DNA from: Candidatus Binatia bacterium | Lineage (GTDB): Bacteria > Desulfobacterota > Binatia > UBA9968 > JAJDTQ01 | NCBI GenBank assembly: GCA_951813575.1 | Contig: OX638375.1 | Coordinates: forward strand, 3,562,752 to 3,626,751 | Length of the DNA stretch: 64,000 bases | Reading direction: 5' to 3' | Part shown: positions 1 to 64,000 of the stretch, in pieces | Position numbering within the stretch: position 1 is the first letter of the stretch | Layout of the letters: every line of letters begins with the position of its first letter | Translations under genes and position numbers: made by a program | The notes under the pieces: generated by a model | Database searches by the model: none | Seen by the model: only the letters and a program-made list of their open reading frames with translations | What the model was told of the DNA's origin: nothing

Positions 1-412
1 TGCGCCGGGTGCCGTCGGCCTCCTTGGGCTTGGGCTTGAAGGGCGGAACGCTCTTGGCCTTCTCGTAGTTGTAGGACACGTCGGTGACCAGGTCCCGGAT
101 CAGCGGGAAGGTCTTGATGGGGGACACGGTGATGGTCTCGCCCGGCTCGAACGTGTTCATGCGCGTCATGCACATGAGCCGCGGCTTGCCGTTGACCTCG
201 GCGCTGCACGAACCGCACTTTCCGGCCTTGCAGTTCCAGCGCACGGCCAGATCGCCGGCGTGCATGGCCTGGATGCTGTGGATCACGTCCAGCACCACCA
301 TGCCCTCCTCGAGCGGCACGCTGTAGTCCCTGAACTCTCCGCCGCTGGCGTCGCCGCGCCAGACGCGCATCTTCGCTTCGGCACCGTTTCCTGCAACCGC
401 TGCTTCAGGCAT
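1..412 (-). CDS. sdhB: succinate dehydrogenase/fumarate reductase Fe-S subunit (partial, 3' end outside window)
   Basis: This is the N-terminal part of an SdhB/FrdB-type electron-transfer subunit, which passes electrons between the flavoprotein and the membrane anchor. The visible part contains the plant-type [2Fe-2S] signature CKAGKCGSC followed by SAEVNGKPRLMC. The 4Fe-4S and 3Fe-4S half lies beyond base 1. The start ATG (412-410) shares one base with the stop of the upstream sdhA (TGATG), which implies translational coupling. It is the last visible gene of an sdhC-sdhA-sdhB order. The family is clear; whether the complex works as dehydrogenase or reductase cannot be told from this fragment. 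Confidence 0.9.
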   Translation of the reverse strand, partial: MPEAAVAGNGAEAKMRVWRGDASGGEFRDYSVPLEEGMVVLDVIHSIQAMHAGDLAVRWNCKAGKCGSCSAEVNGKPRLMCMTRMNTFEPGETITVSPIKTFPLIRDLVTDVSYNYEKAKSVPPFKPKPKEADGTRR

Positions 413-2214
413 CAAACTTGCTCCTCGACGATTTTCTTGAGCTCCTCGGGCATCTCGGGCAGGGGCTCAAGGGAGACCGCGATGGTTCCGTTCTGCTTGC
501 GCGTCACGACGTTCATGGCGCCGAACTTGGGGTCGGGATCCGGATAGTCGTCACGGGTGTGGCCGCCACGGCTTTCCTTGCACTCGAGGGCCGAGAGGGT
601 GGCGGATTCGGCCACCCCCAGCAGCGCCCTCAGGTCCAGCGCCAGGTGCCAGCCGGGGTTGAAACGCCGGCCGCCCTCGACCTTGACGCGTTCGGTACGG
701 TCCTTGTACTCCGCGATCTCCTCCATCGCCCGCAGCATCTCGCTCTCCGTGCGGATGATGCCCACCAGGTTGTGCATGGTGCGCTGAAGATCGCTGTGGA
801 TCGCGTAAGGGTTCTCGTTTCCGCGGTCCGTGAAGGGTTCCAGCATCAGCGTCGTGAGCCGTTCCACCTCGGCTGGATCCGCCGCCGCGGCGGCTTCCGC
901 TCCCAGGGCGTAGTCGGCGGCCGAAGCCCCGGCGATGCGTCCGAACACCAGCAGGTCGGACAGGGAGTTGCCGCCGAGCCGGTTGGCGCCGTGCAACCCT
1001 CCCGCCACCTCGCCCGCGGCGTAGAGCCCCGGCACCGTGGTGGCGGAGGTGTCCGCGTCCACCCGGACGCCGCCCATGATGTAGTGGCAGGTGGGCCCCA
1101 CCTCCATGGCTTCCTTGGTGATGTCCACGTCCGCCAGCTCCTTGAACTGGTGGTACATGGACGGCAGCCGCCGCTGGATGTACTCCGCGTCGCGGCGGTT
1201 GGCGATGTCCAGCAGCACGCCGCCGTGCTCGGTGCCGCGGCCGGCCTTGACCTCCGAGTTGATGGCCCGGGCCACCTCGTCCCGCGGCAGCAGGTCCGGG
1301 GTGCGGCGGTTGTTCTTCTTGTCCTGGTACCAGGCGTCGGCCTCGGCTTCGTTGTCCGCGGTTTCCGCCTTGAAGAAGTCGGAGATGTAGTTGAACATGA
1401 AGCGTTCGCCCTCGGAGTTCAGCAGGGTTCCGCCGTCGCCGCGGACGCCCTCGGTCACCAGGATGCCGCGGACGCTGGGCGGCCAGACCATGCCGGTGGG
1501 GTGGAACTGGACCTTCTCCATGTCGATGAGATCGGCCCCCACCTCCATGGCCATGCCCATGCCGTCGCCGCTGTATTCCCAGGAGTTGGAGGTCACCTGC
1601 CAGCACTTGCCGGAGCCGCCGGTGGCCAGCACCACGGACTTGCAGTTGAACACGATCAGGTCGCCGCTCTCACGCCAGTAGCCCACCACCCCGCTGACCC
1701 GGCCGTCGTTCATCAGCAGGTGCTGGATGTTGCACTCCATGAAGACGTCGATGCCCAGCGCCACCGCGCGCTGCTGCAGGGTCCGGATCATCTCCAGCCC
1801 GGTGCGGTCGCCCACGTGGGCCAGCCGGGCGTAGCGGTGGCCGCCGAAGTCGCGCTGCAGGATCAGGCCCTCGTCGGTGCGGTCGAACAGCGCGCCCCAT
1901 TCCTCCAGCTCCAGCACCCGGTCCGGCGCCTGCTGGGCGTGGATCTGCGCCATGCGCCAGTTGTTCAAGAGCTTGCCGCCCCGCATGGTGTCGCGGAAGT
2001 GGACCTTCCAGTTGTCCTCGGGCCAGACGTTGCCCATAGCGGCGGCGATGCCGCCCTCGGCCATGACCGTGTGCGCCTTGCCCAGCAGCGACTTGCAGAT
2101 GATGGCGGTCCTGGCGCCCTTGTCGTGGGCCTCGATGCCGGCCCGCAGCCCGGCTCCGCCGGCCCCCACCACCACCACGTCGTACGTGTGCGTCTCGTAG
2201 CTCTCGCCGGCCAT
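412..2214 (-). CDS. sdhA: succinate dehydrogenase/fumarate reductase flavoprotein subunit
   Basis: This is the catalytic FAD subunit, about 600 residues. The N-terminal dinucleotide fold is VVVVGAGGAG (about residues 13-22). The histidine that carries covalent FAD in SdhA proteins is present in KAHTVMAEGG (His48). Other family hallmarks are HPTGM, TEGVRGDGG (with the catalytic Arg), HYIMGGV and NRLGGNSL. The start chosen at 2214 overlaps the stop of the membrane subunit by one base (TGATG); the open frame extends further upstream only as a shadow of that gene. With the anchor upstream and SdhB downstream it matches the actinobacterial Sdh1-like layout (membrane subunit, A, B). Function is well supported; physiological direction is not. 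Confidence 0.95.
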   Translation of the reverse strand: MAGESYETHTYDVVVVGAGGAGLRAGIEAHDKGARTAIICKSLLGKAHTVMAEGGIAAAMGNVWPEDNWKVHFRDTMRGGKLLNNWRMAQIHAQQAPDRVLELEEWGALFDRTDEGLILQRDFGGHRYARLAHVGDRTGLEMIRTLQQRAVALGIDVFMECNIQHLLMNDGRVSGVVGYWRESGDLIVFNCKSVVLATGGSGKCWQVTSNSWEYSGDGMGMAMEVGADLIDMEKVQFHPTGMVWPPSVRGILVTEGVRGDGGTLLNSEGERFMFNYISDFFKAETADNEAEADAWYQDKKNNRRTPDLLPRDEVARAINSEVKAGRGTEHGGVLLDIANRRDAEYIQRRLPSMYHQFKELADVDITKEAMEVGPTCHYIMGGVRVDADTSATTVPGLYAAGEVAGGLHGANRLGGNSLSDLLVFGRIAGASAADYALGAEAAAAADPAEVERLTTLMLEPFTDRGNENPYAIHSDLQRTMHNLVGIIRTESEMLRAMEEIAEYKDRTERVKVEGGRRFNPGWHLALDLRALLGVAESATLSALECKESRGGHTRDDYPDPDPKFGAMNVVTRKQNGTIAVSLEPLPEMPEELKKIVEEQV

Positions 2215-2972
2215 CAGATGATCCTTAGGTCCTGGATGACGCCGGTGGCCACCAGCCGCACGTAGGCGTCGGTCAGGCCCACCCACACGAGGCTGACCCA
2301 TGCGATCTGCATGTGCTTCTCGTTGAGCTTGGTCACGATGCCCCAGAGCTTGAAGCGTCCGGGCGCGGCCTTGAAGCTGTTGAGGCCGCCGCCGCACAGG
2401 TGCCGGCACGAGTGGCACGAAAAGCTGTAGAGCGACAGCAGCGCGGCGTTGGCGATCAGCACCAGCGTGCCCAGGCCGATGCCGAAGCTGCCGCCGAAGT
2501 TGAACGCGATGATGGCGTCCCACCACAGGAACGCCAGGATCGGCAGCGACGCCCAGAAGAAGTACCGGTGGATGTTCTGCAGGATGAACGGGAAGCGGGT
2601 TTCTCCCGAGTAGCTGCTGGCCGCGTCCTTCACCGCGCAGGCCGGCGGCGACCAGAAGAACGACCGGTAGTAGGCCTTGCGGTAGTAGTAGCAGGTGAGG
2701 CGGAAGCCGCCCGGTATCCACAGGATCAGGATCGCCGGCGACCAGTTGTACCACTCGCCGAAGAGCGGCACGCTCACGTGCGCGCAGTTGATGGCGAGGC
2801 ACGGCGAGTAGAAGGGCGAGAGGTAGGGTGCCGCGTAGTAGTCGCCGTTCTGGAGCGCCGCCCAGGTGGAGTAGAGGGCAAAGCAGCCCAGCCCCAGCAC
2901 CACCAGCATGGGCTCAAGCCACCACGTGTCTTGCCGCAGGGTTCTCTTGCTGTCGATTGCTATGCTGCTCAT
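2214..2972 (-). CDS. sdhC: succinate dehydrogenase membrane anchor subunit (Sdh1-like)
   Basis: This is a 252-residue multi-spanning protein with roughly five hydrophobic segments, starting LEPMLVVLGLGCFALYSTW. A Cys/His cluster, SCHSCRHLCGG, sits near residue 190, and further histidines lie in NCAHVS and NIHRYFF. It directly precedes sdhA and sdhB, so it is read as the quinone-binding, haem-type anchor of that complex. The length and position resemble the single-anchor subunit of actinobacterial Sdh1 operons rather than the short SdhC/SdhD pair of enterobacteria. The anchor role is inferred mainly from context plus the hydrophobic profile, and haem ligands are not assigned. Confidence 0.85.
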   Translation of the reverse strand: MSSIAIDSKRTLRQDTWWLEPMLVVLGLGCFALYSTWAALQNGDYYAAPYLSPFYSPCLAINCAHVSVPLFGEWYNWSPAILILWIPGGFRLTCYYYRKAYYRSFFWSPPACAVKDAASSYSGETRFPFILQNIHRYFFWASLPILAFLWWDAIIAFNFGGSFGIGLGTLVLIANAALLSLYSFSCHSCRHLCGGGLNSFKAAPGRFKLWGIVTKLNEKHMQIAWVSLVWVGLTDAYVRLVATGVIQDLRII

Positions 2973-3070
2973 GATACGGTGCTTCTCGCTCCTTTTCGCG
3001 TGTGTTCTTCTGCCACCGGAATACGGGTCCCGGCTTCGGACCGGCCGCCGGCTGGGGTTCCGTCAAAACG

Positions 3071-3274
3071 TCACTGCCGCTTCTTCACCACCTCGTAGCC
3101 CAGCTCGTCGATGCCGGACAGGATCTCCGCAAGGGCCGTCTCGTCCTCGACCCACGCATGGCCGAGACGGACCTTGACGGCGTAGTAGTAGCCGAAGGGA
3201 CGCTGCGCCTTGCGGAACTTGAAGAGTTCCCGCGCCAGGTTGACGGGATTGGGCTTGTCCTTGTCCTTGCCCAT
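3071..3274 (-). CDS. small conserved-looking protein in the Sdh array, function unknown
   Basis: This 67-residue soluble protein begins MGKDKDKPNPVNLARELFKF and contains FGYYYAVKVRLGHAWVEDET. It starts three bases after the stop of the SdhE-like gene, in the same direction, so it is almost certainly co-transcribed. It has no cysteines and no membrane segment, so it is not an electron carrier. I do not recognise the family. Its place between the two Sdh modules suggests an assembly or regulatory partner, which is inference only. Confidence 0.6.
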   Translation of the reverse strand: MGKDKDKPNPVNLARELFKFRKAQRPFGYYYAVKVRLGHAWVEDETALAEILSGIDELGYEVVKKRQ

Positions 3275-3277
3275 CCT

Positions 3278-4156
3278 CTAAGTGAGCATGTCGACCTTGT
3301 CGTTGACGGCCTTGGTGGACACGATGTGCCGTCCGAGCTGCATCTCGTCGGTGTTGAACCCCAGGGCCAGGCCCACGAGCTGCGGCAGATGGATGATCGG
3401 CAGGTCGATCTTCTCACCCGTCTGGCCCTCGGCTCTCGGCTGGTTGCCGTCGAGGTTGAGATGGCACAGCGGACAGGGGGTCACCATGCAGTCGGCGCCT
3501 TTCTGACTCGACTCGCCGGCGTGCTTGGCCACCATGCCCAGGGAAGCTTCCTCGTTGGCGGTGAGGATCGGGAAGCCGCAGCACTTGGTCTTGCCGCTGA
3601 TGTCGACGTTCTCCGCCCCCAGGATCTGGGTGAGGTCCTCCAGGTAGCCCCGGCGGGCGCCCACGTCCTTGGTGGGCACCATGATGTTTCCGGGCCGGCG
3701 CAGGAAGCAGCCGTAGAACGGCGACACCCTGAGCCCGTTCAAGGGGCGCTCGATCAGCGCCTTGAGCTTCTCGATGCCGTAGTCCTCGAACAGCACCCAC
3801 AGCATGTGCTTGACCTCGGTGGTCCCCTGGTACGAGAGCCCTTCCTCGGCCAGGTACTCGCGGTTGATCTCTTCCCGGTACTCGGCGTCCTGGAGCCGGT
3901 GGTTGGCCTGGCTGAAGACACCCTGGCAGGTGCTGCAGATGGTCATGATGGGCAGTCCCATCTGCTCCGCCTTGGCGAAGGTCCGCGCGTTGATGGGGTC
4001 CGAGAGCTGCGTCGGCATGCAGCCGGCGCCGGTGCAGGCCACGTCGGACATCTCCTCCAGCTCGATGTCGAGCTTCTCGGCGACCTTGCAGGCCGCGGAA
4101 TAGAGCTCGGGACAGCCGCCCTTGGCCACACATCCGGGATAGAACGCGTATTTCAC
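3278..4156 (-). CDS. sdhE: SdhE/HdrB-like CCG-domain Fe-S subunit
   Basis: This 292-residue protein has two cysteine-rich CCG-type domains. The first has YPGC, ACTGAGC and CSTC. The second has YGCF, the canonical KCCGFP and TPCPLC. Such domains bind unusual [4Fe-4S] clusters in heterodisulfide reductase subunit B and in archaeal-type SdhE. It begins with GTG overlapping the SdhB-like stop (GTGA), so it is coupled to that gene. With the preceding flavoprotein and SdhB-like subunit it makes a classic SdhABE or thiol:fumarate reductase-like module, in which this subunit probably docks at the membrane or handles the quinone or thiol partner. The exact partner is unknown. Confidence 0.88.
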   Translation of the reverse strand: MKYAFYPGCVAKGGCPELYSAACKVAEKLDIELEEMSDVACTGAGCMPTQLSDPINARTFAKAEQMGLPIMTICSTCQGVFSQANHRLQDAEYREEINREYLAEEGLSYQGTTEVKHMLWVLFEDYGIEKLKALIERPLNGLRVSPFYGCFLRRPGNIMVPTKDVGARRGYLEDLTQILGAENVDISGKTKCCGFPILTANEEASLGMVAKHAGESSQKGADCMVTPCPLCHLNLDGNQPRAEGQTGEKIDLPIIHLPQLVGLALGFNTDEMQLGRHIVSTKAVNDKVDMLT

Positions 4157-5109
4157 TTGGAGTCCTCCGCTTTCTCGAGAATGCGCTTGATCTGGTCGGC
4201 CCCCGGGCGTTTCTCGTGACGGCCGGGCATCTTCCCTCGCCGCAAGGCGCGCACCGCGGTGGGCAGGAGCTTCATCAGCCCGGTCACGTTGGTCATGCCC
4301 TCGGTCTCCATGACCAGCTTGCGCTCATCGAGCCAGCCGGTCTGCTTCACCGAGTTGATGAAACTGGCGTGGTGCCGGCCCACCTTCTCGTGCTTGATGC
4401 CTTCCTTGAAGGCCACGTCGCGTATCTCCATGATCTTGCTGGAGGGGGTGAGGCCGCGCGGGCACTTGCCGTCGGCCTCGTAGCAGTGGACGCAGTCCCA
4501 CAGCCCCTGGGGCTGCTCCACCACCTTCATGCGCGCCTCCATCTTGGCCCCGGTCTCCCGCGGGTCCATGACGAAGCGGTAGCCCTTGACCATGGCGGCG
4601 GGCCCGAGGAAGTCGAAATTCACCGGCAGCACCGCGCAGCCCTCATCGCACAGGCTGCACGCATGGCAGCTCATGGTCTTGCGCACGTCCGCCATCTCCG
4701 ACTCGGGGACCAGGTTCTCCGTGGGCGCGAACTCGTCGTCCGGTTCCATCCAGGGCTTCATGGCGGCCATCTTGTTCCAGGTGAACCTGTCCATGTCGAA
4801 CACCAGGTCCTTGATGACCGGGATGTTGCGCACCGGATCCAGCAGGATCTCCGGGGCCTTCTTGGTGACGTCGCCGATCCGGGTCGTGCAGGTGAACTGG
4901 GCCTTGTAGTTGATCCGCACCGCGCATTCGCCGCAACTGCCCTGGCAGCAGGAGGCCCGGAAGGCCAGGGTGTCGTCCTGTTCGTCCCGGATCTTCTGGA
5001 GCCCGTCCAGGACCGTGGCGTCCTCGGGCAGTTCCACCTGGTAGGTGGAGTAGCTCGACTCGCCGCCGTTCTCCGGGTCCTTGCGATGAACCTTGTAGGT
5101 GACTTCCAT
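4153..5109 (-). CDS. second succinate dehydrogenase/fumarate reductase Fe-S subunit (TfrB/SdhB-like)
   Basis: This 318-residue protein has an N-terminal ferredoxin domain with CCQGSCGECA and a later FTC, giving a [2Fe-2S] site. The C-terminal part carries CHACSLCDEGC and CVHCYEADGKCPRG, typical of the 4Fe-4S/3Fe-4S half of SdhB. It lies 68 bases downstream of the second flavoprotein and overlaps the SdhE-like gene by four bases. It should pass electrons from the flavoprotein to the CCG subunit. This is a different paralogue from the SdhB at the left window edge, so the locus encodes two complete sets of A and B subunits. Confidence 0.9.
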   Translation of the reverse strand: MEVTYKVHRKDPENGGESSYSTYQVELPEDATVLDGLQKIRDEQDDTLAFRASCCQGSCGECAVRINYKAQFTCTTRIGDVTKKAPEILLDPVRNIPVIKDLVFDMDRFTWNKMAAMKPWMEPDDEFAPTENLVPESEMADVRKTMSCHACSLCDEGCAVLPVNFDFLGPAAMVKGYRFVMDPRETGAKMEARMKVVEQPQGLWDCVHCYEADGKCPRGLTPSSKIMEIRDVAFKEGIKHEKVGRHHASFINSVKQTGWLDERKLVMETEGMTNVTGLMKLLPTAVRALRRGKMPGRHEKRPGADQIKRILEKAEDSK

Positions 5110-5177
5110 GAGTCCTCCTCGGCCGGCGCTTCACGTCCCGTGTCCGCAATCGGACACACGGGCCGCGGCGCCCGCCC

Positions 5178-6791
5178 TTATGCCGATACCGCTCGGGTAT
5201 CCAGCTTCGGCGAGCCGTCCTGCGAGCGCACCACGGTGTGCGCCTTCCAGTTCGAATCGTCCTTTTCCGGATGATCGCTTCTGAGATGGGCGCCGCGGCT
5301 CTCGGCGCGGCCCCGGGCGGCCAGGGCCGTGGCCTCCGCCAGTTTCAGCAGGTTGCCCAGCTCGATGTAGCCCGCAAGCGCATAGTTGTAGATACGGGAC
5401 TTGTTGTTGACGCGAAGCGCGGCATGGCGCTCCCGCAGCGCCCGGATCTTGTCCTGGGCTTCGGCAAGTCCCGCGTCCGTGCGGCTCACCCCCAGGTTGG
5501 CGTTCATCAACTCCCCCAGTTCCCGGTGGACGGCGCCGATGGTGTCGCCGGAGGTGCCCCCCGAGGTGATCTCCGCCAGCCGCTCGCCGTCCTGCGCCGC
5601 CTGGGAGCCGCCCGCGTCCGCGGCGCCCGCCGACTTGGCGTGGGCCGCCGCCGCTTCGCCCACCCGCCGGCCGAACACCACCGCTTCGGTGAGGGTGTTG
5701 CCCGGAAGGCGTCCGGCGCCGTTGAGCCCGTTGTGGGCGCACTCGCCGACGGCGTAGAGCCCGGCCACCGACGTCTCGCCGGCGGCGTTGGCTTCGATGC
5801 CGCCCATGGGCCGGTGCGCCACCGGCTGCACCGGCACCGGGTCCTTGGTGATGTCGATCCCGGCCATGAGCCGGACCACCTCGGCGGCCGCGGGGAAGCG
5901 CGACGCCAGGTTGTCCACCGGCCGAAGATCGAGGGAGACCGGTCCGCCGCCGTTCTGGCCGGCCTTGTGGACCTCGGCCGCGAGCTGCGCTCTTGAGAGG
6001 CCCCCCGCGTTCACCAGCTTGTCGCCGGCGGCGTTCACCAGCTTTGCCCCCGCGCCCAGGGCCGCCTCGCTGATGAGCGCGGTCCTGGCGGCGCTGTACA
6101 CCGTCGGATGGAACTGCACCATCTCCAGGTCCACCAGGCCGACCCCCAGATCGTGGGCCAGCATCAGCCCGTCGCCGGTGGTGCCCACGGCCGAGGTGCA
6201 CGGACGGTACAACTGGGTGGCGCCGCCGGTGGCCAGGATGACGGCGCCCGCCCCGAAGGTTTCGAGCTGGCCGCTCCGGTGCCCCAGGGCCACCGCGCCG
6301 GTGCAAACCCCGCCGTCCTGGATCAGCGAGGTGACGAACCGCTCCGCGAAACAGGGGATGTCCTCCCGCTGGAACTGTTCATGCAGCACGTGGAGGACCA
6401 TGTGACCGGTGCGGTCGTCCGCGTAGGCAGCGCGGCTGACGCTGCTGGAGCCCAACGGACGGCAGTCGATGCGCCCCTCGGCATTGCGGTTGAACGGCAC
6501 CCCGACCCGTTCGAGCCAGACGACCTCCCGCGCGGCGTCCGCCGCCAGTATGTTCACGGCCTCGGTGTCGCACAGGCCGTCGCCGGCGTTCCGGATGTCC
6601 TGGGCGAATTTCTCCGCGGAATCGTCGTTCCCCAGCGGCGCGTTCAGGCCGCCCGGCGACAGCGCCGAGTTGGTTCGCAGCGGATGGACCTTGCTCAGCA
6701 CCGCCACCGACGCTCCGGCGCGCTTGGCGGCAATGGCCGCGCGCAGGCCGGATGCGCCGCCACCGATAACGAGAACATCATATTGCGGCAC
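5178..6791 (-). CDS. SdhA/TfrA/NadB-family flavoprotein lacking key residues
   Basis: This is a 537-residue FAD protein of the succinate dehydrogenase/L-aspartate oxidase family. It has an N-terminal VLVIGGGASGLRAA fold, FHPTVYS, AHRPMGG and AGRLPGN. Two positions are unusual. The covalent-flavin histidine is replaced (TNSALSPGG, an Asn at that column). The catalytic Arg of the TEGxRGEGG motif is replaced by Leu (SEAALGAGAK). It heads the array and is followed by SdhB-like and SdhE-like genes, so it is probably the flavoprotein of a soluble or peripheral fumarate/succinate-type or thiol-linked complex with non-covalent FAD. The substrate is uncertain; L-aspartate oxidase is disfavoured by context. 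Confidence 0.85.
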   Translation of the reverse strand: MPQYDVLVIGGGASGLRAAIAAKRAGASVAVLSKVHPLRTNSALSPGGLNAPLGNDDSAEKFAQDIRNAGDGLCDTEAVNILAADAAREVVWLERVGVPFNRNAEGRIDCRPLGSSSVSRAAYADDRTGHMVLHVLHEQFQREDIPCFAERFVTSLIQDGGVCTGAVALGHRSGQLETFGAGAVILATGGATQLYRPCTSAVGTTGDGLMLAHDLGVGLVDLEMVQFHPTVYSAARTALISEAALGAGAKLVNAAGDKLVNAGGLSRAQLAAEVHKAGQNGGGPVSLDLRPVDNLASRFPAAAEVVRLMAGIDITKDPVPVQPVAHRPMGGIEANAAGETSVAGLYAVGECAHNGLNGAGRLPGNTLTEAVVFGRRVGEAAAAHAKSAGAADAGGSQAAQDGERLAEITSGGTSGDTIGAVHRELGELMNANLGVSRTDAGLAEAQDKIRALRERHAALRVNNKSRIYNYALAGYIELGNLLKLAEATALAARGRAESRGAHLRSDHPEKDDSNWKAHTVVRSQDGSPKLDTRAVSA

Positions 6792-6925
6792 TGGGGATCC
6801 CCTTTTCGTTGGTGAGAGGCACGCAAATTCCTTGCGTTTTCACGGGGTATAGCAAAACCCGCTCGGACGCGTCAAGGTGGCTTTCGGTGGCGTGCGGACG
6901 GCCGATGCGCTATGCCGGAGAGCCT
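6792..6925. promoter_or_regulatory. divergent intergenic region between the Sdh array and udg
   Basis: This 134-base gap separates two divergently transcribed genes, so it must carry promoters for both. It includes a local AT-rich part (about 6820-6855). No confident -35/-10 pair or operator could be picked by eye. Confidence 0.4.
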
Positions 6926-7630
6926 ATGGAACGGGACTCCCTGGCACGTGTCAACCGGGCGGTGATCCGGTGCCGAAAGTGCCCCCGGCTGGTGGCCTGG
7001 CGGGCCGAGACGGCGGCCAATCCGCCGCGCCGATACCACGGGTACAAGTACTGGGGCCGGCCCCTGCCGGGCTTCGGCGCCGCCGCCGCGCGGCTTCTTG
7101 TCGTAGGCCTGGCCCCCGCCGCCCACGGCGGCAACCGCACCGGCCGGATGTTCACCGGAGACCGGAGCGGCGACTGGCTGTACCGCGCGCTCTTCGAGCA
7201 CGGCTTCGCCAACCAGGCCGAGTCCGTGGACCGCGACGACGGCCTGGAGCTCACCGACTGCTACATCTCCGCCGCCGTCCGCTGCGCGCCCCCCGCCAAC
7301 AAACCGGCCCGGGACGAGTTCGACAACTGCCTTGACTATCTGGTCCGGGACCTCCGTGTGCTCCACCGCCTCCGGGTGGTTATCGCCCTGGGCAAGATCG
7401 CCTTCGACTCCTACCTCAAGGCGACCGCCGCATCAGGCCGGCCGCTGCCCCGACCCCGCCCGAAGTTCGGTCACGGTAGCCGCCACGAGCTCGGCGACGG
7501 CGTGACCCTGCTGTGCTCGTACCACCCCAGCCAGCAGAACACATTCACCGGCAAGCTGACCGTACCTATGTTTCACGATGTCTTCCGCATGGCGCGGATG
7601 TTGCTAGAAGACAACCGCGGGCGGGTTTGA
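6926..7630 (+). CDS. family 5 uracil-DNA glycosylase (UdgB-like)
   Basis: This enzyme removes uracil (and probably other deaminated bases) from DNA in base-excision repair. The 234-residue protein has the early Cys pair CRKCPRL, the active-site block GLAPAAHGGNRTGRMFTGDRSG split over about residues 65-90, a third Cys in AAVRCAPP, and the C-terminal HPSQQN motif. All of these are typical of the Fe-S-containing family 5 enzymes of about 220 residues. ATG 6926 is preferred; an in-frame ATG four codons or more upstream is possible. It is divergent from the Sdh array, has no operon partner, and is followed by a palindrome. Confidence 0.9.
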   Translation: MERDSLARVNRAVIRCRKCPRLVAWRAETAANPPRRYHGYKYWGRPLPGFGAAAARLLVVGLAPAAHGGNRTGRMFTGDRSGDWLYRALFEHGFANQAESVDRDDGLELTDCYISAAVRCAPPANKPARDEFDNCLDYLVRDLRVLHRLRVVIALGKIAFDSYLKATAASGRPLPRPRPKFGHGSRHELGDGVTLLCSYHPSQQNTFTGKLTVPMFHDVFRMARMLLEDNRGRV

Positions 7631-7641
7631 AACCCGCCCGT
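7616..7641. repeat. perfect palindrome over the udg stop codon
   Basis: GGGCGGGTTT and AAACCCGCCC form a perfect inverted repeat around the TGA of the glycosylase gene. There is no following T-run, so it is either a weak terminator or one of the short GC-rich palindromes that are scattered in intergenic regions of such genomes. Confidence 0.55.
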
Positions 7642-7776
7642 CATTCAACAGCAACCATGCTCATGCATGCGCTTGTATCGCCAATAAACACGTGATTTAA
7701 GCAGGTTAAGATCGTTTGATACTGCAAACCACCCCGTCTTTCCTGCACTCCGCTACGCTCCGATTCGTTCTCTCAG

Positions 7777-8565
7777 GTGGAGAACCGGTTCAGGTTCCTT
7801 ACCGAGCACCACGGAGAGATGCCGGCCAACCAGTGCCTGTCGTTCCTTCGGTCGGTGTACCGCAGGCCCTGCGTGGACTACGAGGGTCTGCGAAATCCGG
7901 TGGAGCAGTGGCTTGCGGCCGGAGCGCGCTACCACCGGAAGACACGGCGGCGGATATCGTCCCCGGCCGAGGTGCTGCCGTGCTGGCGGAAGGGGCTGGA
8001 GGCGGAGGTGGGCAATGCGGTTCACCGGGACGTGTTTCTATTTGGGCTCTACACGGGGATGCGGCTTGGAGAGGTCGTGCCGCTTCGGTGGGAGGATGTA
8101 GACTTGGATGCCGGGCTTTTCCGGGTGGAGGAGACCAAGACCGGGGTGCCGCTCGAGTTGCCGGTGACGCGGCAGCTTGGAGAGATACTGGCGCGGCGGC
8201 AGGCGGAGGGCCACACGGTTGGGGAGGAGTTTCGCGTGTGGGTGTTTCCGTCGCCGATGAGCGATTCCGGGCACGTGGAGGAACTCTACCGACACTACGG
8301 GGCCATCGGGCGAGCAGGCGGAGCGAAGTTCTGGTTTCACGCGTTGCGGAACTGCTTCATCACGGTGGCGGAGCGGGAGTTGATGCTGCCGCGGTCGTTG
8401 ACCAAGCGTCTGGTGAACCATGCCCGGCCCGGTGACGTGACCGAGGGCTACGCCGCGGACTGGACGGTGGAGCAGTTGCGGGAGCCTGCGCAACGGGTCG
8501 CGAACCGCATCGATGAGTTGATGGCCCGACAGGTGCCGACCGTGCCTCACTCGCCGGGGAAGTGA
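7777..8565 (+). CDS. N-terminally truncated tyrosine recombinase/integrase
   Basis: This is the 262-residue catalytic half of a phage-type integrase. The catalytic set is complete: Arg96 (TGMRLGE), Lys121 (ETKTG), His188/Arg191 (HALRN), His215 (VNHA) and Tyr225 (GYAADW). The part before it (ANQCLSFLRSVYRR, PVEQW) matches the core-binding domain, but the usual arm-binding N-terminus of about 100 residues is absent. The first usable codon is GTG 7777. No cargo genes, att-like repeat or tRNA gene lie nearby, so it looks like the relic of a lost element. It could still be transcribed, but is probably not functional for integration. Confidence 0.75.
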   Translation: MENRFRFLTEHHGEMPANQCLSFLRSVYRRPCVDYEGLRNPVEQWLAAGARYHRKTRRRISSPAEVLPCWRKGLEAEVGNAVHRDVFLFGLYTGMRLGEVVPLRWEDVDLDAGLFRVEETKTGVPLELPVTRQLGEILARRQAEGHTVGEEFRVWVFPSPMSDSGHVEELYRHYGAIGRAGGAKFWFHALRNCFITVAERELMLPRSLTKRLVNHARPGDVTEGYAADWTVEQLREPAQRVANRIDELMARQVPTVPHSPGK

Positions 8566-8715
8566 AGTGCCCGAGGCGTAAGGACGCGCATCCAACCGTG
8601 GCCCCCGGAACAGCAGGACGTGTTGAACAGGACCCTGGCGGGATGATCCTTTACACGGAATACACCTTATCTCCGCCGCCATCCTGTCCAATAAACCAGG
8701 ACCACCTCAGTGCGC

Positions 8716-10767
8716 CTACTCTACCCAGACCGTTGCCCTGGCCGCCTGCCCGACGGTGTCCAGCGCCGTGATGGTGGCGGCGCCGGGGCCGTCGGGGCGC
8801 CAGATCGCGTTGTCCACGGGCCGCCCGTTGACGAGCCAGCGGACCGGTTCGGCACCTCCCTTGGTCCTGAGCGGGACGGGCCGGAAACGACCCCGGTGCG
8901 AGAGCTTCAGCGTGGCGCCGTCCGGCGGGAAGTCCAGCGCCAGCTTCGCCACGCGCAGGCCCGCGGGTTCGGCGCCATGTTCGAGGTCCCGCAGCCCCGG
9001 CGGCGCCGGCTCCAACAGCGGCCGTGCCGGTTCCGGCAGCCGCCGGTCCGGGCGGGGCGGCAGCAGTCCGAACACGCCGTGCAGGAGCGGCAGGGCGTCG
9101 TCCCGGCCCAGGCGGCCCGGCCGCGGGGTGCCGTCCACCCGACCCATCCACACGCCCACCACGTAGCGGCCGTCCACCCCCAAGGCCCAGGCGTCGCGGA
9201 AGCCGAAGGAGGTGCCGGTCTTGGCGGCGAACACCGGCGCGTCCACCAGAAGTTGCGCCGGCGCCAGCCCGCGGGGCAGCGGCGCGCTTTTCAGGATGGC
9301 GGCCACGGTGCGGGCGGTGTCGGGGTCGAGGAGCGAGGCCGCTCCGGCCGCGCGGGCTTCGGGGTCCAGGCGCAGGGGCCGCACGCGACCGTCCGAACCC
9401 AGGGCGCCGTAGAGGGTGACAAGCTGCTCCAGCGCTAGTCCGGCGCCCCCGAGGGTTACGGCCAGGCCGGGCCGTTCGCGCGGCGGCAGGGTCAGGGCGA
9501 CCCCGGCGGCGGCCAGGGCGTGGGCGAAACGGCGAGGTCCCAGTCGCTCCATCACCGCCACCGCGGGGACGTTCAGCGACAGCCGAAGGGCGTCGGCCGC
9601 GTTCACGGCGCCGCGATGGCGGCCGTCGAAGTTCTCCGGGGCGTAGTTGCCGAAGCGCCGGAACGCGTCCAGCACCCGCGTGTCGGGATGAGCCAGCGCC
9701 CGGTCGAAGGCCAGACCGTAGACAAAGGGTTTCAGGGTCGAACCGGGCGAGCGTATCGCCCGCACCATGTCCACCGCTCCGAGCCGCGGCCGCGAAAGGT
9801 AGTCCGGGCTGCCCACCCACGCGCGCACCGCCATGGCGTCCTCGTGATCGGCCACCAGCACGGCCACGCCCGCCCTGGGTCCGGCCCTGTCGGCGTGAGT
9901 AGCCGCCAGAGCTTCGGCGCGGATCTGAAGCGACGCGTCGAGCGTGGTGCGCACGGCCGGCTCGGCGCCTCCGGCGAGCAGACGGTCGGCCAGGTGCGGG
10001 GCATGGAAGGGTAGCGCCCGGCGCCGGTGGGGGACGTCGTCCAGCATGGCGAGCAACGCCTCCCGGTGCGTGAGCACGCCGTGCGCCGCGGCCCGTCGCA
10101 GCACCTTGTCGCGGGCAACCCGGGCGCGCTCCGGGTGCCGGTCCGGCCGCAGGAGGCTCGGGGCCTGGGGCAGCACCACCAGGAGCGCCGCCTCGGCGTC
10201 GGTCAGGCGCACGGGCTCCTTGCCCAGCCAGGCCAGGGAGGCGGCCCTGATCCCTTCGAGATTGCCGCCGTAGGGCGCCAGTGTCAGGTAGAGCTCGAGG
10301 ATTTCCTCCTTCGACAGGTGCGCTTCGAGCTGCAGCGCCCGCAGCATCTCCAGGAGCTTGGCCCGGAGAGTGCGCGGACGCGGCTCCAGCAGGCGGGCCA
10401 CCTGCATGGTCAGGGTGGAGGCGCCCGAGACGACCTTTCCCGAGGCGGCCCACTGGCTCAGCGCCCGCGCCACGGCCAGCGGGTCGACCCCCGGATGCCG
10501 GGCGAAGCGGCGGTCCTCGTAGGCGGTGAGCATCCGCAGGAACCGGGGGTCCACGTCGGCGACCCGTGCCGGGAGGCGGACCTTGTGGCCGCGGGTGAGG
10601 GTGACCCGGAGCGTAGCGCCGTCCCTTGCAAGCAGCGTCCGCGAAACGTCTCCGGCCCTGTCCGTGGGCAGGGGAAAGGCAGCGTCGAGCGCCCACGACG
10701 CCGCCGCTGCAGCCGCGACGGCCAGGGCGAGTCCCAGGAGTGTCGTGTACCGGCGACGCGGGTCCAT
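8716..10767 (-). CDS. pbpC: penicillin-binding protein 1C (bifunctional glycosyltransferase/transpeptidase)
   Basis: This 683-residue class A-type PBP has an N-terminal signal anchor (about residues 10-30). A GT51 glycosyltransferase domain follows, with YEDRRFARHPGVDP (catalytic Glu84) and GASTLTMQ (115-122). The transpeptidase domain has SPGSTLKPF (Ser343, Lys346), SLN (397-399) and KTGT (516-519). The last 100 residues are the beta-rich PBP1C C-terminal domain. It starts two bases after the stop of the alpha-2-macroglobulin gene, the conserved yfhM-pbpC arrangement that couples cell-wall repair to a periplasmic protease trap. Its length is slightly below the 770 residues of the E. coli protein. 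Confidence 0.95.
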   Translation of the reverse strand: MDPRRRYTTLLGLALAVAAAAAASWALDAAFPLPTDRAGDVSRTLLARDGATLRVTLTRGHKVRLPARVADVDPRFLRMLTAYEDRRFARHPGVDPLAVARALSQWAASGKVVSGASTLTMQVARLLEPRPRTLRAKLLEMLRALQLEAHLSKEEILELYLTLAPYGGNLEGIRAASLAWLGKEPVRLTDAEAALLVVLPQAPSLLRPDRHPERARVARDKVLRRAAAHGVLTHREALLAMLDDVPHRRRALPFHAPHLADRLLAGGAEPAVRTTLDASLQIRAEALAATHADRAGPRAGVAVLVADHEDAMAVRAWVGSPDYLSRPRLGAVDMVRAIRSPGSTLKPFVYGLAFDRALAHPDTRVLDAFRRFGNYAPENFDGRHRGAVNAADALRLSLNVPAVAVMERLGPRRFAHALAAAGVALTLPPRERPGLAVTLGGAGLALEQLVTLYGALGSDGRVRPLRLDPEARAAGAASLLDPDTARTVAAILKSAPLPRGLAPAQLLVDAPVFAAKTGTSFGFRDAWALGVDGRYVVGVWMGRVDGTPRPGRLGRDDALPLLHGVFGLLPPRPDRRLPEPARPLLEPAPPGLRDLEHGAEPAGLRVAKLALDFPPDGATLKLSHRGRFRPVPLRTKGGAEPVRWLVNGRPVDNAIWRPDGPGAATITALDTVGQAARATVWVE

Positions 10768-10769
10768 CT

Positions 10770-13700
10770 TTAGTGGTGGACGGTCATGCGTCCCATGGTG
10801 CCGCGCGCCTGTATGGCCGGATCGTACATGTCCTCCACGTAGGGCGCCGGCACCCGGAACGTGCCTGGCGTCACGGCGCGGACCAGGTACGCGACCCGGA
10901 AGGACTCGCCGCCCTTGCGCGTCATGGCCGCCACGTAGCGGTCGTCGCGCAGCCTCAGGGCGTCGGGCCGGTCCGTTTTTCCAAGGTCTTCGTAGTCCTT
11001 GTCGTCGATGATGGCCGCCTGGATCTCCAGCCCCGCCGGCAGCAGGTCGGCGATCAGCAGTCGTCGAGGCAACGTGCCTTCCGCCAGCCGGCCCTCCAAC
11101 ACCACCGTTAGCTCGTCCCCTTGCCCCACCCTGTCCAGGTCGGCGGGGCCGCCGGCCGGCGTACGGATGGTCCGCGTGATGGTGATGCCGTTGGCGTGCG
11201 CGGGTTCCTCGGCGACCGGGTGGCCGCCCGCGCCGATCAACAGCCTCACGGGCCTGTCTCCGGGGTTGCCGAGGGTCACGCCGTCACCCTCCAGTTCGCC
11301 GGAACCCATGGCGCGGTGAAAACCGGCTTGTCCGGCAGGGGCCGGGACTCCGTCCACGGTGAGCGCGGTGGCTGCCGCGGCCCGGGTCAGCTCCCAGGCG
11401 GCCACCACCATCCATGCCTTTTCCTGGGTGCTGGCATGGGAGTCCTCGGCGGCGATGCGGCGCAGTCGCGTGGCGGCATCCTCCAGTGCGGCCGGCTTGA
11501 CCGCGGCCGCAACGGACACCAGGGTGGCGGCGTCCCGGAGGCCGCTGCCGTAGGTGTAGTAGGCGTTGTCGCCAAGGGCCGGAATTGCAGCGGCAAACGC
11601 GGTCTCGGCGCTCTCGGCCAGGCCGAAGGACGCCGCGGCAAGTGTCAACTGCGCCCGGCCCAGGCCGCTCTTCACCCGATCGAGGCCGTTGTCGATGAAG
11701 TGGCGCACGGTGCCGGGCTCCACGGTCCCGGAGCGGGCCAGCACCGCGAGACCGTAGGCGAAGGCTTCCCAGACATCGCCGGACGGCCGGCTCCGGCGCG
11801 GGAGTCCGGCAATGTAGCCCCGGGCCCGGCGTAGCGCCCCGCCGTCCACCTCGTAACCTTCGGCCCGGGCCCGGTCGAGGAAGTCCAGGGCGTAGGCCGA
11901 AACCCACGGCTCCGAGCCAGCGCGGGCGCTCCACAGCCCGAAGCCGCCGTCTCTGGTCTGGCGCGCCAGCACCCGGCGCACGGCCCCTTGGATACGGTGG
12001 GCCAGCCCCGGGTCCGATGCGACGGCGTCCTTTCCAAGCTCCCTGACGTAGAGAAGCGGCAACGCGCGGCTGATGGTCTGTTCCGTGCAGCCGTAGGGGT
12101 ACCGGTCGAGCGAGGCCAGGAGCGCCCGCAGGTCATAGGGCACCGGCGACACGCTCGCCGACACCCTGGCGTCCCTAGGGTAGAGGCCGTCCACCAAGTC
12201 CTTCGTGAGCTGGAGGCTGCCGCCAGGCTCCAGAGCAACCGTCTGTCGTGTCCGCCGCCAGGCCTGGGCCGGGCGCACCGGCAGGGTCCAGGTCCGTTCC
12301 ACCCGGACGCCGCCCGGGCCGGAGGCGCTGAGCCGCAGCACCGCGTCTCCCGGCTCCCCGGCCGAAAGGGTTACGGGCACGGACCAGCGTTCCCCCGGCG
12401 CCAGGGGTACGGTGTCCGGCAGCGCCCGGGTCATGACGGCGGAGCCCGTCACGGCAAGAGTCGGAGTGTAGCCGCCGGCGGGTGCGTCGGTGTTGACCAT
12501 CTCCACGGTCACGTGCGCCTGGTCCCCCGGAGAGAGGAAGCGCGGGAGGTAGAGGTCCACGGTGAGCGGGTCGCGGATGACGACTTGGCCGTGTCCGTGG
12601 CCCAGGGCTTCCTTCGTGTGCGCCACCGCCATCAGGCGCAGGCGGCCGCTGAAGCCCTGGGGGACGTCCAGCAGGACCTCGCCCCGGCCTTGGGCGTCGG
12701 TGCGTATCAGGCCCGGGTAGAGGGCCACGGTCCTTTGGGGCGGCTGAATGCCGCCGAAGAGCCTACCGCCGTCGCCACCGGACCGGTACGCGGCGCCGGG
12801 GCCCCGGCGGGCGTCGATCAGCCGGCCATAGATGTCCAGCATCTTGACCTCCAGGGTGCGCTGCCCGAACAATACGGCGGCCGGGTCGGGAGGCTTGAAG
12901 CCGGTCATCTGCAGGATGCCGTCGTCCACCGCCGCCACCGTGAGGCGGGCTTGCACGGGCGCCCCGGCCCCGTTCGTCACCTGGAGAGGCACCCGCAGCG
13001 GCGTCCCGGACGGCGCGCTCTCGGGCGCATCGAAGGTCACCGAGAGCCTCCGTGCCGGCTCGCGCACCGTTAGCCATGTGATCCCCACGGCCCGCCCCGG
13101 ACCCTGCCCAGTGCCGGCCGGCGCCGGCCGGAACACGGTGGCGGCCACGTAGGTGCCGGACGTCCAGGCTTCCACCGGCACCGAAACCGTCGCCCGGCCG
13201 TCGACGACCCTGGCGGCGTGCACTTGCGCCACCCGGTCCGTCAGCACCGTGACCAGGGCGGCGCCGTCAAAGGGCGCTTCCAGCCGCACGGTGGCGGTGT
13301 CGCCCGGCGCGTAGCGGCCCCGGTCCAGGCGAACGGTCATTCTGTCGGGGACATCGGGGCGGCCGCCGTCGCCGCCCCAGCCCACGCGAAAACGCACGCT
13401 CGCGGGCTGGGCGCCGGAGCCGCTCGGGTCCGTCACCTCCAGACGGTAGTTTCCCCAGCCCGGCGCCACCGTGACCCGCACCGGGTCGACCGTGCCCGCG
13501 GAGGTCTGGAGCGTGCCGCCGTCCACGGTGGTGTCCATGGTCACCTCGCGGTACTTCCATCTCTCGTCGGCGTGCATGTACCAGAACGGCTCGTGCTTCT
13601 CCCGGTAGAGGCGCCACGCCAACTTCCGGCCGCTCACAGCCGCGCCGTCGCCGTCCACCACCGCGACCTCGAAGGGCGTAGTTTGCCCCACCGCGGCCGC

Positions 13701-16010
13701 TCCGGCGAACCGGGGACGTATGCCGATGCGCTCCCGGCCGTCCCGAATGGGACGGACGACGGTCTCGCCCACCGTGCGGCCGCCGCTTTCGAGGACGGCG
13801 GCGTCGATGCGGGCCCGCATCGGATGGGCGCTTTCGGCCACTTCCGGGAGGTCCAGGGACAGAACGGCCGTGCCGTCCTCGCCGGTGCGAATCTCCGGCA
13901 GCTTCGCGCGTCCGGGCAACGGCGGGTGCTCCGCAAAGCCGAAGCGGTACCCGGACCACGCGGCGAAGGGCTCCGGGTCGGCTTCCACGCGTACCCTGCC
14001 CTTGACCGTCAGGCCGGCTGCCGGGGCGCCGTAGAGGAAGCGCGCCGTGACGGACACCGGAGCCGGGCTCCGGAAGTCCAGGGACTCGGGAGCCTCCACC
14101 GCCACCTCGATGCGGGGCGGCACGAAGTCCTCGACCTGCACCGACGCAGCTCCCACCAGAGCCTCGCCTCCGGGCACGCGCAGGAAGAACCGCCAGGCGC
14201 CGGTGACGGCGCTGTCGGAAAGCGCGTAGTCCAGGGGGATGGCGCCGGTGTGGTCGCTACGCACGTTGTAGGTGCGCGCCCGGACGCCGTCGGGCCGGAC
14301 AATGGCGAGTTCCATGGGCAGATCGATGACGGCCCGGCCCTCATCGTCCCGCACCAGCGCGGTGAGGTGGACCGTCTCCCCCGGCCGGTAGATGCCGCGG
14401 TCGGTGTAGAGATAGGCGTCCACCGGACCCGGCGCCGGGCGGCCGCCCACGCCCCGGTCCGAGAGATCGAAGCCGGGACGGTCGAGCGGCAGGAACGTGT
14501 GATCGCCGTCCCCGGATCGCGCCCGCAGGAGCACGGCCTTGCGCCCGCCCGATCCGCGCAACAGTCCGGGCGCGAACGTCGCCCGTCCCTGTGCATCGGT
14601 TTTGAGGCTGGCCAGGGTGTCTTCGTTGCGGGCCTGGAGGAACAGGTTCACACCGGCCGCGGGCTCGGCGGTTGAGAGGGAGCGGACGAATACGGACAGG
14701 CCGTCGGCCCCGCGCATGGTCAGGAGCCCGATGTCCGAGATCACGAACCACTGGATCGCGCGGTCTCGGTAGCGGGAGCTTCGCATCCGCTTGGTAGCGG
14801 CGGCCAGGACGTAGACCCCCGGTTTGCGCTCGGGAATCATGTCGCTTACGGAGACGGCGGTCGTCACTTCCCGGTTGCGGACGCCGGCGATGGAGAGGTT
14901 GCCCTGCCAAAGCTTCTCACCCAACTCCTCCGCGATCCGACGCAAGCGGTAGCCGTCAAGGTTCCGTCCGACGCGCCCATTCATCGCCTCGTCCAACAGG
15001 TTGCCGTCGGTGACGCGAAGCAGCGTCAGGGCAACTTCGCTTACGTTGACGGTGGTCAGCGGGATGCCCGCGCTCCCCACCGCCGGGAGCACGTAGCGCC
15101 CCCCCGAGAAGTGGACCCGCGCCGGACGGTCGGGCACCTTTACGGTGCGCCTGCCCGGGACGACGGTCCTGCCGTGGATGTCCCGGAGGCCCTCGCGAAC
15201 GGCCACCGTGTATGCCGCCCCGTGCTCGACGTTGCCGATGCAGACGGTGGCATCGTACAGGACCATCGGGTGGTCGCCGCGATCGGGTTCGAGGACGATA
15301 TAGTCGTCGATGTGGCGGCGGTGTTTCGGCGCCACCACGGCACTGAGCGCCAGGCAGACACGGGGGTCCTCTCGGTCCCGGTCGTGACGGATGGCGGCGA
15401 TGCGGAAGCCGTGCTCGTTGCGGATACTATCCAGCCGCTCCCTGGCGCTCGCATCCTCCCTGACCGTGAGGGCGGCGGACAGCGCCAGTTCCGCGCTCGC
15501 GTGCTCCTCCAGGGTGTCTTGAACGGCGCCGAACGCGATCAGGATGCGGACGGCATGAACGGGATTGGAGGTCGAACGGTAGGCGGCATACAGACTGTAG
15601 GCAGCCTCCCGCAGGGAGTCACGGGCCCTACGAGCCACTTTCCAGTCGTCACGGCCCCGGCTGTGGACGCGCCACAACCGGGACAGGCCCGCCCAGGCCG
15701 CCGCCGCCTTGCTCCAGCCCGTCGCCGCGGACTCCGCATGGATCACGAGGTCCTTGGCCGCTGTGGCCAGCTCGGCCGCGTCCCGTGCCCGAACCGCCGC
15801 GTTGGCCCGCGCCAGGGCCGCCAGCTCCCCGGCCGGCGACGGCTCACGCGGCAGTTCCTCTTCCGCCCGGAAACGCCGCTCCATGTCCGAGTGGCGGTAG
15901 GCCGGGAAAGAGGCGTCCGCCGGCCCTTGAGCCAAGGCATCGGCGCCGCCGAGAAGGGCGCCGAGCAGATACCACACCGAAAGCGACCATACCGACCGTG
16001 CATGAGCCAT
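10770..16010 (-). CDS. bacterial alpha-2-macroglobulin family protein (YfhM-like)
   Basis: This very large periplasmic protein (about 1746 residues from the chosen ATG) is predicted to trap proteases through a reactive thioester. The thioester motif is present as YGCTEQ (Cys near residue 1308), and repeated macroglobulin-like beta domains fill the N-terminal two thirds. The start at 16010 gives a signal peptide (SVWYLLGALLGGADALAQ). There is no lipobox cysteine, unlike the E. coli lipoprotein YfhM, so it may be soluble or held otherwise. An upstream in-frame start at 16088 would bury the signal peptide. It is operonic with pbpC, two bases apart. Confidence 0.93.
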   Translation of the reverse strand: MAHARSVWSLSVWYLLGALLGGADALAQGPADASFPAYRHSDMERRFRAEEELPREPSPAGELAALARANAAVRARDAAELATAAKDLVIHAESAATGWSKAAAAWAGLSRLWRVHSRGRDDWKVARRARDSLREAAYSLYAAYRSTSNPVHAVRILIAFGAVQDTLEEHASAELALSAALTVREDASARERLDSIRNEHGFRIAAIRHDRDREDPRVCLALSAVVAPKHRRHIDDYIVLEPDRGDHPMVLYDATVCIGNVEHGAAYTVAVREGLRDIHGRTVVPGRRTVKVPDRPARVHFSGGRYVLPAVGSAGIPLTTVNVSEVALTLLRVTDGNLLDEAMNGRVGRNLDGYRLRRIAEELGEKLWQGNLSIAGVRNREVTTAVSVSDMIPERKPGVYVLAAATKRMRSSRYRDRAIQWFVISDIGLLTMRGADGLSVFVRSLSTAEPAAGVNLFLQARNEDTLASLKTDAQGRATFAPGLLRGSGGRKAVLLRARSGDGDHTFLPLDRPGFDLSDRGVGGRPAPGPVDAYLYTDRGIYRPGETVHLTALVRDDEGRAVIDLPMELAIVRPDGVRARTYNVRSDHTGAIPLDYALSDSAVTGAWRFFLRVPGGEALVGAASVQVEDFVPPRIEVAVEAPESLDFRSPAPVSVTARFLYGAPAAGLTVKGRVRVEADPEPFAAWSGYRFGFAEHPPLPGRAKLPEIRTGEDGTAVLSLDLPEVAESAHPMRARIDAAVLESGGRTVGETVVRPIRDGRERIGIRPRFAGAAAVGQTTPFEVAVVDGDGAAVSGRKLAWRLYREKHEPFWYMHADERWKYREVTMDTTVDGGTLQTSAGTVDPVRVTVAPGWGNYRLEVTDPSGSGAQPASVRFRVGWGGDGGRPDVPDRMTVRLDRGRYAPGDTATVRLEAPFDGAALVTVLTDRVAQVHAARVVDGRATVSVPVEAWTSGTYVAATVFRPAPAGTGQGPGRAVGITWLTVREPARRLSVTFDAPESAPSGTPLRVPLQVTNGAGAPVQARLTVAAVDDGILQMTGFKPPDPAAVLFGQRTLEVKMLDIYGRLIDARRGPGAAYRSGGDGGRLFGGIQPPQRTVALYPGLIRTDAQGRGEVLLDVPQGFSGRLRLMAVAHTKEALGHGHGQVVIRDPLTVDLYLPRFLSPGDQAHVTVEMVNTDAPAGGYTPTLAVTGSAVMTRALPDTVPLAPGERWSVPVTLSAGEPGDAVLRLSASGPGGVRVERTWTLPVRPAQAWRRTRQTVALEPGGSLQLTKDLVDGLYPRDARVSASVSPVPYDLRALLASLDRYPYGCTEQTISRALPLLYVRELGKDAVASDPGLAHRIQGAVRRVLARQTRDGGFGLWSARAGSEPWVSAYALDFLDRARAEGYEVDGGALRRARGYIAGLPRRSRPSGDVWEAFAYGLAVLARSGTVEPGTVRHFIDNGLDRVKSGLGRAQLTLAAASFGLAESAETAFAAAIPALGDNAYYTYGSGLRDAATLVSVAAAVKPAALEDAATRLRRIAAEDSHASTQEKAWMVVAAWELTRAAAATALTVDGVPAPAGQAGFHRAMGSGELEGDGVTLGNPGDRPVRLLIGAGGHPVAEEPAHANGITITRTIRTPAGGPADLDRVGQGDELTVVLEGRLAEGTLPRRLLIADLLPAGLEIQAAIIDDKDYEDLGKTDRPDALRLRDDRYVAAMTRKGGESFRVAYLVRAVTPGTFRVPAPYVEDMYDPAIQARGTMGRMTVHH

Positions 16011-16084
16011 GGGCCTTCTCCCGTTCGAGTCTGTTTGTGCGCTTGTGCCGTCGCGCCCGCCCCAAAGGAGGGCCCGGCAAGTCT

Positions 16085-16690
16085 TCACGGAAAGTTTCTT
16101 GATCGGCCTGTCCGGTAGAGGGCCCGCAACGTTGCGTCAAGGACTTCAGGTAGCGTCCAGAAGGTGTTGACCAACTCCATACGCGCTTCAGCTTCGAATC
16201 GCGCGTTGACGTCGCGCATCCTGGAGAGGATTTTGGCCTCCCTTTTTTTTCGGTCGAGATAGGACTTCACCTTCGGTCGGTGTCGCCAGACTCGTTTGGC
16301 ATTACGCCGCCAGATACGGCAACTGTCCGGATACTTGGTGCTGCCGTGATCGTAGAAGGTTTTCACGCACTGCTCCAGATCAGCGGCAAGAGCGCGGAAT
16401 CGGGGGTGCCGGGAGTGATCGAAAAGCTCCTGCAGTTGCTTGATGACGTCGATGACATCGAGTTGTCTGCCTCTTCGCCGGGACACGTCCTCTCCCCGGA
16501 TGTAGGAATTGCTCAACACGTCACAATAGTCCTCGTCAGAGCCAAAGAGCGGGAGATGATACAGTATGTACGTGTTTCGGCAAGTCTTGATGACGTCGTA
16601 AAGAGAAGGCGACTTGCCCGACGCGTGCGATTCGCTAGCAGCGACAAGGGTACCGAGGAGGACGGCCAGAAACAACGGCTTCGGGAACAT
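16085..16690 (-). CDS. secreted four-cysteine protein, paralogue A
   Basis: This 201-residue protein has a signal peptide (PLFLAVLLGTLVAASESHAS) and a clear AGGAGG-like ribosome site at 16698-16703. I do not recognise the family. It is clearly related to the protein at 17603-18091. Shared blocks are KTCRNTY / RLCSETY, PLFGSDEDYCDV / PVFGEDRDFCDV, DLEQCVKTF / DLAMCVQTF, KYPDSC / KYPDWC and LPEVLDATLRAL / LPDVLDATLDAV. The four cysteines align, suggesting two disulphides in the periplasm or outside the cell. It carries an extra basic insert (RRNAKRVWRHRPKVKSYL) near the C-terminus. Its role is unknown. Confidence 0.75.
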   Translation of the reverse strand: MFPKPLFLAVLLGTLVAASESHASGKSPSLYDVIKTCRNTYILYHLPLFGSDEDYCDVLSNSYIRGEDVSRRRGRQLDVIDVIKQLQELFDHSRHPRFRALAADLEQCVKTFYDHGSTKYPDSCRIWRRNAKRVWRHRPKVKSYLDRKKREAKILSRMRDVNARFEAEARMELVNTFWTLPEVLDATLRALYRTGRSRNFP

Positions 16691-17061
16691 TCTAGAACCT
16701 CCTGATTATGGACGACCCGTCAACAAGGATCACGCATGTCAACCTGCACCTGCTTGCTGCGGGTCGAACCCGGTGAAATCCAGTTACCCCCAAGATACAC
16801 CAGTAGGCTGAACCTTCCCTGAAAGCACGTCCAACGCCTCCGACGCCCGCTTCCGCCCCGCGTGTGGCGGACAACTGCCATTGACAGTCTGCCGGTTCAG
16901 CCGAAGTTCAGCATACTCTGTTACCGCTTGACCAATCGGAAACAACGATCCAATTCGGTGGCCTGAGTTAGAAAGGGAGCGACAACCGGCCCTGGCAATG
17001 ACCGAAGCATGACCTGTCAGGGGCCGGCTCATCATGGGCTGAAATCGAGATGGAGGTGCCA
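16691..17061. other. 371-base intergenic region with no gene seen
   Basis: The stretch separates a minus-strand secreted gene from a plus-strand membrane gene, so it should hold divergent promoters. A tRNA T-arm-like string on the minus strand near 16760 does not fold with neighbouring arms. Short ORFs here show no coding features. Confidence 0.4.
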
Positions 17062-17439
17062 ATGGTGACAGTCGATGAAGTGAAGAAATTTGAGGAGCGT
17101 ATTTTAGCCGCGCGGCGGAACTGCCGACACCCTGATGAAGAACGACACTTCGACTGGGAAACGGCGTGGGAGGCGGGGGCCTGCTATTCTGGAACGGTTT
17201 CGCCATATTATTGTGGCCTTTGCGGCTCTAACCTCCCCGACAACACGTCGTTCATGTCCAACTTGGGAGCGGCGGCGGTAGGTGTACTGGTTCTTGTCTC
17301 GTTGGGCATGACCGGTATCTTGGGTTCACTGCTAGTGTATGGCCTCATGCTTTTCTTGGCTTTGGCGGCACTCGGACTGATCATGACGGCAGTCGGCTGG
17401 ATTGCGGCGGTGTGTCGGTTTCTTCGGAGGGCCGAATAA
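17062..17439 (+). CDS. small zinc-ribbon-like membrane protein, function unknown
   Basis: This protein of about 125 residues has two parts. The N-terminal soluble half contains Cys/His residues (RNCRHPDEERH, GACYS) and a CGLCG pair that could bind zinc. The C-terminal half is two hydrophobic helices (LGAAAVGVLVLVSLGMTGIL and LLVYGLMLFLALAALGLIM). ATG 17062 is preferred to ATG 17050 because GGAGGT at 17052-17057 is its ribosome site. It lies between the two secreted four-cysteine paralogues. I do not recognise a family. Confidence 0.6.
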   Translation: MVTVDEVKKFEERILAARRNCRHPDEERHFDWETAWEAGACYSGTVSPYYCGLCGSNLPDNTSFMSNLGAAAVGVLVLVSLGMTGILGSLLVYGLMLFLALAALGLIMTAVGWIAAVCRFLRRAE

Positions 17440-17602
17440 CCGGCACGGCAATGTAGCGCAGCCGGTGGTCGCTACTAGAGAAGACAGGAGTTGTCGTGGG
17501 CCAGGATTTCATAAATCCCGTGGCTCGTGACCCGATGAAATCTACGGCAGCCGCCAGAATGGTCGGCGGTACCGAGGAATTGAACTGAAGGGAGGCAAAC
17601 AC

Positions 17603-18091
17603 ATGTTGTTCACGTTCAAGATTTCCATACTGATCGCGATTGTAATGTCGTTAACCAGCGGCGAGGCCAATTCGGTCGATTTGGGAGCGAAGATCCGGCT
17701 CTGTTCCGAGACGTATCGGCTTTTTTACCGCCCCGTGTTTGGCGAGGATCGAGATTTTTGCGACGTGTTTGAGGCTCCCGACGACGTCTCGGACATTCGG
17801 GGGATTCAGGCCGACGTGATCACGGTCATAGAGTCAGTCGGAAGAGAGCTGGCAAACTCACCGGACGTGGTCCGGCGATCTCTGGCGGTAGATCTTGCGA
17901 TGTGTGTCCAAACTTTTCCTCCAGATGGGAGGGCCAGTGTGAAGTACCCAGATTGGTGCTTGGTGACGCCCAGCCACATCACCGCGAGCTTTTTCCGCCG
18001 TGCGAAGTCAGACTACCTCGGAGTCAGTGCTCGATACTCTCTGCCCGACGTCCTCGACGCTACATTGGACGCCGTCCTCCGACGGAGGTGA
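17603..18091 (+). CDS. secreted four-cysteine protein, paralogue B
   Basis: This 162-residue protein has an N-terminal signal peptide (FKISILIAIVMSLTSGEAN) and a good ribosome site (GGGAGG) before ATG 17603. It is a diverged paralogue of the minus-strand protein at 16085-16690, with the same four cysteine positions (RLC, DFC, AMC, DWC) and the same C-terminal LPDVLDATLDAV block, but without the basic insert. The two genes point away from each other and flank a small membrane gene. No enzyme motif is visible; an immunity, inhibitor or binding role in the periplasm is possible but unproven. Confidence 0.72.
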   Translation: MLFTFKISILIAIVMSLTSGEANSVDLGAKIRLCSETYRLFYRPVFGEDRDFCDVFEAPDDVSDIRGIQADVITVIESVGRELANSPDVVRRSLAVDLAMCVQTFPPDGRASVKYPDWCLVTPSHITASFFRRAKSDYLGVSARYSLPDVLDATLDAVLRRR

Positions 18092-18299
18092 GTCAGAGAC
18101 CGCCGCCGTCGGCCTGTCGCAGCAGGCTGAATAAGCCGAGGCGGCCCGACCCGAGGGTAAGGGTAGAAGCGAGTCTTGGGAGCCCCTTCAGCGCCATTCC
18201 CGTATAGTTGCCGTCTTAGATCACCGTGGTGTACAAGCCGTTTTGCGACGATAGTGAGGGATGAAGAACAGACGGACCCAGGTTCTCCGCACGCGGGCG

Positions 18300-18612
18300 C
18301 GTATCGGCGATTCGTTAGAGACGGCTTGACGGACGGTGGTGGAGTCGGACGGATGCGGGAAGTTCACGAGGTCGTCAAGCTGACCGACGAAGGGGTGAGG
18401 GCGGGAGAGGCTCGTGTTCGGGTGACGCGTTACGAGTAGGATGCGCTGGGCAGCCGGTCGGCATTACGGACGCGCAAGGCAACCGCAGGCGGACGGTTTT
18501 CGACGGTCGCGGCCGCAAGGTACTTGACGACGATCCGAATCGAGGCCGGACGGTCTATGTCTACGACGGGAACTCGAACCTGACCGACAGGCGACAACGA
18601 CTGACGGGTTGC
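18300..18612 (+). pseudogene. RHS/YD-repeat protein remnant
   Basis: Broken reading frames here encode typical RHS repeat text. One frame gives VRVTRYE followed by a TAG exactly where the next Tyr of YEYDALG is expected. After a frame change, ITDAQGNRRRTVFDGRGRKV and TVYVYDGNSNLTDRRQRL follow. No complete gene remains. It is the decayed piece of a large RHS/YD-repeat protein, a family that often carries polymorphic toxins. It sits directly upstream of the response regulator and downstream of the secreted four-cysteine protein. Confidence 0.7.
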
Positions 18613-18628
18613 ACGAAAGGAGTCGATC

Positions 18629-19735
18629 ATGAGCGCGAGGGTCTTGATCATCGAAGACGACCCGAGGGATTTCGAGCTTCTCAGAGGAGCATTTGAGGAA
18701 ACGGAATACGAGGTGGAGTGGGCTACGACCGGCGAAGACGGTCTCACTTTTGTGCGCCACAACCCCATCGACGGTGCCGTGGTGGATTTGACCCTCAAGA
18801 ATGCCCATTACGGCGGGATGAGCTTCGTCACGAAGTGCCGCCAGGAGGGCCGCCATTTTCCGGTGGTGATCGTAACCAATATGACCATCGAGGCGGCAAG
18901 GGTACGATACGGTTCGATTTTCGATCATGCAGACGACTACGTCGAGAAGGAACTCGGTACCGACTGGTTGTGGAAGGTAAGGGACAAGCTGCGCAACAAG
19001 ATAACGCCACGTTGGATGTTTGTTTCCCCTCCTTATCGGCTGGATCGTGTTAATGAGCTCCTCTATATCGATCACGCCTCCTACGTCGACATAGAGCAGC
19101 CGGTATCCTTGGGCAGGCCCGGATCCTCGGGCGCGCCGGGGTTCCGGGTGTTGGAATGCCTGATGGGCCGGTCCGGCGCGTTCGTCTCGAAAGCCGACCT
19201 GCATCGTCTCACCCGCGAAGACGCGGATCCTGAAGAATTCGACGCCAAGGCGGAGAACAGGATTGAAAAGCTCATGTCGACGTTGCGCGACAAGATCGAC
19301 CGGAGCAAGATGATCAACCCGATCGAAACACAGGGCAACAGGTACCGGTGGCGACTTCCCGACCGGGCGGTGCCGGAGTTGCGGAAAAGGGGCGGCTCAC
19401 TCAGGGTAGGTGGTTGTCAACTGGAGATGGAAACGAAATCCCTCATCATCCTCCGCAAACGAACCCGAGTGGTGGACCTGGAGCCGGTCGAGTGCCGCAT
19501 TCTCGCATATCTCATGGGTTGCGCGGGAGTCGTGCGCTCGAGAGCCCGGATTCATGAAGGCGTATACGGAAACAACGACATGACGCCGCTACGCGAGTTG
19601 GACCGGCACATATGGTCGCTGAAACGCAAGACCGACGGGCCGGATGACGAACCGGTGAGGCACATCGAAGGCACGGGTTGCTTCTACTTCTCCGCGACGG
19701 AGGAAGCGGACGGACGGACAGTTTCGGAAAGTTGA
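18629..19735 (+). CDS. response regulator with two tandem winged-helix DNA-binding domains
   Basis: This 368-residue protein has an N-terminal receiver domain (about 1-120) with the acidic pair in LIIEDD, a phospho-acceptor Asp in GAVVDLTLKN, VTN and the conserved Lys in YVEKEL. Two OmpR/PhoB-like winged helices follow. The first (about 135-240) has APGFRVLECLMGRSGAFVSK and TQGNRYRW. The second (about 255-352) has LEPVECRILAYLMGCAGVV, a helix with RELDRHIWSLKRK and GTGCFYF. Ordinary OmpR-type regulators have only one such domain. It faces a histidine kinase 58 bases away, its probable partner. The target is unknown. Confidence 0.88.
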   Translation: MSARVLIIEDDPRDFELLRGAFEETEYEVEWATTGEDGLTFVRHNPIDGAVVDLTLKNAHYGGMSFVTKCRQEGRHFPVVIVTNMTIEAARVRYGSIFDHADDYVEKELGTDWLWKVRDKLRNKITPRWMFVSPPYRLDRVNELLYIDHASYVDIEQPVSLGRPGSSGAPGFRVLECLMGRSGAFVSKADLHRLTREDADPEEFDAKAENRIEKLMSTLRDKIDRSKMINPIETQGNRYRWRLPDRAVPELRKRGGSLRVGGCQLEMETKSLIILRKRTRVVDLEPVECRILAYLMGCAGVVRSRARIHEGVYGNNDMTPLRELDRHIWSLKRKTDGPDDEPVRHIEGTGCFYFSATEEADGRTVSES

Positions 19736-19793
19736 CTATGCGTCCAGACCGGAAAGGGGATGGATGCGGCCGCGGCGGCGAGATACAAATGCC

Positions 19794-21167
19794 CTACAAT
19801 TCCAGGCGTGCGCGGGCGGTGGCCCCTTTCCCATCGTCGCCCACGCCTATGTGGAAGCTGCCATGGTGCTCTTTCGTGATTTCGTCCAGAATCCCGAGAC
19901 CGAGTCCCGTGGGATTGGCGTTGCAAAAAGGTTCTCCGGCGTTCGAGACGACGACTTCGACCTCGTCCTGCCCGGACGTGGCGTCCACGGCCCTGTGCAG
20001 GGTCACCGTTATGGGCGGTGACCCGTGCTCGCGCGCGTTGGCCAGAAGATTCCGAAACAACTTGGTGATTTTCTCGTCGGACACGGGCTGCAGGATGGTG
20101 TCCTCCTGGCGGAATTCACACTCCTGGGAGCTCAGGGCAAATTCGTCGATGACGGACTTTGCGACAGCGGCCACGTCGGTCCTGCCCCGACGTCCATCCC
20201 AAGCCCTGACGACACGGCCTACTGCACGGGTCATCGGACTCAATCGGGCCGCGTGATCCATGGAGTCGCGCACAAGGTGTTCGGCGGCAACCATGTTCTT
20301 GTTGTTTTCGAGGCCGGGAACGGCACGAATGCTCACCATCACGTCGTGCAACTTCTCGATGATCAGGCCAGGCAGAGCCGTGCTATCCTGATCTGTGATA
20401 CGCAACATGCGCCGCAGTGTCATGCACTGAAGCCACGCTGCCGCGAACAGGATGATTCCGATGGTGCTGATTGCAGCGCTGAACCAAAAGAGCAGATGGC
20501 TGTTGGTTGCCGTAGTCTCTGTGACGATTGGCGGATCCCGCGGCACCAAAAGGGTCATGTACCACTCTACGCGGGTTTTTTCATCTTCGTGATAGAGGAT
20601 GAAACGGCGCAATGTGGCAGTCGTTCCCTCGTTTGGCAAGGGCTTCGCCTCGAAACCGGGTACGGCACCGTCTGAGGTTGTGAGCCGGAAGTAGTGCCGA
20701 GTTTTTTCCGTCCGGTGGAACTTGCTGCATAGGTCTGGCCAATCGTTGTTCTTTCTATAGCCGTCGGCGAGCCAGTATCCGAGTGTAAGTTGATCGTAAT
20801 CCGTCCGAGCCTTCAGACAAACGGCCTTGGGATAGGAGCCGACCAAGGTAGTAACTTTGTCGTTAATTGCTTCGTAGTATTTGCGTGGCTCGTTGACGGG
20901 CTCTTTGTCCACACTCAAGACGCCTCTGAAATAGTCACTGCCCAAGGATCTCCAGTAGAGATCCTCTGTTAGTTTCGCCGCCATTCGATATTCGCTCACG
21001 AGTGTATCGTGTTGAGCTTGATAGTCCCTCGCGAGGGAGTGGTACAACCACAGGTTCGTCAACACCACGGCGGGAATGGCTATCAATGCGCCAGTCGTAC
21101 CGAACAGGACGAATCTTTTTTGTCCTTGCCGTCGAAAAGCGCTAAGGCAGCGTGTGATGTATCGCAT
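19794..21167 (-). CDS. membrane sensor histidine kinase, atypical H-box
   Basis: This 457-residue protein has a transmembrane helix at about 19-42, a periplasmic sensor of about 180 residues with two cysteines (117 and 147), and a second helix at about 224-247. The cytoplasmic part has the ATPase boxes NLLANAREHG (N-box, about 373-383), VSNAGEPF and GLGLGI. The phospho-acceptor is probably His274 in EKLHDVMVSIRAVPG, which is not a standard HE/DLRTP box. It is convergent with the tandem winged-helix response regulator. A small secreted protein is encoded upstream on the same strand and may belong to the signalling unit. Confidence 0.85.
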   Translation of the reverse strand: MRYITRCLSAFRRQGQKRFVLFGTTGALIAIPAVVLTNLWLYHSLARDYQAQHDTLVSEYRMAAKLTEDLYWRSLGSDYFRGVLSVDKEPVNEPRKYYEAINDKVTTLVGSYPKAVCLKARTDYDQLTLGYWLADGYRKNNDWPDLCSKFHRTEKTRHYFRLTTSDGAVPGFEAKPLPNEGTTATLRRFILYHEDEKTRVEWYMTLLVPRDPPIVTETTATNSHLLFWFSAAISTIGIILFAAAWLQCMTLRRMLRITDQDSTALPGLIIEKLHDVMVSIRAVPGLENNKNMVAAEHLVRDSMDHAARLSPMTRAVGRVVRAWDGRRGRTDVAAVAKSVIDEFALSSQECEFRQEDTILQPVSDEKITKLFRNLLANAREHGSPPITVTLHRAVDATSGQDEVEVVVSNAGEPFCNANPTGLGLGILDEITKEHHGSFHIGVGDDGKGATARARLEL

Positions 21168-21331
21168 ATCTGGCCCCGTATGATGACGGTGGTGGTCTGG
21201 GCTTCAATCGTGGTCGTGGAGGCAGCGTGGGCATTCAGGTCCACATGTTGTGGTGGGCCAACAGGAGTTCTGGCGGGTCGGAGGTCGCGGGGGGAGCGGA
21301 TTGCCGCGAGATGGCTGAAGTCGGGTTTCTG

Positions 21332-21691
21332 TCAGCATTGGCCCAAATATTCTCCGTTGTCGCGGACGCAGTACGTCTTGTCGCCTTGCGAGGTCCCTAT
21401 GACGACGAAATAGATGTCGCGGTATCGTCTCACACGCAACACGCGTCCCTGGCGACCCGCGTTCTCCCAGGCGATGTTGGCGGCTGTCGCCGATCCGATG
21501 CGGCGGCTCTGAACGTAGTAGTTCCGCGTCCGGTGGAGTCGGCCGCCAACGGCGGCGCTGGCTCCCATGGAGACAAGCGCCGAGGCCGGGAAGCGATCGG
21601 ACGTCTGTTGTGGCCTGCCAACGACTTCAGTGGCAGCAGTCGCTGCAGCGAAGAACCCTGCGATGAGAAAGAAAAGTCCCATTGGAAACAT
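21332..21691 (-). CDS. small exported protein, function unknown
   Basis: This protein of about 119 residues has a signal peptide (MGLFFLIAGFFAAATA) and a mature part rich in Arg and Tyr that ends with two cysteines (KTYCVRDNGEYLGQC). ATG 21691 is chosen because a GGAG element lies about nine bases upstream; GTG 21700 is an alternative. It is upstream of, and co-directional with, the histidine kinase, separated by 164 bases. It may therefore be a periplasmic ligand-binding or accessory protein for that sensor. The family is not recognised. Confidence 0.55.
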   Translation of the reverse strand: MFPMGLFFLIAGFFAAATAATEVVGRPQQTSDRFPASALVSMGASAAVGGRLHRTRNYYVQSRRIGSATAANIAWENAGRQGRVLRVRRYRDIYFVVIGTSQGDKTYCVRDNGEYLGQC

Positions 21692-21993
21692 AGGCAACAC
21701 TCCACGAACCCTCTCGGGTTGAGGGACGTCATGGATGTGCGGACGGACCGCCTTAGAAGGTCAAAATTAGCACAAACGAGCGGAACCGGCGAGGGAGAGT
21801 AGACCGATCGGACCGAGAACCACCGTCACCGCGTCCCAGCGCGCTTCGGCAACTTATCGGGTCCTGTGGACCAAAGGCCACGAAGTCGTCCACCTGGACG
21901 GACGAGTCGCCTCGCTTCGTGCCCGCGTCGTAGGGTCAGTCAGTCATTGTTCAGTGCCTCTTGGTAATCTGTGTTCAGAAAGGAGACTCAGTC
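21692..21993. other. 302-base divergent intergenic region with no gene seen
   Basis: It separates the exported minus-strand protein from a plus-strand small exported protein and should contain promoters for both. A short hairpin (AACCC/GGGTT) lies at about 21707-21720. Nothing else could be supported. Confidence 0.35.
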
Positions 21994-22299
21994 ATGATCA
22001 AATATGCTCCCGTCATCAGGGTCAAAGCGATCCTCGCAGCGGCCCTCATCTCCGTTACGCTGCTGGGCGTGGTTGGCGTGAAACCAGTGCACGCAAGAAT
22101 GATCCACGGCGAGGACGTAACCAAGTCGGTTGTGACAAGTGCTTTGGTGGGCTGCGGGTTGGCCACAGTCGCCGCCACGATCTTCACCATATTCACCGTT
22201 GGTTTAGGCGCCGTGTCTTGGTCGGGCGCCGGAAAAGTGTGCGCGACGGCCGCTGCCATCGGGGGCACCGCCGGTGCTGTTGGCGAGCCGAGGCGCTAA
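21994..22299 (+). CDS. small exported Gly/Ala-rich hydrophobic peptide
   Basis: This 101-residue product starts at ATG 21994 after AGGAGA (21981-21986). It has a classic signal peptide (IRVKAILAAALISVTLLGVVGVKPVHA, given here as a region rather than a motif) ending in a VHA-like cleavage site. The mature part is short, glycine- and alanine-rich and very hydrophobic, with two cysteines (VGCGLATVAATIFTIFTVG, AGKVCATAAAIGG). It resembles hydrophobic bacteriocin-like or membrane-inserted peptides but has no recognisable leader of a RiPP class. It precedes the radical SAM operon by 163 bases in the same direction; a functional link is speculative. Confidence 0.55.
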   Translation: MIKYAPVIRVKAILAAALISVTLLGVVGVKPVHARMIHGEDVTKSVVTSALVGCGLATVAATIFTIFTVGLGAVSWSGAGKVCATAAAIGGTAGAVGEPRR

Positions 22300-22309
22300 C
22301 AACTCAGGA

Positions 22310-22359
22310 GCGAGCGGCGCTGCGTGGTCTGGGTTTCTCAGGCCCGTGGCGCCGCTCGC
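22310..22359. terminator. GC-rich inverted repeat before the radical SAM operon
   Basis: GCGAGCGGCGC (22310-22320) and GCGCCGCTCGC (22349-22359) are perfect 11-base complements with a 28-base loop. It could end transcription of the small peptide gene or attenuate the operon. No T-run follows, so the role is uncertain. Confidence 0.4.
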
Positions 22360-22462
22360 CACAACTCCGCCGCAGTTCACCACCGCCGAAGGGAGACACA
22401 ACCAGGATTGGGGCGTCGATTCCGACTGGGCCTGACGGGTCGTCCACGGAGTTGCATCAACC

Positions 22463-23803
22463 ATGAAAAATTCACTTCGCATTGCGCTGCTCAGTCCCAA
22501 AGGTCCGCTCTATCGGCATCGCGGAGGAATCTATCCGCGAAACCTTCGCTACATGCCCCTGACGCTGCCGACCCTCGCCGCGCTCGTACCCGCTGACCTG
22601 AACGCGGAGGTGCGCTGCATCGACGAGGGAATCCAGGACATTCCCGATGACCTGGACGCCGACCTCGTAGGGCTCACGGCCATTACCGGCACCGCGCCGC
22701 GTGCCTACGAGCTCGCCCGCAGGTTTCGCAGTCAAGGGAAATCCGTGGTCCTCGGAGGCCCCCACGTGACGCTCGTGCCCGACGATGCCCAGCCTCACGC
22801 CGACAGCATCGTGGTCGGATACGCCGAGGAGGAGTGGCCGCGCCTGTTGCGCGACTTCGTGCGCGGCAAGCTGAAGAAGCGCTACACGCAGGCATCCGAT
22901 CTCGTCCTTACCGGGCGTCCGCTGCCCGATCGCTCCGTGCTTCCCCGGTGGAAATACCTCACGCTGCACGTCTTCGAGGCGACGCGCGGGTGCATTCACG
23001 GGTGCGAATTCTGCGTCGTCCCCTCCGCCTGGGGCCGACCGATGCACACGCCGATCGATGCGGTCGTCGAGGATCTGCGCCGGATGCGCACCCGAAGGGC
23101 GATCTTTCTGGACCTCAACATCATTGCCGACCAGAGCTACGCGGAGGCCCTGTTCCGCGCGCTCATCCCCCTTCGAATCCAGTGGTTCGGCCTTGCAACG
23201 ACGCGAATCTGCGACCGTCCTGTCCTGCTCGATCTGGCGGCAAGGAGCGGATGCCGCGGCCTGCTGATCGGCCTCGAGTCCATCCGTTCCTCGAACCTTC
23301 GAAGCCTGCGCAAGGGATTCAACCACCCGGAGAACTACCACCAGGTGGTGTCACGGCTGCACGAACGCGGGATCGCCATCCAGGGCTGCTTCGTGTTCGG
23401 GCTGGACGACGACACCCCCGACATCTTCATGGAAACCGCCAGATTCGCGGTGGATGCCGGGATCGACCTGCCGCGGTTCGCGGTCGCGACGCCGTTCCCG
23501 GGGACGCCTCTCTACACCCGTCTCGAACGCGAGCAAAGAATCACTTCCCGCAACTGGGAGCTGTACGACGGTCAGCACGTGGTGTTCCGACCGCTGAAGA
23601 TGACCATTCAGGAGCTCGATGAAGGCACACGCCAGGCGTGGGAGTTCGCCTACAGTTGGCCGAATATCGTGCGCCGCCTGCGTCACACGGTGGCGCCGCT
23701 GCCGGTGGCGGTATCGGCCAATCTCGGCTACCGGCACTACGCGTTCAACCTGGACCGGTTCTACACGTGCGACTGGATACTTCAAGGCGGAGGTGCGCCG
23801 TGA
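22463..23803 (+). CDS. B12-binding radical SAM enzyme (first of two)
   Basis: This 446-residue protein has an N-terminal cobalamin-binding-like Rossmann domain (about 1-150, with VLGGPHVTLVPDD) and a radical SAM core with the cluster motif CIHGCEFC near residue 178. It continues with GLLIGLES, FVFGLDDD and the TPFPGTPLY block seen in HpnP/HpnJ-type and related B12 radical SAM proteins. Enzymes of this kind perform methylations or other carbon skeleton chemistry on unactivated positions. It is the first gene of a five-gene operon with stop/start overlaps. The substrate is unknown. Confidence 0.9.
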   Translation: MKNSLRIALLSPKGPLYRHRGGIYPRNLRYMPLTLPTLAALVPADLNAEVRCIDEGIQDIPDDLDADLVGLTAITGTAPRAYELARRFRSQGKSVVLGGPHVTLVPDDAQPHADSIVVGYAEEEWPRLLRDFVRGKLKKRYTQASDLVLTGRPLPDRSVLPRWKYLTLHVFEATRGCIHGCEFCVVPSAWGRPMHTPIDAVVEDLRRMRTRRAIFLDLNIIADQSYAEALFRALIPLRIQWFGLATTRICDRPVLLDLAARSGCRGLLIGLESIRSSNLRSLRKGFNHPENYHQVVSRLHERGIAIQGCFVFGLDDDTPDIFMETARFAVDAGIDLPRFAVATPFPGTPLYTRLEREQRITSRNWELYDGQHVVFRPLKMTIQELDEGTRQAWEFAYSWPNIVRRLRHTVAPLPVAVSANLGYRHYAFNLDRFYTCDWILQGGGAP

Positions 23804-25161
23804 GTTTTCGCCTGACCATCATCCATCCCTGCGTGGGACGACGGGCCGGAATGAAGCGCTACATTCGGACGTGGAAGATGGAGCCTATCCCGGCCGCGAT
23901 GGTGGCTGCCCTGGCACCCCAGGACATCGAGCGTCGCTTCTACGACGACCGTCTCGAGCCCATCCCGTTCGACGAGCCCGCCGATCTCGTGGCGATCAGC
24001 GTCGAGACCTACACTGCGCGCCGCAGCTACCAGATTGCAAGCGAATACCGAAAGCGGGGCGTTCCCGTGGTGATGGGAGGTTTTCACGCAACGCTCTGCC
24101 CCGACGAGGTCCAACGCTATTGCGAGTCGATCGTCATCGGGGAAGCGGAGGAAACGCTGCCCGAGCTCGTCGACGACTATCGTTCGGGCCGGCCCCGGAA
24201 GGTCTATCGGTCGAGCGCGCGCCCGAAGCTCAACCGGGTGGATCCGGATCGCAGCATCTATCGAGGCCGCCGCTATCTCCCGATTCGCCTCGTGGAGTTC
24301 GGGCGCGGCTGCAAGTTCGTATGCGATTTCTGTGCAATCCAGTCGGCCTTCGGAGCGACCCAGACCCACCGCCCCGTCGATCGCGTCGTCGCCGAAGTCG
24401 CCCGGGTCCGACGGCCCGGACAGATGGTCTTCTTTATCGACGACAACATGACGTCGAACATGGAGGCCGCCAAGGAACTCATGCGTGCGCTGATTCCGTT
24501 GCGCATCCGCTGGGTCAGCCAGGCAAGCATCAACGTGGCGTACGACGAGGAGGCGCTTGCACTGATGCGACGAAGCGGCTGCCAGGGTGTCCTCGTGGGA
24601 TTCGAGAGCCTCGACCGCGACACCCTGAAGACCATGCACAAGGGGTTCAACATGATGCGCGGAGGGCCACGCGAGGCAATCGCCAACTTCCAGCGTCACG
24701 GCCTGCGGCTCTATGGGACGTTCGTATTCGGCTACGACCGGGATACCGCCGAGACCTTCGCCGACACGCTCGAATTCGCAAAGGAACAGGGGCTGTTCAT
24801 CGCGGCGTTCAACCACATTACCCCCTTCCCCGGCACGCCGCTCCACGCGCGACTCCGCGAGGAGGGAAGGCTCATCTACGACCCCTGGTGGCTCGACGAA
24901 CGCTACCGCTACAACATGATCCCCTTCGTGCCGAAGCGGATGTCGCCGGAGGAACTGGGAGCCCACTGCCTCGAGGCACGCCGCAGCTTTTATTCCTGGA
25001 AGAGCATCTTTCGGCGATTCAGGCAGCCGGTCAATCACCGCGACGTCTGGATGGCCACCTACTTCCTCGCGATCAACGCGATGCACCAGATCGACGTGGC
25101 GGGCCGCAACGGCCTGCCGCTCGGAGACGAATCGTGGCAAGGAAACCTGATTCCTGCGTGA
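23800..25161 (+). CDS. B12-binding radical SAM enzyme (second of two)
   Basis: This 453-residue protein starts with GTG 23800, overlapping the stop of the preceding gene (GTGA). Its longer open frame upstream is only a shadow. It has an N-terminal B12-binding-like domain (VVMGGFHATLCPDE, VIGEAEETLPELV) and a radical SAM core with CKFVCDFC. It then has FFIDDNMTSN, GVLVGFESLDRDTLK, FVFGYDRD and TPFPGTPLH. It is a paralogue of the previous gene with the same architecture but clearly diverged, so the two probably act at successive steps or on two positions. The chemistry is not deducible from sequence. Confidence 0.9.
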   Translation: MSFRLTIIHPCVGRRAGMKRYIRTWKMEPIPAAMVAALAPQDIERRFYDDRLEPIPFDEPADLVAISVETYTARRSYQIASEYRKRGVPVVMGGFHATLCPDEVQRYCESIVIGEAEETLPELVDDYRSGRPRKVYRSSARPKLNRVDPDRSIYRGRRYLPIRLVEFGRGCKFVCDFCAIQSAFGATQTHRPVDRVVAEVARVRRPGQMVFFIDDNMTSNMEAAKELMRALIPLRIRWVSQASINVAYDEEALALMRRSGCQGVLVGFESLDRDTLKTMHKGFNMMRGGPREAIANFQRHGLRLYGTFVFGYDRDTAETFADTLEFAKEQGLFIAAFNHITPFPGTPLHARLREEGRLIYDPWWLDERYRYNMIPFVPKRMSPEELGAHCLEARRSFYSWKSIFRRFRQPVNHRDVWMATYFLAINAMHQIDVAGRNGLPLGDESWQGNLIPA

Positions 25162-26270
25162 CGCCAAGTCGCCCGACACAGTTCCGCGCCGAGTTCGCGG
25201 GCGCACGCGACGACGCCGAACTGCGTGCGCTCCTTCGTGCCGGTGTGATGCGCGGGCAGATCGACGTCACACTCGAACGCGAGCCTTCCTTCCACCGTGC
25301 CCTCGCCATCGAGGGGGATCGGCACCACACGGTCGTCGTTCGCTATACCGCGACGGCCGGCATCGTCTACATGGGCACGCGTTCGGTCCGGCAGGTGTGG
25401 TTCAACGGTCGGCCGCATCGCGTCGGGTATCTTGGTGCGTTGCGAACCCTGCCGGGCGCTCGCGGGATCAGGCGTCTCGCCAGCGCGTACCGGGTGCTGG
25501 AGACCACGCGGCGGCCCGATGAGCTTCCGTTCGACCTGACGAGCGTCGCCGCCGACAACGTCACCGCCCGGCGACTTTTCGAGCGCGGCCTGCCGATGCT
25601 CCCTCGCTACCGGGCCTTGTGCGACTACCACACTCTGCTGATTCCGACCAGACCGCGTCCCGCGCCTTACGACCCAAGGGTGGAAGCGGGTCACCCGGAA
25701 CTCTACGGGGACATCGCCGAGTGTCTCGCTCGGAACCTGCGTCGCTATCAGTTGGCACCGGTGTGGACGGAGAAAGATCTCCGCTGCCCGGAGCGTACCC
25801 GGGACCTGAGCCCCCGGGACTTCCTGGTCATCCGCGAGCGCGGACGGGTCGTGGCCTGCGGCGCTTCCTGGGATCAGCGCCGCTTCAAGCAGGCGGTCGT
25901 TCACGGCTATGCCCCGATGCTCGGCCGCGTTCGCCCGCTGCTCAACCTGTATTTCGGCCTTCGCGGGCAACCGAAGCTTCCGGCGATCGGTTCGCGGGTC
26001 CCCATCGCATACATCTCGCACTTCGCGTTCGAGCCGGATCGGCCCGATCTGGGCACCGCGCTCGTTCGTGCATTGCGCGGGCGGGTGGCCGGACGCGGCA
26101 CGGGGCTCCTGGCCATCGGTTTCGCGGCCAGCCATCCGCTCCTGGACACGTTGCGGCGGGAATTTCCGGTACGTGCCTACACGAGCCGAATCTTTCGTGT
26201 TCAGTGGCACGGCTCGCCCGAGGTCGCGCTTGATTCCCGCACCCCACACCTGGAGGTCGCGACACTATGA
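25158..26270 (+). CDS. tandem GNAT-like acyltransferase
   Basis: This protein of about 370 residues begins at GTG 25158, overlapping the previous stop (GTGA); GTG 25134 is an alternative. The N-terminal half has a GNAT-like strand-turn-strand pattern (VVVRYTATAGIVYMG, RVGYLGALRTLPGARG). The C-terminal half has a second such unit (LVIRERGRVVACGASWD, YISHFAFEPDRPDLGTALVRAL, LLAIGFAASHPLL). No other domain is seen. It lies between the radical SAM genes and another GNAT-like gene in one operon, so it likely transfers an acyl or aminoacyl group to the pathway product. The assignment to GNAT rests on pattern alone. Confidence 0.65.
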   Translation: MTPSRPTQFRAEFAGARDDAELRALLRAGVMRGQIDVTLEREPSFHRALAIEGDRHHTVVVRYTATAGIVYMGTRSVRQVWFNGRPHRVGYLGALRTLPGARGIRRLASAYRVLETTRRPDELPFDLTSVAADNVTARRLFERGLPMLPRYRALCDYHTLLIPTRPRPAPYDPRVEAGHPELYGDIAECLARNLRRYQLAPVWTEKDLRCPERTRDLSPRDFLVIRERGRVVACGASWDQRRFKQAVVHGYAPMLGRVRPLLNLYFGLRGQPKLPAIGSRVPIAYISHFAFEPDRPDLGTALVRALRGRVAGRGTGLLAIGFAASHPLLDTLRREFPVRAYTSRIFRVQWHGSPEVALDSRTPHLEVATL

Positions 26271-26974
26271 TGATTTCCGCCCGCAGCATTCCCCGTGCAT
26301 CGCTTCGCGAGGCTGAGCGCAAGGCAATGTATGCCGTCTTTCAACAGAACTTCGACGGCATCAGGCGCGAGTGGTTCGACCAGGACCTTGACGAGAAGAA
26401 CCACGTGATCCTGCTCGAGCGAACCGACGGACAGGTCATCGGCTTTTCCACGGTCCTGCTCTACGACACGGAGTATCGGGGCGAGCGATTCAACGTCGTC
26501 TACTCCGGCGACACGATCGTGGACCGCGATGCCTGGGGCACTTCCGCCCTCCCGCGTGCGTGGATCAAGACCGTCCTCGAGCTAAAACAGGACGACGCGC
26601 GTCTGATGTGGCTTTTGATCGTGTCCGGATTCCGGACGTATCGCTTCCTGCCCGTGTTCTTCAAGCATTTCTTTCCATCGCACGACAGTTCCGTGACGCC
26701 CGAGACGCTTGCCCTGCTGGACAAGCTGGCGCATGAGCGTTTCGGCAGCCTCTATGACACGAAGCGGAAAATCGTGAGATTCCCGCACCCGCAGCGGCTT
26801 CGCTCCGACCTTGCGGCGATTCCTCCGGGTCGGCGCAGGCACTCCCACGTCGCCCACTTTGAACGTCTCAATCCGGGACATGCTCAAGGGGACGAGCTGG
26901 TCTGCGTGACCGAAATCGACGTGAGGAACCTGACCCACGCAGGCAAACGGATGCTGGGGGAATACCGGCCATGA
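26267..26974 (+). CDS. GNAT-like protein of the radical SAM/GH3 operon
   Basis: This 235-residue protein starts at ATG 26267, overlapping the previous stop (ATGA). The core HVILLERTDGQVIGFSTVLL, FNVVYSGDTIVDRDAWGTSALPRAWI and LLIVSGFRTYRF follows the order of strands in GNAT acyltransferases. The C-terminal tail is a short strand-rich segment. It overlaps the GH3 gene by four bases, so it is translationally coupled on both sides. It probably works with the tandem GNAT protein and GH3 ligase on the same substrate. No donor is deducible. Confidence 0.62.
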   Translation: MMISARSIPRASLREAERKAMYAVFQQNFDGIRREWFDQDLDEKNHVILLERTDGQVIGFSTVLLYDTEYRGERFNVVYSGDTIVDRDAWGTSALPRAWIKTVLELKQDDARLMWLLIVSGFRTYRFLPVFFKHFFPSHDSSVTPETLALLDKLAHERFGSLYDTKRKIVRFPHPQRLRSDLAAIPPGRRRHSHVAHFERLNPGHAQGDELVCVTEIDVRNLTHAGKRMLGEYRP

Positions 26975-28722
26975 CCGCCGCCGGCGCGCTCCAGGCGACG
27001 ACAATTGGCAGTTCCCGCCACCACGCGCGTTCGCTGCGCGAGGCGCTGAGGGATCCGGCCGCCGCTCAGTACCGGGTACTTCGACGATATCTGAGGACGA
27101 ACGCGGATACCGCGTTCGGGAAGCGGTACGACTTCTCTTCGATCAGGACCCCGGCGGAATTCCAGCGGGCCGTTCCGCTTCGCGACTACGACGAACTGGT
27201 ACCGTGGATCGATCGAATCCGCGCCGGCGAGGCCCGCGTCCTGACATCCGACCGAGTGACGCGATTCGTGCCCAGCAGTGGCTCGACCGCGGCGTCGAAG
27301 CTGATTCCGTGGACGAAGGCGCTGCAGTCGGAATTCGTTCGGGCATCCGGGGGATGGATGGTCGACCTGTTCGAAAGGTACCCTCGTCTTTGCGGCGGAC
27401 TCGCCTACTGGTCGATTAGTCCGACAGTGCCGTTCCGGCCGAGCACCCCGTCGAAGGTGCCGATAGGATTCGTTGACGACACGGCGTATCTCGGAGACCG
27501 TTTGGGAACGGCCATGCGCAGCACGCTCGCGGTTCCGCCGAAGATTGCGGCCATCCGCGACCTGGGCGCGTTTCGATACATGACCGCGCTCGCACTGCTG
27601 CGAGCCAGGAAGCTTGCGCTCGTCTCGGTCTGGCACCCGTCCTTCCTGAGCCTGCTCCTCGCCGCCATGGCCGACCGTTGGGACGAGTTGCTTCGCGACG
27701 TTCGCTCCGGTCGTCCGAGCGTCGAGATCGACGAGCCGTTTCGCCACGCATTCGACGCTCGCTCCGACCCGCGGCGTGCCGACGAGCTGGCATCGGCCGG
27801 TCCGGGGGCCTGGACGGAGATCTGGCCTCGTCTCGCGCTCGTCAGTTGCTGGGCGGATGCGCATGCGGCCGGTGCGTTCCGCGAACTGCGCGCCATGCTG
27901 CCGGGCGTCGAGTTCCAGGCAAAGGGCCTGCTCGCGACCGAGGCCTTCGTCACCCTGCCCTTTGCAGGGGGACGACCGGTCGCGGCGCTGTCCCATTTCT
28001 TCGAGTTTCTGGATGGGCAGGGCCGCGCGCGCCTGTTGCACGAGCTCGTGGGGGACGAGGAATACTCCGTGGCGGTCACCACGGGCGGAGGCCTCTATCG
28101 CTACCGGCTCCGTGACCGCGTACGCGTCTGCAGATTCGTCGAACGCACGCCTTCCCTGTACTTCATCGGCAAGGAGGATAAACTCTCTGATCGCTTCGGC
28201 GAAAAGCTCGACGACGGATTCGTCGCGCACGTACTGGATGAGTGCCTGAACGGAGCGCCCGGTCACGACTTCGCAATGCTGGCCCCGGACGAACGAGACA
28301 GCGGGGTCGGCTATACGCTCTATGTCCAGGGCGAACACGCGGACGTCGCGAGCCTGGCATCGGCGATTGACGATGCGTTGTCGGCCAATTCTCACTACCG
28401 CTACTGCCGCCACCTCGGACAGCTCCGATCCGTTCGGGTCTTCGTCATCGACAACGGAGCGCACGCGGCATACCTGGCGCACCGCAATGCCTCGGGTCAG
28501 CAGCTTGGAAACATCAAGCCGGCGGCCCTGAGCGCCGAGTCGGGTTGGTCCCGCCGGTTCGAGGGACGCTACGCGATAGGCAACAGCGCCAACAATTGGC
28601 CACAAAACATGCCGCCCGATCCAGGAGAGCTTACGCAGGCTGAAGCGGCGGAGGAACTGGGTGTGCCGGAAGGAACCATTGCGAGCCGCGTGAATCGGTG
28701 CGATTGGCGAATAAGGCGCTGA
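26971..28722 (+). CDS. GH3 family acid-amido synthetase-like ligase with an aberrant C-terminal tail
   Basis: This 583-residue adenylate-forming enzyme is of the GH3 (auxin-responsive) family, which activates a carboxylate with ATP and joins it to an amine. The nucleotide motif PSSGSTAASKLIPWT (near residue 100) and TTGGGLYRYRLRD (near residue 370) are clear. The usual C-terminus QLGNIKPAALS followed by RRFEGRYA is present. After it the frame continues about 40 residues into ELTQAEAAEELGVPEGTIASRVNR, which reads like sigma factor region 4. That tail is probably a recombination scar. It overlaps the preceding gene by four bases and closes the operon. Confidence 0.82.
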   Translation: MTAAGALQATTIGSSRHHARSLREALRDPAAAQYRVLRRYLRTNADTAFGKRYDFSSIRTPAEFQRAVPLRDYDELVPWIDRIRAGEARVLTSDRVTRFVPSSGSTAASKLIPWTKALQSEFVRASGGWMVDLFERYPRLCGGLAYWSISPTVPFRPSTPSKVPIGFVDDTAYLGDRLGTAMRSTLAVPPKIAAIRDLGAFRYMTALALLRARKLALVSVWHPSFLSLLLAAMADRWDELLRDVRSGRPSVEIDEPFRHAFDARSDPRRADELASAGPGAWTEIWPRLALVSCWADAHAAGAFRELRAMLPGVEFQAKGLLATEAFVTLPFAGGRPVAALSHFFEFLDGQGRARLLHELVGDEEYSVAVTTGGGLYRYRLRDRVRVCRFVERTPSLYFIGKEDKLSDRFGEKLDDGFVAHVLDECLNGAPGHDFAMLAPDERDSGVGYTLYVQGEHADVASLASAIDDALSANSHYRYCRHLGQLRSVRVFVIDNGAHAAYLAHRNASGQQLGNIKPAALSAESGWSRRFEGRYAIGNSANNWPQNMPPDPGELTQAEAAEELGVPEGTIASRVNRCDWRIRR

Positions 28723-28984
28723 CGCTGGACGACGATGCACGTTATCGAGACACGCTAGTGGCTGCATTGGTGGGAGCGGGCGAACGACTCGGAGCGTTTC
28801 CAGAGTATGAGACGGCCATACACATGGATCGACAGATCTACACAAAGGAGGTTAGCATTGAAGTGGTCCCGGTTTGTAGGAGAGGAAGGCGGCCGAGTCA
28901 AGGTGTATTCGGGACGATGGGTCGTGCCGGCTTCGGGGACAAGCCGCCGCTCGCATCGGGTTCATCGGTCTTGAGGCCAGACAT

Positions 28985-29437
28985 GATTGAGTGGCGATCT
29001 GTCTGAATGTGGAAACCGACAGGGCACCGCGCTCGGTCTCGCCTTGCTGCCGGGTTCGGCGAGGGCCTTGACGACCGCATAGCGGTCCGCCTTCCAGTTC
29101 TCCTGTGTCTCCAGTTCCTGGTTCACCAGAACCAACAGAACGGCATCCCACTCCTGATCCGGCTTGATGGAACCGAGGAGTTGGCCTTTGGTGGGTTCGG
29201 GATCGGGAACGGCGCGGGACTTGATCTGGTAGAGGCGGCCGGCGTTGTCCGTGGCGTCGTGGCCGGGGACGCGGGCGGGGTTGAGGGTCAGTCCGAGCAG
29301 GCGGGCGGCTTCGCATTCGCCGACCTCTCCGGTGATTCCAAGCGGCTTGCCGGCCAGCCGGTAGTAGTCGACCGCGGCCTGTTTCGCCCGAGCGAGAATG
29401 TCGCGGATGTCGTTCGCCGGGGCATGTGGCCAGTCAT
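28985..29437 (-). pseudogene. frameshifted PD-(D/E)xK-like protein gene (DUF6998-type)
   Basis: The central part reads NDIRDILARAKQAAVDYYRL, ITGEVGECEAARLLGL, VPGHDATD and LYQIKSRA, consistent with a nuclease-like fold of the kind labelled DUF6998. The likely start ATG 29437 (MTGH) is out of frame with the body. The expected ending (ERGALSVSTFRQIA) is in a third frame. Two indels therefore break the gene. The family name is from memory of the pattern and should be treated as tentative. Confidence 0.55.
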
Positions 29438-29704
29438 TGTAATTGGCCCTGGAGTTTCCGGGCGGCCTCAGCCAGTTTTCTCCATCTCTTCGCCGCGTCC
29501 TTCGCGGATCGGTTCGTCGCGTTTGTGCGTTGCCAACATCCACGTAGAGCGGCACGTCCGCTCGATCAGCGGTGTGAGCGAGGCTGGGATCGCGTCGGCG
29601 CCGGTATCGGCGCGGCCTCGGGCGATGTCCAGAATTTTCCTGCGGACAAACTCGGCGGCCGGGACATCATACAGTTCGGCGGCGGCCTTGACCGCCGAAT
29701 CCAC
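29434..29704 (-). pseudogene. short broken gene upstream of the DUF6998-like gene, family unknown
   Basis: An open frame from ATG 29704 gives MDSAVKAAAELYDVPAAEF and ends early at 29468. A neighbouring frame continues as KLAEAARKLQGQLQ and stops in an ATGA overlap with the next gene at 29434-29437. That tidy overlap suggests the original gene ended there and a single indel moved the frame. The protein is not recognised. Confidence 0.4.
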
Positions 29705-29874
29705 GAACGGCTATGGCACGCTCGCTAACGCCGTCTCCTTGTCCCATTCGTACATCGCCGCTGCCCCCGACCAAGGCGGTCAGCTCATCGAGGACGATTC
29801 GCCTTTCAACGGCCAATCCGCTACCCTCGGAAACCATTCCCACAGTGGCCGCCAGACACGGAAGGACCAACGAG

Positions 29875-30216
29875 ATGGCGACAACCGCAGACCGCAGGAA
29901 GACGGCGCTCAAGGAGGCCATGACCAAGACACAGCTTCTGAACGCCCTGTCCGAATCGACCGGGCTCCAAAGGAAGGACGTGGCCTCGGTGCACGACCAG
30001 CTCGGAGTGGTCATTGAGCGCCACATTAAGAGACGCGCGGTAGGAACGTTCACGCTTCCCGGCCTGCTTAAGATCAAGGTGGTACGCAAGCCCGCGACAA
30101 AGGCGCGCAAGATGATCTCACCCTTCACCGGGCAAGAGATCACTGGTGGCCGCGAAACCCGCCTCGCGGGCGGTGAAGGTTCAGCCCCTGAGAGGGCTCA
30201 AGCGCATGACCGAGTA
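29875..30216 (+). pseudogene. HU-family DNA-binding protein gene with a frameshift
   Basis: From ATG 29875 the frame encodes an HU-like protein (MTKTQLLNALSESTGLQRKD, GTFTLPGLLKIKVV, KPATKARKMISPFTGQE). After PFTGQEIT, at about 30144-30150, the expected ending VAAKPASRAVKVQPLRGLKRM is found one frame over, stopping at TAG 30214-30216. One extra base in CTGGTGG explains it. The longer ORF past this point is an artefact. It is either a true pseudogene or a sequencing indel. Confidence 0.75.
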
Positions 30217-30482
30217 GGGTCGGCGCACCGGCGCCATAGGGCGCCAAGAGATGCCCGGTTTACGCAGAGGCGGTGGCACGCCGCCCGAGGCGCCGTGTTG
30301 ACCATGTGTTGATTGTTACGGCGCGAATCATCCGGTCTTCCAAGCGGAGAGTATTACCTTTTTGTTTTCGATTAGTTACGGGCGGCGAGCCGTAGGAAAA
30401 ACCCTACACGGCCAAGTTTGAAACCCGCCAAGTGTTGAACACGTTGTGACCTCCCTGGGGTAAGACCCGTGGAGGCTCTCGA

Positions 30483-30743
30483 ACGTATTCGATTACCTTC
30501 AAGAAACAGCCGATCAAGGCCCTGCGCGCCATGCCGCTACGTGAGGCGCAAGGAATCCGCGATCAACTGTCCAGGCTGGCCGAGGACCCCGCGCGCCGGG
30601 ATGTCGATGTGACTGCCCTTACGAACCGCTCGGGATTTCGGCTGCGTGTGGGCGGACGGCGAGTGATTTTCGAGCGTGATGACACAACGCGCTGCATCGA
30701 CGTTCTGCGTGTCGGGCGGCGTGGCGATGTCTATGGAGATTGA
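30483..30743 (+). CDS. RelE/ParE-like toxin, lacking an ATG start
   Basis: The reading frame gives a typical RelE-fold toxin: YSITFKKQPIKALRAMP, IRDQLSRLAEDP, RSGFRLRVGGRRVIFER and VLRVGRRGDVYG. The natural N-terminus (YSITFKK) follows an ACG at 30483, seven bases after a strong GGAGG (30471-30475), where an ATG would be expected. The first ATG (30531) would remove the first beta strand. So the start codon is probably mutated or non-canonical. A ribosome site and ATG followed at once by TAA (about 30766-30777) come next, as if the antitoxin gene had been cut away. Confidence 0.65.
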   Translation, partial: TYSITFKKQPIKALRAMPLREAQGIRDQLSRLAEDPARRDVDVTALTNRSGFRLRVGGRRVIFERDDTTRCIDVLRVGRRGDVYGD

Positions 30744-30786
30744 AGAATCGACACGGGAGGAAGGATCAAGCCATGTAACTCGCGGC

Positions 30787-31158
30787 TCAGATCAGATCGT
30801 CCACTTCGACGTCCAGGGCTCCAGCGATCGAGGCAAGTGTTCTCGCCGAACCGGTTCGTTTACCGGTCTCAATTTGCGACAGGTACACGGGATTGATGCC
30901 TGCGGCGGCGGCTAGCTGCTTCTGGGTCAGGCGGCGATGGTCTCGATACACCCGGATGGGACTTTCTCCCGCCAGAAGACGGTCCACCACGGTAGCGGGG
31001 AACGACTCACCTGCGGCAGACTTCGCAAGATCGTAGAGTTCTTCGTCCGTCAGTGCGCCTTCAACGTCACCGGAAACCAGTCGTTTGTACTCGCGCCACG
31101 GGACGACCGCGTATGCCGGCTCCCCCTTGTTGTCAAGAATGACCTGGGGTTTGTTCAT
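30787..31158 (-). CDS. antitoxin-like protein: Phd-type N-terminus plus XRE helix-turn-helix
   Basis: This 123-residue protein starts MNKPQVILDNKGEPAYAVVPW, a Phd/YefM-like first strand and helix. It ends in a lambda-repressor-type HTH (LTQKQLAAAAGINPVYLSQIETGKR). Such proteins are the antitoxins and autoregulators of RelE-type systems. ATG 31158 follows GGAGAACCC, so it is preferred to the upstream in-frame start. It is convergent with the RelE-like gene, unlike the usual tandem order. An inverted repeat 50-80 bases upstream could be its operator. Confidence 0.8.
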   Translation of the reverse strand: MNKPQVILDNKGEPAYAVVPWREYKRLVSGDVEGALTDEELYDLAKSAAGESFPATVVDRLLAGESPIRVYRDHRRLTQKQLAAAAGINPVYLSQIETGKRTGSARTLASIAGALDVEVDDLI

Positions 31159-31204
31159 GGGTTCTCCTCGGACGCGTGGAGTAGGCAATCATCAGGATAG
31201 CGAA

Positions 31205-31235
31205 TGCTATATATTGTTTAGCAGATGATATAGCA
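31205..31235. promoter_or_regulatory. inverted repeat, candidate antitoxin operator
   Basis: TGCTATAT (31205-31212) and ATATAGCA (31228-31235) are perfect 8-base complements spaced by 15 bases in an AT-rich patch just upstream of the XRE antitoxin gene. The position and symmetry fit autoregulation by the HTH protein. Confidence 0.5.
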
Positions 31236-31381
31236 GAACGCTTTTGTCATGTCGAGCGGCGTCAAGCTCCGATTTTCGACCTGAATGCACGCGGTTCCGT
31301 CATCAACATCCGAAACGCTTGCGGTATACGGAAGAGTTGCAATAAACCGTAACAGAGAAATCACAGAGAGGAGGATTTGAA

Positions 31382-31675
31382 ATGTCCATCGTCAGACTGA
31401 TCCACGTCAACGTCGACCCCGGCCAGGCCGCGGAGGCGGAACGCATCTGGAAAGAGGATTGCGGCCCGCGCATGCTCGCTCAGCAGGGCTGCAAGTCCGA
31501 GCAGTTGCTGAAGTGCACCGATTCCCCGGGCGAATATATTTCCTACGCCGAGTGGGAGAGCCAGGAAGACATCGATCGCTATCGCGAGAGTGAAGACCAC
31601 CAGACCATCCAGACGCATGCGCGCGCGCTCCAGGGCGCCCGTGCCGTGGTCAAGCGGTACGAGGCCATCGACTGA
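31382..31675 (+). CDS. ABM-domain (antibiotic biosynthesis monooxygenase-like) protein
   Basis: This 97-residue ferredoxin-fold protein of the ABM superfamily has VRLIHVNVDPGQAAEAERIW, SEQLLKCTDSPGEYISYAEW and VKRYEAID. A strong ribosome site (GAGGAGG) precedes ATG 31382. It leads a run of same-strand genes (FAD/Fe-S oxidase, threonine synthase-like, LLM oxidoreductase). ABM proteins act as small monooxygenases, haem-degrading enzymes or simple binding proteins, and the activity cannot be told here. An operon link is likely but the 76-base gap leaves room for doubt. Confidence 0.75.
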   Translation: MSIVRLIHVNVDPGQAAEAERIWKEDCGPRMLAQQGCKSEQLLKCTDSPGEYISYAEWESQEDIDRYRESEDHQTIQTHARALQGARAVVKRYEAID

Positions 31676-31751
31676 GTGGTTCAGCCGGAGGCAGAGTCCG
31701 TCGGCCATCGCGACCTGAGTCGTAATATCGTGGCCGCTAGGAGAATTTCCA

Positions 31752-34646
31752 ATGGCGCGTGAAGGCCAGCAGGATTACCGGGAGACCGAGGCCGAGCTCC
31801 GAAAGCGCGTGGAGGGCGAGGTCCGGTTCGACCACTATTCGCGGCTGCTCTACGCCACGGATGCGTCCATCTACCAGATGGAGCCCGTGGGCGTGGTCAT
31901 CCCCCGCCACAAGGGCGACGTCCAGGCGGTGATCGAGGTGGCCAACCGGCACAGGGTGCCGGTGCTGGCCCGTGGCGGCGGCACCTCGCTGGCGGGACAG
32001 ACCGTGGGCCACGCCATCGTCATGGACTTCTCCAAGTACATGAACCAGGTGCTGGAAACGAACCGGGAGGAGCTCTGGTGCCGCGTCCAGCCCGGTCTCG
32101 TCCAGGACGCCCTGAACGCCCACGCGGCGCCCATGGGAATGCTTTTCGGCCCGGATACCTCCACCTCGAACCGGGCCACCATCGGCGGCATGATCGGCAA
32201 CAACTCGGCGGGCGCCCACTCCATCGTGTACGGCAAGACCCTGGACCACGTGCTGGAGCTGACGGTGCTGCTGGCGGACGGCAGCGAGGTGGTGCTCCGG
32301 GATCTCACAGCCGACACGCTGGCCGGCCTGCAGGCGGGCAGGGGGCTGGAGAGCCGCATCTACCGGGAGTTGCCGCCGTTGGTGGAGTCCGCCGGCGGGC
32401 TCATCGCCGAGCGCTATCCCAAGCTCATGCGGCGAGTGTCGGGCTACAACCTGGACGAGTTCACCAAGGACCAGCCGTTCAACCTCTCGCGCCTGATCGT
32501 GGGCTCCGAGGGCACCCTCGCCTGCGTGGTGGAAGCGAAGATGCGCCTGGTGCCCAAGCCCAAACACACGGCCCTGGACGTCATCCATTTCCATGACCTC
32601 CAGGAGGCGCTGGGGGTGTCCGAGACCATCCTCGCCACCAACCCCTACGCCATGGAGCTCACCGACAAGCCCATCCTGGACCTGGCGCGCAACAACATCG
32701 AGCAGTCCAAGCGGCTGGGCTTTGTTCAGGGCGACCCCGACGCCATCCTCATGGTGGAGTACGACGGCGACACCGCCGAGGAGGTCCGGGACAAGGTCGA
32801 CAAGCTGGAGGTGATACGGAAGCGGGAGCACATGGGCTATGCCGCCTCCCTGGCCTACGAACCGGGGGAGGTGCAGCGGATCTGGGGCGTTCGCAAGGCC
32901 GGCTTGGGGCTCTTGCTGGGCGTCAAGGGAGAGAAGAAGCCCATCGCTTTCGTCGAGGACACCGCGGTGGACCCGGTGAAGCTGCCGGAGTTCATCAAGC
33001 GGTTCCGCGGCATCCTGAGCGGCCACGGCGTCCGCGCCGGCTACTACGGCCACTGCTCCGTGGGCTGCATGCACATCCGCCCGTTCATCAACCTCAAGGA
33101 AGCGGGCGAGGTGGAGTTGATGACGCAGATCTCCCGCGAGATCTCCGACCTGGTGATGGAGTTCGGCGGCGCCATGTCCGGCGAGCACGGCGACGGCCTG
33201 GCCCGGAGCCACTTGAACGAGAAACTTTTCGGACCGGAGCTCTACCAGGAGTTCCGCAAGGTCAAGCGCCTGTTCGACCCGCAGAACCTGCTCAACCCCG
33301 GCAAGATCGTGGACGCGCCGCCCATGACCGATTCGCTCCGCTACGGCACCTCCTACAAGACTTGGCAGCCCGACACCATGCTGGACTTCAGCGACCAGGG
33401 GGGGTTTGTGGCGGCGGTGGAGATGTGCAACGGCACCGGCGCCTGCCGCAAGACCCTGGGCGGCACCATGTGCCCCTCCTACATGGCCACCCTGGAGGAG
33501 CAGCACTCCACCCGCGGGCGGGCCACCGCCTTCCGCGCGGTGCTGTCCGGCAAGGTGCCCCGCTCCGAGTTCACCGGCGAGGGGCTCCACGAGGTGCTGG
33601 ACCTCTGCCTCGAGTGCAAGGGCTGCAAGGCCGAATGTCCCTCCAACGTGGACATGGCCAAGCTCAAGTACGAGTTCCTGCACCACTACCAGCAGGTCCA
33701 CGGGGTCTCGCTCCGGAGCCGCCTGTTCGGGCGCATCGGTTCCCTGAGCCGCTGGGGCTCGCTGCTGGCGCCGGTCGCCAACCGGGTCAACGGCAGCTTC
33801 GTCAACCGCTGGTTCCTGGACCGCTTCCTGGGCATCGACCGCAGGCGCCCGCTGCCGAGCTTCGCGCGCAACAACTTCGAGGCATGGTGGAACAAGCGCG
33901 ATGCCGGGGGCAGCGGCGCACGGGGCTCGGTGATCCTGTTCCACGACACCTTCAACACCTACAACACGCCCGACGTGGCGGTGGCGGCCACGCGCCTTCT
34001 GGAGCATTTGGGCTATCGCGTGATGACCGTGCCCCGGCGCTGCTGCGGCCGGCCCATGATCTCCAAGGGCATGCTGCAGGACGCCAAGGACCACGCCGCC
34101 TGGAACGTGGCCCGCCTGCTGCCCCACGTGGAGCAGGGGGTGCGGGTGGTGGGACTGGAGCCGTCCTGCATCCTGACGCTGCGGGACGAGTACCCCGACC
34201 TCCTGCGCAACGAGCCGGCGCGCCTGGTGGCGGGCCAGACGCTGCTCATCGAGGAGTTGCTGATGCGCGACGAGGTGGGGGACTCGCTCAAGAACGGCGG
34301 CGGTGCCAAGCCGCCGGTGCTGCTGCACGGCCACTGCCACCAGAAGGCCTTGGTGGGCATGGCGCCCACGGTCTCGGTACTGCGGGAAGCGGGCCACGAG
34401 GTCCGCGAGGTGGACTCCGGCTGTTGCGGCATGGCCGGCTCCTTCGGCTTCGAGAAGGAGCACTACGACGTGTCGGTGGCCATCGCCAACCGCCGGCTGG
34501 TGCCGGCGGTGGAGGCCACGCCCGAGGACGCACGGGTGGTGGCCTCGGGCATTTCCTGCCGGCAGCAGATCGAACATCTTACGGGACGCAAGGCGCTTCA
34601 TCCCGTGGAGGTGCTGTGGGAAGGCGTCCGGGAAGCCGGAGCCTGA
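31752..34646 (+). CDS. FAD-linked oxidase fused to Fe-S and CCG domains (D-lactate/2-hydroxyacid dehydrogenase-like)
   Basis: This 964-residue enzyme fuses a vanillyl-alcohol-oxidase-type FAD domain to an electron-transfer half. The FAD domain has RGGGTSLAGQTVG and GGMIGNNSAGAHSIVYGKT. A linker with CNGTGACRKTLGGTMCP and CLECKGCKAECP then provides two [4Fe-4S] sites. The end carries CCG motifs (RRCCGRPM, SGCCGMAGSFG). This matches the YdiJ-like class that oxidises D-lactate or related 2-hydroxyacids and feeds electrons to quinones at the membrane. It is nine bases upstream of a threonine synthase-like gene. The substrate is unproven. Confidence 0.9.
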   Translation: MAREGQQDYRETEAELRKRVEGEVRFDHYSRLLYATDASIYQMEPVGVVIPRHKGDVQAVIEVANRHRVPVLARGGGTSLAGQTVGHAIVMDFSKYMNQVLETNREELWCRVQPGLVQDALNAHAAPMGMLFGPDTSTSNRATIGGMIGNNSAGAHSIVYGKTLDHVLELTVLLADGSEVVLRDLTADTLAGLQAGRGLESRIYRELPPLVESAGGLIAERYPKLMRRVSGYNLDEFTKDQPFNLSRLIVGSEGTLACVVEAKMRLVPKPKHTALDVIHFHDLQEALGVSETILATNPYAMELTDKPILDLARNNIEQSKRLGFVQGDPDAILMVEYDGDTAEEVRDKVDKLEVIRKREHMGYAASLAYEPGEVQRIWGVRKAGLGLLLGVKGEKKPIAFVEDTAVDPVKLPEFIKRFRGILSGHGVRAGYYGHCSVGCMHIRPFINLKEAGEVELMTQISREISDLVMEFGGAMSGEHGDGLARSHLNEKLFGPELYQEFRKVKRLFDPQNLLNPGKIVDAPPMTDSLRYGTSYKTWQPDTMLDFSDQGGFVAAVEMCNGTGACRKTLGGTMCPSYMATLEEQHSTRGRATAFRAVLSGKVPRSEFTGEGLHEVLDLCLECKGCKAECPSNVDMAKLKYEFLHHYQQVHGVSLRSRLFGRIGSLSRWGSLLAPVANRVNGSFVNRWFLDRFLGIDRRRPLPSFARNNFEAWWNKRDAGGSGARGSVILFHDTFNTYNTPDVAVAATRLLEHLGYRVMTVPRRCCGRPMISKGMLQDAKDHAAWNVARLLPHVEQGVRVVGLEPSCILTLRDEYPDLLRNEPARLVAGQTLLIEELLMRDEVGDSLKNGGGAKPPVLLHGHCHQKALVGMAPTVSVLREAGHEVREVDSGCCGMAGSFGFEKEHYDVSVAIANRRLVPAVEATPEDARVVASGISCRQQIEHLTGRKALHPVEVLWEGVREAGA

Positions 34647-34655
34647 GGAGACGTC

Positions 34656-35930
34656 ATGGGCAGGATCGCGGCGTTGCGCTGTCCGCAGTGCGGCTGGGAG
34701 GCGGTGACCGACGACACCTTCGCGTGCGGTTCGTGCGGCAGCGTGCTGGAGGTGCAGATGGACCTCACGCACCTCACCCGCTCCGACGTGCGCGTCATCC
34801 GCGCCAGCACCGACCAGACGCTTTGGCGCTGGTTCGATTTCTTCCCGGTGAAGAGCCGCGGCTCGGTGGTGTCCCTGGGCGAGGGCTACACCCCGCTCAC
34901 CCGGTGCCGCCGGCTGGGCCGGCACCTGGGAATGGAACGGCTCTACGTCAAGAACGACACGCTCCTGCCCACCGGTTCCCTCAAGGACCGCAGCAACGCC
35001 GTGGGCATCTCCCGCGCGGTGGAGTTGGGCTTCGACACCGTGGCGGTGCTGTCCACCGGCAACGCCGCCGCGTCGGTGGCCGCCTATGCCGCGGCCGCGG
35101 GCCTGCGCAGCGTGGTGATGGTGCCGGCCGCCACCGACATGGCCAAGGTGATCCAGGCGTGCGCCTCCGGTGCCGAGGTGGTGATGGTGGACGGGAGCCT
35201 CGACGAAATCGGGCCGTTCTACCGGGAAGCGGTGCGGGAGTTCGGCTGGTACGACTGCCTGTCCACCAACCCGTACCGCAACGAGGGCAAGAAGTCCTAC
35301 GCCTTCGAGCTGTTCGATCAGTTCGACGAGCACGTGCCCCACTGGATCATCCATCCCACCGCCGGAGGCGCGGGCCTGGCGGCGATGTGGAAGGGCTACC
35401 AGGAGTTGCACGGCCTCGGCTGGGCGCATCGCTTTCCCAGGCTGGTGGCGGCCCAGAGCGAGGCCGCGGCCCCCATCGCCGCGGCGCTGGAGAACGGCAA
35501 CGCCACGGTGGAGCCGGTGGCCGCGGGCGCCACGGTGGCGGAGAGCATCCGGGTGGGCAACCCCAGCGCGCTGGGGCAGCGGGCCCTGCGCGCGGTGCGG
35601 GCCAGCAACGGAACGGGCGTGGCGCTGGCGGATGACGAGATCCTGGAGGCCCAGTCCCTCCTGAGCCGCATGGCCGGGGTCTTCGCCGAGCCCTCCGGCG
35701 CCGTCTCCCTGGCCGCGGCCATACGCCTGCGGGGACAGGGCGTCATCGCCGCCGCCGACATGGTGGTGTGCAACGTCACCGGCCACGGCCTCAAGCAGGC
35801 GGCCAGCGTGGGCGTGCCGCCTGAGCACTTGCAGATCGTCGAGCCGGACCTGGATTCCCTGCGGAAACGGCTGGAGACCACCGCGCCGACAGAGGCATCG
35901 GCGAATCCCGAAAGCGAAGGACAGCCATGA
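34656..35930 (+). CDS. thrC: threonine synthase or threonine synthase-like PLP enzyme
   Basis: This 424-residue fold-type II PLP enzyme carries an N-terminal zinc-ribbon (LRCPQCGWEAV and FACGSCGS). The PLP lysine is in TGSLKDRSN, followed by VLSTGNAAASVAAYA and the phosphate loop PTAGGAGLAAM. Family members convert O-phosphohomoserine to threonine. No other threonine pathway gene is near, and it sits between a hydroxyacid oxidase and an LLM oxidoreductase, so a different beta-replacement or elimination role is possible. Its stop overlaps the LLM start by four bases. Confidence 0.85.
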   Translation: MGRIAALRCPQCGWEAVTDDTFACGSCGSVLEVQMDLTHLTRSDVRVIRASTDQTLWRWFDFFPVKSRGSVVSLGEGYTPLTRCRRLGRHLGMERLYVKNDTLLPTGSLKDRSNAVGISRAVELGFDTVAVLSTGNAAASVAAYAAAAGLRSVVMVPAATDMAKVIQACASGAEVVMVDGSLDEIGPFYREAVREFGWYDCLSTNPYRNEGKKSYAFELFDQFDEHVPHWIIHPTAGGAGLAAMWKGYQELHGLGWAHRFPRLVAAQSEAAAPIAAALENGNATVEPVAAGATVAESIRVGNPSALGQRALRAVRASNGTGVALADDEILEAQSLLSRMAGVFAEPSGAVSLAAAIRLRGQGVIAAADMVVCNVTGHGLKQAASVGVPPEHLQIVEPDLDSLRKRLETTAPTEASANPESEGQP

Positions 35931-36961
35931 AGTTCGGATACTATCTGCTCAATACCTACGTTCCCGAGCTGGATGGAGATTCACGGGAGCTCTATTCCCG
36001 CTGGCTGGAGCAGATCGACGCCGCCGAGGACATGCGGTTCGACAGCCTCTGGGTCACCGAGCACCACTTCCGCCTGTTCGGCGGCATGATGCCGAGCCCC
36101 CAGATGCTCTTGTCGGCCGCCTCCCAGCGCACCCGGCGCATCCAGCTCGGCTCGGCCGTGTCGCTGGTGCCCATGCACCACCCGCTGCAGATCGCCGAGG
36201 ACTACGCCATGCTGGACCTGCTTTCCGACGGGCGGCTGCTGTTCGGCGCCGGCCGGGGCATGAGCCCCCACGAGTACGAGGTGTACGGCCACGACTGGCC
36301 CACCGCGCAGCCGCGGCTGGTGGAAGCCCTGGACGTCATCCGCATGGCCTGGACCGAGGAGACCGTGGAGTGGGAAGGCGAGTACTTCAGCTACCACGGC
36401 ATGACCGTGCGGCCCCGGCCGCAACAGCAGCCCCATCCGCCCGTCTACGTGCCCGCCAACCGCGACCTGGACAACTTCCGCATGATCGGAAGCCACGGCT
36501 ACCACCTGATGACCCTGCCGTGGATCGGCAGCAACGCCGAGCAGCGCCCCCGCATCGAGGTCTATCTCGACAGCCTGCGCCAGGCGGGATTCTCCGAGGA
36601 CGACCACGACGTCTTCGTCATGTACCCGGTCTACGTCGGCGAGGACGACCGCCAGGCACGGGCCGAGGTGGAGGACGCCTGGCACCGTTGGCGCGAGTTC
36701 GCCCTGGACGAGGTCCGGCTCGACCCCGCCCGGGCGCCCATGGTGGACAAGATCTACGAGCGCCTGGCCTACGACATGATGGTGCAGGACAACCGCGGCG
36801 TGTTCGGCGGACCCGAAACGTGCATCGAGCACCTCAAGGTCATCACCGACGTGGTCGGCCCCAACCACATCGGCCTCTGCTTCCACTTCGGCGGCCTCAA
36901 GCAGGACAAGGTGCTGGCCTCCATGGAGCGCTTCAGCCGCCACGTGGCGCCGGCGTTCTGA
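35927..36961 (+). CDS. LLM class flavin-dependent oxidoreductase (luciferase-like)
   Basis: This 344-residue bacterial luciferase-like TIM barrel has FDSLWVTEHHFRLFGG, LGSAVSLVPMHHPLQIAEDYAMLD and GRLLFGAGRGMSPHEYEVYG. These enzymes use reduced FMN or F420 to oxidise diverse substrates. It starts inside the stop of the threonine synthase-like gene (ATGA), so the two are translationally coupled. Together with the upstream FAD/Fe-S oxidase and ABM protein it may be part of a catabolic route. The cofactor and substrate cannot be read from sequence. Confidence 0.88.
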   Translation: MKFGYYLLNTYVPELDGDSRELYSRWLEQIDAAEDMRFDSLWVTEHHFRLFGGMMPSPQMLLSAASQRTRRIQLGSAVSLVPMHHPLQIAEDYAMLDLLSDGRLLFGAGRGMSPHEYEVYGHDWPTAQPRLVEALDVIRMAWTEETVEWEGEYFSYHGMTVRPRPQQQPHPPVYVPANRDLDNFRMIGSHGYHLMTLPWIGSNAEQRPRIEVYLDSLRQAGFSEDDHDVFVMYPVYVGEDDRQARAEVEDAWHRWREFALDEVRLDPARAPMVDKIYERLAYDMMVQDNRGVFGGPETCIEHLKVITDVVGPNHIGLCFHFGGLKQDKVLASMERFSRHVAPAF

Positions 36962-37023
36962 GGCGCGGCATGCACCAGGAGACGGCACCCGGGGCCGCCT
37001 CCGCGCACCCCGCGCACCGCCTC

Positions 37024-37080
37024 CGCGTCATCCCGGGCTTGACCCCGGATCGAGTCCGGGGCAGGCTCCGGGGTCCAGGC
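37024..37080. repeat. degenerate GC-rich palindromic repeat
   Basis: GTCATCCCGGGCTTGACCCCGGATC and a following CCGGGG-rich arm resemble the larger inverted repeat at 45622-45688. This is a family of intergenic palindromes. Confidence 0.6.
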
Positions 37081-37116
37081 GGGGTGGGGAAACGCCGCTG
37101 TAGCCCCCCACAGCCC

Positions 37117-37145
37117 CTGGATTCCCGCTTTCGCGGGAATGACGG
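37117..37145. repeat. ATTCCCGC...GCGGGAAT intergenic palindrome, copy 1
   Basis: CTGGATTCCCGCTTTCGCGG followed by GAATGACGG. The same element occurs inverted at 43782-43810 and 48971-48999. It resembles the ATTCCC(N8)GGGAAT dRS3-type repeats known from Neisseria and other bacteria. Confidence 0.8.
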
Positions 37146-37152
37146 AAGGGGG

Positions 37153-37220
37153 CGGGAAACACGTTGCGGGGCGGGAATGACGTTGCGGGCCGGGAAACAC
37201 GTTGCGGGCCGGGAAAGACG
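37153..37220. repeat. 19-base tandem repeat, about 3.6 copies
   Basis: Units CGGGAAACACGTTGCGGGG, CGGGAATGACGTTGCGGGC and CGGGAAACACGTTGCGGGC lie head to tail at 37153, 37172 and 37191, with a partial fourth copy. They lie just upstream of argS. Confidence 0.8.
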
Positions 37221-37303
37221 GAGGACGCTCCCTGCTCAGGTCCGCGGCTTTGTGTTAGACTCGATGAAATGATGTGGACGGGAAGCGCCGGACGGACCGC
37301 GCC

Positions 37304-39004
37304 ATGAGGGTCGAGGACTTCCGAGGCGAGGCGGCCGAGGTCATCGCCCGGCACGCGGAGCTGGACCCCGAGGCGGTGGACCGGATGCTGACCATGCCGC
37401 CCAAGCCCGACATGGGTGATTTCGCCTTCCCGTGCTTTACGCTGGCCAAGAAGCTGCGCAAGGCCCCTCCGGTGATCGCGAAAGAGATCGCGGAGAAGGC
37501 GTCCGCGGACCTGGACCTCCTGTGCGGCGCCCAGGCCGCCGGCGGCTACGTCAACCTTTCCGTGGACCGCACGCGCTTTGCCGACGCGGTGCTGCGGGAG
37601 GCGGCATCGGCGGGCGAGGCCTACGGCACCTGCGCTGACGGGACCGGTCAGACCATCGCCATCGACTACTCCTCCCCCAATATCGCCAAGCCTTTCCACG
37701 TGGGCCATCTGCGCTCCACCATCATCGGCGGCGCGCTGGTGCGGATCTTCGAGGCCCTGGGTTACGAGGTCGTCGGCATCAACCACGTGGGCGACTGGGG
37801 CACCCAGTTCGGCCGGCAGATCGTGGGCCTCAAGCGGTTCGGGAAGCCCGAGGACGCCGACGACCTGATGAGCCTCAACCGCCTCTACGTCCAGTTCCAC
37901 GAGGCGGCGGAAAGCGACCGGGAGCTGGTGGAGGAGGCGCGGGAATGGTTCCGCCGCCAGGAAGCGGGAGACCAGGTGGCGCTGGCGCTGTGGCGCCGCA
38001 TCCGCGACACCAGCCTCGACTACTTCAAGCGCATCTACGACCGGCTGGGGGTGCGCTTCGACTCCTACACGGGCGAGTCGTTCTTCAACGACAAGATGGA
38101 CGTGGTCATCGAGGAGGTCCGGGCCAAGGGCCTGGCGGAGGTGTCCGACGGCGCCCTCATCATCGACCTGTCGGAAGAGGGCATCGACACGCCGGCGCTG
38201 CTGGAGAAGGCCGACGGCACCACCCTCTACCTCACCCGGGACGTGGCCGCGGCCCGGTACCGCCACGACACCTACGGCTGCGACCGCATCGTCTACGTGG
38301 TGGCCAGCGGCCAGTCACTGCATTTCAAGCAGCTTTTCACGGTGCTGAAGCGGCTCGGGCACCCCTGGGCCAAGGACTGCGTGCACGTGAACTTCGGGCT
38401 GGTGCAGGGCATGTCCACCCGCAAGGGCAACGTCATCTACCTGGAGGAGTTACTGGACGAAGCCCGGGAGCGGGCGCTGGCCTACATGCAGGGCGAGATC
38501 GAGAAGCGGCTGGAGTTGGAGGACGAGGAGACCGTGGCCGAGGCCGTGGGCATTGCCGCCATCTTCTTCGCCGACCTGTCCAAGCAGCGGATCAAGGACT
38601 ACCGTTTCGACTGGGACCTGGCCATCTCCTTCGACGGCGACACCGGGCCGTACCTCATGAGCGCCCACGCGCGCATTGCCGGCATCCTGCGTAACTGCGG
38701 GCTCGACCCGGACCCCGATGCCGACGTGAGCCCGCTGGTGGAGCCGGAGGCCCACCGGCTGGTGAGCCTGGTGGCCCGCTACCCCGGCGTGCTGCGGGAG
38801 GCCGGGCGGCTGTACGAGCCTTCGGTGCTGGCCAACTACCTGCTGGAGCTGGCCCGGGGCCTCCACGCCAGCTACACGGTGCTGCGGGTCAAGGGCGAGG
38901 AGACCGGCAAGGCGCAGGCCCGGCTGCTGCTCTTCACCGCGGTGAAGCAGGTGCTCCGGAGCGGCCTGACCATCCTCGGCATCCGGCCCCTGGAGCGGAT
39001 GTAG
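37304..39004 (+). CDS. argS: arginyl-tRNA synthetase
   Basis: This class I synthetase charges tRNA-Arg. It has the HIGH-like SPNIAKPFHVGHLRST block, the ArgRS-typical NHVGDWGTQFG, and the KMSKS-region variant QGMSTRKGN. It ends with a C-terminal anticodon-binding domain (RFDWDLAISFDGDTGPYL, QVLRSGLTILGI). From ATG 37304 it is about 566 residues, normal for the family. A GTG ten codons upstream (37274) is an alternative start. surE follows three bases after the stop, in one operon with a DUF2007 gene. Confidence 0.95.
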   Translation: MRVEDFRGEAAEVIARHAELDPEAVDRMLTMPPKPDMGDFAFPCFTLAKKLRKAPPVIAKEIAEKASADLDLLCGAQAAGGYVNLSVDRTRFADAVLREAASAGEAYGTCADGTGQTIAIDYSSPNIAKPFHVGHLRSTIIGGALVRIFEALGYEVVGINHVGDWGTQFGRQIVGLKRFGKPEDADDLMSLNRLYVQFHEAAESDRELVEEAREWFRRQEAGDQVALALWRRIRDTSLDYFKRIYDRLGVRFDSYTGESFFNDKMDVVIEEVRAKGLAEVSDGALIIDLSEEGIDTPALLEKADGTTLYLTRDVAAARYRHDTYGCDRIVYVVASGQSLHFKQLFTVLKRLGHPWAKDCVHVNFGLVQGMSTRKGNVIYLEELLDEARERALAYMQGEIEKRLELEDEETVAEAVGIAAIFFADLSKQRIKDYRFDWDLAISFDGDTGPYLMSAHARIAGILRNCGLDPDPDADVSPLVEPEAHRLVSLVARYPGVLREAGRLYEPSVLANYLLELARGLHASYTVLRVKGEETGKAQARLLLFTAVKQVLRSGLTILGIRPLERM

Positions 39005-39007
39005 CCC

Positions 39008-39736
39008 GTGAAGATCTTGCTGACCAACGACGACGGCATCGACGCTCCGGGCCTGGAGGTGCTGGAGCGGACCGTGCGCGAGTGGGGCGAGGTCGTGGTC
39101 GTGGCGCCGGCGGAAGCGCAGTCCGGCGTCGGCCACAAGCTCACCACGGACCGGCCCATCCCGGTGGAGCGAATCGGTGCCGGACGCTACAGCGTGCAGG
39201 CCAGCCCCGCGGACTGCGTCAGGATAGGGCTCACGGAGATCGCGCCGGATGCGTCGTGGGTGCTGGCGGGCATCAACCGGGGAGCGAACCTGGGCGCCGA
39301 CGTTTACACCTCGGGCACAGTGGCCGCGGCTCGCGAGGCGGCGCTGCTCGGCTGTCGCTCCCTCGCCATCTCCCAGTACGTGGCCAAGGGCCGGCCGGTG
39401 GACTGGGAAGTCACCCATCGCCGGGCGGCCCCTGTGCTCCGGGAACTGTTGGCCGGCGAACCGGCCCGGGGCGAGTACTGGAACGTGAACCTGCCGCACC
39501 CGCCCGCCGACGGCGCCGTGGACCTCGCGTTCTGCGCCCTGGACACCGGCCCCCTCGGGGTGGCCTACCGGAAGGAAGAAGGCGCGTTCGTCTACGAGGC
39601 GGTGTACCACCAACGCCCGCGGCAGCCCGGGCGGGACGTGGACGTGTGCCTGGGCGGGCGCGTCGCGGTGACGAAGCTGGTGCTGGAAATCGCCGGGCCG
39701 GCCGTGAACCCCCCGGAAGAAGGACCCTTGCCGTGA
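39008..39736 (+). CDS. surE: 5'-nucleotidase SurE
   Basis: This 242-residue metal-dependent nucleotidase/polyphosphatase has the metal site TNDDGIDAPG at the N-terminus, PAEAQSGVGH, GINRGANLGADVYTSGTVAAAREA and NLP. It starts with GTG 39008, three bases after argS. Its stop overlaps the GTG of the DUF2007 gene (GTGA). The family is well conserved and the call is secure. Confidence 0.95.
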   Translation: MKILLTNDDGIDAPGLEVLERTVREWGEVVVVAPAEAQSGVGHKLTTDRPIPVERIGAGRYSVQASPADCVRIGLTEIAPDASWVLAGINRGANLGADVYTSGTVAAAREAALLGCRSLAISQYVAKGRPVDWEVTHRRAAPVLRELLAGEPARGEYWNVNLPHPPADGAVDLAFCALDTGPLGVAYRKEEGAFVYEAVYHQRPRQPGRDVDVCLGGRVAVTKLVLEIAGPAVNPPEEGPLP

Positions 39737-39996
39737 ACTACGTGGATGTGTTTCGTACGGTGGACGTCTCCACCCTGGCCGTGGTCAAGTCCGTCCTGGA
39801 GAGCGCCGGCATCACCTACGTGGTCCAGGGCGAATCGGCGCTGACGCTGCTGCCGGTGGGGCCGTTGTGGGGCGCTTTCGGTTCGGCCGGAGCGGCCGCG
39901 ATCATCCAGGTGCCGGAAGAAGAGGCCGAGGCGGCCCTGGAGCTGCTGCACGAGGTCGCCGAACCGGAAGAAACCGACCCGGAAGGCGACGACTAA
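39733..39996 (+). CDS. DUF2007 putative signal-transducing protein
   Basis: This 87-residue protein begins VNYVDVFRTVDVSTLAVVKS and contains LLPVGPLWGAFGSAGAAAIIQVPEEEAEAAL, typical of DUF2007 proteins, which bind an unknown ligand. GTG 39733 overlaps the surE stop. The gene ends tail to tail with cysQ, sharing a few bases (39993-39996). Its molecular role is unknown. Confidence 0.75.
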   Translation: MNYVDVFRTVDVSTLAVVKSVLESAGITYVVQGESALTLLPVGPLWGAFGSAGAAAIIQVPEEEAEAALELLHEVAEPEETDPEGDD

Positions 39997-40778
39997 CGCC
40001 TGCGCTCCGCCACGAGCTGGAACAGCTCCGTATAGAGTGACGGATTGGCGGCGATGACGCCGTTGCGCAGCGTGTCGGGTTGATTGAAAGCGAAAGGCTG
40101 CCCGTCCAGGTCCGTGACCCTGGCCCCGGCTTCCTCCGCCAGCAGCACTCCCGCGCAAACGTCCCATTCGTTCTTCGGCGCCAGGCTCACGGTGAGGTCG
40201 GCGCGTCCGCCGGCAAACTCCGCGAGCTTGTGGGCGATGCTGCCGGTCGGCGTGATCTCGATGATTCCCTCCAAGCCCGCCAAGAGGCCCCTCCGGGTCT
40301 CGCTCCTGCTGGCCAGCGCGGTGGCTCCCTCTAGTCCCGGGCGGCCCGATACCCGCACGGGCCGGTCGTTCCGGAAGGTCCCGGAGCCTTGGCGGCAATG
40401 GGTCATGCACCCGGTGGCCGGGTTGTAGGTCACCGCCACCACCGGCGTCGCGCCGCGCACCAGGGCCACGGACACGGCAAACTCGTCGATCCCCTTGATG
40501 AACTCCACGGTCCCATCCAGGGGGTCCACGATCCACACCCACTCCTTTTGCAGCCGTTTGCCGTCATCGGATGATTCCTCCGACAGCCAGCCGGTTTCGG
40601 GGAATGCGCCCACCAGGGCTTCCCGCAACACGGTGTTGGCCTCGATGTCGGCGGTGGTGACCGGGTTTCCCCCGCCCTTGTGCCGGATGGTGTATTGCGA
40701 CGTGTAGTAGAAGAGGAGCTTCTCTCCGGCCTGATGCGCCGCGTCTCGGGCCGTTGTCAGTGCGTTCTCGATGTTCAT
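39993..40778 (-). CDS. cysQ: CysQ-like 3'(2'),5'-bisphosphate nucleotidase (IMPase superfamily)
   Basis: This 261-residue protein has the inositol monophosphatase metal motifs: GNPVTTADIEAN, WLSEES, DPLDGTVEF and NEWDVCAGVLLAEEAG. CysQ hydrolyses 3'-phosphoadenosine 5'-phosphate in sulphate assimilation and RNA turnover. The LDGT-plus-EF wording favours CysQ over inositol phosphatase. ATG 40778 (MNIENALTT) is chosen over the longer frame. A second family member lies at 42260-43111. Confidence 0.82.
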   Translation of the reverse strand: MNIENALTTARDAAHQAGEKLLFYYTSQYTIRHKGGGNPVTTADIEANTVLREALVGAFPETGWLSEESSDDGKRLQKEWVWIVDPLDGTVEFIKGIDEFAVSVALVRGATPVVAVTYNPATGCMTHCRQGSGTFRNDRPVRVSGRPGLEGATALASRSETRRGLLAGLEGIIEITPTGSIAHKLAEFAGGRADLTVSLAPKNEWDVCAGVLLAEEAGARVTDLDGQPFAFNQPDTLRNGVIAANPSLYTELFQLVAERRR

Positions 40779-40820
40779 TTGTCCCTGATGTTCGTGACTC
40801 GCGAGTACCGCCGGCAACGG

Positions 40821-41297
40821 TCAGACCGCGAGCTCCACCAGTCTCGGCCGCAGGCCTCGGCCGTCGAGGTGGATGGTCGCCACCGCCACGGGCAGCGTGA
40901 AGCGCCTCGGGCCGGCACTTCCGGGGTTGAGGTAGATGACGCCGTCGCGCCGCTGGATGGAGGGCCTGTGGGAGTGGCCGCTGATGACCACCCGGCAGCC
41001 CGCCGGTTCCGACGCCATGGCCTTGAGATTGTGAACCACGTGGATGCGAGCGCCGCCCGCTTCCACGGTCCGTTCCTCGGGCAGCTCGTCCGCCCAGGCT
41101 CCCCGGTCGACGTTGCCCCGGACCGCGGTCACCGGCGCCAGCCACTGCAGGCGTTCAAGCACCTCGGGCTTGCCCACGTCGCCCGCGTGGATGATCAGGT
41201 CCGAGCCCCGCAGCGCCTTCAGGGCCTCGGGACGCACCAGACCGTGGGTGTCGGAGATGACGCCGATGCGGCAGGACTCCGGCTTGGATGTCGCCAC
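40821..41297 (-). CDS. YfcE-type metallophosphoesterase
   Basis: This 158-residue calcineurin-like phosphodiesterase of the YfcE/MJ0936 class has the metal motifs [21 protein letters not shown] and ISGHSHRP followed by LNPGSAG. It lies between the AHL-lactonase-like gene and cysQ on the same strand with small gaps, so an operon is likely. The natural substrate is unknown. Confidence 0.9.
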
Positions 41298-41304
41298 GCC
41301 GCCC

Positions 41305-42063
41305 TCAGGCCACCCGGATCACCCGCTTGCCTTGCATGATCTCGGGGTCGTGGTTGGGGAACGACAGCTCCGGACTCGACGCCGTCTCGAGCGCCCGGTC
41401 CAGCGCCACCACCGAGTCCGGCAGGTTGAAGTACCAGCCCACCGGAAGGCGCTCGCGCAGGTTGCGGTAGGTGTAGGCGATGTCGCCGCACAGCACCGCT
41501 CTACCCGGAGCGGTGTCCACCGCCACCATCTGCGACCCCGGGGTGTGGCCGCCGGCCTTCAGCAGCTCCACCCCGGGAACCACCTCGTGGTCTCCGTCCA
41601 CCAGGGTGACCCGGCCGTCGTCCACCAGCCGTTGCAGCGCCGGGCGCACCTTGGGCCGGATCAGCTTGTTCAGGTAGTCGAAGCGCATCATCGGGCCGGT
41701 CCAGAAATCGTACTCGTCCTGCTGGATGACGAAGTTCGCCTTGGGGAAGAAGTCGAAGCCGGTGAAGTGGTCCACGTGAAAGTGCGTCACGATGACGGTG
41801 GCCACGTCCTCCGGGCGCATTCCCAGCTCGCCCAGCAACTGGGCCGGCTCGCGGAACTGGTTCCCCTGGGCCCACTCCGCGGTGACGTAGTCCGGGTGGT
41901 AGGCGGTGTCCACGACGATGGGGCCGTCCGGGGTCTCGATGCACCAGATGATGTAGGGCACAGGCTCGTCCCGCTCGGCGTCGCTGCGGATGCACGGCAT
42001 GATGCCGGAGTGGCGCCAGTTCTCGGCAATGCCGACGGTCATGGCAAAGATCTTGTGGTCCAT
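41305..42063 (-). CDS. metallo-beta-lactamase fold, AHL lactonase-like hydrolase
   Basis: This protein of about 252 residues has the zinc motif HFHVDHFTG and the later ligands [16 protein letters not shown] and FPNHDP, in the order seen in N-acyl homoserine lactone lactonases. The longer open frame upstream of ATG 42063 is a shadow of the divergent gene. It may degrade quorum signals or act on other lactones; sequence alone does not decide. It is first in a three-gene minus-strand run with the metallophosphoesterase and cysQ. Confidence 0.82.
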
Positions 42064-42259
42064 GAAAGCCCTCCCTGTCGCAGGCCGGCGGCCCGGCCCG
42101 CCGTTGGTAACCCTATCAGCGGTGTCGCCGCCCGTCCACCATGCTCCGGCGGAACCGCTCCCCGCGGCCGGCCTGGTTTCCCTGCATCCGGGGCAACGTG
42201 TATACTCCGCCAATGGGTTGCCAGCAGGCCATGGCGGTGCGTGAGGGGAGGGTTTGCCG

Positions 42260-43111
42260 GTGAACGCTGCGCCCGCCGCCCCGGAGTTGCGGGAGATGCT
42301 GTCCGAGGCCTGCGCCATCGTCCGGGAGACCCGCTCTGTCATCGAGGCCGCGCTGGAAAAGGGCTTCACGCACCGCTCCAAGGCCGACGGCAGCTTCGTG
42401 ACAGACGCCGATATCGCGGTGGAGGAGAAGGCCCGGACGCTGCTGGCGTCGCGCTTCCCGGCCCACCGCATCATCGGCGAGGAGCTCCCCGAAGCCGGCG
42501 GCGGCCACGAGCTCACCTGGGTCATCGATCCCATCGACGGCACCAAGAGCTTCCGGCACGGGGTGCCGTTGTACGGCACGCTGCTGGCCTTGCTTCACGG
42601 CGACGCCCCGATCCTCGGGGTCATCGACCTGCCCGGGCTGGACAGGACCTACAGCGCCGCCAGGGGCCTCGGCGCCCGGTGCAACGGCCGGGATGTGACG
42701 CTGGAAGACCTGCCCGGAGACAGGGCGCTGGAAAAGGAGATCATCGGCATCGGCGATCGCCAGCAGTTCGTCAGCGCCGGACGTCCGGAGGTCTTCGATG
42801 CGTTGATGGGGGCGCATCCCGCGGTGCGGACCTACACCGACTGCTTCGGCCACGCGCTGGCCCTCCAGGGTGCGGTGGGGGCCATGGTGGACTTCGACCT
42901 GCGGCTCTGGGATACCATGGCCAGCAAGGTGTTGATGGAGGAGGCCGGCGGCCGTTACGTGTGCTTCCAACGGACCGGCGAGGAACTGCGCGACAGCCGT
43001 TTCGACGTCATACTGGGCAAGCCCCGGGTCGTGGAATGGATCCTCGACCGCATCGCAGCCCAAGGGGGGGATCGGGGGTCCCCGAAACAAACGCCAGGAG
43101 GTATTTCTTGA
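42260..43111 (+). CDS. inositol-monophosphatase family phosphatase (histidinol-phosphatase-like)
   Basis: This 283-residue IMPase superfamily enzyme has [29 protein letters not shown] and [16 protein letters not shown] metal-binding segments. The IDGTKSF-type wording resembles HisN histidinol-phosphatases. GTG 42260 is chosen because GAGGGGAGGG ends seven bases upstream; TTG 42254 is less likely. Its TGA overlaps the TTG start of the downstream isomerase gene. The substrate (histidinol phosphate or inositol phosphate) is uncertain. Confidence 0.8.
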
Positions 43112-43704
43112 AACAGCATGGTGCGGCACTCAGGTGCCTGGTAATCGCAATCGTTCTATTCCTGGGCGCGGCGGCGTCCAGTCCAAGAGCAGAGGGAGGA
43201 GACAGGACTGTGGTGACTTTTTCAACGTCGATGGGTGACATTACGATCGAGCTTCTCTCCGAGGAAGCGCCGATCACCACCAAGAACTTCCTGGAGTACG
43301 TCGATGCCGGGTTCTTCGACGGCACCATCTTCCACCGGGTCATTCCCGGTTTCGTGATCCAGGGCGGCGGCTTTACCGAGGACATGAACCAGAAGGAGAC
43401 CCAGGCGCCCATCAAGAACGAGGCCGACAACGGCGTCAAGAACCTCCGGGGCACGCTGTCCATGGCGCGCACCTCGGACATCAACAGCGCCACCTCCCAG
43501 TTCTTCATCAACCTGAAGGACAACGCGTTCCTCGACCACGGCAGCCGGGACTTCGGCTACGCGGTGTTCGCCAAGGTCATCGATGGCATGGACGTGGTGG
43601 ACCAGATCGCCGGCGTGAAGACCGGGGACCGCGGCCATCACAGCGACGTGCCGATGGAGGCCGTCGTCACCAACACCGCCCGGCGGAAGGACGCCGCGCA
43701 GTAG
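43108..43704 (+). CDS. exported cyclophilin-type peptidyl-prolyl isomerase
   Basis: This 198-residue protein has a signal peptide ([19 protein letters not shown]) and a full cyclophilin domain: [47 protein letters not shown] and [15 protein letters not shown]. The start is TTG 43108, supported by AGGAGG at 43096-43101 and by a TTGA overlap with the previous stop; no ATG is in frame there. It helps fold proteins in the periplasm. It is translationally coupled to the phosphatase upstream, which is odd functionally. Confidence 0.9.
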
Positions 43705-43744
43705 CCGGCCGCCGGCACCGCCAGGACGCGACAGAATAGACGCG

Positions 43745-43810
43745 CCGTCATTCCCGCCCCCTCCGTCATTTCCGCCCCCCTCCGTCATTCCCGCGAAAGC
43801 GGGAATCCAG
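43745..43810. repeat. tandem CCGTCATT(C/T)CCGCCCC units ending in a dRS3-like palindrome
   Basis: Two short imperfect copies of CCGTCATTCCCGCCCC at about 43745 and 43762 are followed by a full palindrome CCGTCATTCCCGCGAAAGCG then GGAATCCAG at 43782-43810. This is copy 2 of the intergenic palindrome. Confidence 0.75.
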
Positions 43811-43843
43811 GCGGGGCGCGGCAGGGAATGCGCCGGTGTCGAT

Positions 43844-44560
43844 TCACTCTCCGCCGGACAGTGCCTGACGCCACCTGCCGATGACTTCCACCACTTCCTG
43901 CCAGATGGCCTCGGGCTCCCGGCCCAGCCGCTTCGGCACGCGGAAGTCGTGGTTGCCGCCCTCGATCAGGTGGGTCTCGGTCGCGGCCGTCACCCGCTCC
44001 AGCACCTCGTCCAGCAGGTCCAGGCGGCAAAAGGGGTCGTTGGTGCCCTCCACGAACAGCATGGGCGCGGCGATCTTCAGGAGGTTGTCCGCCCGCAGCT
44101 TGTCGTGACGCTTGGGCGCGTGCAGCGGATAGCCCAGGAACACAAGGCCCGCGAGGTTCCGTCCGCCTGCCTCCGCTTCCTTCGCCGCGATGTTGGCGGC
44201 GATGCGGCCGCCCATGGACTTGCCGCCGACGAAGAGCCGGCCCGGCGCCGGACGAAGGTCGGATCGCACGCGGTCCAGCACGCGCTCGTAGGCGTCTTCC
44301 AGCCGGGCGGCCGGGTCGGGCGCCTTTCGTCCCTGTTCCTTGTAGGGGAAGTTGAACTTAACCGAGAGCCAGCCCGCCCGGGCCAGGGCCTCGTGGAAGA
44401 AGGTCATGAACGGGTGGTTCATGTCCGCGCCGGCGCCGTGGGCGAGGACGATGACGTCGGCCTCGCCGGCGCCGCCGCCCTCGGGCTCCGCCACCACCGC
44501 CGATACTTCCATCCCCCGGTCGACGGGAATCTTTTCGGTGTGCTGGCGAAGGCTGGTCAC
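43844..44560 (-). CDS. alpha/beta hydrolase (dienelactone hydrolase/Tex30-like)
   Basis: This 238-residue hydrolase has VIVLAHGAGADMNHPFM, the nucleophile elbow GGKSMGGRIA (Ser), FVEGTNDPFC (Asp region) and EGGNHDF (His), typical of KAN/Tex30-like alpha/beta hydrolases. It begins with GTG 44560 overlapping the stop of the panE-like gene (GTGA). No substrate can be given. The longer frame upstream is a shadow. Confidence 0.85.
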   Translation of the reverse strand: MTSLRQHTEKIPVDRGMEVSAVVAEPEGGGAGEADVIVLAHGAGADMNHPFMTFFHEALARAGWLSVKFNFPYKEQGRKAPDPAARLEDAYERVLDRVRSDLRPAPGRLFVGGKSMGGRIAANIAAKEAEAGGRNLAGLVFLGYPLHAPKRHDKLRADNLLKIAAPMLFVEGTNDPFCRLDLLDEVLERVTAATETHLIEGGNHDFRVPKRLGREPEAIWQEVVEVIGRWRQALSGGE

Positions 44561-45507
44561 GATGCCGTTCCTCCGAGCCGGCGCACCGCCTGCAGGTCCT
44601 CCAGCTTCAGCGTGTCGTAGAGGTAGTCGTTGAGTGGGGTGGCCACCCCGTGGATCCGGCCCATGCGCGAGACGTAGCCGCACAAAGAGTCGATCTCGAG
44701 ACGCCGTCCGGCCTCCACGTCATGGCACATGCTGCCCTTGCCGGAGGGGTCCTGTTGCGCCATGAAGCGGTAGTTGGCGGCGTCGGACTCCGGCTCCAGC
44801 GGAATCCCCATGGCCAGGGCCAGTTGAAAGACCTCCCGCATCACCTCCCGGGCCATGCGCGCGGTGCCGTCATAGCCGAGGATCTCACCCAGCGGCCGCC
44901 GCGTCAGCGCGGTCATTCCGCTCACCGCGCAGATCAGGATGAATTTGTTCCACAGCTCGATGCGGATGTCCGTGGAGAGGCGCGCGTCCACCTGCCCACG
45001 GCGCATGGCCTCCACGATCCGCTCCCCAGCGGGGATGGCACCGCCGCCCAGGCGGCCGAACACGATCCGCCGCGGCCCGGCGGTCTGGTGGATCCTGCCC
45101 GGCGCGGCGATGGCGCTGAAGACGTAGGCGGCTCCCTCCATGACCCGGTCCCCGCCATACTCCCGAGCCAGCAACTCGCCGTTGTCGACGCCGTTCTGGA
45201 GAGAGATGACCATCGAATCCGGTCCCATCATCGGCCGCACGAAGGGGATGGCTTCGTCGTTGGCGGGCGTCTTGACGCAGTAGAGAATCACGTCGCACGG
45301 CCCGGCCTCGGCCGGATCGTCCGTGAACACCGCGTCGCGCACGTTGAACGCGCCGGGTTCCACCGATTCCACCGCCAGGCCGTGTTGCTTCAGGGCGGAG
45401 AGATGGCTACCCCGGGCGATGAAGCACACCGGCAGCCCCGCCCGCGCCAGCAGCCCACCGAAGTAACCTCCGACCCCCCCGGTGCCAATGACTCCGAACC
45501 GCATCAT
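44557..45507 (-). CDS. panE: ketopantoate reductase family protein
   Basis: This 316-residue NADPH-dependent reductase has the N-terminal GTGGVGGYFGGLLARAG fold, LQNGVDN, and the C-terminal helical block with RPLGEILGY, PLEPES and LEIDSLCGYV. The family includes 2-dehydropantoate 2-reductase (pantothenate synthesis), but paralogues act on other 2-ketoacids. No pan genes are nearby, so the exact role is open. It is translationally coupled to the hydrolase downstream. Confidence 0.82.
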   Translation of the reverse strand: MMRFGVIGTGGVGGYFGGLLARAGLPVCFIARGSHLSALKQHGLAVESVEPGAFNVRDAVFTDDPAEAGPCDVILYCVKTPANDEAIPFVRPMMGPDSMVISLQNGVDNGELLAREYGGDRVMEGAAYVFSAIAAPGRIHQTAGPRRIVFGRLGGGAIPAGERIVEAMRRGQVDARLSTDIRIELWNKFILICAVSGMTALTRRPLGEILGYDGTARMAREVMREVFQLALAMGIPLEPESDAANYRFMAQQDPSGKGSMCHDVEAGRRLEIDSLCGYVSRMGRIHGVATPLNDYLYDTLKLEDLQAVRRLGGTAS

Positions 45508-45560
45508 CGTTTTCCAGGGCTTACCCGAATGCTTGACACCGTCACCCCGTACGGCTCCGC

Positions 45561-45688
45561 GTCACCTCCGTCATCTCCACGTCACCTCCGTCATCTCCAC
45601 GTCACCACCGGGCATCTCCACGTCACCCCGGGCTTGACCCGGGGTCCAGGCGTCCTTTCTCGGGACCCCGGGTCAAGCCTGGGGTGAC
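45561..45688. repeat. 20-base tandem repeat plus 26-base inverted repeat
   Basis: GTCACCTCCGTCATCTCCAC occurs at 45561 and 45581, with a variant at 45601. It is followed by two 26-base arms at 45622-45647 and 45663-45688 that pair with one mismatch (around GTCACCCCGGGCTTGACCC). The composite lies between the panE-like and quinone oxidoreductase genes. Confidence 0.8.
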
Positions 45689-45719
45689 GGGGAGGGATTC
45701 CGGGCATAGGAGGGTCATT

Positions 45720-46670
45720 CTACGGCACCAGCACAATCTTGCCGAAGAACTCGCTCCGCTCCATCAGCTCGTGGGCCCGCGCCGCCTCCCTCAGCGGCAG
45801 CACCTCGGACACCACCCCGCGCAGCTTGCGCTCGCTTACCAGCTTCATGACCTCGGGCATGTCCTCGCGCGGCCGCATGGTGGTGCCCATGATGGTGAGC
45901 TCGCGGGTCCAGAGCTGGCCCAGATGAAATTCCACCCGGTGGCCGGCGGTGACTCCGGAGTTGATGAAACGGCCGCCGCGCCGGAGGCTGGCGAAGCACT
46001 CCCGCCACACCGGCGCGCCCACGTGCTCGAAGATCACGTGCACGCCCTCGCCGCCGGTGAGTTCCTTGACCTTTTGACTGAACTCCGGGAATTCCTTGTA
46101 GTGGATGCCCTCGTCGGCGCCCAGCTCGGCGGCCTTGTCGAGCTTCCACTGCGAGCTTGCGGTGGTGATCACCCGCGCGCCCAGCAGCTTGCAGAGCTGG
46201 ATCGCGCCGCTGCCGATGCCGCTGCCCGCGGCCATGACCAGGACATCCTCGCCGGCCTGGACCTTCGCCCGCACCACCAGCATGCGCCAGGCGGTGCCGA
46301 AGGGCACGGCGATGCACGCGGCCTCCTCGAACGGCATCCATTCGGGGAAGAGGTAGGCGTCGGCGGCTTCCATCCGCGCCAGTTCGGCGTATCCGCCGCC
46401 CCGGCAGCGTCCCAGCACCCGGTCGCCGGCCTTGAAGCCGGCGGTCTCGGCTCCGGCCTCCACCACCTCGCCCGCCACCTCCAGGCCGGGAACATGCGGT
46501 AGCGGCGGCTTGACGCCGTGGCTTCCCTCCCGGGCGAACAGGTCCCGGCGGTTGAGCGCCGCGGCCTTGACCCGGACCAGCAGGTCCGCGGCGCCGATCT
46601 CAGGCTCGGTAACGTCGCCGTAGGCCAGCACTTCCGGGCCGCCGGTTTCCGGGATGTAGACCGCTTTCAT
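45720..46670 (-). CDS. NADPH:quinone oxidoreductase/zinc-binding alcohol dehydrogenase family (MDR)
   Basis: This 316-residue medium-chain dehydrogenase/reductase has the N-terminal GroES-like domain (ALNRRDLFAREG, VPGLEVAGEV, RVLGRCRGGGYAEL) and the nucleotide-binding domain (AAGSGIGSGAIQLCKLLGARV). It ends with a quinone-reductase-type FGKIVLVP. The start is ATG 46670. The catalytic zinc ligands of true alcohol dehydrogenases are not evident, favouring quinone or enone reduction. It is next to trpA on the same strand but with a gap of about 75 bases. Confidence 0.85.
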   Translation of the reverse strand: MKAVYIPETGGPEVLAYGDVTEPEIGAADLLVRVKAAALNRRDLFAREGSHGVKPPLPHVPGLEVAGEVVEAGAETAGFKAGDRVLGRCRGGGYAELARMEAADAYLFPEWMPFEEAACIAVPFGTAWRMLVVRAKVQAGEDVLVMAAGSGIGSGAIQLCKLLGARVITTASSQWKLDKAAELGADEGIHYKEFPEFSQKVKELTGGEGVHVIFEHVGAPVWRECFASLRRGGRFINSGVTAGHRVEFHLGQLWTRELTIMGTTMRPREDMPEVMKLVSERKLRGVVSEVLPLREAARAHELMERSEFFGKIVLVP

Positions 46671-46746
46671 CTTCCTGGTTCCCTCGCTGTGCGATGATCC
46701 GGCGGGTGGTCTCCCGGCGCTGGTCCGTGGACGATCCGGACGCCGC

Positions 46747-47523
46747 TCAGCAGCGCGCGTTCTGCAACTCGTCGAGAAGCTCCGTGTACGCTTCCTCGCC
46801 GCCGCTCTCCCAGCGCTCCAGCAGCGCCGACCCCACGATGGCGATCTCGCAGCTTCCGTGGAGCTGCCGCACGTCGTTGCCGCCGGCGATGCCGAAGCCC
46901 AGGGCCAGGGGCACATCGCTGGCCGCCCGGTAGCGGGCGGCCAGCGCGTCGATGCCGGCCTTCAGGTCGGTGCGCTTGCCGGTGACGCCGCGCCGGGCCA
47001 CGCCATAGACGAACCCCTGGCCGCGGCGGCCGATCTCGGCCAAGCGCGCATCGGAGTTGGTGGGCGTGAACAGCGCGATGGGGTTCAACCCGTGCTCGTC
47101 GCTCAGGCGGGAGAGGTCGTGGTACTCCTCGATGGGAAGGTCGGGGATGATGAACCCAGCGGCTCCGCACCGGCTCAGGCGCTCGCAGAAGGTGCGGTGT
47201 GTGAGCCGGAACACGGTGTTGTAGTACCCCATCATCAGGTGCGGAAACCCGAACCGCTCGGTGGCCCGGCCCATGAAATCGAAGTATTCGTCAACGGAAA
47301 GGCCCTGTTTCAGGGCTTCCTGGTTGGCCCGGGCGAACACCGGCCCGTCGGCGATGGGCTCGCTGAAGGGCATCTGCAACTCCACCAGGTCCACGTCCGC
47401 CCGCTCCATCTGCTCCAGCATGCGCCAGTTCACGTCGAGGGACGGATAGCCCACGATGACGTGGGTCATCAGCAGAATCTTCCGCGAGCCGAGGCGGCTC
47501 TGGATGTAGGTGCGGAGATTCAC
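46747..47523 (-). CDS. trpA: tryptophan synthase alpha subunit
   Basis: This 258-residue TIM-barrel subunit cleaves indole-3-glycerol phosphate to indole. The catalytic Glu is in VELQMPFSEP and the Asp in IADGP. GVARRGVTGKRTD and the phosphate loop LGFGIAG, IVGSALLE are present. The active-site text differs from E. coli (FSEP for FSDP; VARRGVTG for LSRAGVTG), so it is a diverged branch. It starts with GTG 47523 overlapping the trpB stop (GTGA). Confidence 0.88.
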   Translation of the reverse strand: MNLRTYIQSRLGSRKILLMTHVIVGYPSLDVNWRMLEQMERADVDLVELQMPFSEPIADGPVFARANQEALKQGLSVDEYFDFMGRATERFGFPHLMMGYYNTVFRLTHRTFCERLSRCGAAGFIIPDLPIEEYHDLSRLSDEHGLNPIALFTPTNSDARLAEIGRRGQGFVYGVARRGVTGKRTDLKAGIDALAARYRAASDVPLALGFGIAGGNDVRQLHGSCEIAIVGSALLERWESGGEEAYTELLDELQNARC

Positions 47524-48767
47524 CGGCCGGCTTTCCGCTCGAGGAACCGCTGCCAGCCGGGGTCGTTCAACGCCTGAGCGATGGTGAAGATGTCCTTGTC
47601 GCCGCGGCCGGACAGGGTGACCAGGACGTTCGTGTCGGGGCCCATGCCCGGCGCCTCCCGGATGGCCCCGGCGACGGCATGGGCGCTCTCCAGCGCGGCG
47701 ATGATGCCTTCCCGGCGCAGCAGCGTCTGGAACGCCGCCAGCACCTCTTCGTCGGTGGCCGCCTCGAACCGGGCCCGCCCGCTCTCCCGCAGGCAGGCCA
47801 GGATCGGGCTCACTCCGATGTAGTCCAGTCCGGCGGCCACGGAATGGGTGTGGCGCATCTGCCCTTCCTCGTCCTGGAGGAAGTAGGTCTTGTACCCCTG
47901 AGCCACGCCGGGACTGCCGTCGGCGCCCGCCAGCCGGGCCGCGTGCCGCCCGGAGTCGAGTCCTGCGCCGCCGGCCTCAATCCCCACGAGCTCCACTTCG
48001 GCATCGTCGACGAAGCCCAGGAACGTGCCGGTGGCGTTGGAGCCGCCGCCGACGCAGCAGTACACCCGGTCCGGCAGGCGGCCGGTGGCGGCCATCATCT
48101 GCTCGCGGCACTCCTGCCCGATGATCTGCTGAAACCAGGCGACTATCTGCGGAAACGGATGCGGGCCGCAGGCGGTCCCCAGCACGTAGTGGGTGTCGTC
48201 CATGGAAAAGGCCCAGTCCCGCAGGCACTGGTTGATGGCGTCCTTGAGGGTGGCCGAGCCGTCCTCCACCGATACCACCTTGGCTCCGAGGCGCTCCATC
48301 CAGAACACGTTGGGGCGTTGCCGCTCCACGTCCACCGCGCCCATGTAGATGGTGCAGTCGAGCCCCAGCCGCGCGGCCATGGTGGCGGTGGCGACGCCGT
48401 GCTGCCCGGCGCCGGTCTCGGCGATGACGCGTTTCTTGCCCATGCGCGCCACCAGCAGTCCCTGGCCCATGACGTTGTTGATCTTGTGCGAGCCGGTGTG
48501 GTTGAGATCTTCCCGCTTCATGTAGATCTGCGGTCCGCCCAGGGCTTCGCTCAGGTTCTCGAGATGGGTGATGGGAGTCGGCCGGCCGGAGTACGATTGC
48601 ATCACCGCTCGGAACGCCTCCCAGAACGACGGGTCCTTGCGCGCCTCCTCGAAGGCGGCGATCAACTCGTCCAGGGTCGTGCGCAGGATCTCCGGCGTGA
48701 ACGCGCCGCCGTAGGCGCCGAAGTAGCCGGTGCGCTCTTCCACGTTTTTCAGAAGACTGTCCAGCAT
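47520..48767 (-). CDS. trpB: tryptophan synthase beta subunit
   Basis: This 415-residue PLP enzyme joins indole and serine to make tryptophan. The PLP lysine lies in KREDLNHTGSHKINN, and GAGQHGVATA, GGGSNATG and SGRGDKD are typical motifs. ATG 48767 gives the normal family length. It is coupled to trpA by a four-base overlap. No other trp genes are nearby, so the pair stands apart from the rest of the pathway. About 280 bases upstream contain no gene except a palindromic repeat. Confidence 0.93.
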   Translation of the reverse strand: MLDSLLKNVEERTGYFGAYGGAFTPEILRTTLDELIAAFEEARKDPSFWEAFRAVMQSYSGRPTPITHLENLSEALGGPQIYMKREDLNHTGSHKINNVMGQGLLVARMGKKRVIAETGAGQHGVATATMAARLGLDCTIYMGAVDVERQRPNVFWMERLGAKVVSVEDGSATLKDAINQCLRDWAFSMDDTHYVLGTACGPHPFPQIVAWFQQIIGQECREQMMAATGRLPDRVYCCVGGGSNATGTFLGFVDDAEVELVGIEAGGAGLDSGRHAARLAGADGSPGVAQGYKTYFLQDEEGQMRHTHSVAAGLDYIGVSPILACLRESGRARFEAATDEEVLAAFQTLLRREGIIAALESAHAVAGAIREAPGMGPDTNVLVTLSGRGDKDIFTIAQALNDPGWQRFLERKAGR

Positions 48768-48970
48768 GGTCAGAGGACGGACCCGGGGGGAGGAATTCGC
48801 TTTCCGTGGCCCGTGCTTACCGAAACATTTAAGGAGACTCGGCGGGTAAGTCAAACCGCGCGGGGTCCAAGGATGCGGTTTAGGTGCTATTATGAAATTT
48901 GAGCCACAAGTCCGGAGCGGCAATCCGGAGTGGCAATCTGGAGCCGCAATTCGTCGTTCCCGCCCTCCCT

Positions 48971-48999
48971 CCGTCATTCCCGCGAAAGCGGGAATCCAG
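48971..48999. repeat. ATTCCCGC...GCGGGAAT intergenic palindrome, copy 3
   Basis: CCGTCATTCCCGCGAAAGCG then GGAATCCAG. It is identical to the copy at 43782-43810 and inverted relative to the copy at 37117-37145. Confidence 0.85.
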
Positions 49000-49051
49000 G
49001 GGTGGGATGGGGCGGCGGACTGCCTTGCCGTGAACGAAGGGAGACCCACTC

Positions 49052-49942
49052 ATGAAGATACTCGTGACCGGAGCGACCGGGCTGGTGGGCAGCGCCCTGG
49101 TTCCGTTTCTGGCCGGCGGCGGTCATGAGGTGTCGCGGCTGGGCCGCGCCGCGGCGGGAGCGGGCGACATCCGCTGGGACCCCGACGCCGGCGTGCTCGA
49201 CGCGGCCGCGCTTGAGGGTTTCGAAGGCGTGATCCACCTGGCCGGCGAGAACGTCGCCTCCGGGCGCTGGACCGAGGCCAGGAAACGCCGCATCAAGGAG
49301 AGCCGCGTAAACGGCACGCGCTTGCTCGCCGAGACCCTCGCGGGCCTGGAGCGGCCGCCGCGGGTGCTGGTGTCGGCCTCCGCCGTCGGCTTCTACGGCG
49401 ACCGCGGCGAGGACGAGCTTACCGAGGGGAGCCCGGCGGGCGCCGGCTTCCTTTCCGATGTGTGCCGCGAGTGGGAGGCGGCCACCGAGGCGGCGGAAGG
49501 GAAGGGCATCCGGGTCGCCCACGCCCGGCTGGGCGTGGTGCTCGCCAGGGACGGCGGCGCCTTGGCCAAGATGCTGACCCCCTTCAGGCTCGGCGCCGGC
49601 GGCATCATCGGCAACGGCCGGCAGTACATGAGCTGGATCACCCTCGACGATACCGTGGCGGCCATCGGCCACCTGCTTGCCACCGAGGCCGCGTCCGGTC
49701 CGGTGAACGTGGTGGCGCCGGCGGCCGTGACCAACCGTGAGTTCACCAAGACCCTGGGCCGCGTGCTGCGGCGTCCCACCCTGTTCCCGATGCCCGGCTT
49801 CGCCGCCCGGCTGGCGTTCGGCGAGATGGCCGACGCGTTGCTGCTGGCCAGCACCCGGGTGAAGCCCGCCGGCCTCCTGGACTCCGGGTACGCGTTCCGC
49901 CACGGCACGCTGGGAGAGGGGCTGCGCCATGTCCTCGGCTAG
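49052..49942 (+). CDS. TIGR01777 family NAD-dependent epimerase/dehydratase-like protein
   Basis: This 296-residue extended SDR has an N-terminal LVTGATGLVGSALV fold. It carries the hallmarks of the YfcH/TIGR01777 family: VIHLAGENVASGRW, ESRVNGTRLL, SASAVGFYGDRGED, RLGVVLARDGGALAKM and QYMSWITLDDTV. These proteins share the SDR39U1 fold and their substrate is unknown. A perfect inverted repeat follows the stop, before an ABC transporter gene. Confidence 0.9.
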   Translation: MKILVTGATGLVGSALVPFLAGGGHEVSRLGRAAAGAGDIRWDPDAGVLDAAALEGFEGVIHLAGENVASGRWTEARKRRIKESRVNGTRLLAETLAGLERPPRVLVSASAVGFYGDRGEDELTEGSPAGAGFLSDVCREWEAATEAAEGKGIRVAHARLGVVLARDGGALAKMLTPFRLGAGGIIGNGRQYMSWITLDDTVAAIGHLLATEAASGPVNVVAPAAVTNREFTKTLGRVLRRPTLFPMPGFAARLAFGEMADALLLASTRVKPAGLLDSGYAFRHGTLGEGLRHVLG

Positions 49943-49981
49943 TGTCCTGTCCGGTTGATTCGCATGGCAGGGACAGGACAC
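49942..49981. repeat. 11-base perfect inverted repeat between SDR and ABC genes
   Basis: GTGTCCTGTCC (49942-49952) and GGACAGGACAC (49971-49981) are separated by 18 bases. It may be a hairpin that sheds transcription or a short mobile-element scar. There is no T-run. Confidence 0.55.
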
Positions 49982-49989
49982 CGGCGTTG

Positions 49990-50688
49990 ATGGACCCGGC
50001 CGCGCTTACCTTCACCGGCGTCTCGAAGGTGTACGAAGGGGCGGGCTCCGCGGAGCGCTACGCGCTACGGGACGTCACCTGCGAGATCGCCTCGGGCCGG
50101 ACCGTGGCCATCGTCGGCCGCAGCGGCAGCGGCAAGTCCACGCTGCTGCACCTCGCGGCCGGCATCGACGTGCCCACCCGCGGCTCGGTGGCGGTGCGCG
50201 GCACCCCCCTGGAGGGTCTCGACGAGACCGCGCGCACCCGGCTCCGCCGGCACGAGATCGGCTTCGTCTTCCAGTTGTTCCACCTCCTGCCCCATCTGAC
50301 CGTGCGGGATAACGTGGCCCTGCCGGACCTCATCGCGGGCGTGCGGGAACGCGCCTACCGGGAGCGGGTGGCGGCGCTGCTGGAGCGGGTGGGCCTGCCG
50401 GACCGGGCCGACGATCCGGTGGCCGGGCTGAGCGGCGGCGAGATGCAGCGGGTGGCCATCTGCCGGGCGCTGCTGCGGCGCCCGCGCCTGCTGTTGGCGG
50501 ACGAGCCCACCGGAAGCCTGGACGACGCCAGCGGCGAGGTGGTGATGGACCTCATGCTGCGGATGGTGGCGGAGGAAGGCGCCACCCTGGTCTACGCCAC
50601 CCACAGCCGCGAGCTGGCGGCCCTGGCGGACCGCACGCTGCGGCTCCACAGCGGGATCCTGGAGCCGGAACCGGACGCCACGGGATAG
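49990..50688 (+). CDS. ABC transporter ATP-binding protein (LolD/MacB-type)
   Basis: This 232-residue ATPase has Walker A GRSGSGKST, the Q-loop FVFQLFHLLPHLTVRDNV, signature LSGGEMQR, Walker B LLLADEP and the H-loop YATHS. It belongs to the type VII (MacB/LolD/FtsE-like) class. ATG 49990 is preferred because the longer frame runs through the inverted repeat. It is followed 10 bases later by an FtsX-like permease and then by an AttH-like gene, so the three form a classic exporter operon. Confidence 0.93.
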   Translation: MDPAALTFTGVSKVYEGAGSAERYALRDVTCEIASGRTVAIVGRSGSGKSTLLHLAAGIDVPTRGSVAVRGTPLEGLDETARTRLRRHEIGFVFQLFHLLPHLTVRDNVALPDLIAGVRERAYRERVAALLERVGLPDRADDPVAGLSGGEMQRVAICRALLRRPRLLLADEPTGSLDDASGEVVMDLMLRMVAEEGATLVYATHSRELAALADRTLRLHSGILEPEPDATG

Positions 50689-50698
50689 GCCCCGGACC

Positions 50699-53221
50699 AT
50701 GTTGCGTTACTTCTACAGGACCGTATCCGCCCACTGGCGCACCAACCCGGTGCTCTACGGCCTGACCGTCCTGGGCGTGGCCCTGGGGGTGGCGTCGGTC
50801 ATCAGCATCCGAATCCTCAACCAGAGCGCCGTCGCTTCATTCGCCGCCGGGGTCCGCACCATCGGCGGCGCCGCGGACATCGTCGTCACCGGCAAGGGCG
50901 GCACCCTTCCTGACGCGGCCTACCCGCTTGTCCGGGGCACGCCGGGGGTAACCGCAGCCTGGCCGGTCTTCGAGACCACGGTGCCGCTGGAGGGGCGGCC
51001 CGGAACGTTCGCGCGGTTACTGGGCGTCGATCTGCTGGCGCCGGCGCCGGAGCTCTGGGAAGCGCTCTCGGCGTTCGCGCCGGAAGCGGCGGCGGTCGGC
51101 CGGCGCGGCTGGACCGCGGCCACCCCGGAGTTGGCGAGAGCCATGGGATGGGTGCCCGGGGACCGCTTCAAGGTCCGTGACGGCGCCCTTGTGCGAGAGC
51201 TCCGGCTCGGAGCGTTGATCGATTTCGAACGCTGGGGGATCTCCGGCAACCGCCGGGCGCTGGTGATGGACATCGCCGGCGCCCAGGCCCTGTTCGGCGG
51301 CGCCGGGACCCTCCACCGGATCGGCGTGACGGCTGCCGAGGGCGTCGACCTCGACGCGCTGGCGGCACGCATCGAGGCCAGTCTCGGCGGACGCGCGGAC
51401 GCCGTCACCCCGTCGGAACGCACCGGCCAGGCGCGGGAGCTCCTGGGCGCCTTCCGCCTGAACCTCACCGCCCTGAGCCTGGTGAGCCTTCTGGTGGGCA
51501 CGTTCCTGGTGTTCAGCAGCATGCGTGCCTGTCTGGTGTGGCAGCGCAGGGAGTTCGGGGTGCTGCGCTCTCTGGGTTCCACCCCGGCGCAGGTGCTGGC
51601 GCTCATCCTGGGCGAGGCGGCGCTGCTCGGGGTCCTGGGCGTGGTCATCGGCATTGTCGCTGGCTACTGGACCGCCATCTGGAACCTGGACGCCGTAAGC
51701 TCCACCCTGACCAACGTCTACATGCTCCGGGAGATAGAGTCGCTGGAAGTCTCGGCCGGCACCTTGGCGCTGGCCGTGTTCGCGGGCTTGGGAGGCGCCC
51801 TGAGCGGCACGCTGCTGCCCGCTCTCGACGTGTGGCGCCGGGACACGCGGACGCTGCTGGACACTTACCCGGCGCAGTCCGCCGGTATCGCCTGGGCGCG
51901 TGTTCTCTTCCGAATCGGCCTCGCCGTAGTGGCCGGGGCGCTGGCATGGTACTGGCTCGCGGGGTGGCGCTGGCGCCCGTCCGGATTTGTCCTTTCCACC
52001 GCCGTGATGCTGTGCCTGCCGCTCCTCGCCCCGTGGTTGGTCCAGCGCCTGACCGGGCGGGTCCGGGTGCCCGACTTCGGTTTCCGCTACGGCGTTCGGA
52101 GCCTCGGGGCGACCTTGGCCAACACCTCGTTCTCGGTATCGTCGCTGGCCATGGCCGTGTGCCTGCTGGTGGGCATCACGCTGCTCGTGGAGAGTTTCCG
52201 CGAAACCCTGGTCCGCTGGGTGAACCGTTCACTCACCGGCGACGTCTTCGTGACCGCGACCGTCGGAGCGCGGCCCGGGCCGGACGCGACCCTGAGCGCG
52301 CAACTCGTGGAGCGGCTGGCGGGCAGGCCCGACGTGGAAGGAGTCGGTCCGCTACGCCGCCTGTTCCTGGGCGTGGAGGGCCGGCGCGTGGCGGTCGTGG
52401 GCGTGGACCTGAGCCGTGCGGCGGCCCGGCAACGCCTGGCGCTTCTGTCGAGCGGGGATGCCGTGGGCCGCGCGATACGGGAGCGCGGCATTCTCATCGG
52501 CGAACCGCTGTCTCGGAGCGCGTCGGTCACGGCGGGGGATACGGTGGAGATCGAAGGTCCGGAGGGACCGGTGCGCCTGCCGGTGTCGGGGATCTACCGG
52601 GACTACACGCAGGGCGGCTCGGTCACCATGGATCTCGGCCTCATGGCGGAAACCTTGGGTCCCGGCGCCCTCACCAGCATCGCGCTTCAACTGAGGCCGG
52701 ACGCGGACCCGGAAGCAGTGGCGGCGGGCATCGAAAGCCGGCATCCGGGCGGCTCGTTGCGGGTGCGCAGCAACCGCCACCTGAAGGAGGACATTCTCCG
52801 CGTCTTCGACCAGACCTTCGCGGTGACCCGGATCCTCCAGGTCATGAGCCTCATCATCGCGGCCTGCGCCATCACGCTGACGCTCCTCGTGGTGGCGCAG
52901 GAGAAGGCGAGCGAGATCGCCCTCTACCGCACCCTGGGCGCCTTCCGCCGCCAGGTGTTCCTGCTGTTCGTCAGCAAGGGGACCGCCATGGCCTTCCTGG
53001 GGCTGGCCATGGGCTTCGCCGGCGGCATCGGCCTCGGCGCGATCCTGATCTTCGTCATCCAGAAAAGCTACTTCGGCTGGAGCATCGAGTGGATCTGGCC
53101 GTGGCTGCCGCTGGCCGGGGAAGCCCTCGCCATCGTCTGCGCCGCGGTGCTGGCGAGCCTCTACCCGGCGTTCCGGGCCAGCCGGACGCCGGCCAATGAG
53201 TTGTGCCATGCGGATGCGTAA
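50699..53221 (+). CDS. FtsX-like ABC transporter permease
   Basis: This 840-residue permease has two MacB-type FtsX modules. An N-terminal anchor (YGLTVLGVALGVASVISIR) is followed by a periplasmic segment. Membrane bundles follow around LLVGTFLVFSSM/ALLGVLGVVIGIVAG, then more helices and periplasmic loops. The C-terminal FtsX domain carries LQVMSLIIAACAITLTLLVVAQEKASEIALYRTLGA, given as a region. It works with the LolD-like ATPase to move lipoproteins or other substrates, and it overlaps the AttH-like gene at its end. Confidence 0.9.
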   Translation: MLRYFYRTVSAHWRTNPVLYGLTVLGVALGVASVISIRILNQSAVASFAAGVRTIGGAADIVVTGKGGTLPDAAYPLVRGTPGVTAAWPVFETTVPLEGRPGTFARLLGVDLLAPAPELWEALSAFAPEAAAVGRRGWTAATPELARAMGWVPGDRFKVRDGALVRELRLGALIDFERWGISGNRRALVMDIAGAQALFGGAGTLHRIGVTAAEGVDLDALAARIEASLGGRADAVTPSERTGQARELLGAFRLNLTALSLVSLLVGTFLVFSSMRACLVWQRREFGVLRSLGSTPAQVLALILGEAALLGVLGVVIGIVAGYWTAIWNLDAVSSTLTNVYMLREIESLEVSAGTLALAVFAGLGGALSGTLLPALDVWRRDTRTLLDTYPAQSAGIAWARVLFRIGLAVVAGALAWYWLAGWRWRPSGFVLSTAVMLCLPLLAPWLVQRLTGRVRVPDFGFRYGVRSLGATLANTSFSVSSLAMAVCLLVGITLLVESFRETLVRWVNRSLTGDVFVTATVGARPGPDATLSAQLVERLAGRPDVEGVGPLRRLFLGVEGRRVAVVGVDLSRAAARQRLALLSSGDAVGRAIRERGILIGEPLSRSASVTAGDTVEIEGPEGPVRLPVSGIYRDYTQGGSVTMDLGLMAETLGPGALTSIALQLRPDADPEAVAAGIESRHPGGSLRVRSNRHLKEDILRVFDQTFAVTRILQVMSLIIAACAITLTLLVVAQEKASEIALYRTLGAFRRQVFLLFVSKGTAMAFLGLAMGFAGGIGLGAILIFVIQKSYFGWSIEWIWPWLPLAGEALAIVCAAVLASLYPAFRASRTPANELCHADA

Positions 53222-54365
53222 GCGGAAAGGCGGGTGCCGCTTCGGTCTGCCGGCATGGGTGCTCATGCTGGCGGGCGTCATGATCTGGTCCGACGCCACG
53301 GTCCACGCCTGGACCCCGGCCCAGCCCGGCTACGTCTGGTCGTTTCCACGGGACCACTGGGCCCGGGCCGGCTACAAGACCGAGTGGTGGTACTTCACAG
53401 GCCATTTGCGTACCGTGGAGGAACCCGTGCGCCGTTTCGGTTATCAGTTCACGTTCTTCAGGATCGGCGTGTCGCAGGACCCGCCCGAGGGCGGCTCCGC
53501 CTGGAGCGCCGGCAACCTCATCATGGGTCACGCCGCCCTGACCGACCTGGAGACCGGCCGGCACCGTTTCAGCGAGCTGGTGGTGCGGGCGGCCCCGCTG
53601 CTGGCCGGCTTCGGACGCCACCCGGATCCCCGGCTGGCCTGGAGCGTCGGCCCTCCGGGGACGCCGGAGCCGTGGGAACTCCGGTGGAACGGCGACGGCT
53701 TCGATTTCACCATGGCCGACGCAGGCAAGTCCTTCGGCTTCAGCCTGTCCACCCGCCCGCTCAAGCCCGTGGTTTTCCAGGGCCCCGGCGGCCTCAGCCG
53801 GAAGGGGGAGGGCGCCACCGAGGCCAGCCACTACTACAGCTTCACCCGCATGGCCACCACCGGCACGGTCCGCGTGGACGGCAAGGAGCTGGCCGTCAGC
53901 GGGACGAGCTGGATGGACAAGGAGTTCGGTTCCAACCAGCTCGGCGAGAACACCCAAGGCTGGGACTGGTTCAGCCTCCAGCTCGACGACGGCCGTGAGG
54001 TTATGCTCTACCTCCTCCGAAGCCGTGGCGGCGGTACCCGCTACGCTGGCGCCACTCTGGTGGATCCCGCCGGAGCCGTCCGCTACCTGCGTCCCGATGA
54101 ATGGATGTTGAACGCGACCGGCCAATGGACTAGCCCTGTCACGGATGCCACCTATCCAGCCGGCTGGACCCTCGATATCCCCACCGCCGCCATCCGCGCG
54201 GTCGTCACCCCCAAGCTCGCCGATCAAGAAAACCGCAGCGCGCTGGTCCCGGTCCTGTTCTACTGGGAAGGCTCCGTCCGGGTCGAATCCAGGAGCGGGA
54301 AGCGCATTGGGCAGGGATACGTGGAGCTTACAGGGTATGGCGAGAACAGCCGCCCGCCGATTTGA
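53208..54365 (+). CDS. AttH-like/lipocalin-fold exported protein
   Basis: This protein of about 385 residues has a signal peptide (LPAWVLMLAGVMIWSDATVHA) and the AttH/CrtC-like lipocalin pattern: TEWWYFTGHLRT, GYQFTFFRIG, SHYYSFTRM, GTSWMDKEFGSNQL, GWDWFSLQLDDGREVMLY. ATG 53208 or 53196 both overlap the permease end. Gene order ATPase-permease-AttH matches the attEFGH-type operon. The protein probably handles a hydrophobic exported ligand. The activity is unknown. Confidence 0.85.
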   Translation: MRMRKRKGGCRFGLPAWVLMLAGVMIWSDATVHAWTPAQPGYVWSFPRDHWARAGYKTEWWYFTGHLRTVEEPVRRFGYQFTFFRIGVSQDPPEGGSAWSAGNLIMGHAALTDLETGRHRFSELVVRAAPLLAGFGRHPDPRLAWSVGPPGTPEPWELRWNGDGFDFTMADAGKSFGFSLSTRPLKPVVFQGPGGLSRKGEGATEASHYYSFTRMATTGTVRVDGKELAVSGTSWMDKEFGSNQLGENTQGWDWFSLQLDDGREVMLYLLRSRGGGTRYAGATLVDPAGAVRYLRPDEWMLNATGQWTSPVTDATYPAGWTLDIPTAAIRAVVTPKLADQENRSALVPVLFYWEGSVRVESRSGKRIGQGYVELTGYGENSRPPI

Positions 54366-54759
54366 GGTCCAGGGTGTAGAAACCGGGAGCGCCCGTGCCG
54401 GGTCGGAGAGTCGTACAATGGAGAGCACGTGAGGGGCGACGAGAACCCTCAACGGGTTTATCGTTACCGCAAGTTGTGGTCTGGGCTCTTTGCCCGCCAT
54501 GTCACAAGAGAGATTGAAGCTCGGACCGCCGAAGGGGATATCTGGCGAGGATGTGGTTTTGCTTGTAACGAGTACGCCAGTCTGGACTCGTTGACACCGG
54601 GGTTCCCCTTTCTTGGACAAAATCAATCTTCGTTGTGGAAATCCAAAGTATCTCAGCAGGTTACAACTATTTTACTTGCAATATGCTCCGGTTTCCGCCA
54701 TGCTCTGACAAATCTATACAAATAGTGGAAACTGTCAGTAATACAACGTAGTAGAGTAG
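54366..54759. other. 394-base intergenic region, no supported gene
   Basis: This less GC-rich stretch marks the edge between the exporter operon and the defence-type island. A 98-codon open frame at 54429-54725 (GTG start) shows no motif and a composition unlike the neighbours. No repeat or tRNA was found. Confidence 0.4.
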
Positions 54760-55776
54760 ATGATGCGCATAGAACTCAACAACGCCCAAAGACGTCAGTT
54801 CGTGGATGTGGTCCAGACCTTCGAGGCGTGGGAAGAATCCAAGGCCGAACTCGCTCAACGTTTCGTTGGCTCTATGCGGTGGGTCGAACGGAAGGGCCAT
54901 GTTTACCTATTGCGAAAAAAAGCCAGCAGCGAAATTTCGCTTGGTCGAAAGACCGACGAGACCGAGGAGATTTACCGCGCGTTCCGCAACGGCCGTGACG
55001 CAGAGCGGAAACGATGCCACGCGCTATACGCGCGCCTCAGAGAGATGGCGCCCGTAAACCGTGCGCTTCGCCTAAACCGCGTTCCCCGCCTCACCGGCCG
55101 AATTCTCCGTCACCTCGCGGCCGCGCAGGTTCTCGGGCAAAACATTTTCGTCATCGGTACGAACAGCCTTTTCCTTTACGAGGCTCTGGCGGGCGTCCAC
55201 TTGACAAGCGATCTGCTCGCGACCGTCGACGTCGACCTCCTTTGGGATGCCCGCCAAAATCTGAGCCTAGCGGTCAAGGACTTCCGCCGTTCAGGGGTAA
55301 TCGGCTATCTCAGGCGCGCCGATCGCTCGTTCCGGCGTAGCCGTGGTGAGCTCTTTCGTGCGGTCAACCGGGAAGGCTTCATGGTTGATCTGACCCGCCC
55401 AGTCGAAGACCCTTATGTGGCAATGGACGCTGGCACCAACCCAGAGGATCTGGTCGGCGTCGGCATCGAGGGTCTTGAGTGGCTCGTTAACGCGCCAAAG
55501 GTGAACGGCATCGTTATCGGCGAGGACGGCATCCCACTTAGATGTTGGTCCGTTGACCCGCGTGCTTTCGCGCTACACAAGGTTTGGGTTTCGGAGCGTG
55601 CCGACCGCGACCCCGTCATGCGTGCCCGTGACTATGCGCAGGCACAGGAAGCGGTGTGGATCGCTAGGCATTACCTGGGCATGGAGCTCCCGGACCCCGC
55701 GCTTTCCGCACTGCCCGCATTCATGCGCCGGTTCAGCGACAGGCTCGAACGCGCTGATTTGGAGAAGACGCCGTGA
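54760..55776 (+). CDS. GSU2403-like nucleotidyltransferase-fold protein
   Basis: This 338-residue protein has a central nucleotidyltransferase-like site: FVIGTNSLFLYEALAG followed by LLATVDVDLLWD, the G-S...DxD pattern. The call to the GSU2403 family rests on this and on RLNRVPRLTGRILR, EDGIPLRCWSVDPRAFALHK and ARDYAQAQEA. Such proteins occur near defence and mobile loci and may act like MNT/HEPN antitoxin-type nucleotidyltransferases. It starts the less GC-rich island. No HEPN partner is visible next to it. Confidence 0.65.
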   Translation: MMRIELNNAQRRQFVDVVQTFEAWEESKAELAQRFVGSMRWVERKGHVYLLRKKASSEISLGRKTDETEEIYRAFRNGRDAERKRCHALYARLREMAPVNRALRLNRVPRLTGRILRHLAAAQVLGQNIFVIGTNSLFLYEALAGVHLTSDLLATVDVDLLWDARQNLSLAVKDFRRSGVIGYLRRADRSFRRSRGELFRAVNREGFMVDLTRPVEDPYVAMDAGTNPEDLVGVGIEGLEWLVNAPKVNGIVIGEDGIPLRCWSVDPRAFALHKVWVSERADRDPVMRARDYAQAQEAVWIARHYLGMELPDPALSALPAFMRRFSDRLERADLEKTP

Positions 55777-55837
55777 AGATCACCATTCCGAACCCGGTCA
55801 GAATCGACGGCGAACTTGTGGCTGCCGCTTCGCTAGC

Positions 55838-55960
55838 TGCGCACGGACCTTCTCAACAGCGCCCGGTATGTCAAGGCACACGAACTGTCGAACGGGAAGC
55901 TGGGCGTCACCGGCTTCTGTTTCGGCGGCGGCGTTGTCAATTTGGACGGTCGCCTTCTTC
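55838..55960 (+). pseudogene. dienelactone hydrolase fragment
   Basis: One frame reads LRTDLLNSARYVKAHELSNG and KLGVTGFCFGGGVVN, the nucleophile (Cys) region of dienelactone hydrolases, preceded by a stop at 55835-55837 and without the rest of the gene. It is a scrap of about 40 codons inserted after the nucleotidyltransferase gene. Confidence 0.6.
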
Positions 55961-56400
55961 AAGAAGCACCTGCTGTAGTCGAGCAGCCACCGTTGCACGT
56001 CGGGAAACCGGTGGTCTCGCGGCCGCCGGTTTCGTTTTGAATGTCTATTGCGGGCTTCTATTCCGCCTGAAGCGCCACGATGGTTCGACGGGGGCTGCGT
56101 GGCTCGTAACGTGCCTGCGCGGTGTTTCGGACGCCAGTTCACGTGTTCAAGCTGGAGATGCTGTAACTTGAACAAGAGTTTTCCATATAATATTCAGAGT
56201 GTTACGACGATTTCGAGTAGTTCCTTCAGAACACTGGTGCATCAGAACACTGGTGTATCAGAGCAGAATCTTGCGGCGGAAGTCTCACTATAACCCCAAC
56301 CCCTACTATTCGGACTTGGCGTTATCTACAAAGGAACAGTTGATGATGGGTGAACGCACGCAGGTCCGTGCCCAGTCCTTTCTGCCTGTTGGAGGTAGTC
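55961..56400. other. 440-base gap without a supported gene
   Basis: The region becomes AT-rich near 56180-56210 (TTCCATATAATATTC), a plausible promoter for the membrane protein gene downstream. It holds a short direct repeat. The small ORFs here show no coding signal. Confidence 0.4.
56226..56255. repeat. 14-base direct repeat, period 16
   Basis: TCAGAACACTGGTG occurs at 56226-56239 and 56242-56255, with a partial third copy (TCAGA) at 56258. It lies upstream of the coiled-coil membrane protein and could be a regulator-binding site. Confidence 0.6.
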
Positions 56401-57093
56401 ATGTCTCTCGAATCTAAAGTCGCTGTTGCCTACGGCCTCGTTTTGGCTGTCGGGGCGGTGGTCATCGCATTCTTTCTCGATTTTCAAGAGGTGAGGTTCG
56501 CGGAGGCGTCACTCGAAAATGTTGGTGCACTCCTACTCACTCTTGCGATCGTCGCCGTCGTCATCGAGCGCGCGGTCGAGGTGTATGTAGCCAGACGATA
56601 CGATGCGGAGAAAATCCGCCTTGGCCGTCCTCTGGTTCGCGCTCAGGCAAACTTGGCCAAGGCAGAAAAGCATCTCTCGGAGGAGCGCGAACGTCGGGAA
56701 GGCTCGTCCAATCAGGTTGAACGGGAACGCGACGAGCACATGCTCAAGTTGCTTGAGGCTGTCGAGAACGCTCAAACGAAGGTGGAGGAGATCGACGAAC
56801 AGACTTGGCTTCCACTCTCCAAGTTCCGGACTCGGAAACTGTTTGCCGCCAACGTGCTTGCGCTGTCTTTTGGTGCCTTGGCCTCATTTGCCGGCGTACG
56901 AGTGCTTGGTCAATTCCTACCTATGGGCGCAGATGGGAAACTTATTGGGTTTCTGGCGACTTCGGCCGCTGCCGTTCAACTGGATATATTCCGTGCCGTT
57001 GATACGATTCTGACCGCTCTTGTACTTGCGGGTGGAGCTGACGGAATCCACAAGATGATTTCATCTTTCAAATCCTTCCGTTCCAGTGTCTGA
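56401..57093 (+). CDS. coiled-coil membrane protein of the restriction island, function unknown
   Basis: This 230-residue protein has two N-terminal membrane helices (about 7-26 and 40-59) and a charged coiled coil (about 70-135, with LAKAEKHLSEERERRE). Two more hydrophobic segments follow (about 147-170 and 198-213). GGAGGTAGTC precedes ATG 56401, so the longer frame is not used. It lies just upstream of hsdM on the same strand. I do not recognise the family; a membrane effector linked to the restriction system is possible but unproven. Confidence 0.7.
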   Translation: MSLESKVAVAYGLVLAVGAVVIAFFLDFQEVRFAEASLENVGALLLTLAIVAVVIERAVEVYVARRYDAEKIRLGRPLVRAQANLAKAEKHLSEERERREGSSNQVERERDEHMLKLLEAVENAQTKVEEIDEQTWLPLSKFRTRKLFAANVLALSFGALASFAGVRVLGQFLPMGADGKLIGFLATSAAAVQLDIFRAVDTILTALVLAGGADGIHKMISSFKSFRSSV

Positions 57094-57158
57094 ATGACTT
57101 CTCCTGTGTTGGCTCCGGCGGCTCGAATCCCACGGTCAACGAGAATCGGTGAAGTGAC

Positions 57159-59558
57159 ATGGCCCTAAAGAAATCCGAGCTCTATTCGTCGCTCTGGTCG
57201 AGCTGCGATGAACTGCGGGGCGGCATGGACGCCAGTCAGTACAAGGACTACGTCCTCGTTCTGCTGTTCATCAAGTACGTCAGCGACAAGTATGCGGGTG
57301 TGCCTTACGCGCCGATCACCATCCCGGACGGCGCGAGCTTTTCTGACATGGTCGCGCTGAAGGGAAAGAGCGACATTGGCGACCAGATCAACAAGAAGGT
57401 CATAGGCCCGCTGGCCAACGCCAACCAACTGTCCGACATGCCGGACTTCAACGACGCCACCAAGCTGGGCACCGGCAGGGAGATGGTGGACCGGCTGACG
57501 AATCTCATCGCCATCTTCGAGAACAAGGCGCTCGATTTCTCGAAGAACCGTGCCGACGGCGACGACATCCTCGGCGACGCGTATGAGTACCTGATGCGTC
57601 ACTTCGCCACGGAGAGTGGCAAAAGCAAGGGCCAGTTCTACACTCCGGCCGAGGTCAGCCGCATCATTGCGCAGATCATCGGCATCCATGACGCCAAGAC
57701 CAGCGCCTCCACCACGGTCTACGATCCCACCTGCGGGTCCGGCTCCCTGCTGCTCAAGGTTGGCGATGAGGCCGCCACCGCTGTCACGCTCTACGGGCAG
57801 GAGAAGGACGCGGCCACCAGTGGTCTCGCGCGGATGAACATGATCCTGCACGACAATCCGACCGCCATGATAGTACAGGGCAACACGTTGGCGGACCCCA
57901 GGTTCAAGGACGGCGGGACCCTCAAGACCTTCGACTTCGTCGTCGCCAATCCACCTTTCTCGGACAAGCGATGGAGCACGGGACTGAATCCGCTGAACGA
58001 TCCCTTCGAACGCTTTGAGTCCTTCGGAACGCCGCCCGCCAGACAGGGGGACTACGCCTACCTGCTCCATATCGTCCGGTCCCTCAAGAGCACCGGCAAA
58101 GGCGCCTGCATCCTGCCACACGGCGTGCTGTTCCGGGGCAACGCCGAGGCGGACATTCGCCGCAATCTTGTGTGCAAGGGGTACATCAAGGGCATCATCG
58201 GCCTACCCGCAAACCTCTTCTACGGAACGGGTATCCCCGCGTGCATCGTGGTCATCGACAAGGAGGCCGCCCGGTCGCGCAAGGGCATTTTCATGATCGA
58301 CGCCAGCGGCGGTTTCATGAAGGATGGCCCCAAGAACCGGCTGCGGAGTATGGACATCCACAAGATCGTGGATGTCTTCAACAAGGGCCTCGGCGTCCCG
58401 AAGTACTCACGCATGGTCCCGTTCTCGGAGATTGAGCAGAACGAGTTCAACCTCAACCTGCCGCGCTACATCGACAGTCAAGAATCCGAGGACCTGCAGG
58501 ACATCGGGGGTCATTTGCAGGGAGGTATCCCCGTCTCGGATGTCGATTCGCTGAAGCGATACTGGACTGTCTGTCCCGAGTTGCGGCACAGCCTGTTCAA
58601 GGAAAACCGCCCCGGCTATCTTGACCTCGCTGTGGAGAAATCGACTATCAAGTCCGTCATCTACGAGCACCATGAGTTCGCCTCTTTCGTCGCGGACATG
58701 AACGCTCACTTTGCTGGGTGGCGGGACACGAGCGCCGCGATGCTCAAGGAACTAAAGGCCGGCTGGCAACCCAGGGAGATCATCACTCAACTTTCCGAGG
58801 GCCTGCTCGCGCACTACGCCAACAAGCCGCTCATTGACCCCTACAATGTCTATCAGCACCTGATGGATTACTGGTCCGAGACCATGCAGGACGATTGCCA
58901 CTTTATCGCTTCAGAGGGCTGGAAGGCGGAGACTTCTCGTGTCATTGAGACCGACAAGAAGGGCAGGGAGAAGGACAAGGGCTGGATGTGCGACCTCATA
59001 CCCAAGACTCTCATCGTCGCCCGCTACTTCTCCGAGGAACAGGCCGTCATCGACCGGCTTGTCATTGATCTGGATAGCGTCACCGCTCGCCTCGGGGAGA
59101 TGGAGGAAGAGCAGGGTGGTGAGGATGCGGCGTTCGCGGAGTTCGACAAGGTGAACAAAGCCAACGTCGCCGCCCGATTGAAGGAGATCAAGGGCGACAA
59201 GGATATGAAGGACGAAGCCGCTGCGCTGAACGACTGGTTGAAGCTCAACAGCGAGGAGGCTGGTCTCAAGAAGCGCCTCATGGAAGCCGAAGCCGCACTT
59301 GATGGTCAAGCCTACGCCCTGTATCCGAGGCTCACCGAGTCCGAGATCAAGACGCTCGTGGTGTATGATAAATGGCTCGCCTCTCTAGATACTGCCATCT
59401 ACAGCGAGATGGGCCGGTTGAGCCAGCAGTTCGCCGAGCGTGTGAAGGATCTGGCCGAACGCTACGAGATTCCGCTGCCGCAGATGCTCGGCCGTGTGGC
59501 CGAGATTGGAGCCAAGGTGAACCGCCACATGGAACGGATGGGGTTCGCATGGACGTAA
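57159..59558 (+). CDS. hsdM: type I restriction-modification methyltransferase subunit
   Basis: This 799-residue N6-adenine methyltransferase has an N-terminal HsdM helical domain (SLWSSCDELRGGMDASQYKD). Motif I is DPTCGSGSLLLKVG and catalytic motif IV is VVANPPFSDKRW. The C-terminal part is an extended charged, partly coiled-coil region (TARLGEMEEEQGGED). It is longer than the usual 500-550 residues. hsdS overlaps its end by 10 bases. It methylates the site read by HsdS and is needed for the restriction complex. Confidence 0.95.
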   Translation: MALKKSELYSSLWSSCDELRGGMDASQYKDYVLVLLFIKYVSDKYAGVPYAPITIPDGASFSDMVALKGKSDIGDQINKKVIGPLANANQLSDMPDFNDATKLGTGREMVDRLTNLIAIFENKALDFSKNRADGDDILGDAYEYLMRHFATESGKSKGQFYTPAEVSRIIAQIIGIHDAKTSASTTVYDPTCGSGSLLLKVGDEAATAVTLYGQEKDAATSGLARMNMILHDNPTAMIVQGNTLADPRFKDGGTLKTFDFVVANPPFSDKRWSTGLNPLNDPFERFESFGTPPARQGDYAYLLHIVRSLKSTGKGACILPHGVLFRGNAEADIRRNLVCKGYIKGIIGLPANLFYGTGIPACIVVIDKEAARSRKGIFMIDASGGFMKDGPKNRLRSMDIHKIVDVFNKGLGVPKYSRMVPFSEIEQNEFNLNLPRYIDSQESEDLQDIGGHLQGGIPVSDVDSLKRYWTVCPELRHSLFKENRPGYLDLAVEKSTIKSVIYEHHEFASFVADMNAHFAGWRDTSAAMLKELKAGWQPREIITQLSEGLLAHYANKPLIDPYNVYQHLMDYWSETMQDDCHFIASEGWKAETSRVIETDKKGREKDKGWMCDLIPKTLIVARYFSEEQAVIDRLVIDLDSVTARLGEMEEEQGGEDAAFAEFDKVNKANVAARLKEIKGDKDMKDEAAALNDWLKLNSEEAGLKKRLMEAEAALDGQAYALYPRLTESEIKTLVVYDKWLASLDTAIYSEMGRLSQQFAERVKDLAERYEIPLPQMLGRVAEIGAKVNRHMERMGFAWT

Positions 59559-60811
59559 GGCCGGGCTACAAGCAGACCGAGGTGGGGATCATCCCGGAGG
59601 ATTGGGGGGTCAGGCCATTCCAGTCTCTGGCGCACATTGAACGCGGAAAGTTTACGGCTCGCCCGCGCAACGATCCGAAGTACTACGGTGGCGAGATTCC
59701 GTTCATCCAGACCGGTGATGTGACTAACTCTCGTGGTTGGATAAGAACGTATTCACAGACACTGAATCCAGAGGGACTGAAGGTAAGCAAACTCTTCCCA
59801 CGAGGAACCCTCTTTCTCACGATCGCCGCGAATATAGGTGACGTTGGGCTCGCAAGTTTCGCTACCGCTTGCCCCGATAGCCTTGTTAGCATCACACCTG
59901 TCAGAGGAATTGACAAGCACTGGCTAGCGCATGAATTGGGGAAGCGTAAGCCATTGTTTGAGAATCTGGCGTCCCACAACGCGCAGCTAAACATCAGCCT
60001 TGAAAAACTCAAACCGTACTTGCTCCCCGTTCCCACGCTAGCCGAACAAGAGGCCATCGCCGAGGCGTTGAGCGATGCGGATGCCCTCATCGAATCCCTG
60101 GAGCAACTACTCACCAAGAAGCGTCAGATCAAGAAAGGCGCCATGCAGGAATTGCTTACCGGTGCGAAGCGCCTGCCGGGTTTCCGTGGGGAGTGGGAGC
60201 TGAGGACGTTTGGCGATCTCTTCGAGTACCATGCTATCGCTACGAACTCTAGGAGCGATTTCGTACCCGAGGGGGACACGTTTTGTGTCCACTATGGTGA
60301 TATACACACCAGATTTCATAGCCATCTCGATTTTGGTGTCGTGAAACCACCTCGAATAGACCGTAACCGATGTTCGAACGCCGCGTTGCTCAAGAACGGC
60401 GACTGGGTAATGGCGGATGCTTCCGAGGATCACGAGGGTGTTGGAAAAGCCGTAGAAATACAGGGCCTACACACCGATATAACCGCAGTCGCCGGCCTTC
60501 ATACGCTCCTTCTTCGAGAGAAGAAACCGACCTTTTCTCTAGGTTTCAAGGGTCATCTCGGCAACTTGAGGTCGCTACACCAGCAGCTTCGTCGAGTAGC
60601 TACAGGAATGAAGGTGTTTGGTGTGTCGAAGGCCGCTTTGAAGGGGATTGAGATCCCTGTCCCGCCTCCACAGGAGCAAGGCTCGATAGTAGCTATTCTG
60701 AGCGACATGGACGCCGAAATCGCCGCACTGGAAGCCAAACTCTCCAAGGCCCGCCAGATCAAGCAGGGCATGATGCAGGAACTACTCACCGGAAGGATAC
60801 GGCTTGTATGA
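59549..60811 (+). CDS. hsdS: type I restriction-modification specificity subunit
   Basis: This 420-residue subunit has two target-recognition domains. Each is followed by a conserved spacer helix with near-identical ends: QIKKGAMQELLTG at the middle and QIKQGMMQELLTG at the C-terminus. Both TRDs are preceded by a PxxW-like start (IIPEDWGVRPF; GFRGEWELRTF). ATG 59549 overlaps the hsdM end. The last codons overlap the next gene (ATGA). It decides which bipartite DNA sequence is methylated or cut; the site cannot be predicted by eye. Confidence 0.93.
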   Translation: MDVRPGYKQTEVGIIPEDWGVRPFQSLAHIERGKFTARPRNDPKYYGGEIPFIQTGDVTNSRGWIRTYSQTLNPEGLKVSKLFPRGTLFLTIAANIGDVGLASFATACPDSLVSITPVRGIDKHWLAHELGKRKPLFENLASHNAQLNISLEKLKPYLLPVPTLAEQEAIAEALSDADALIESLEQLLTKKRQIKKGAMQELLTGAKRLPGFRGEWELRTFGDLFEYHAIATNSRSDFVPEGDTFCVHYGDIHTRFHSHLDFGVVKPPRIDRNRCSNAALLKNGDWVMADASEDHEGVGKAVEIQGLHTDITAVAGLHTLLLREKKPTFSLGFKGHLGNLRSLHQQLRRVATGMKVFGVSKAALKGIEIPVPPPQEQGSIVAILSDMDAEIAALEAKLSKARQIKQGMMQELLTGRIRLV

Positions 60812-62178
60812 AAGAAGCCCAGCACACCGAATGGAAGCAGAGTTGGCGCGACGAGTATCTGCGCTGGATCTGCGGCTTTGCCAATGCCGAGGGAGGTGTG
60901 CTGATCATTGGGCGCAATGACAAGGGAGCGGCCGTCGGCGTGAATGATGCCACGAGACTGCTGGAGGAACTGCCCAACAAGGTACGGGATCTTCTCGGCA
61001 TCGTGGTCGATGTGAACCTGGTGACGGACGCGGGCAAGGAGTTGGTTGAAATCCGCGTCGAGCCCTATCCGAGTCCGATCAGTTACAAGGGCGAGTACCA
61101 CTATCGCAGCGGCAGCACCAAGCAGGTATTGAAGGGAGCAGCGCTCCAGCGTTTCCTGATACGCAGGCAGGGGCGGCATTGGGATGACGCGCCCGTGCCT
61201 GGGTTCGACGCCGCGGATTGCAGCCAGGGCGCACTCCAGTTGTTCAGGACGAGGGCCACGGAGAGCAGGCGCGTTAGTGAAGAAGCGCTGCGGGACGAGA
61301 ATGAGTCCTTGCTGGAAAACCTGCAACTCCGAGACGGGCAGTACCTCAAGCGGGCGGCGGCGTTGCTCTTCTCCGAGAACCCGGAACGCCATGTCAGCGG
61401 CGCCTACATCAAGATCGGCTTCTTCGTCACCGATGACGATTTGCGGTATCAAGACGAGATCCACGGCAACCTTTTCATGCAGGCTGAGAAAACGCTCGAT
61501 CTCATGTTCTCCAAGTACCTGAAGGCGTACATCAGCTATGAAGGTCTCCAGCGGCTGGAGAGGTTCCTGTTCCCTTATCCGGCCGTGCGTGAAGCGCTGC
61601 TCAACGCCGTGGTCCATAAAGACTACAGCAGCGGGATACCGATTCAGATCAGTGTGTACGATGACAAGATAGTGCTGTGGAATTCCGGGCAGCTACCGCA
61701 GGATTGGACACTCGAACGACTCCTTGGCAAACATCCGTCAGCTCCCTACAACCCGCTCATCGCCGGCGCCTTCTTTCGCGCCGGTTACATCGAAGCCTGG
61801 GGTCGTGGCATCGAGAAGATCAATCGCGAGTGCCGCGAGCATGGCATTGATCCGCCCCTTTATGACAGCGGCATGTCCGGTTTGATGGTGACCTTCCGTG
61901 CGAACCCTGCGCATCTGCCGGCTGCGTCTCATGCGATGAAGGAAGGGGAACATTCAGAGAAATCGTCGGTAGAAATGTCGGTAGAAATGTCGGTAGAAAC
62001 GCCGGGCAGGATCGTCGAACTGCTTCGGGAACACCCGCACCTGACCTTGGTTGAAATCGCCGCTCAAATCGGCAAGTCAGTCCGGACTGTTGAGCGAGCA
62101 AGCGCCAAACTGATCAATGAAGGGCGGCTTCGCCGTGTCGGCCCCCGTAAAGGTGGCCACTGGGAAGTTCTGAAGTGA
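60808..62178 (+). CDS. AlbA_2/Schlafen-like ATP-binding protein with C-terminal winged helix
   Basis: This 456-residue protein starts with an AlbA_2-type domain (HTEWKQSWRDEYLRWICGFANAEGGVLIIGRNDKG, given as a region near residues 5-40). It is followed by an HATPase-like C-terminal region (NAVVHKDYSSGIPIQISVYDD, AGAFFRAGYIEAWGRGIEKI). A low-complexity linker with SVEM repeats leads to a winged helix (TLVEIAAQIGKSVRTVERASAKL). It sits between hsdS and hsdR with four-base overlaps on both sides, so it is part of the operon. Such genes are common passengers or regulators in type I systems. Confidence 0.8.
   Translation: MKEAQHTEWKQSWRDEYLRWICGFANAEGGVLIIGRNDKGAAVGVNDATRLLEELPNKVRDLLGIVVDVNLVTDAGKELVEIRVEPYPSPISYKGEYHYRSGSTKQVLKGAALQRFLIRRQGRHWDDAPVPGFDAADCSQGALQLFRTRATESRRVSEEALRDENESLLENLQLRDGQYLKRAAALLFSENPERHVSGAYIKIGFFVTDDDLRYQDEIHGNLFMQAEKTLDLMFSKYLKAYISYEGLQRLERFLFPYPAVREALLNAVVHKDYSSGIPIQISVYDDKIVLWNSGQLPQDWTLERLLGKHPSAPYNPLIAGAFFRAGYIEAWGRGIEKINRECREHGIDPPLYDSGMSGLMVTFRANPAHLPAASHAMKEGEHSEKSSVEMSVEMSVETPGRIVELLREHPHLTLVEIAAQIGKSVRTVERASAKLINEGRLRRVGPRKGGHWEVLK
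61966..62001 (+). repeat. 12-base tandem repeat inside the AlbA_2-type gene
   Basis: TCGGTAGAAATG at 61966 and 61978 and TCGGTAGAAACG at 61990 encode SVEM, SVEM, SVET. The period of 12 keeps the reading frame, so copy-number change would lengthen or shorten the linker only. Confidence 0.85.
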
Positions 62179-64000
62179 CAAGCGTGGGCCAACCCGAGCG
62201 CGTCACCCAGAACCGGGTGATCGCCCTGTTCCGCGAACAACTGGACTACAGCTACGTCGGCGACTGGGCTGACCGCGACGGCAACAGCAACATCGAAGAC
62301 GGCCGTCTCTCGGCATGGCTGGTCAAGAGCGGTTACTCACCGGCGCAGATCAGTGCCGCTCTCCACAGACTCCGGACCGAAGCGGACAACTACAACCGCG
62401 GGCTCTACGGCAACAACCACGCTGTCTACAACCTGCTGCGCTACGGCGTGCCCGTGAAGACAGAGGCAGGCAAGGCGACGGAAACCGTCCACCTTATCGA
62501 CTGGCAGGAGCCGGAGCGGAACGATTTCGCCATTGCCGAGGAAGTGACGCTCAAGGGGAACCAGGAGCGGCGGCCCGACGTCGTGCTGTATGTGAATGGC
62601 ATCGCCGTCGCCGTTCTGGAGTTGAAGAACAGCCGCGTGAGCATCGGCGACGGCATCCGCCAGAACCTCTCGAATCAGCAACCGGAGTTCAACGCTTGGT
62701 TCTTCAGCACGGTTCAGTTCATTTTCGCCGGCAACGATTCCGAGGGTTTGCGGTACGGCACCATCGGCACGCCGGAAAAGTTCTTCCTCAATTGGAAGGA
62801 GGACGAGGACGACAACAGCCTTCTGAAACTTGACAAATACCTGCTCAGGATGTGCCGCAAGGACCGTCTGATCGAGTTGATGCACGACTTTGTGCTCTTC
62901 GACGGCGGGGTGAAGAAGTTGCCGCGGGCGCACCAGTATTTCGGCGTCAAGGCCGCGCAGGTTGAGGTGAGCCGAAAGAAGGGCGGAATCATTTGGCACA
63001 CGCAGGGCAGCGGCAAGAGCATCGTGATGGTGTTGCTGGCGAAGTGGATTCTGGAAAACAACCCCAACGGCCGTGTCGCCATCATTACGGACCGCGACGA
63101 GTTGGACAAGCAGATCCAGGGCGTGTTCACGAGTGCGGGCATCGACATCGCCCGAAGCAGGAGCGGCCGCAACCTGATGACCCAGCTCGGTCAGTCGACG
63201 CCGCGCCTGTTGTGCTCGCTGGTGCACAAGTTCGGCCGCAAGGACGTGGACGACTTCGACGCTTATATCAAGGAGTTGGAAGGCCAGCCCAGCGCGACCG
63301 TGGGCGAGGTGTTTGTGTTCGTGGACGAATGCCACCGTACCCAGAGCGGCAAGCTGCACCGCGTGATGAAGGCGATAATGCCGCATGCCGTATTTGTCGG
63401 CTTCACCGGTACGCCTCTCCTCAGGAGGGATGCGCAGACGAGTCTGGAAGTGTTCGGCGGCTATATCCACACCTACAAGTTCAGCGAAGGCGTCGAGGAC
63501 AAGGTGGTGTTGGACCTGGTCTATGAGGCGCGGGACATCGAGCAGCACCTTGGCTCCGAAGACAAGATCGATGCCTGGTTCGAGGCCAAGACCAAGGGGC
63601 TGAACGACTGGCAGAAAGACGAGCTGAAGAAACAATGGGGTACGAAGCAGACAGTGCTCAGCTCCAGGTCACGCATGGAGCGAGTGGTAAACGACATCGT
63701 CTTCGACTTCAGCGTCAAACCACGTCTCTCCAGCCTCCGCGGCAACGCCATTCTTGTGGCCTCCAGCATCTACGATGCCTGTAAGTACTTCGCGCTGTTC
63801 CAGGATACCCCGTTGAAGGGCCGGTGCGCCGTGGTGACGTCCTACAACCCGCTGGCTAAGGATGTGACGCTGGAGGAAACTGGTGCCAACACCGAAACCG
63901 ACAAGCAGTTCATCTACAACACCTATACCGAGTTGCTGAAGGACGTTGACGCAAAGCCCGGCATGACCAAGACCGAGACCTACGAGGAGTCGGCCAAGGC
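62175..64000 (+). CDS. hsdR: type I restriction endonuclease subunit R (partial, 3' end outside window)
   Basis: This is the N-terminal part (about 608 residues) of the motor/nuclease subunit. The PD-(D/E)xK nuclease site is RRPDVVLYVNG followed by VAVLELK. The helicase has Walker A HTQGSGKSIVM, the DEAH-box variant FVDECHRT and motif III GFTGTPL. It starts at GTG 62175 overlapping the previous stop (GTGA); a second GTG lies nine bases on. It runs off the window. It should restrict DNA unmethylated at the HsdS site. Confidence 0.93.
   Translation, partial: MTSVGQPERVTQNRVIALFREQLDYSYVGDWADRDGNSNIEDGRLSAWLVKSGYSPAQISAALHRLRTEADNYNRGLYGNNHAVYNLLRYGVPVKTEAGKATETVHLIDWQEPERNDFAIAEEVTLKGNQERRPDVVLYVNGIAVAVLELKNSRVSIGDGIRQNLSNQQPEFNAWFFSTVQFIFAGNDSEGLRYGTIGTPEKFFLNWKEDEDDNSLLKLDKYLLRMCRKDRLIELMHDFVLFDGGVKKLPRAHQYFGVKAAQVEVSRKKGGIIWHTQGSGKSIVMVLLAKWILENNPNGRVAIITDRDELDKQIQGVFTSAGIDIARSRSGRNLMTQLGQSTPRLLCSLVHKFGRKDVDDFDAYIKELEGQPSATVGEVFVFVDECHRTQSGKLHRVMKAIMPHAVFVGFTGTPLLRRDAQTSLEVFGGYIHTYKFSEGVEDKVVLDLVYEARDIEQHLGSEDKIDAWFEAKTKGLNDWQKDELKKQWGTKQTVLSSRSRMERVVNDIVFDFSVKPRLSSLRGNAILVASSIYDACKYFALFQDTPLKGRCAVVTSYNPLAKDVTLEETGANTETDKQFIYNTYTELLKDVDAKPGMTKTETYEESAK

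Follow-up and report, generated by a model that had tools for sequence, protein, structure and literature searches.

What would a bacterium make with two cobalamin-dependent radical SAM enzymes, two acyltransferase-like proteins and an acid-amido ligase encoded end to end on one strand? The question is raised by a run of five genes (22463–28722, + strand) in the window, the 64,000-nucleotide stretch of a Candidatus Binatia genome analyzed here. The operon is best read as an undescribed, widespread biosynthetic module for a carrier-free amide or lipo-amide pathway. Put more specifically, we lean towards a horizontally spread module, free of PKS, NRPS and carrier proteins, whose product would be a small molecule or lipid with an amide linkage. 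The first gene, rSAM1 (22463–23803), encodes a 446-amino acid protein with B12-binding and radical SAM domains and the CxxxCxxC motif CIHGCEFC. It is followed by a paralog with the same domains, rSAM2 (23800–25161; 453 amino acids, GTG start, motif CKFVCDFC), and by GNATa (25158–26270; 370 amino acids, GTG start), GNATb (26267–26974; 235 amino acids) and GH3 (26971–28722), which codes for an acyl acid amido synthetase-like ligase. None of the five frames is interrupted, and the coordinates and junction sequences agree with the original prediction of five + strand genes that overlap by four bases at every junction (GTGA at 23800 and 25158, ATGA at 26267 and 26971). The overlaps suggest that the genes are co-translated. 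A small ORF upstream of the operon (21961–22299) codes for a 112-amino acid protein that has a hydrophobic start, includes stretches rich in glycine and alanine and matches no Pfam family.

The set is conserved. A GNATa search of 58 relatives and a plasmid search gave the first conserved loci: one from a different family of the order (G013, L011), where the five genes form the same run, and one on a Citrobacter portucalensis plasmid that carries all five. A scan of 84,980 species (one genome per species) with rSAM1 added 64 loci, of which about 50 are close relatives, with identities of 43–69% for rSAM1. When the scan loci, the first ones and the window were searched with profiles, the five families turned up together in 35 places, one of them the window (34 when L044, a duplicate of L043, is set aside), always on one strand. 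They span nine named phyla (Planctomycetota, Pseudomonadota, Thermodesulfobacteriota, Acidobacteriota, Campylobacterota, Chloroflexota, Gemmatimonadota, Deinococcota and Bacillota), although many loci are metagenome bins and individual phylum labels may be wrong. Genome searches with GNATb contributed seven further five-gene loci, for a total of about 40 besides the window. Most loci were recruited via rSAM1 alone, so the co-presence of the other four genes was not built into the search. Thus, the genome-neighborhood comparison proposed with the original prediction came out in its favor. Named strains with the cluster include Citrobacter youngae ATCC 29220, Leminorella grimontii ATCC 33999, Limnobaculum allomyrinae, Halomonas campaniensis and Planctomycetota ZRK32. 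The contigs with L043 and L044 are labeled Citrobacter sp. 18056 and Chryseobacterium sp. 18061, respectively, yet the cluster has an identical layout in both; this suggests cross-contamination, with L044 the probable contaminant. We found no published description of the five-gene set in the open PMC literature.

Two gene orders prevail, the window's rSAM1-rSAM2-GNATa-GNATb-GH3 and GNATb-GH3-rSAM1-rSAM2-GNATa, which are circular permutations of one another; a few loci depart from this by insertions or a split rSAM gene. When GNATb was missing beside rSAM1, it was present elsewhere in the genome or on another contig in 7 of 10 genomes, and several of the loci concerned are truncated at a contig end. 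Pairwise distance matrices from the 22 loci with five complete genes correlated strongly (r 0.77–0.94, a level reached in 0 of 2000 permutations). Hence, the five genes travel and diverge together, a correlation that joint inheritance explains as well as direct interaction does. Mean identity between loci was 58–60% for rSAM1 and rSAM2 and 31–38% for the trio of GNATa, GNATb and GH3. The gap may reflect a conserved scaffold chemistry with more variable amide partners, although family rates also differ. Viral contigs searched with one pattern had no GNATb relative, and a phage cargo is not supported. The sole PADLOC hits were weak ones of the rSAM domains to PDC-M51A (32 and 20 bits), which leaves anti-phage defense without support. 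The Citrobacter cluster DNA had no match in E. coli.

Genes that recur next to the cluster code for a fatty-acid desaturase and an accompanying SnoaL-like protein, for PAP2, for a Rieske oxygenase together with an alpha/beta-hydrolase-like protein (so called from a reading of its sequence; Pfam gave no match) and for a membrane protein. Of the 17 loci of at least 12 kb with the desaturase or the SnoaL-like protein, 15 had both. The desaturase forms a fusion with PAP2 in L057 and with a squalene/phytoene-synthase domain in L011. Members of the SnoaL-like family (e.g., L046, 16995–17585; L057, 13807–14469), nearly always found with the desaturase, have a signal peptide, the SnoaL-like domain and a C-terminus with a glycine-rich hydrophobic segment and a basic end that resembles a sorting or anchor signal. 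A tree of 129 radical SAM proteins resolved rSAM1, rSAM2 and two more subfamilies, rSAM3 and rSAM4, which form an additional pair in about 20 loci. The Rieske oxygenase and rSAM3/4 tended not to co-occur in loci of at least 12 kb (0/20 versus 6/18; Fisher p 0.007, an optimistic value because related loci are not independent). Over all loci the p value was 0.06, with one exception (L039) in which the contig ends within rSAM3. This suggests that the Rieske enzyme and rSAM3/4 are alternatives for one step, and we do not claim strict exclusion.

Some clusters contain the GNATa/GNATb/GH3 trio and no rSAM gene. In Enterobacterales these trio-only clusters occur with HlyD and RND genes, in Acinetobacter baumannii the same run includes EmrA-, EmrB- and TolC-like genes, and others are found with a Rieske oxygenase, a desaturase and an FG-GAP protein. 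The trio-only clusters thus point to the amide-forming trio as what the clusters share, with the rSAM pair as a major elaboration. Since trio relatives adjoin exporters, at least some of the products are probably exported. The original prediction had noted the absence of a transporter; this holds for the window operon but not for the trio relatives. Export of an rSAM-type product would be an extrapolation, because the relatives with adjacent exporters all lack rSAMs. The A. baumannii run (L137 and L139; NZ_CP064203.1 and NZ_CP104448.1, 4 Mb records filed as plasmids that are evidently chromosomes) reads LuxR-like regulator, indoleacetamide-hydrolase-like amidase, EmrA-like, EmrB-like, GNATb, GH3, TolC-like and GNATa, and insertion-sequence-like ORFs interrupt the upstream genes in L139. 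A GNATa homolog also occurs without GH3 and GNATb (L010 in G023, 6537–15467), next to AMP-binding, DUF3419 (BtaA-like), SPASM radical SAM, MMPL, KAS III and AurF genes, possibly another lipid or amide cluster.

The amide-forming reading starts from GH3. Its N-terminal, middle and C-terminal domains (Pfam GH3, GH3_M and GH3_C) scored 174.9, 48.5 and 33.6 bits against a Pfam cut-off of 23.6 (E 3e-51 for the first), which places the protein among the GH3 acyl acid amido synthetases. Furthermore, the family profile matched solved structures of the plant enzymes (JAR1, GH3.12 and GH3.15) along the greater part of their length (E 1e-36 to 1e-39). The plant proteins conjugate hormones, whereas the operon GH3 belongs to a bacterial clade and shares an operon with acyltransferases. 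A closer precedent is OlsH, a bacterial GH3 that makes N-acyl-ornithine (lyso-ornithine lipid) with ATP and whose authors expect further bacterial GH3s to form other N-acyl amino acids (PMC12493201). Both proteins have the GH3 fold, and the ATP-dependent amide formation shown for OlsH is expected for the operon enzyme.

This precedent could suggest a membrane aminolipid pathway like that of ornithine lipids, in which GH3 would form an N-acyl amino acid, the GNATs would acylate it further and the rSAMs and desaturase would modify the acyl chain inside the membrane. The recurrence of desaturase and PAP2 genes in the clusters agrees with such a route, yet we consider it unlikely. The window GH3 scored 43.3 bits against the OlsH equivalog cut-off of 620 (NF052613), and by this curated threshold the clade is not OlsH. 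OlsH partners with OlsG and OlsI, whereas the operon GH3 partners with rSAMs and GNATs, and no OlsI-like partner was identified. The patchy occurrence of the cluster within genus, class and order is also unlike that of a core membrane lipid, and the exporter genes beside the trio relatives argue in the same direction.

The two acyltransferase-like proteins differ from one another more than their original description as GNAT-like implied. GNATb (AlphaFold2 pLDDT 94) had only a sub-threshold GNAT match in Pfam and only generic GNATs as structural matches; its predicted structure is a single GNAT domain with a family-specific C-terminal part. GNATa matched no Pfam family. However, its AlphaFold2 model (pLDDT 94) has two adjacent GNAT domains in the arrangement of N-myristoyltransferases (NMT), which Foldseek matched over the full length (TM 0.57–0.64). 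One plasmid-derived row was left out of the alignments behind the predictions. The resemblance lies in the predicted fold: GNATa is bacterial, is only ~9–14% identical to the eukaryotic NMTs and has a best sequence-level match to them with an E value of 0.09. Thus, the earlier wording can be refined to an NMT-like tandem GNAT (GNATa) and a single-domain GNAT (GNATb), as predicted from structure models.

The C-terminus of GNATa, which ends in EVATL-COOH, may add to the likeness. It falls at the same position in 58 of 64 homologs, most trio-only relatives among them, and 55 of the 64 have a terminal leucine. In contrast, the C-termini of the rSAM, GNATb and GH3 proteins scatter by 7–12 residues (s.d.), though their genes likewise abut or overlap their neighbors. 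The catalytic base of NMT is its C-terminal carboxylate (PMC7048800), a feature described as unique to NMT within the GNAT superfamily (PMC4964394). A C-terminus fixed to the residue is what would be expected if the terminal carboxylate were the base. By analogy, we infer that GNATa may use its own in the same way, although the fixed end could also have a structural cause.

The predicted NMT fold is also compatible with a polypeptide acceptor, in which case GNATa would lipidate a protein or peptide as NMT does and the cluster would be a modification system. B12-dependent radical SAM enzymes also act on RiPPs, which fits such a role. So does the activity of tandem GNATs (NpuN and the selidamide lipidases) that lipidate lysine or ornithine side chains of RiPPs (PMC13060382). 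Like GNATa, these lipidases are tandem GNATs within biosynthetic clusters, with amine acylation, predicted for GNATa, as the common reaction type; the lipidases act on lanthipeptides, however, and no precursor peptide was found beside GNATa. Neighborhood clustering of ORFs of at least 70 amino acids recovered no recurrent family of small precursors, and GH3 enzymes use small acids and amines as substrates. Both points argue against a polypeptide acceptor, which we regard as improbable.

The rSAM pair would provide the chemistry at the scaffold. Both proteins have the domains (PF02310 and PF04055, above cut-off, E 1e-10 to 1e-13) and the CxxxCxxC motif of cobalamin-dependent radical SAM enzymes. 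They share the order of a B12-binding domain followed by a radical SAM domain with BchE, HpnJ, PhpK and TIGR04072 proteins, but rSAM1–4 are separate subfamilies with constant GH3 and GNAT partners. A side pathway to hopanoids, ladderanes or tetrapyrroles is highly improbable, for although HpnJ, TIGR04072 and BchE were among the best NCBIfam matches, rSAM1 and rSAM2 scored 56–99 bits against equivalog cut-offs of 360–578 (HpnJ, TIGR03471: 74.7 and 96.7 versus 577.6; BchE, TIGR02026: 58.5 and 98.8 versus 481.35; ladderane-type TIGR04072: 55.9 and 81 versus 360), which rules out membership, and their constant partners are GH3 and GNATs rather than hopanoid, fatty-acid-synthase or chlorophyll genes. 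The original prediction had named a hopanoid family placement next to hopanoid genes as grounds for giving it up; the rSAMs fall far below every named family cut-off, which leaves a hopanoid role unsupported, and neighborhood clustering showed no hopanoid genes among the recurrent neighbors. The best, though weak, scores were to the BchE, HpnJ and PhpK models, and ring formation or oxidation is thus as likely as methylation. The earlier proposal is partly supported: its main idea, one undescribed pathway that alters an unactivated carbon and then conjugates the product, stands, while methylation becomes one option among three. Another B12-binding radical SAM protein (DUF4070; G000:C1:942573-943829, L076 9574–11598) is 32% identical to rSAM1 and has FtsE/FtsX-like and M23 peptidase genes as neighbors.

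From the gene content, order, conservation and co-variation, the predicted folds and the fixed GNATa C-terminus, we infer the following route to an amide-linked product, each reaction, the order of steps, the export and the product itself being predictions. The constant rSAM1–rSAM2 pair would act on an unactivated C-H of the scaffold by methylation, ring formation or oxidation. GH3 would activate a carboxylic acid with ATP to an acyl-AMP and join it to an amine. GNATa would take an acyl group, probably long-chain, from acyl-CoA and pass it to an amine, the general base being the carboxylate at the C-terminus of GNATa, and GNATb would add another acyl group. The core encodes no source of the acyl group or amine. 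In other hosts, exchangeable tailoring could be provided by the rSAM3–rSAM4 pair or a Rieske oxygenase (often with the alpha/beta hydrolase), and also by a desaturase with the SnoaL-like protein or by PAP2, and some products would be exported. A bolder version is tentative and in our view less likely than not: a pan-bacterial, mobile, carrier-free class in which GH3, a carboxylate-using NMT-type GNAT and a second GNAT would assemble an exported lipo-amide around a scaffold made by the constant B12-rSAM pair; one tailoring step would then exist in two forms, one that needs oxygen (Rieske) and one that does not (rSAM3/4).

In this genome, the operon lies in a patch of lower GC (16000–32000; GC 0.57–0.65 versus 0.65–0.73 on either side, to about 54 kb) that is consistent with acquired DNA. 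A response regulator gene (18629–19735, +) and a histidine-kinase-like gene (19794–21167, −) lie at the patch's upstream edge. The GC3 of the operon is 0.77–0.81, compared to 0.89–0.94 in several neighboring genes. Furthermore, GNATb was present in 3 of the 148 searched genomes of the class and in none of eight congeners. The homologous part of GH3 (26971–28570) ends ~50 residues before the ORF does, and the remaining tail (28570–28722), absent from orthologs, has a scrap resembling region 4 of ECF sigma factors (sigma-70 region 4; Pfam). The patchy distribution, low GC and foreign tail suggest that the operon was acquired horizontally, with a probable recombination joint at its 3′ end. The window GH3 also reads YRYRLRD (RLRD in place of xxGD) where a glycine precedes the aspartate in most relatives. 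Given the tail and the changed motif, this GH3 copy may be impaired or decaying. A genome search found no desaturase ortholog, an empty result that is weak evidence, and no Rieske ortholog was identified in the genome, where matches of 24–35% covered the Rieske part only. The open frames and the loci that have the core without recognized accessory genes (L015, L030 and L045) indicate that the bare core may suffice for function.

All of the operon enzymes fall in known superfamilies and the module is therefore not categorically new; the NMT-like GNATa is the most telling new detail. It suggests that NMT-type carboxy-terminal catalysis may operate in bacterial small-molecule metabolism. The apparent alternation of Rieske and rSAM3/4 genes offers a test of whether oxygen-dependent and oxygen-independent enzymes replace each other at one step. 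The presence of the cluster in named strains and on a Citrobacter plasmid puts a search for the product within reach. If the amide-forming reading is true, the cluster would encode a route to a natural product or lipid that lacks the customary marker enzymes (no PKS, NRPS, carrier or RiPP precursor was found), and genome mining based on such markers could miss it.
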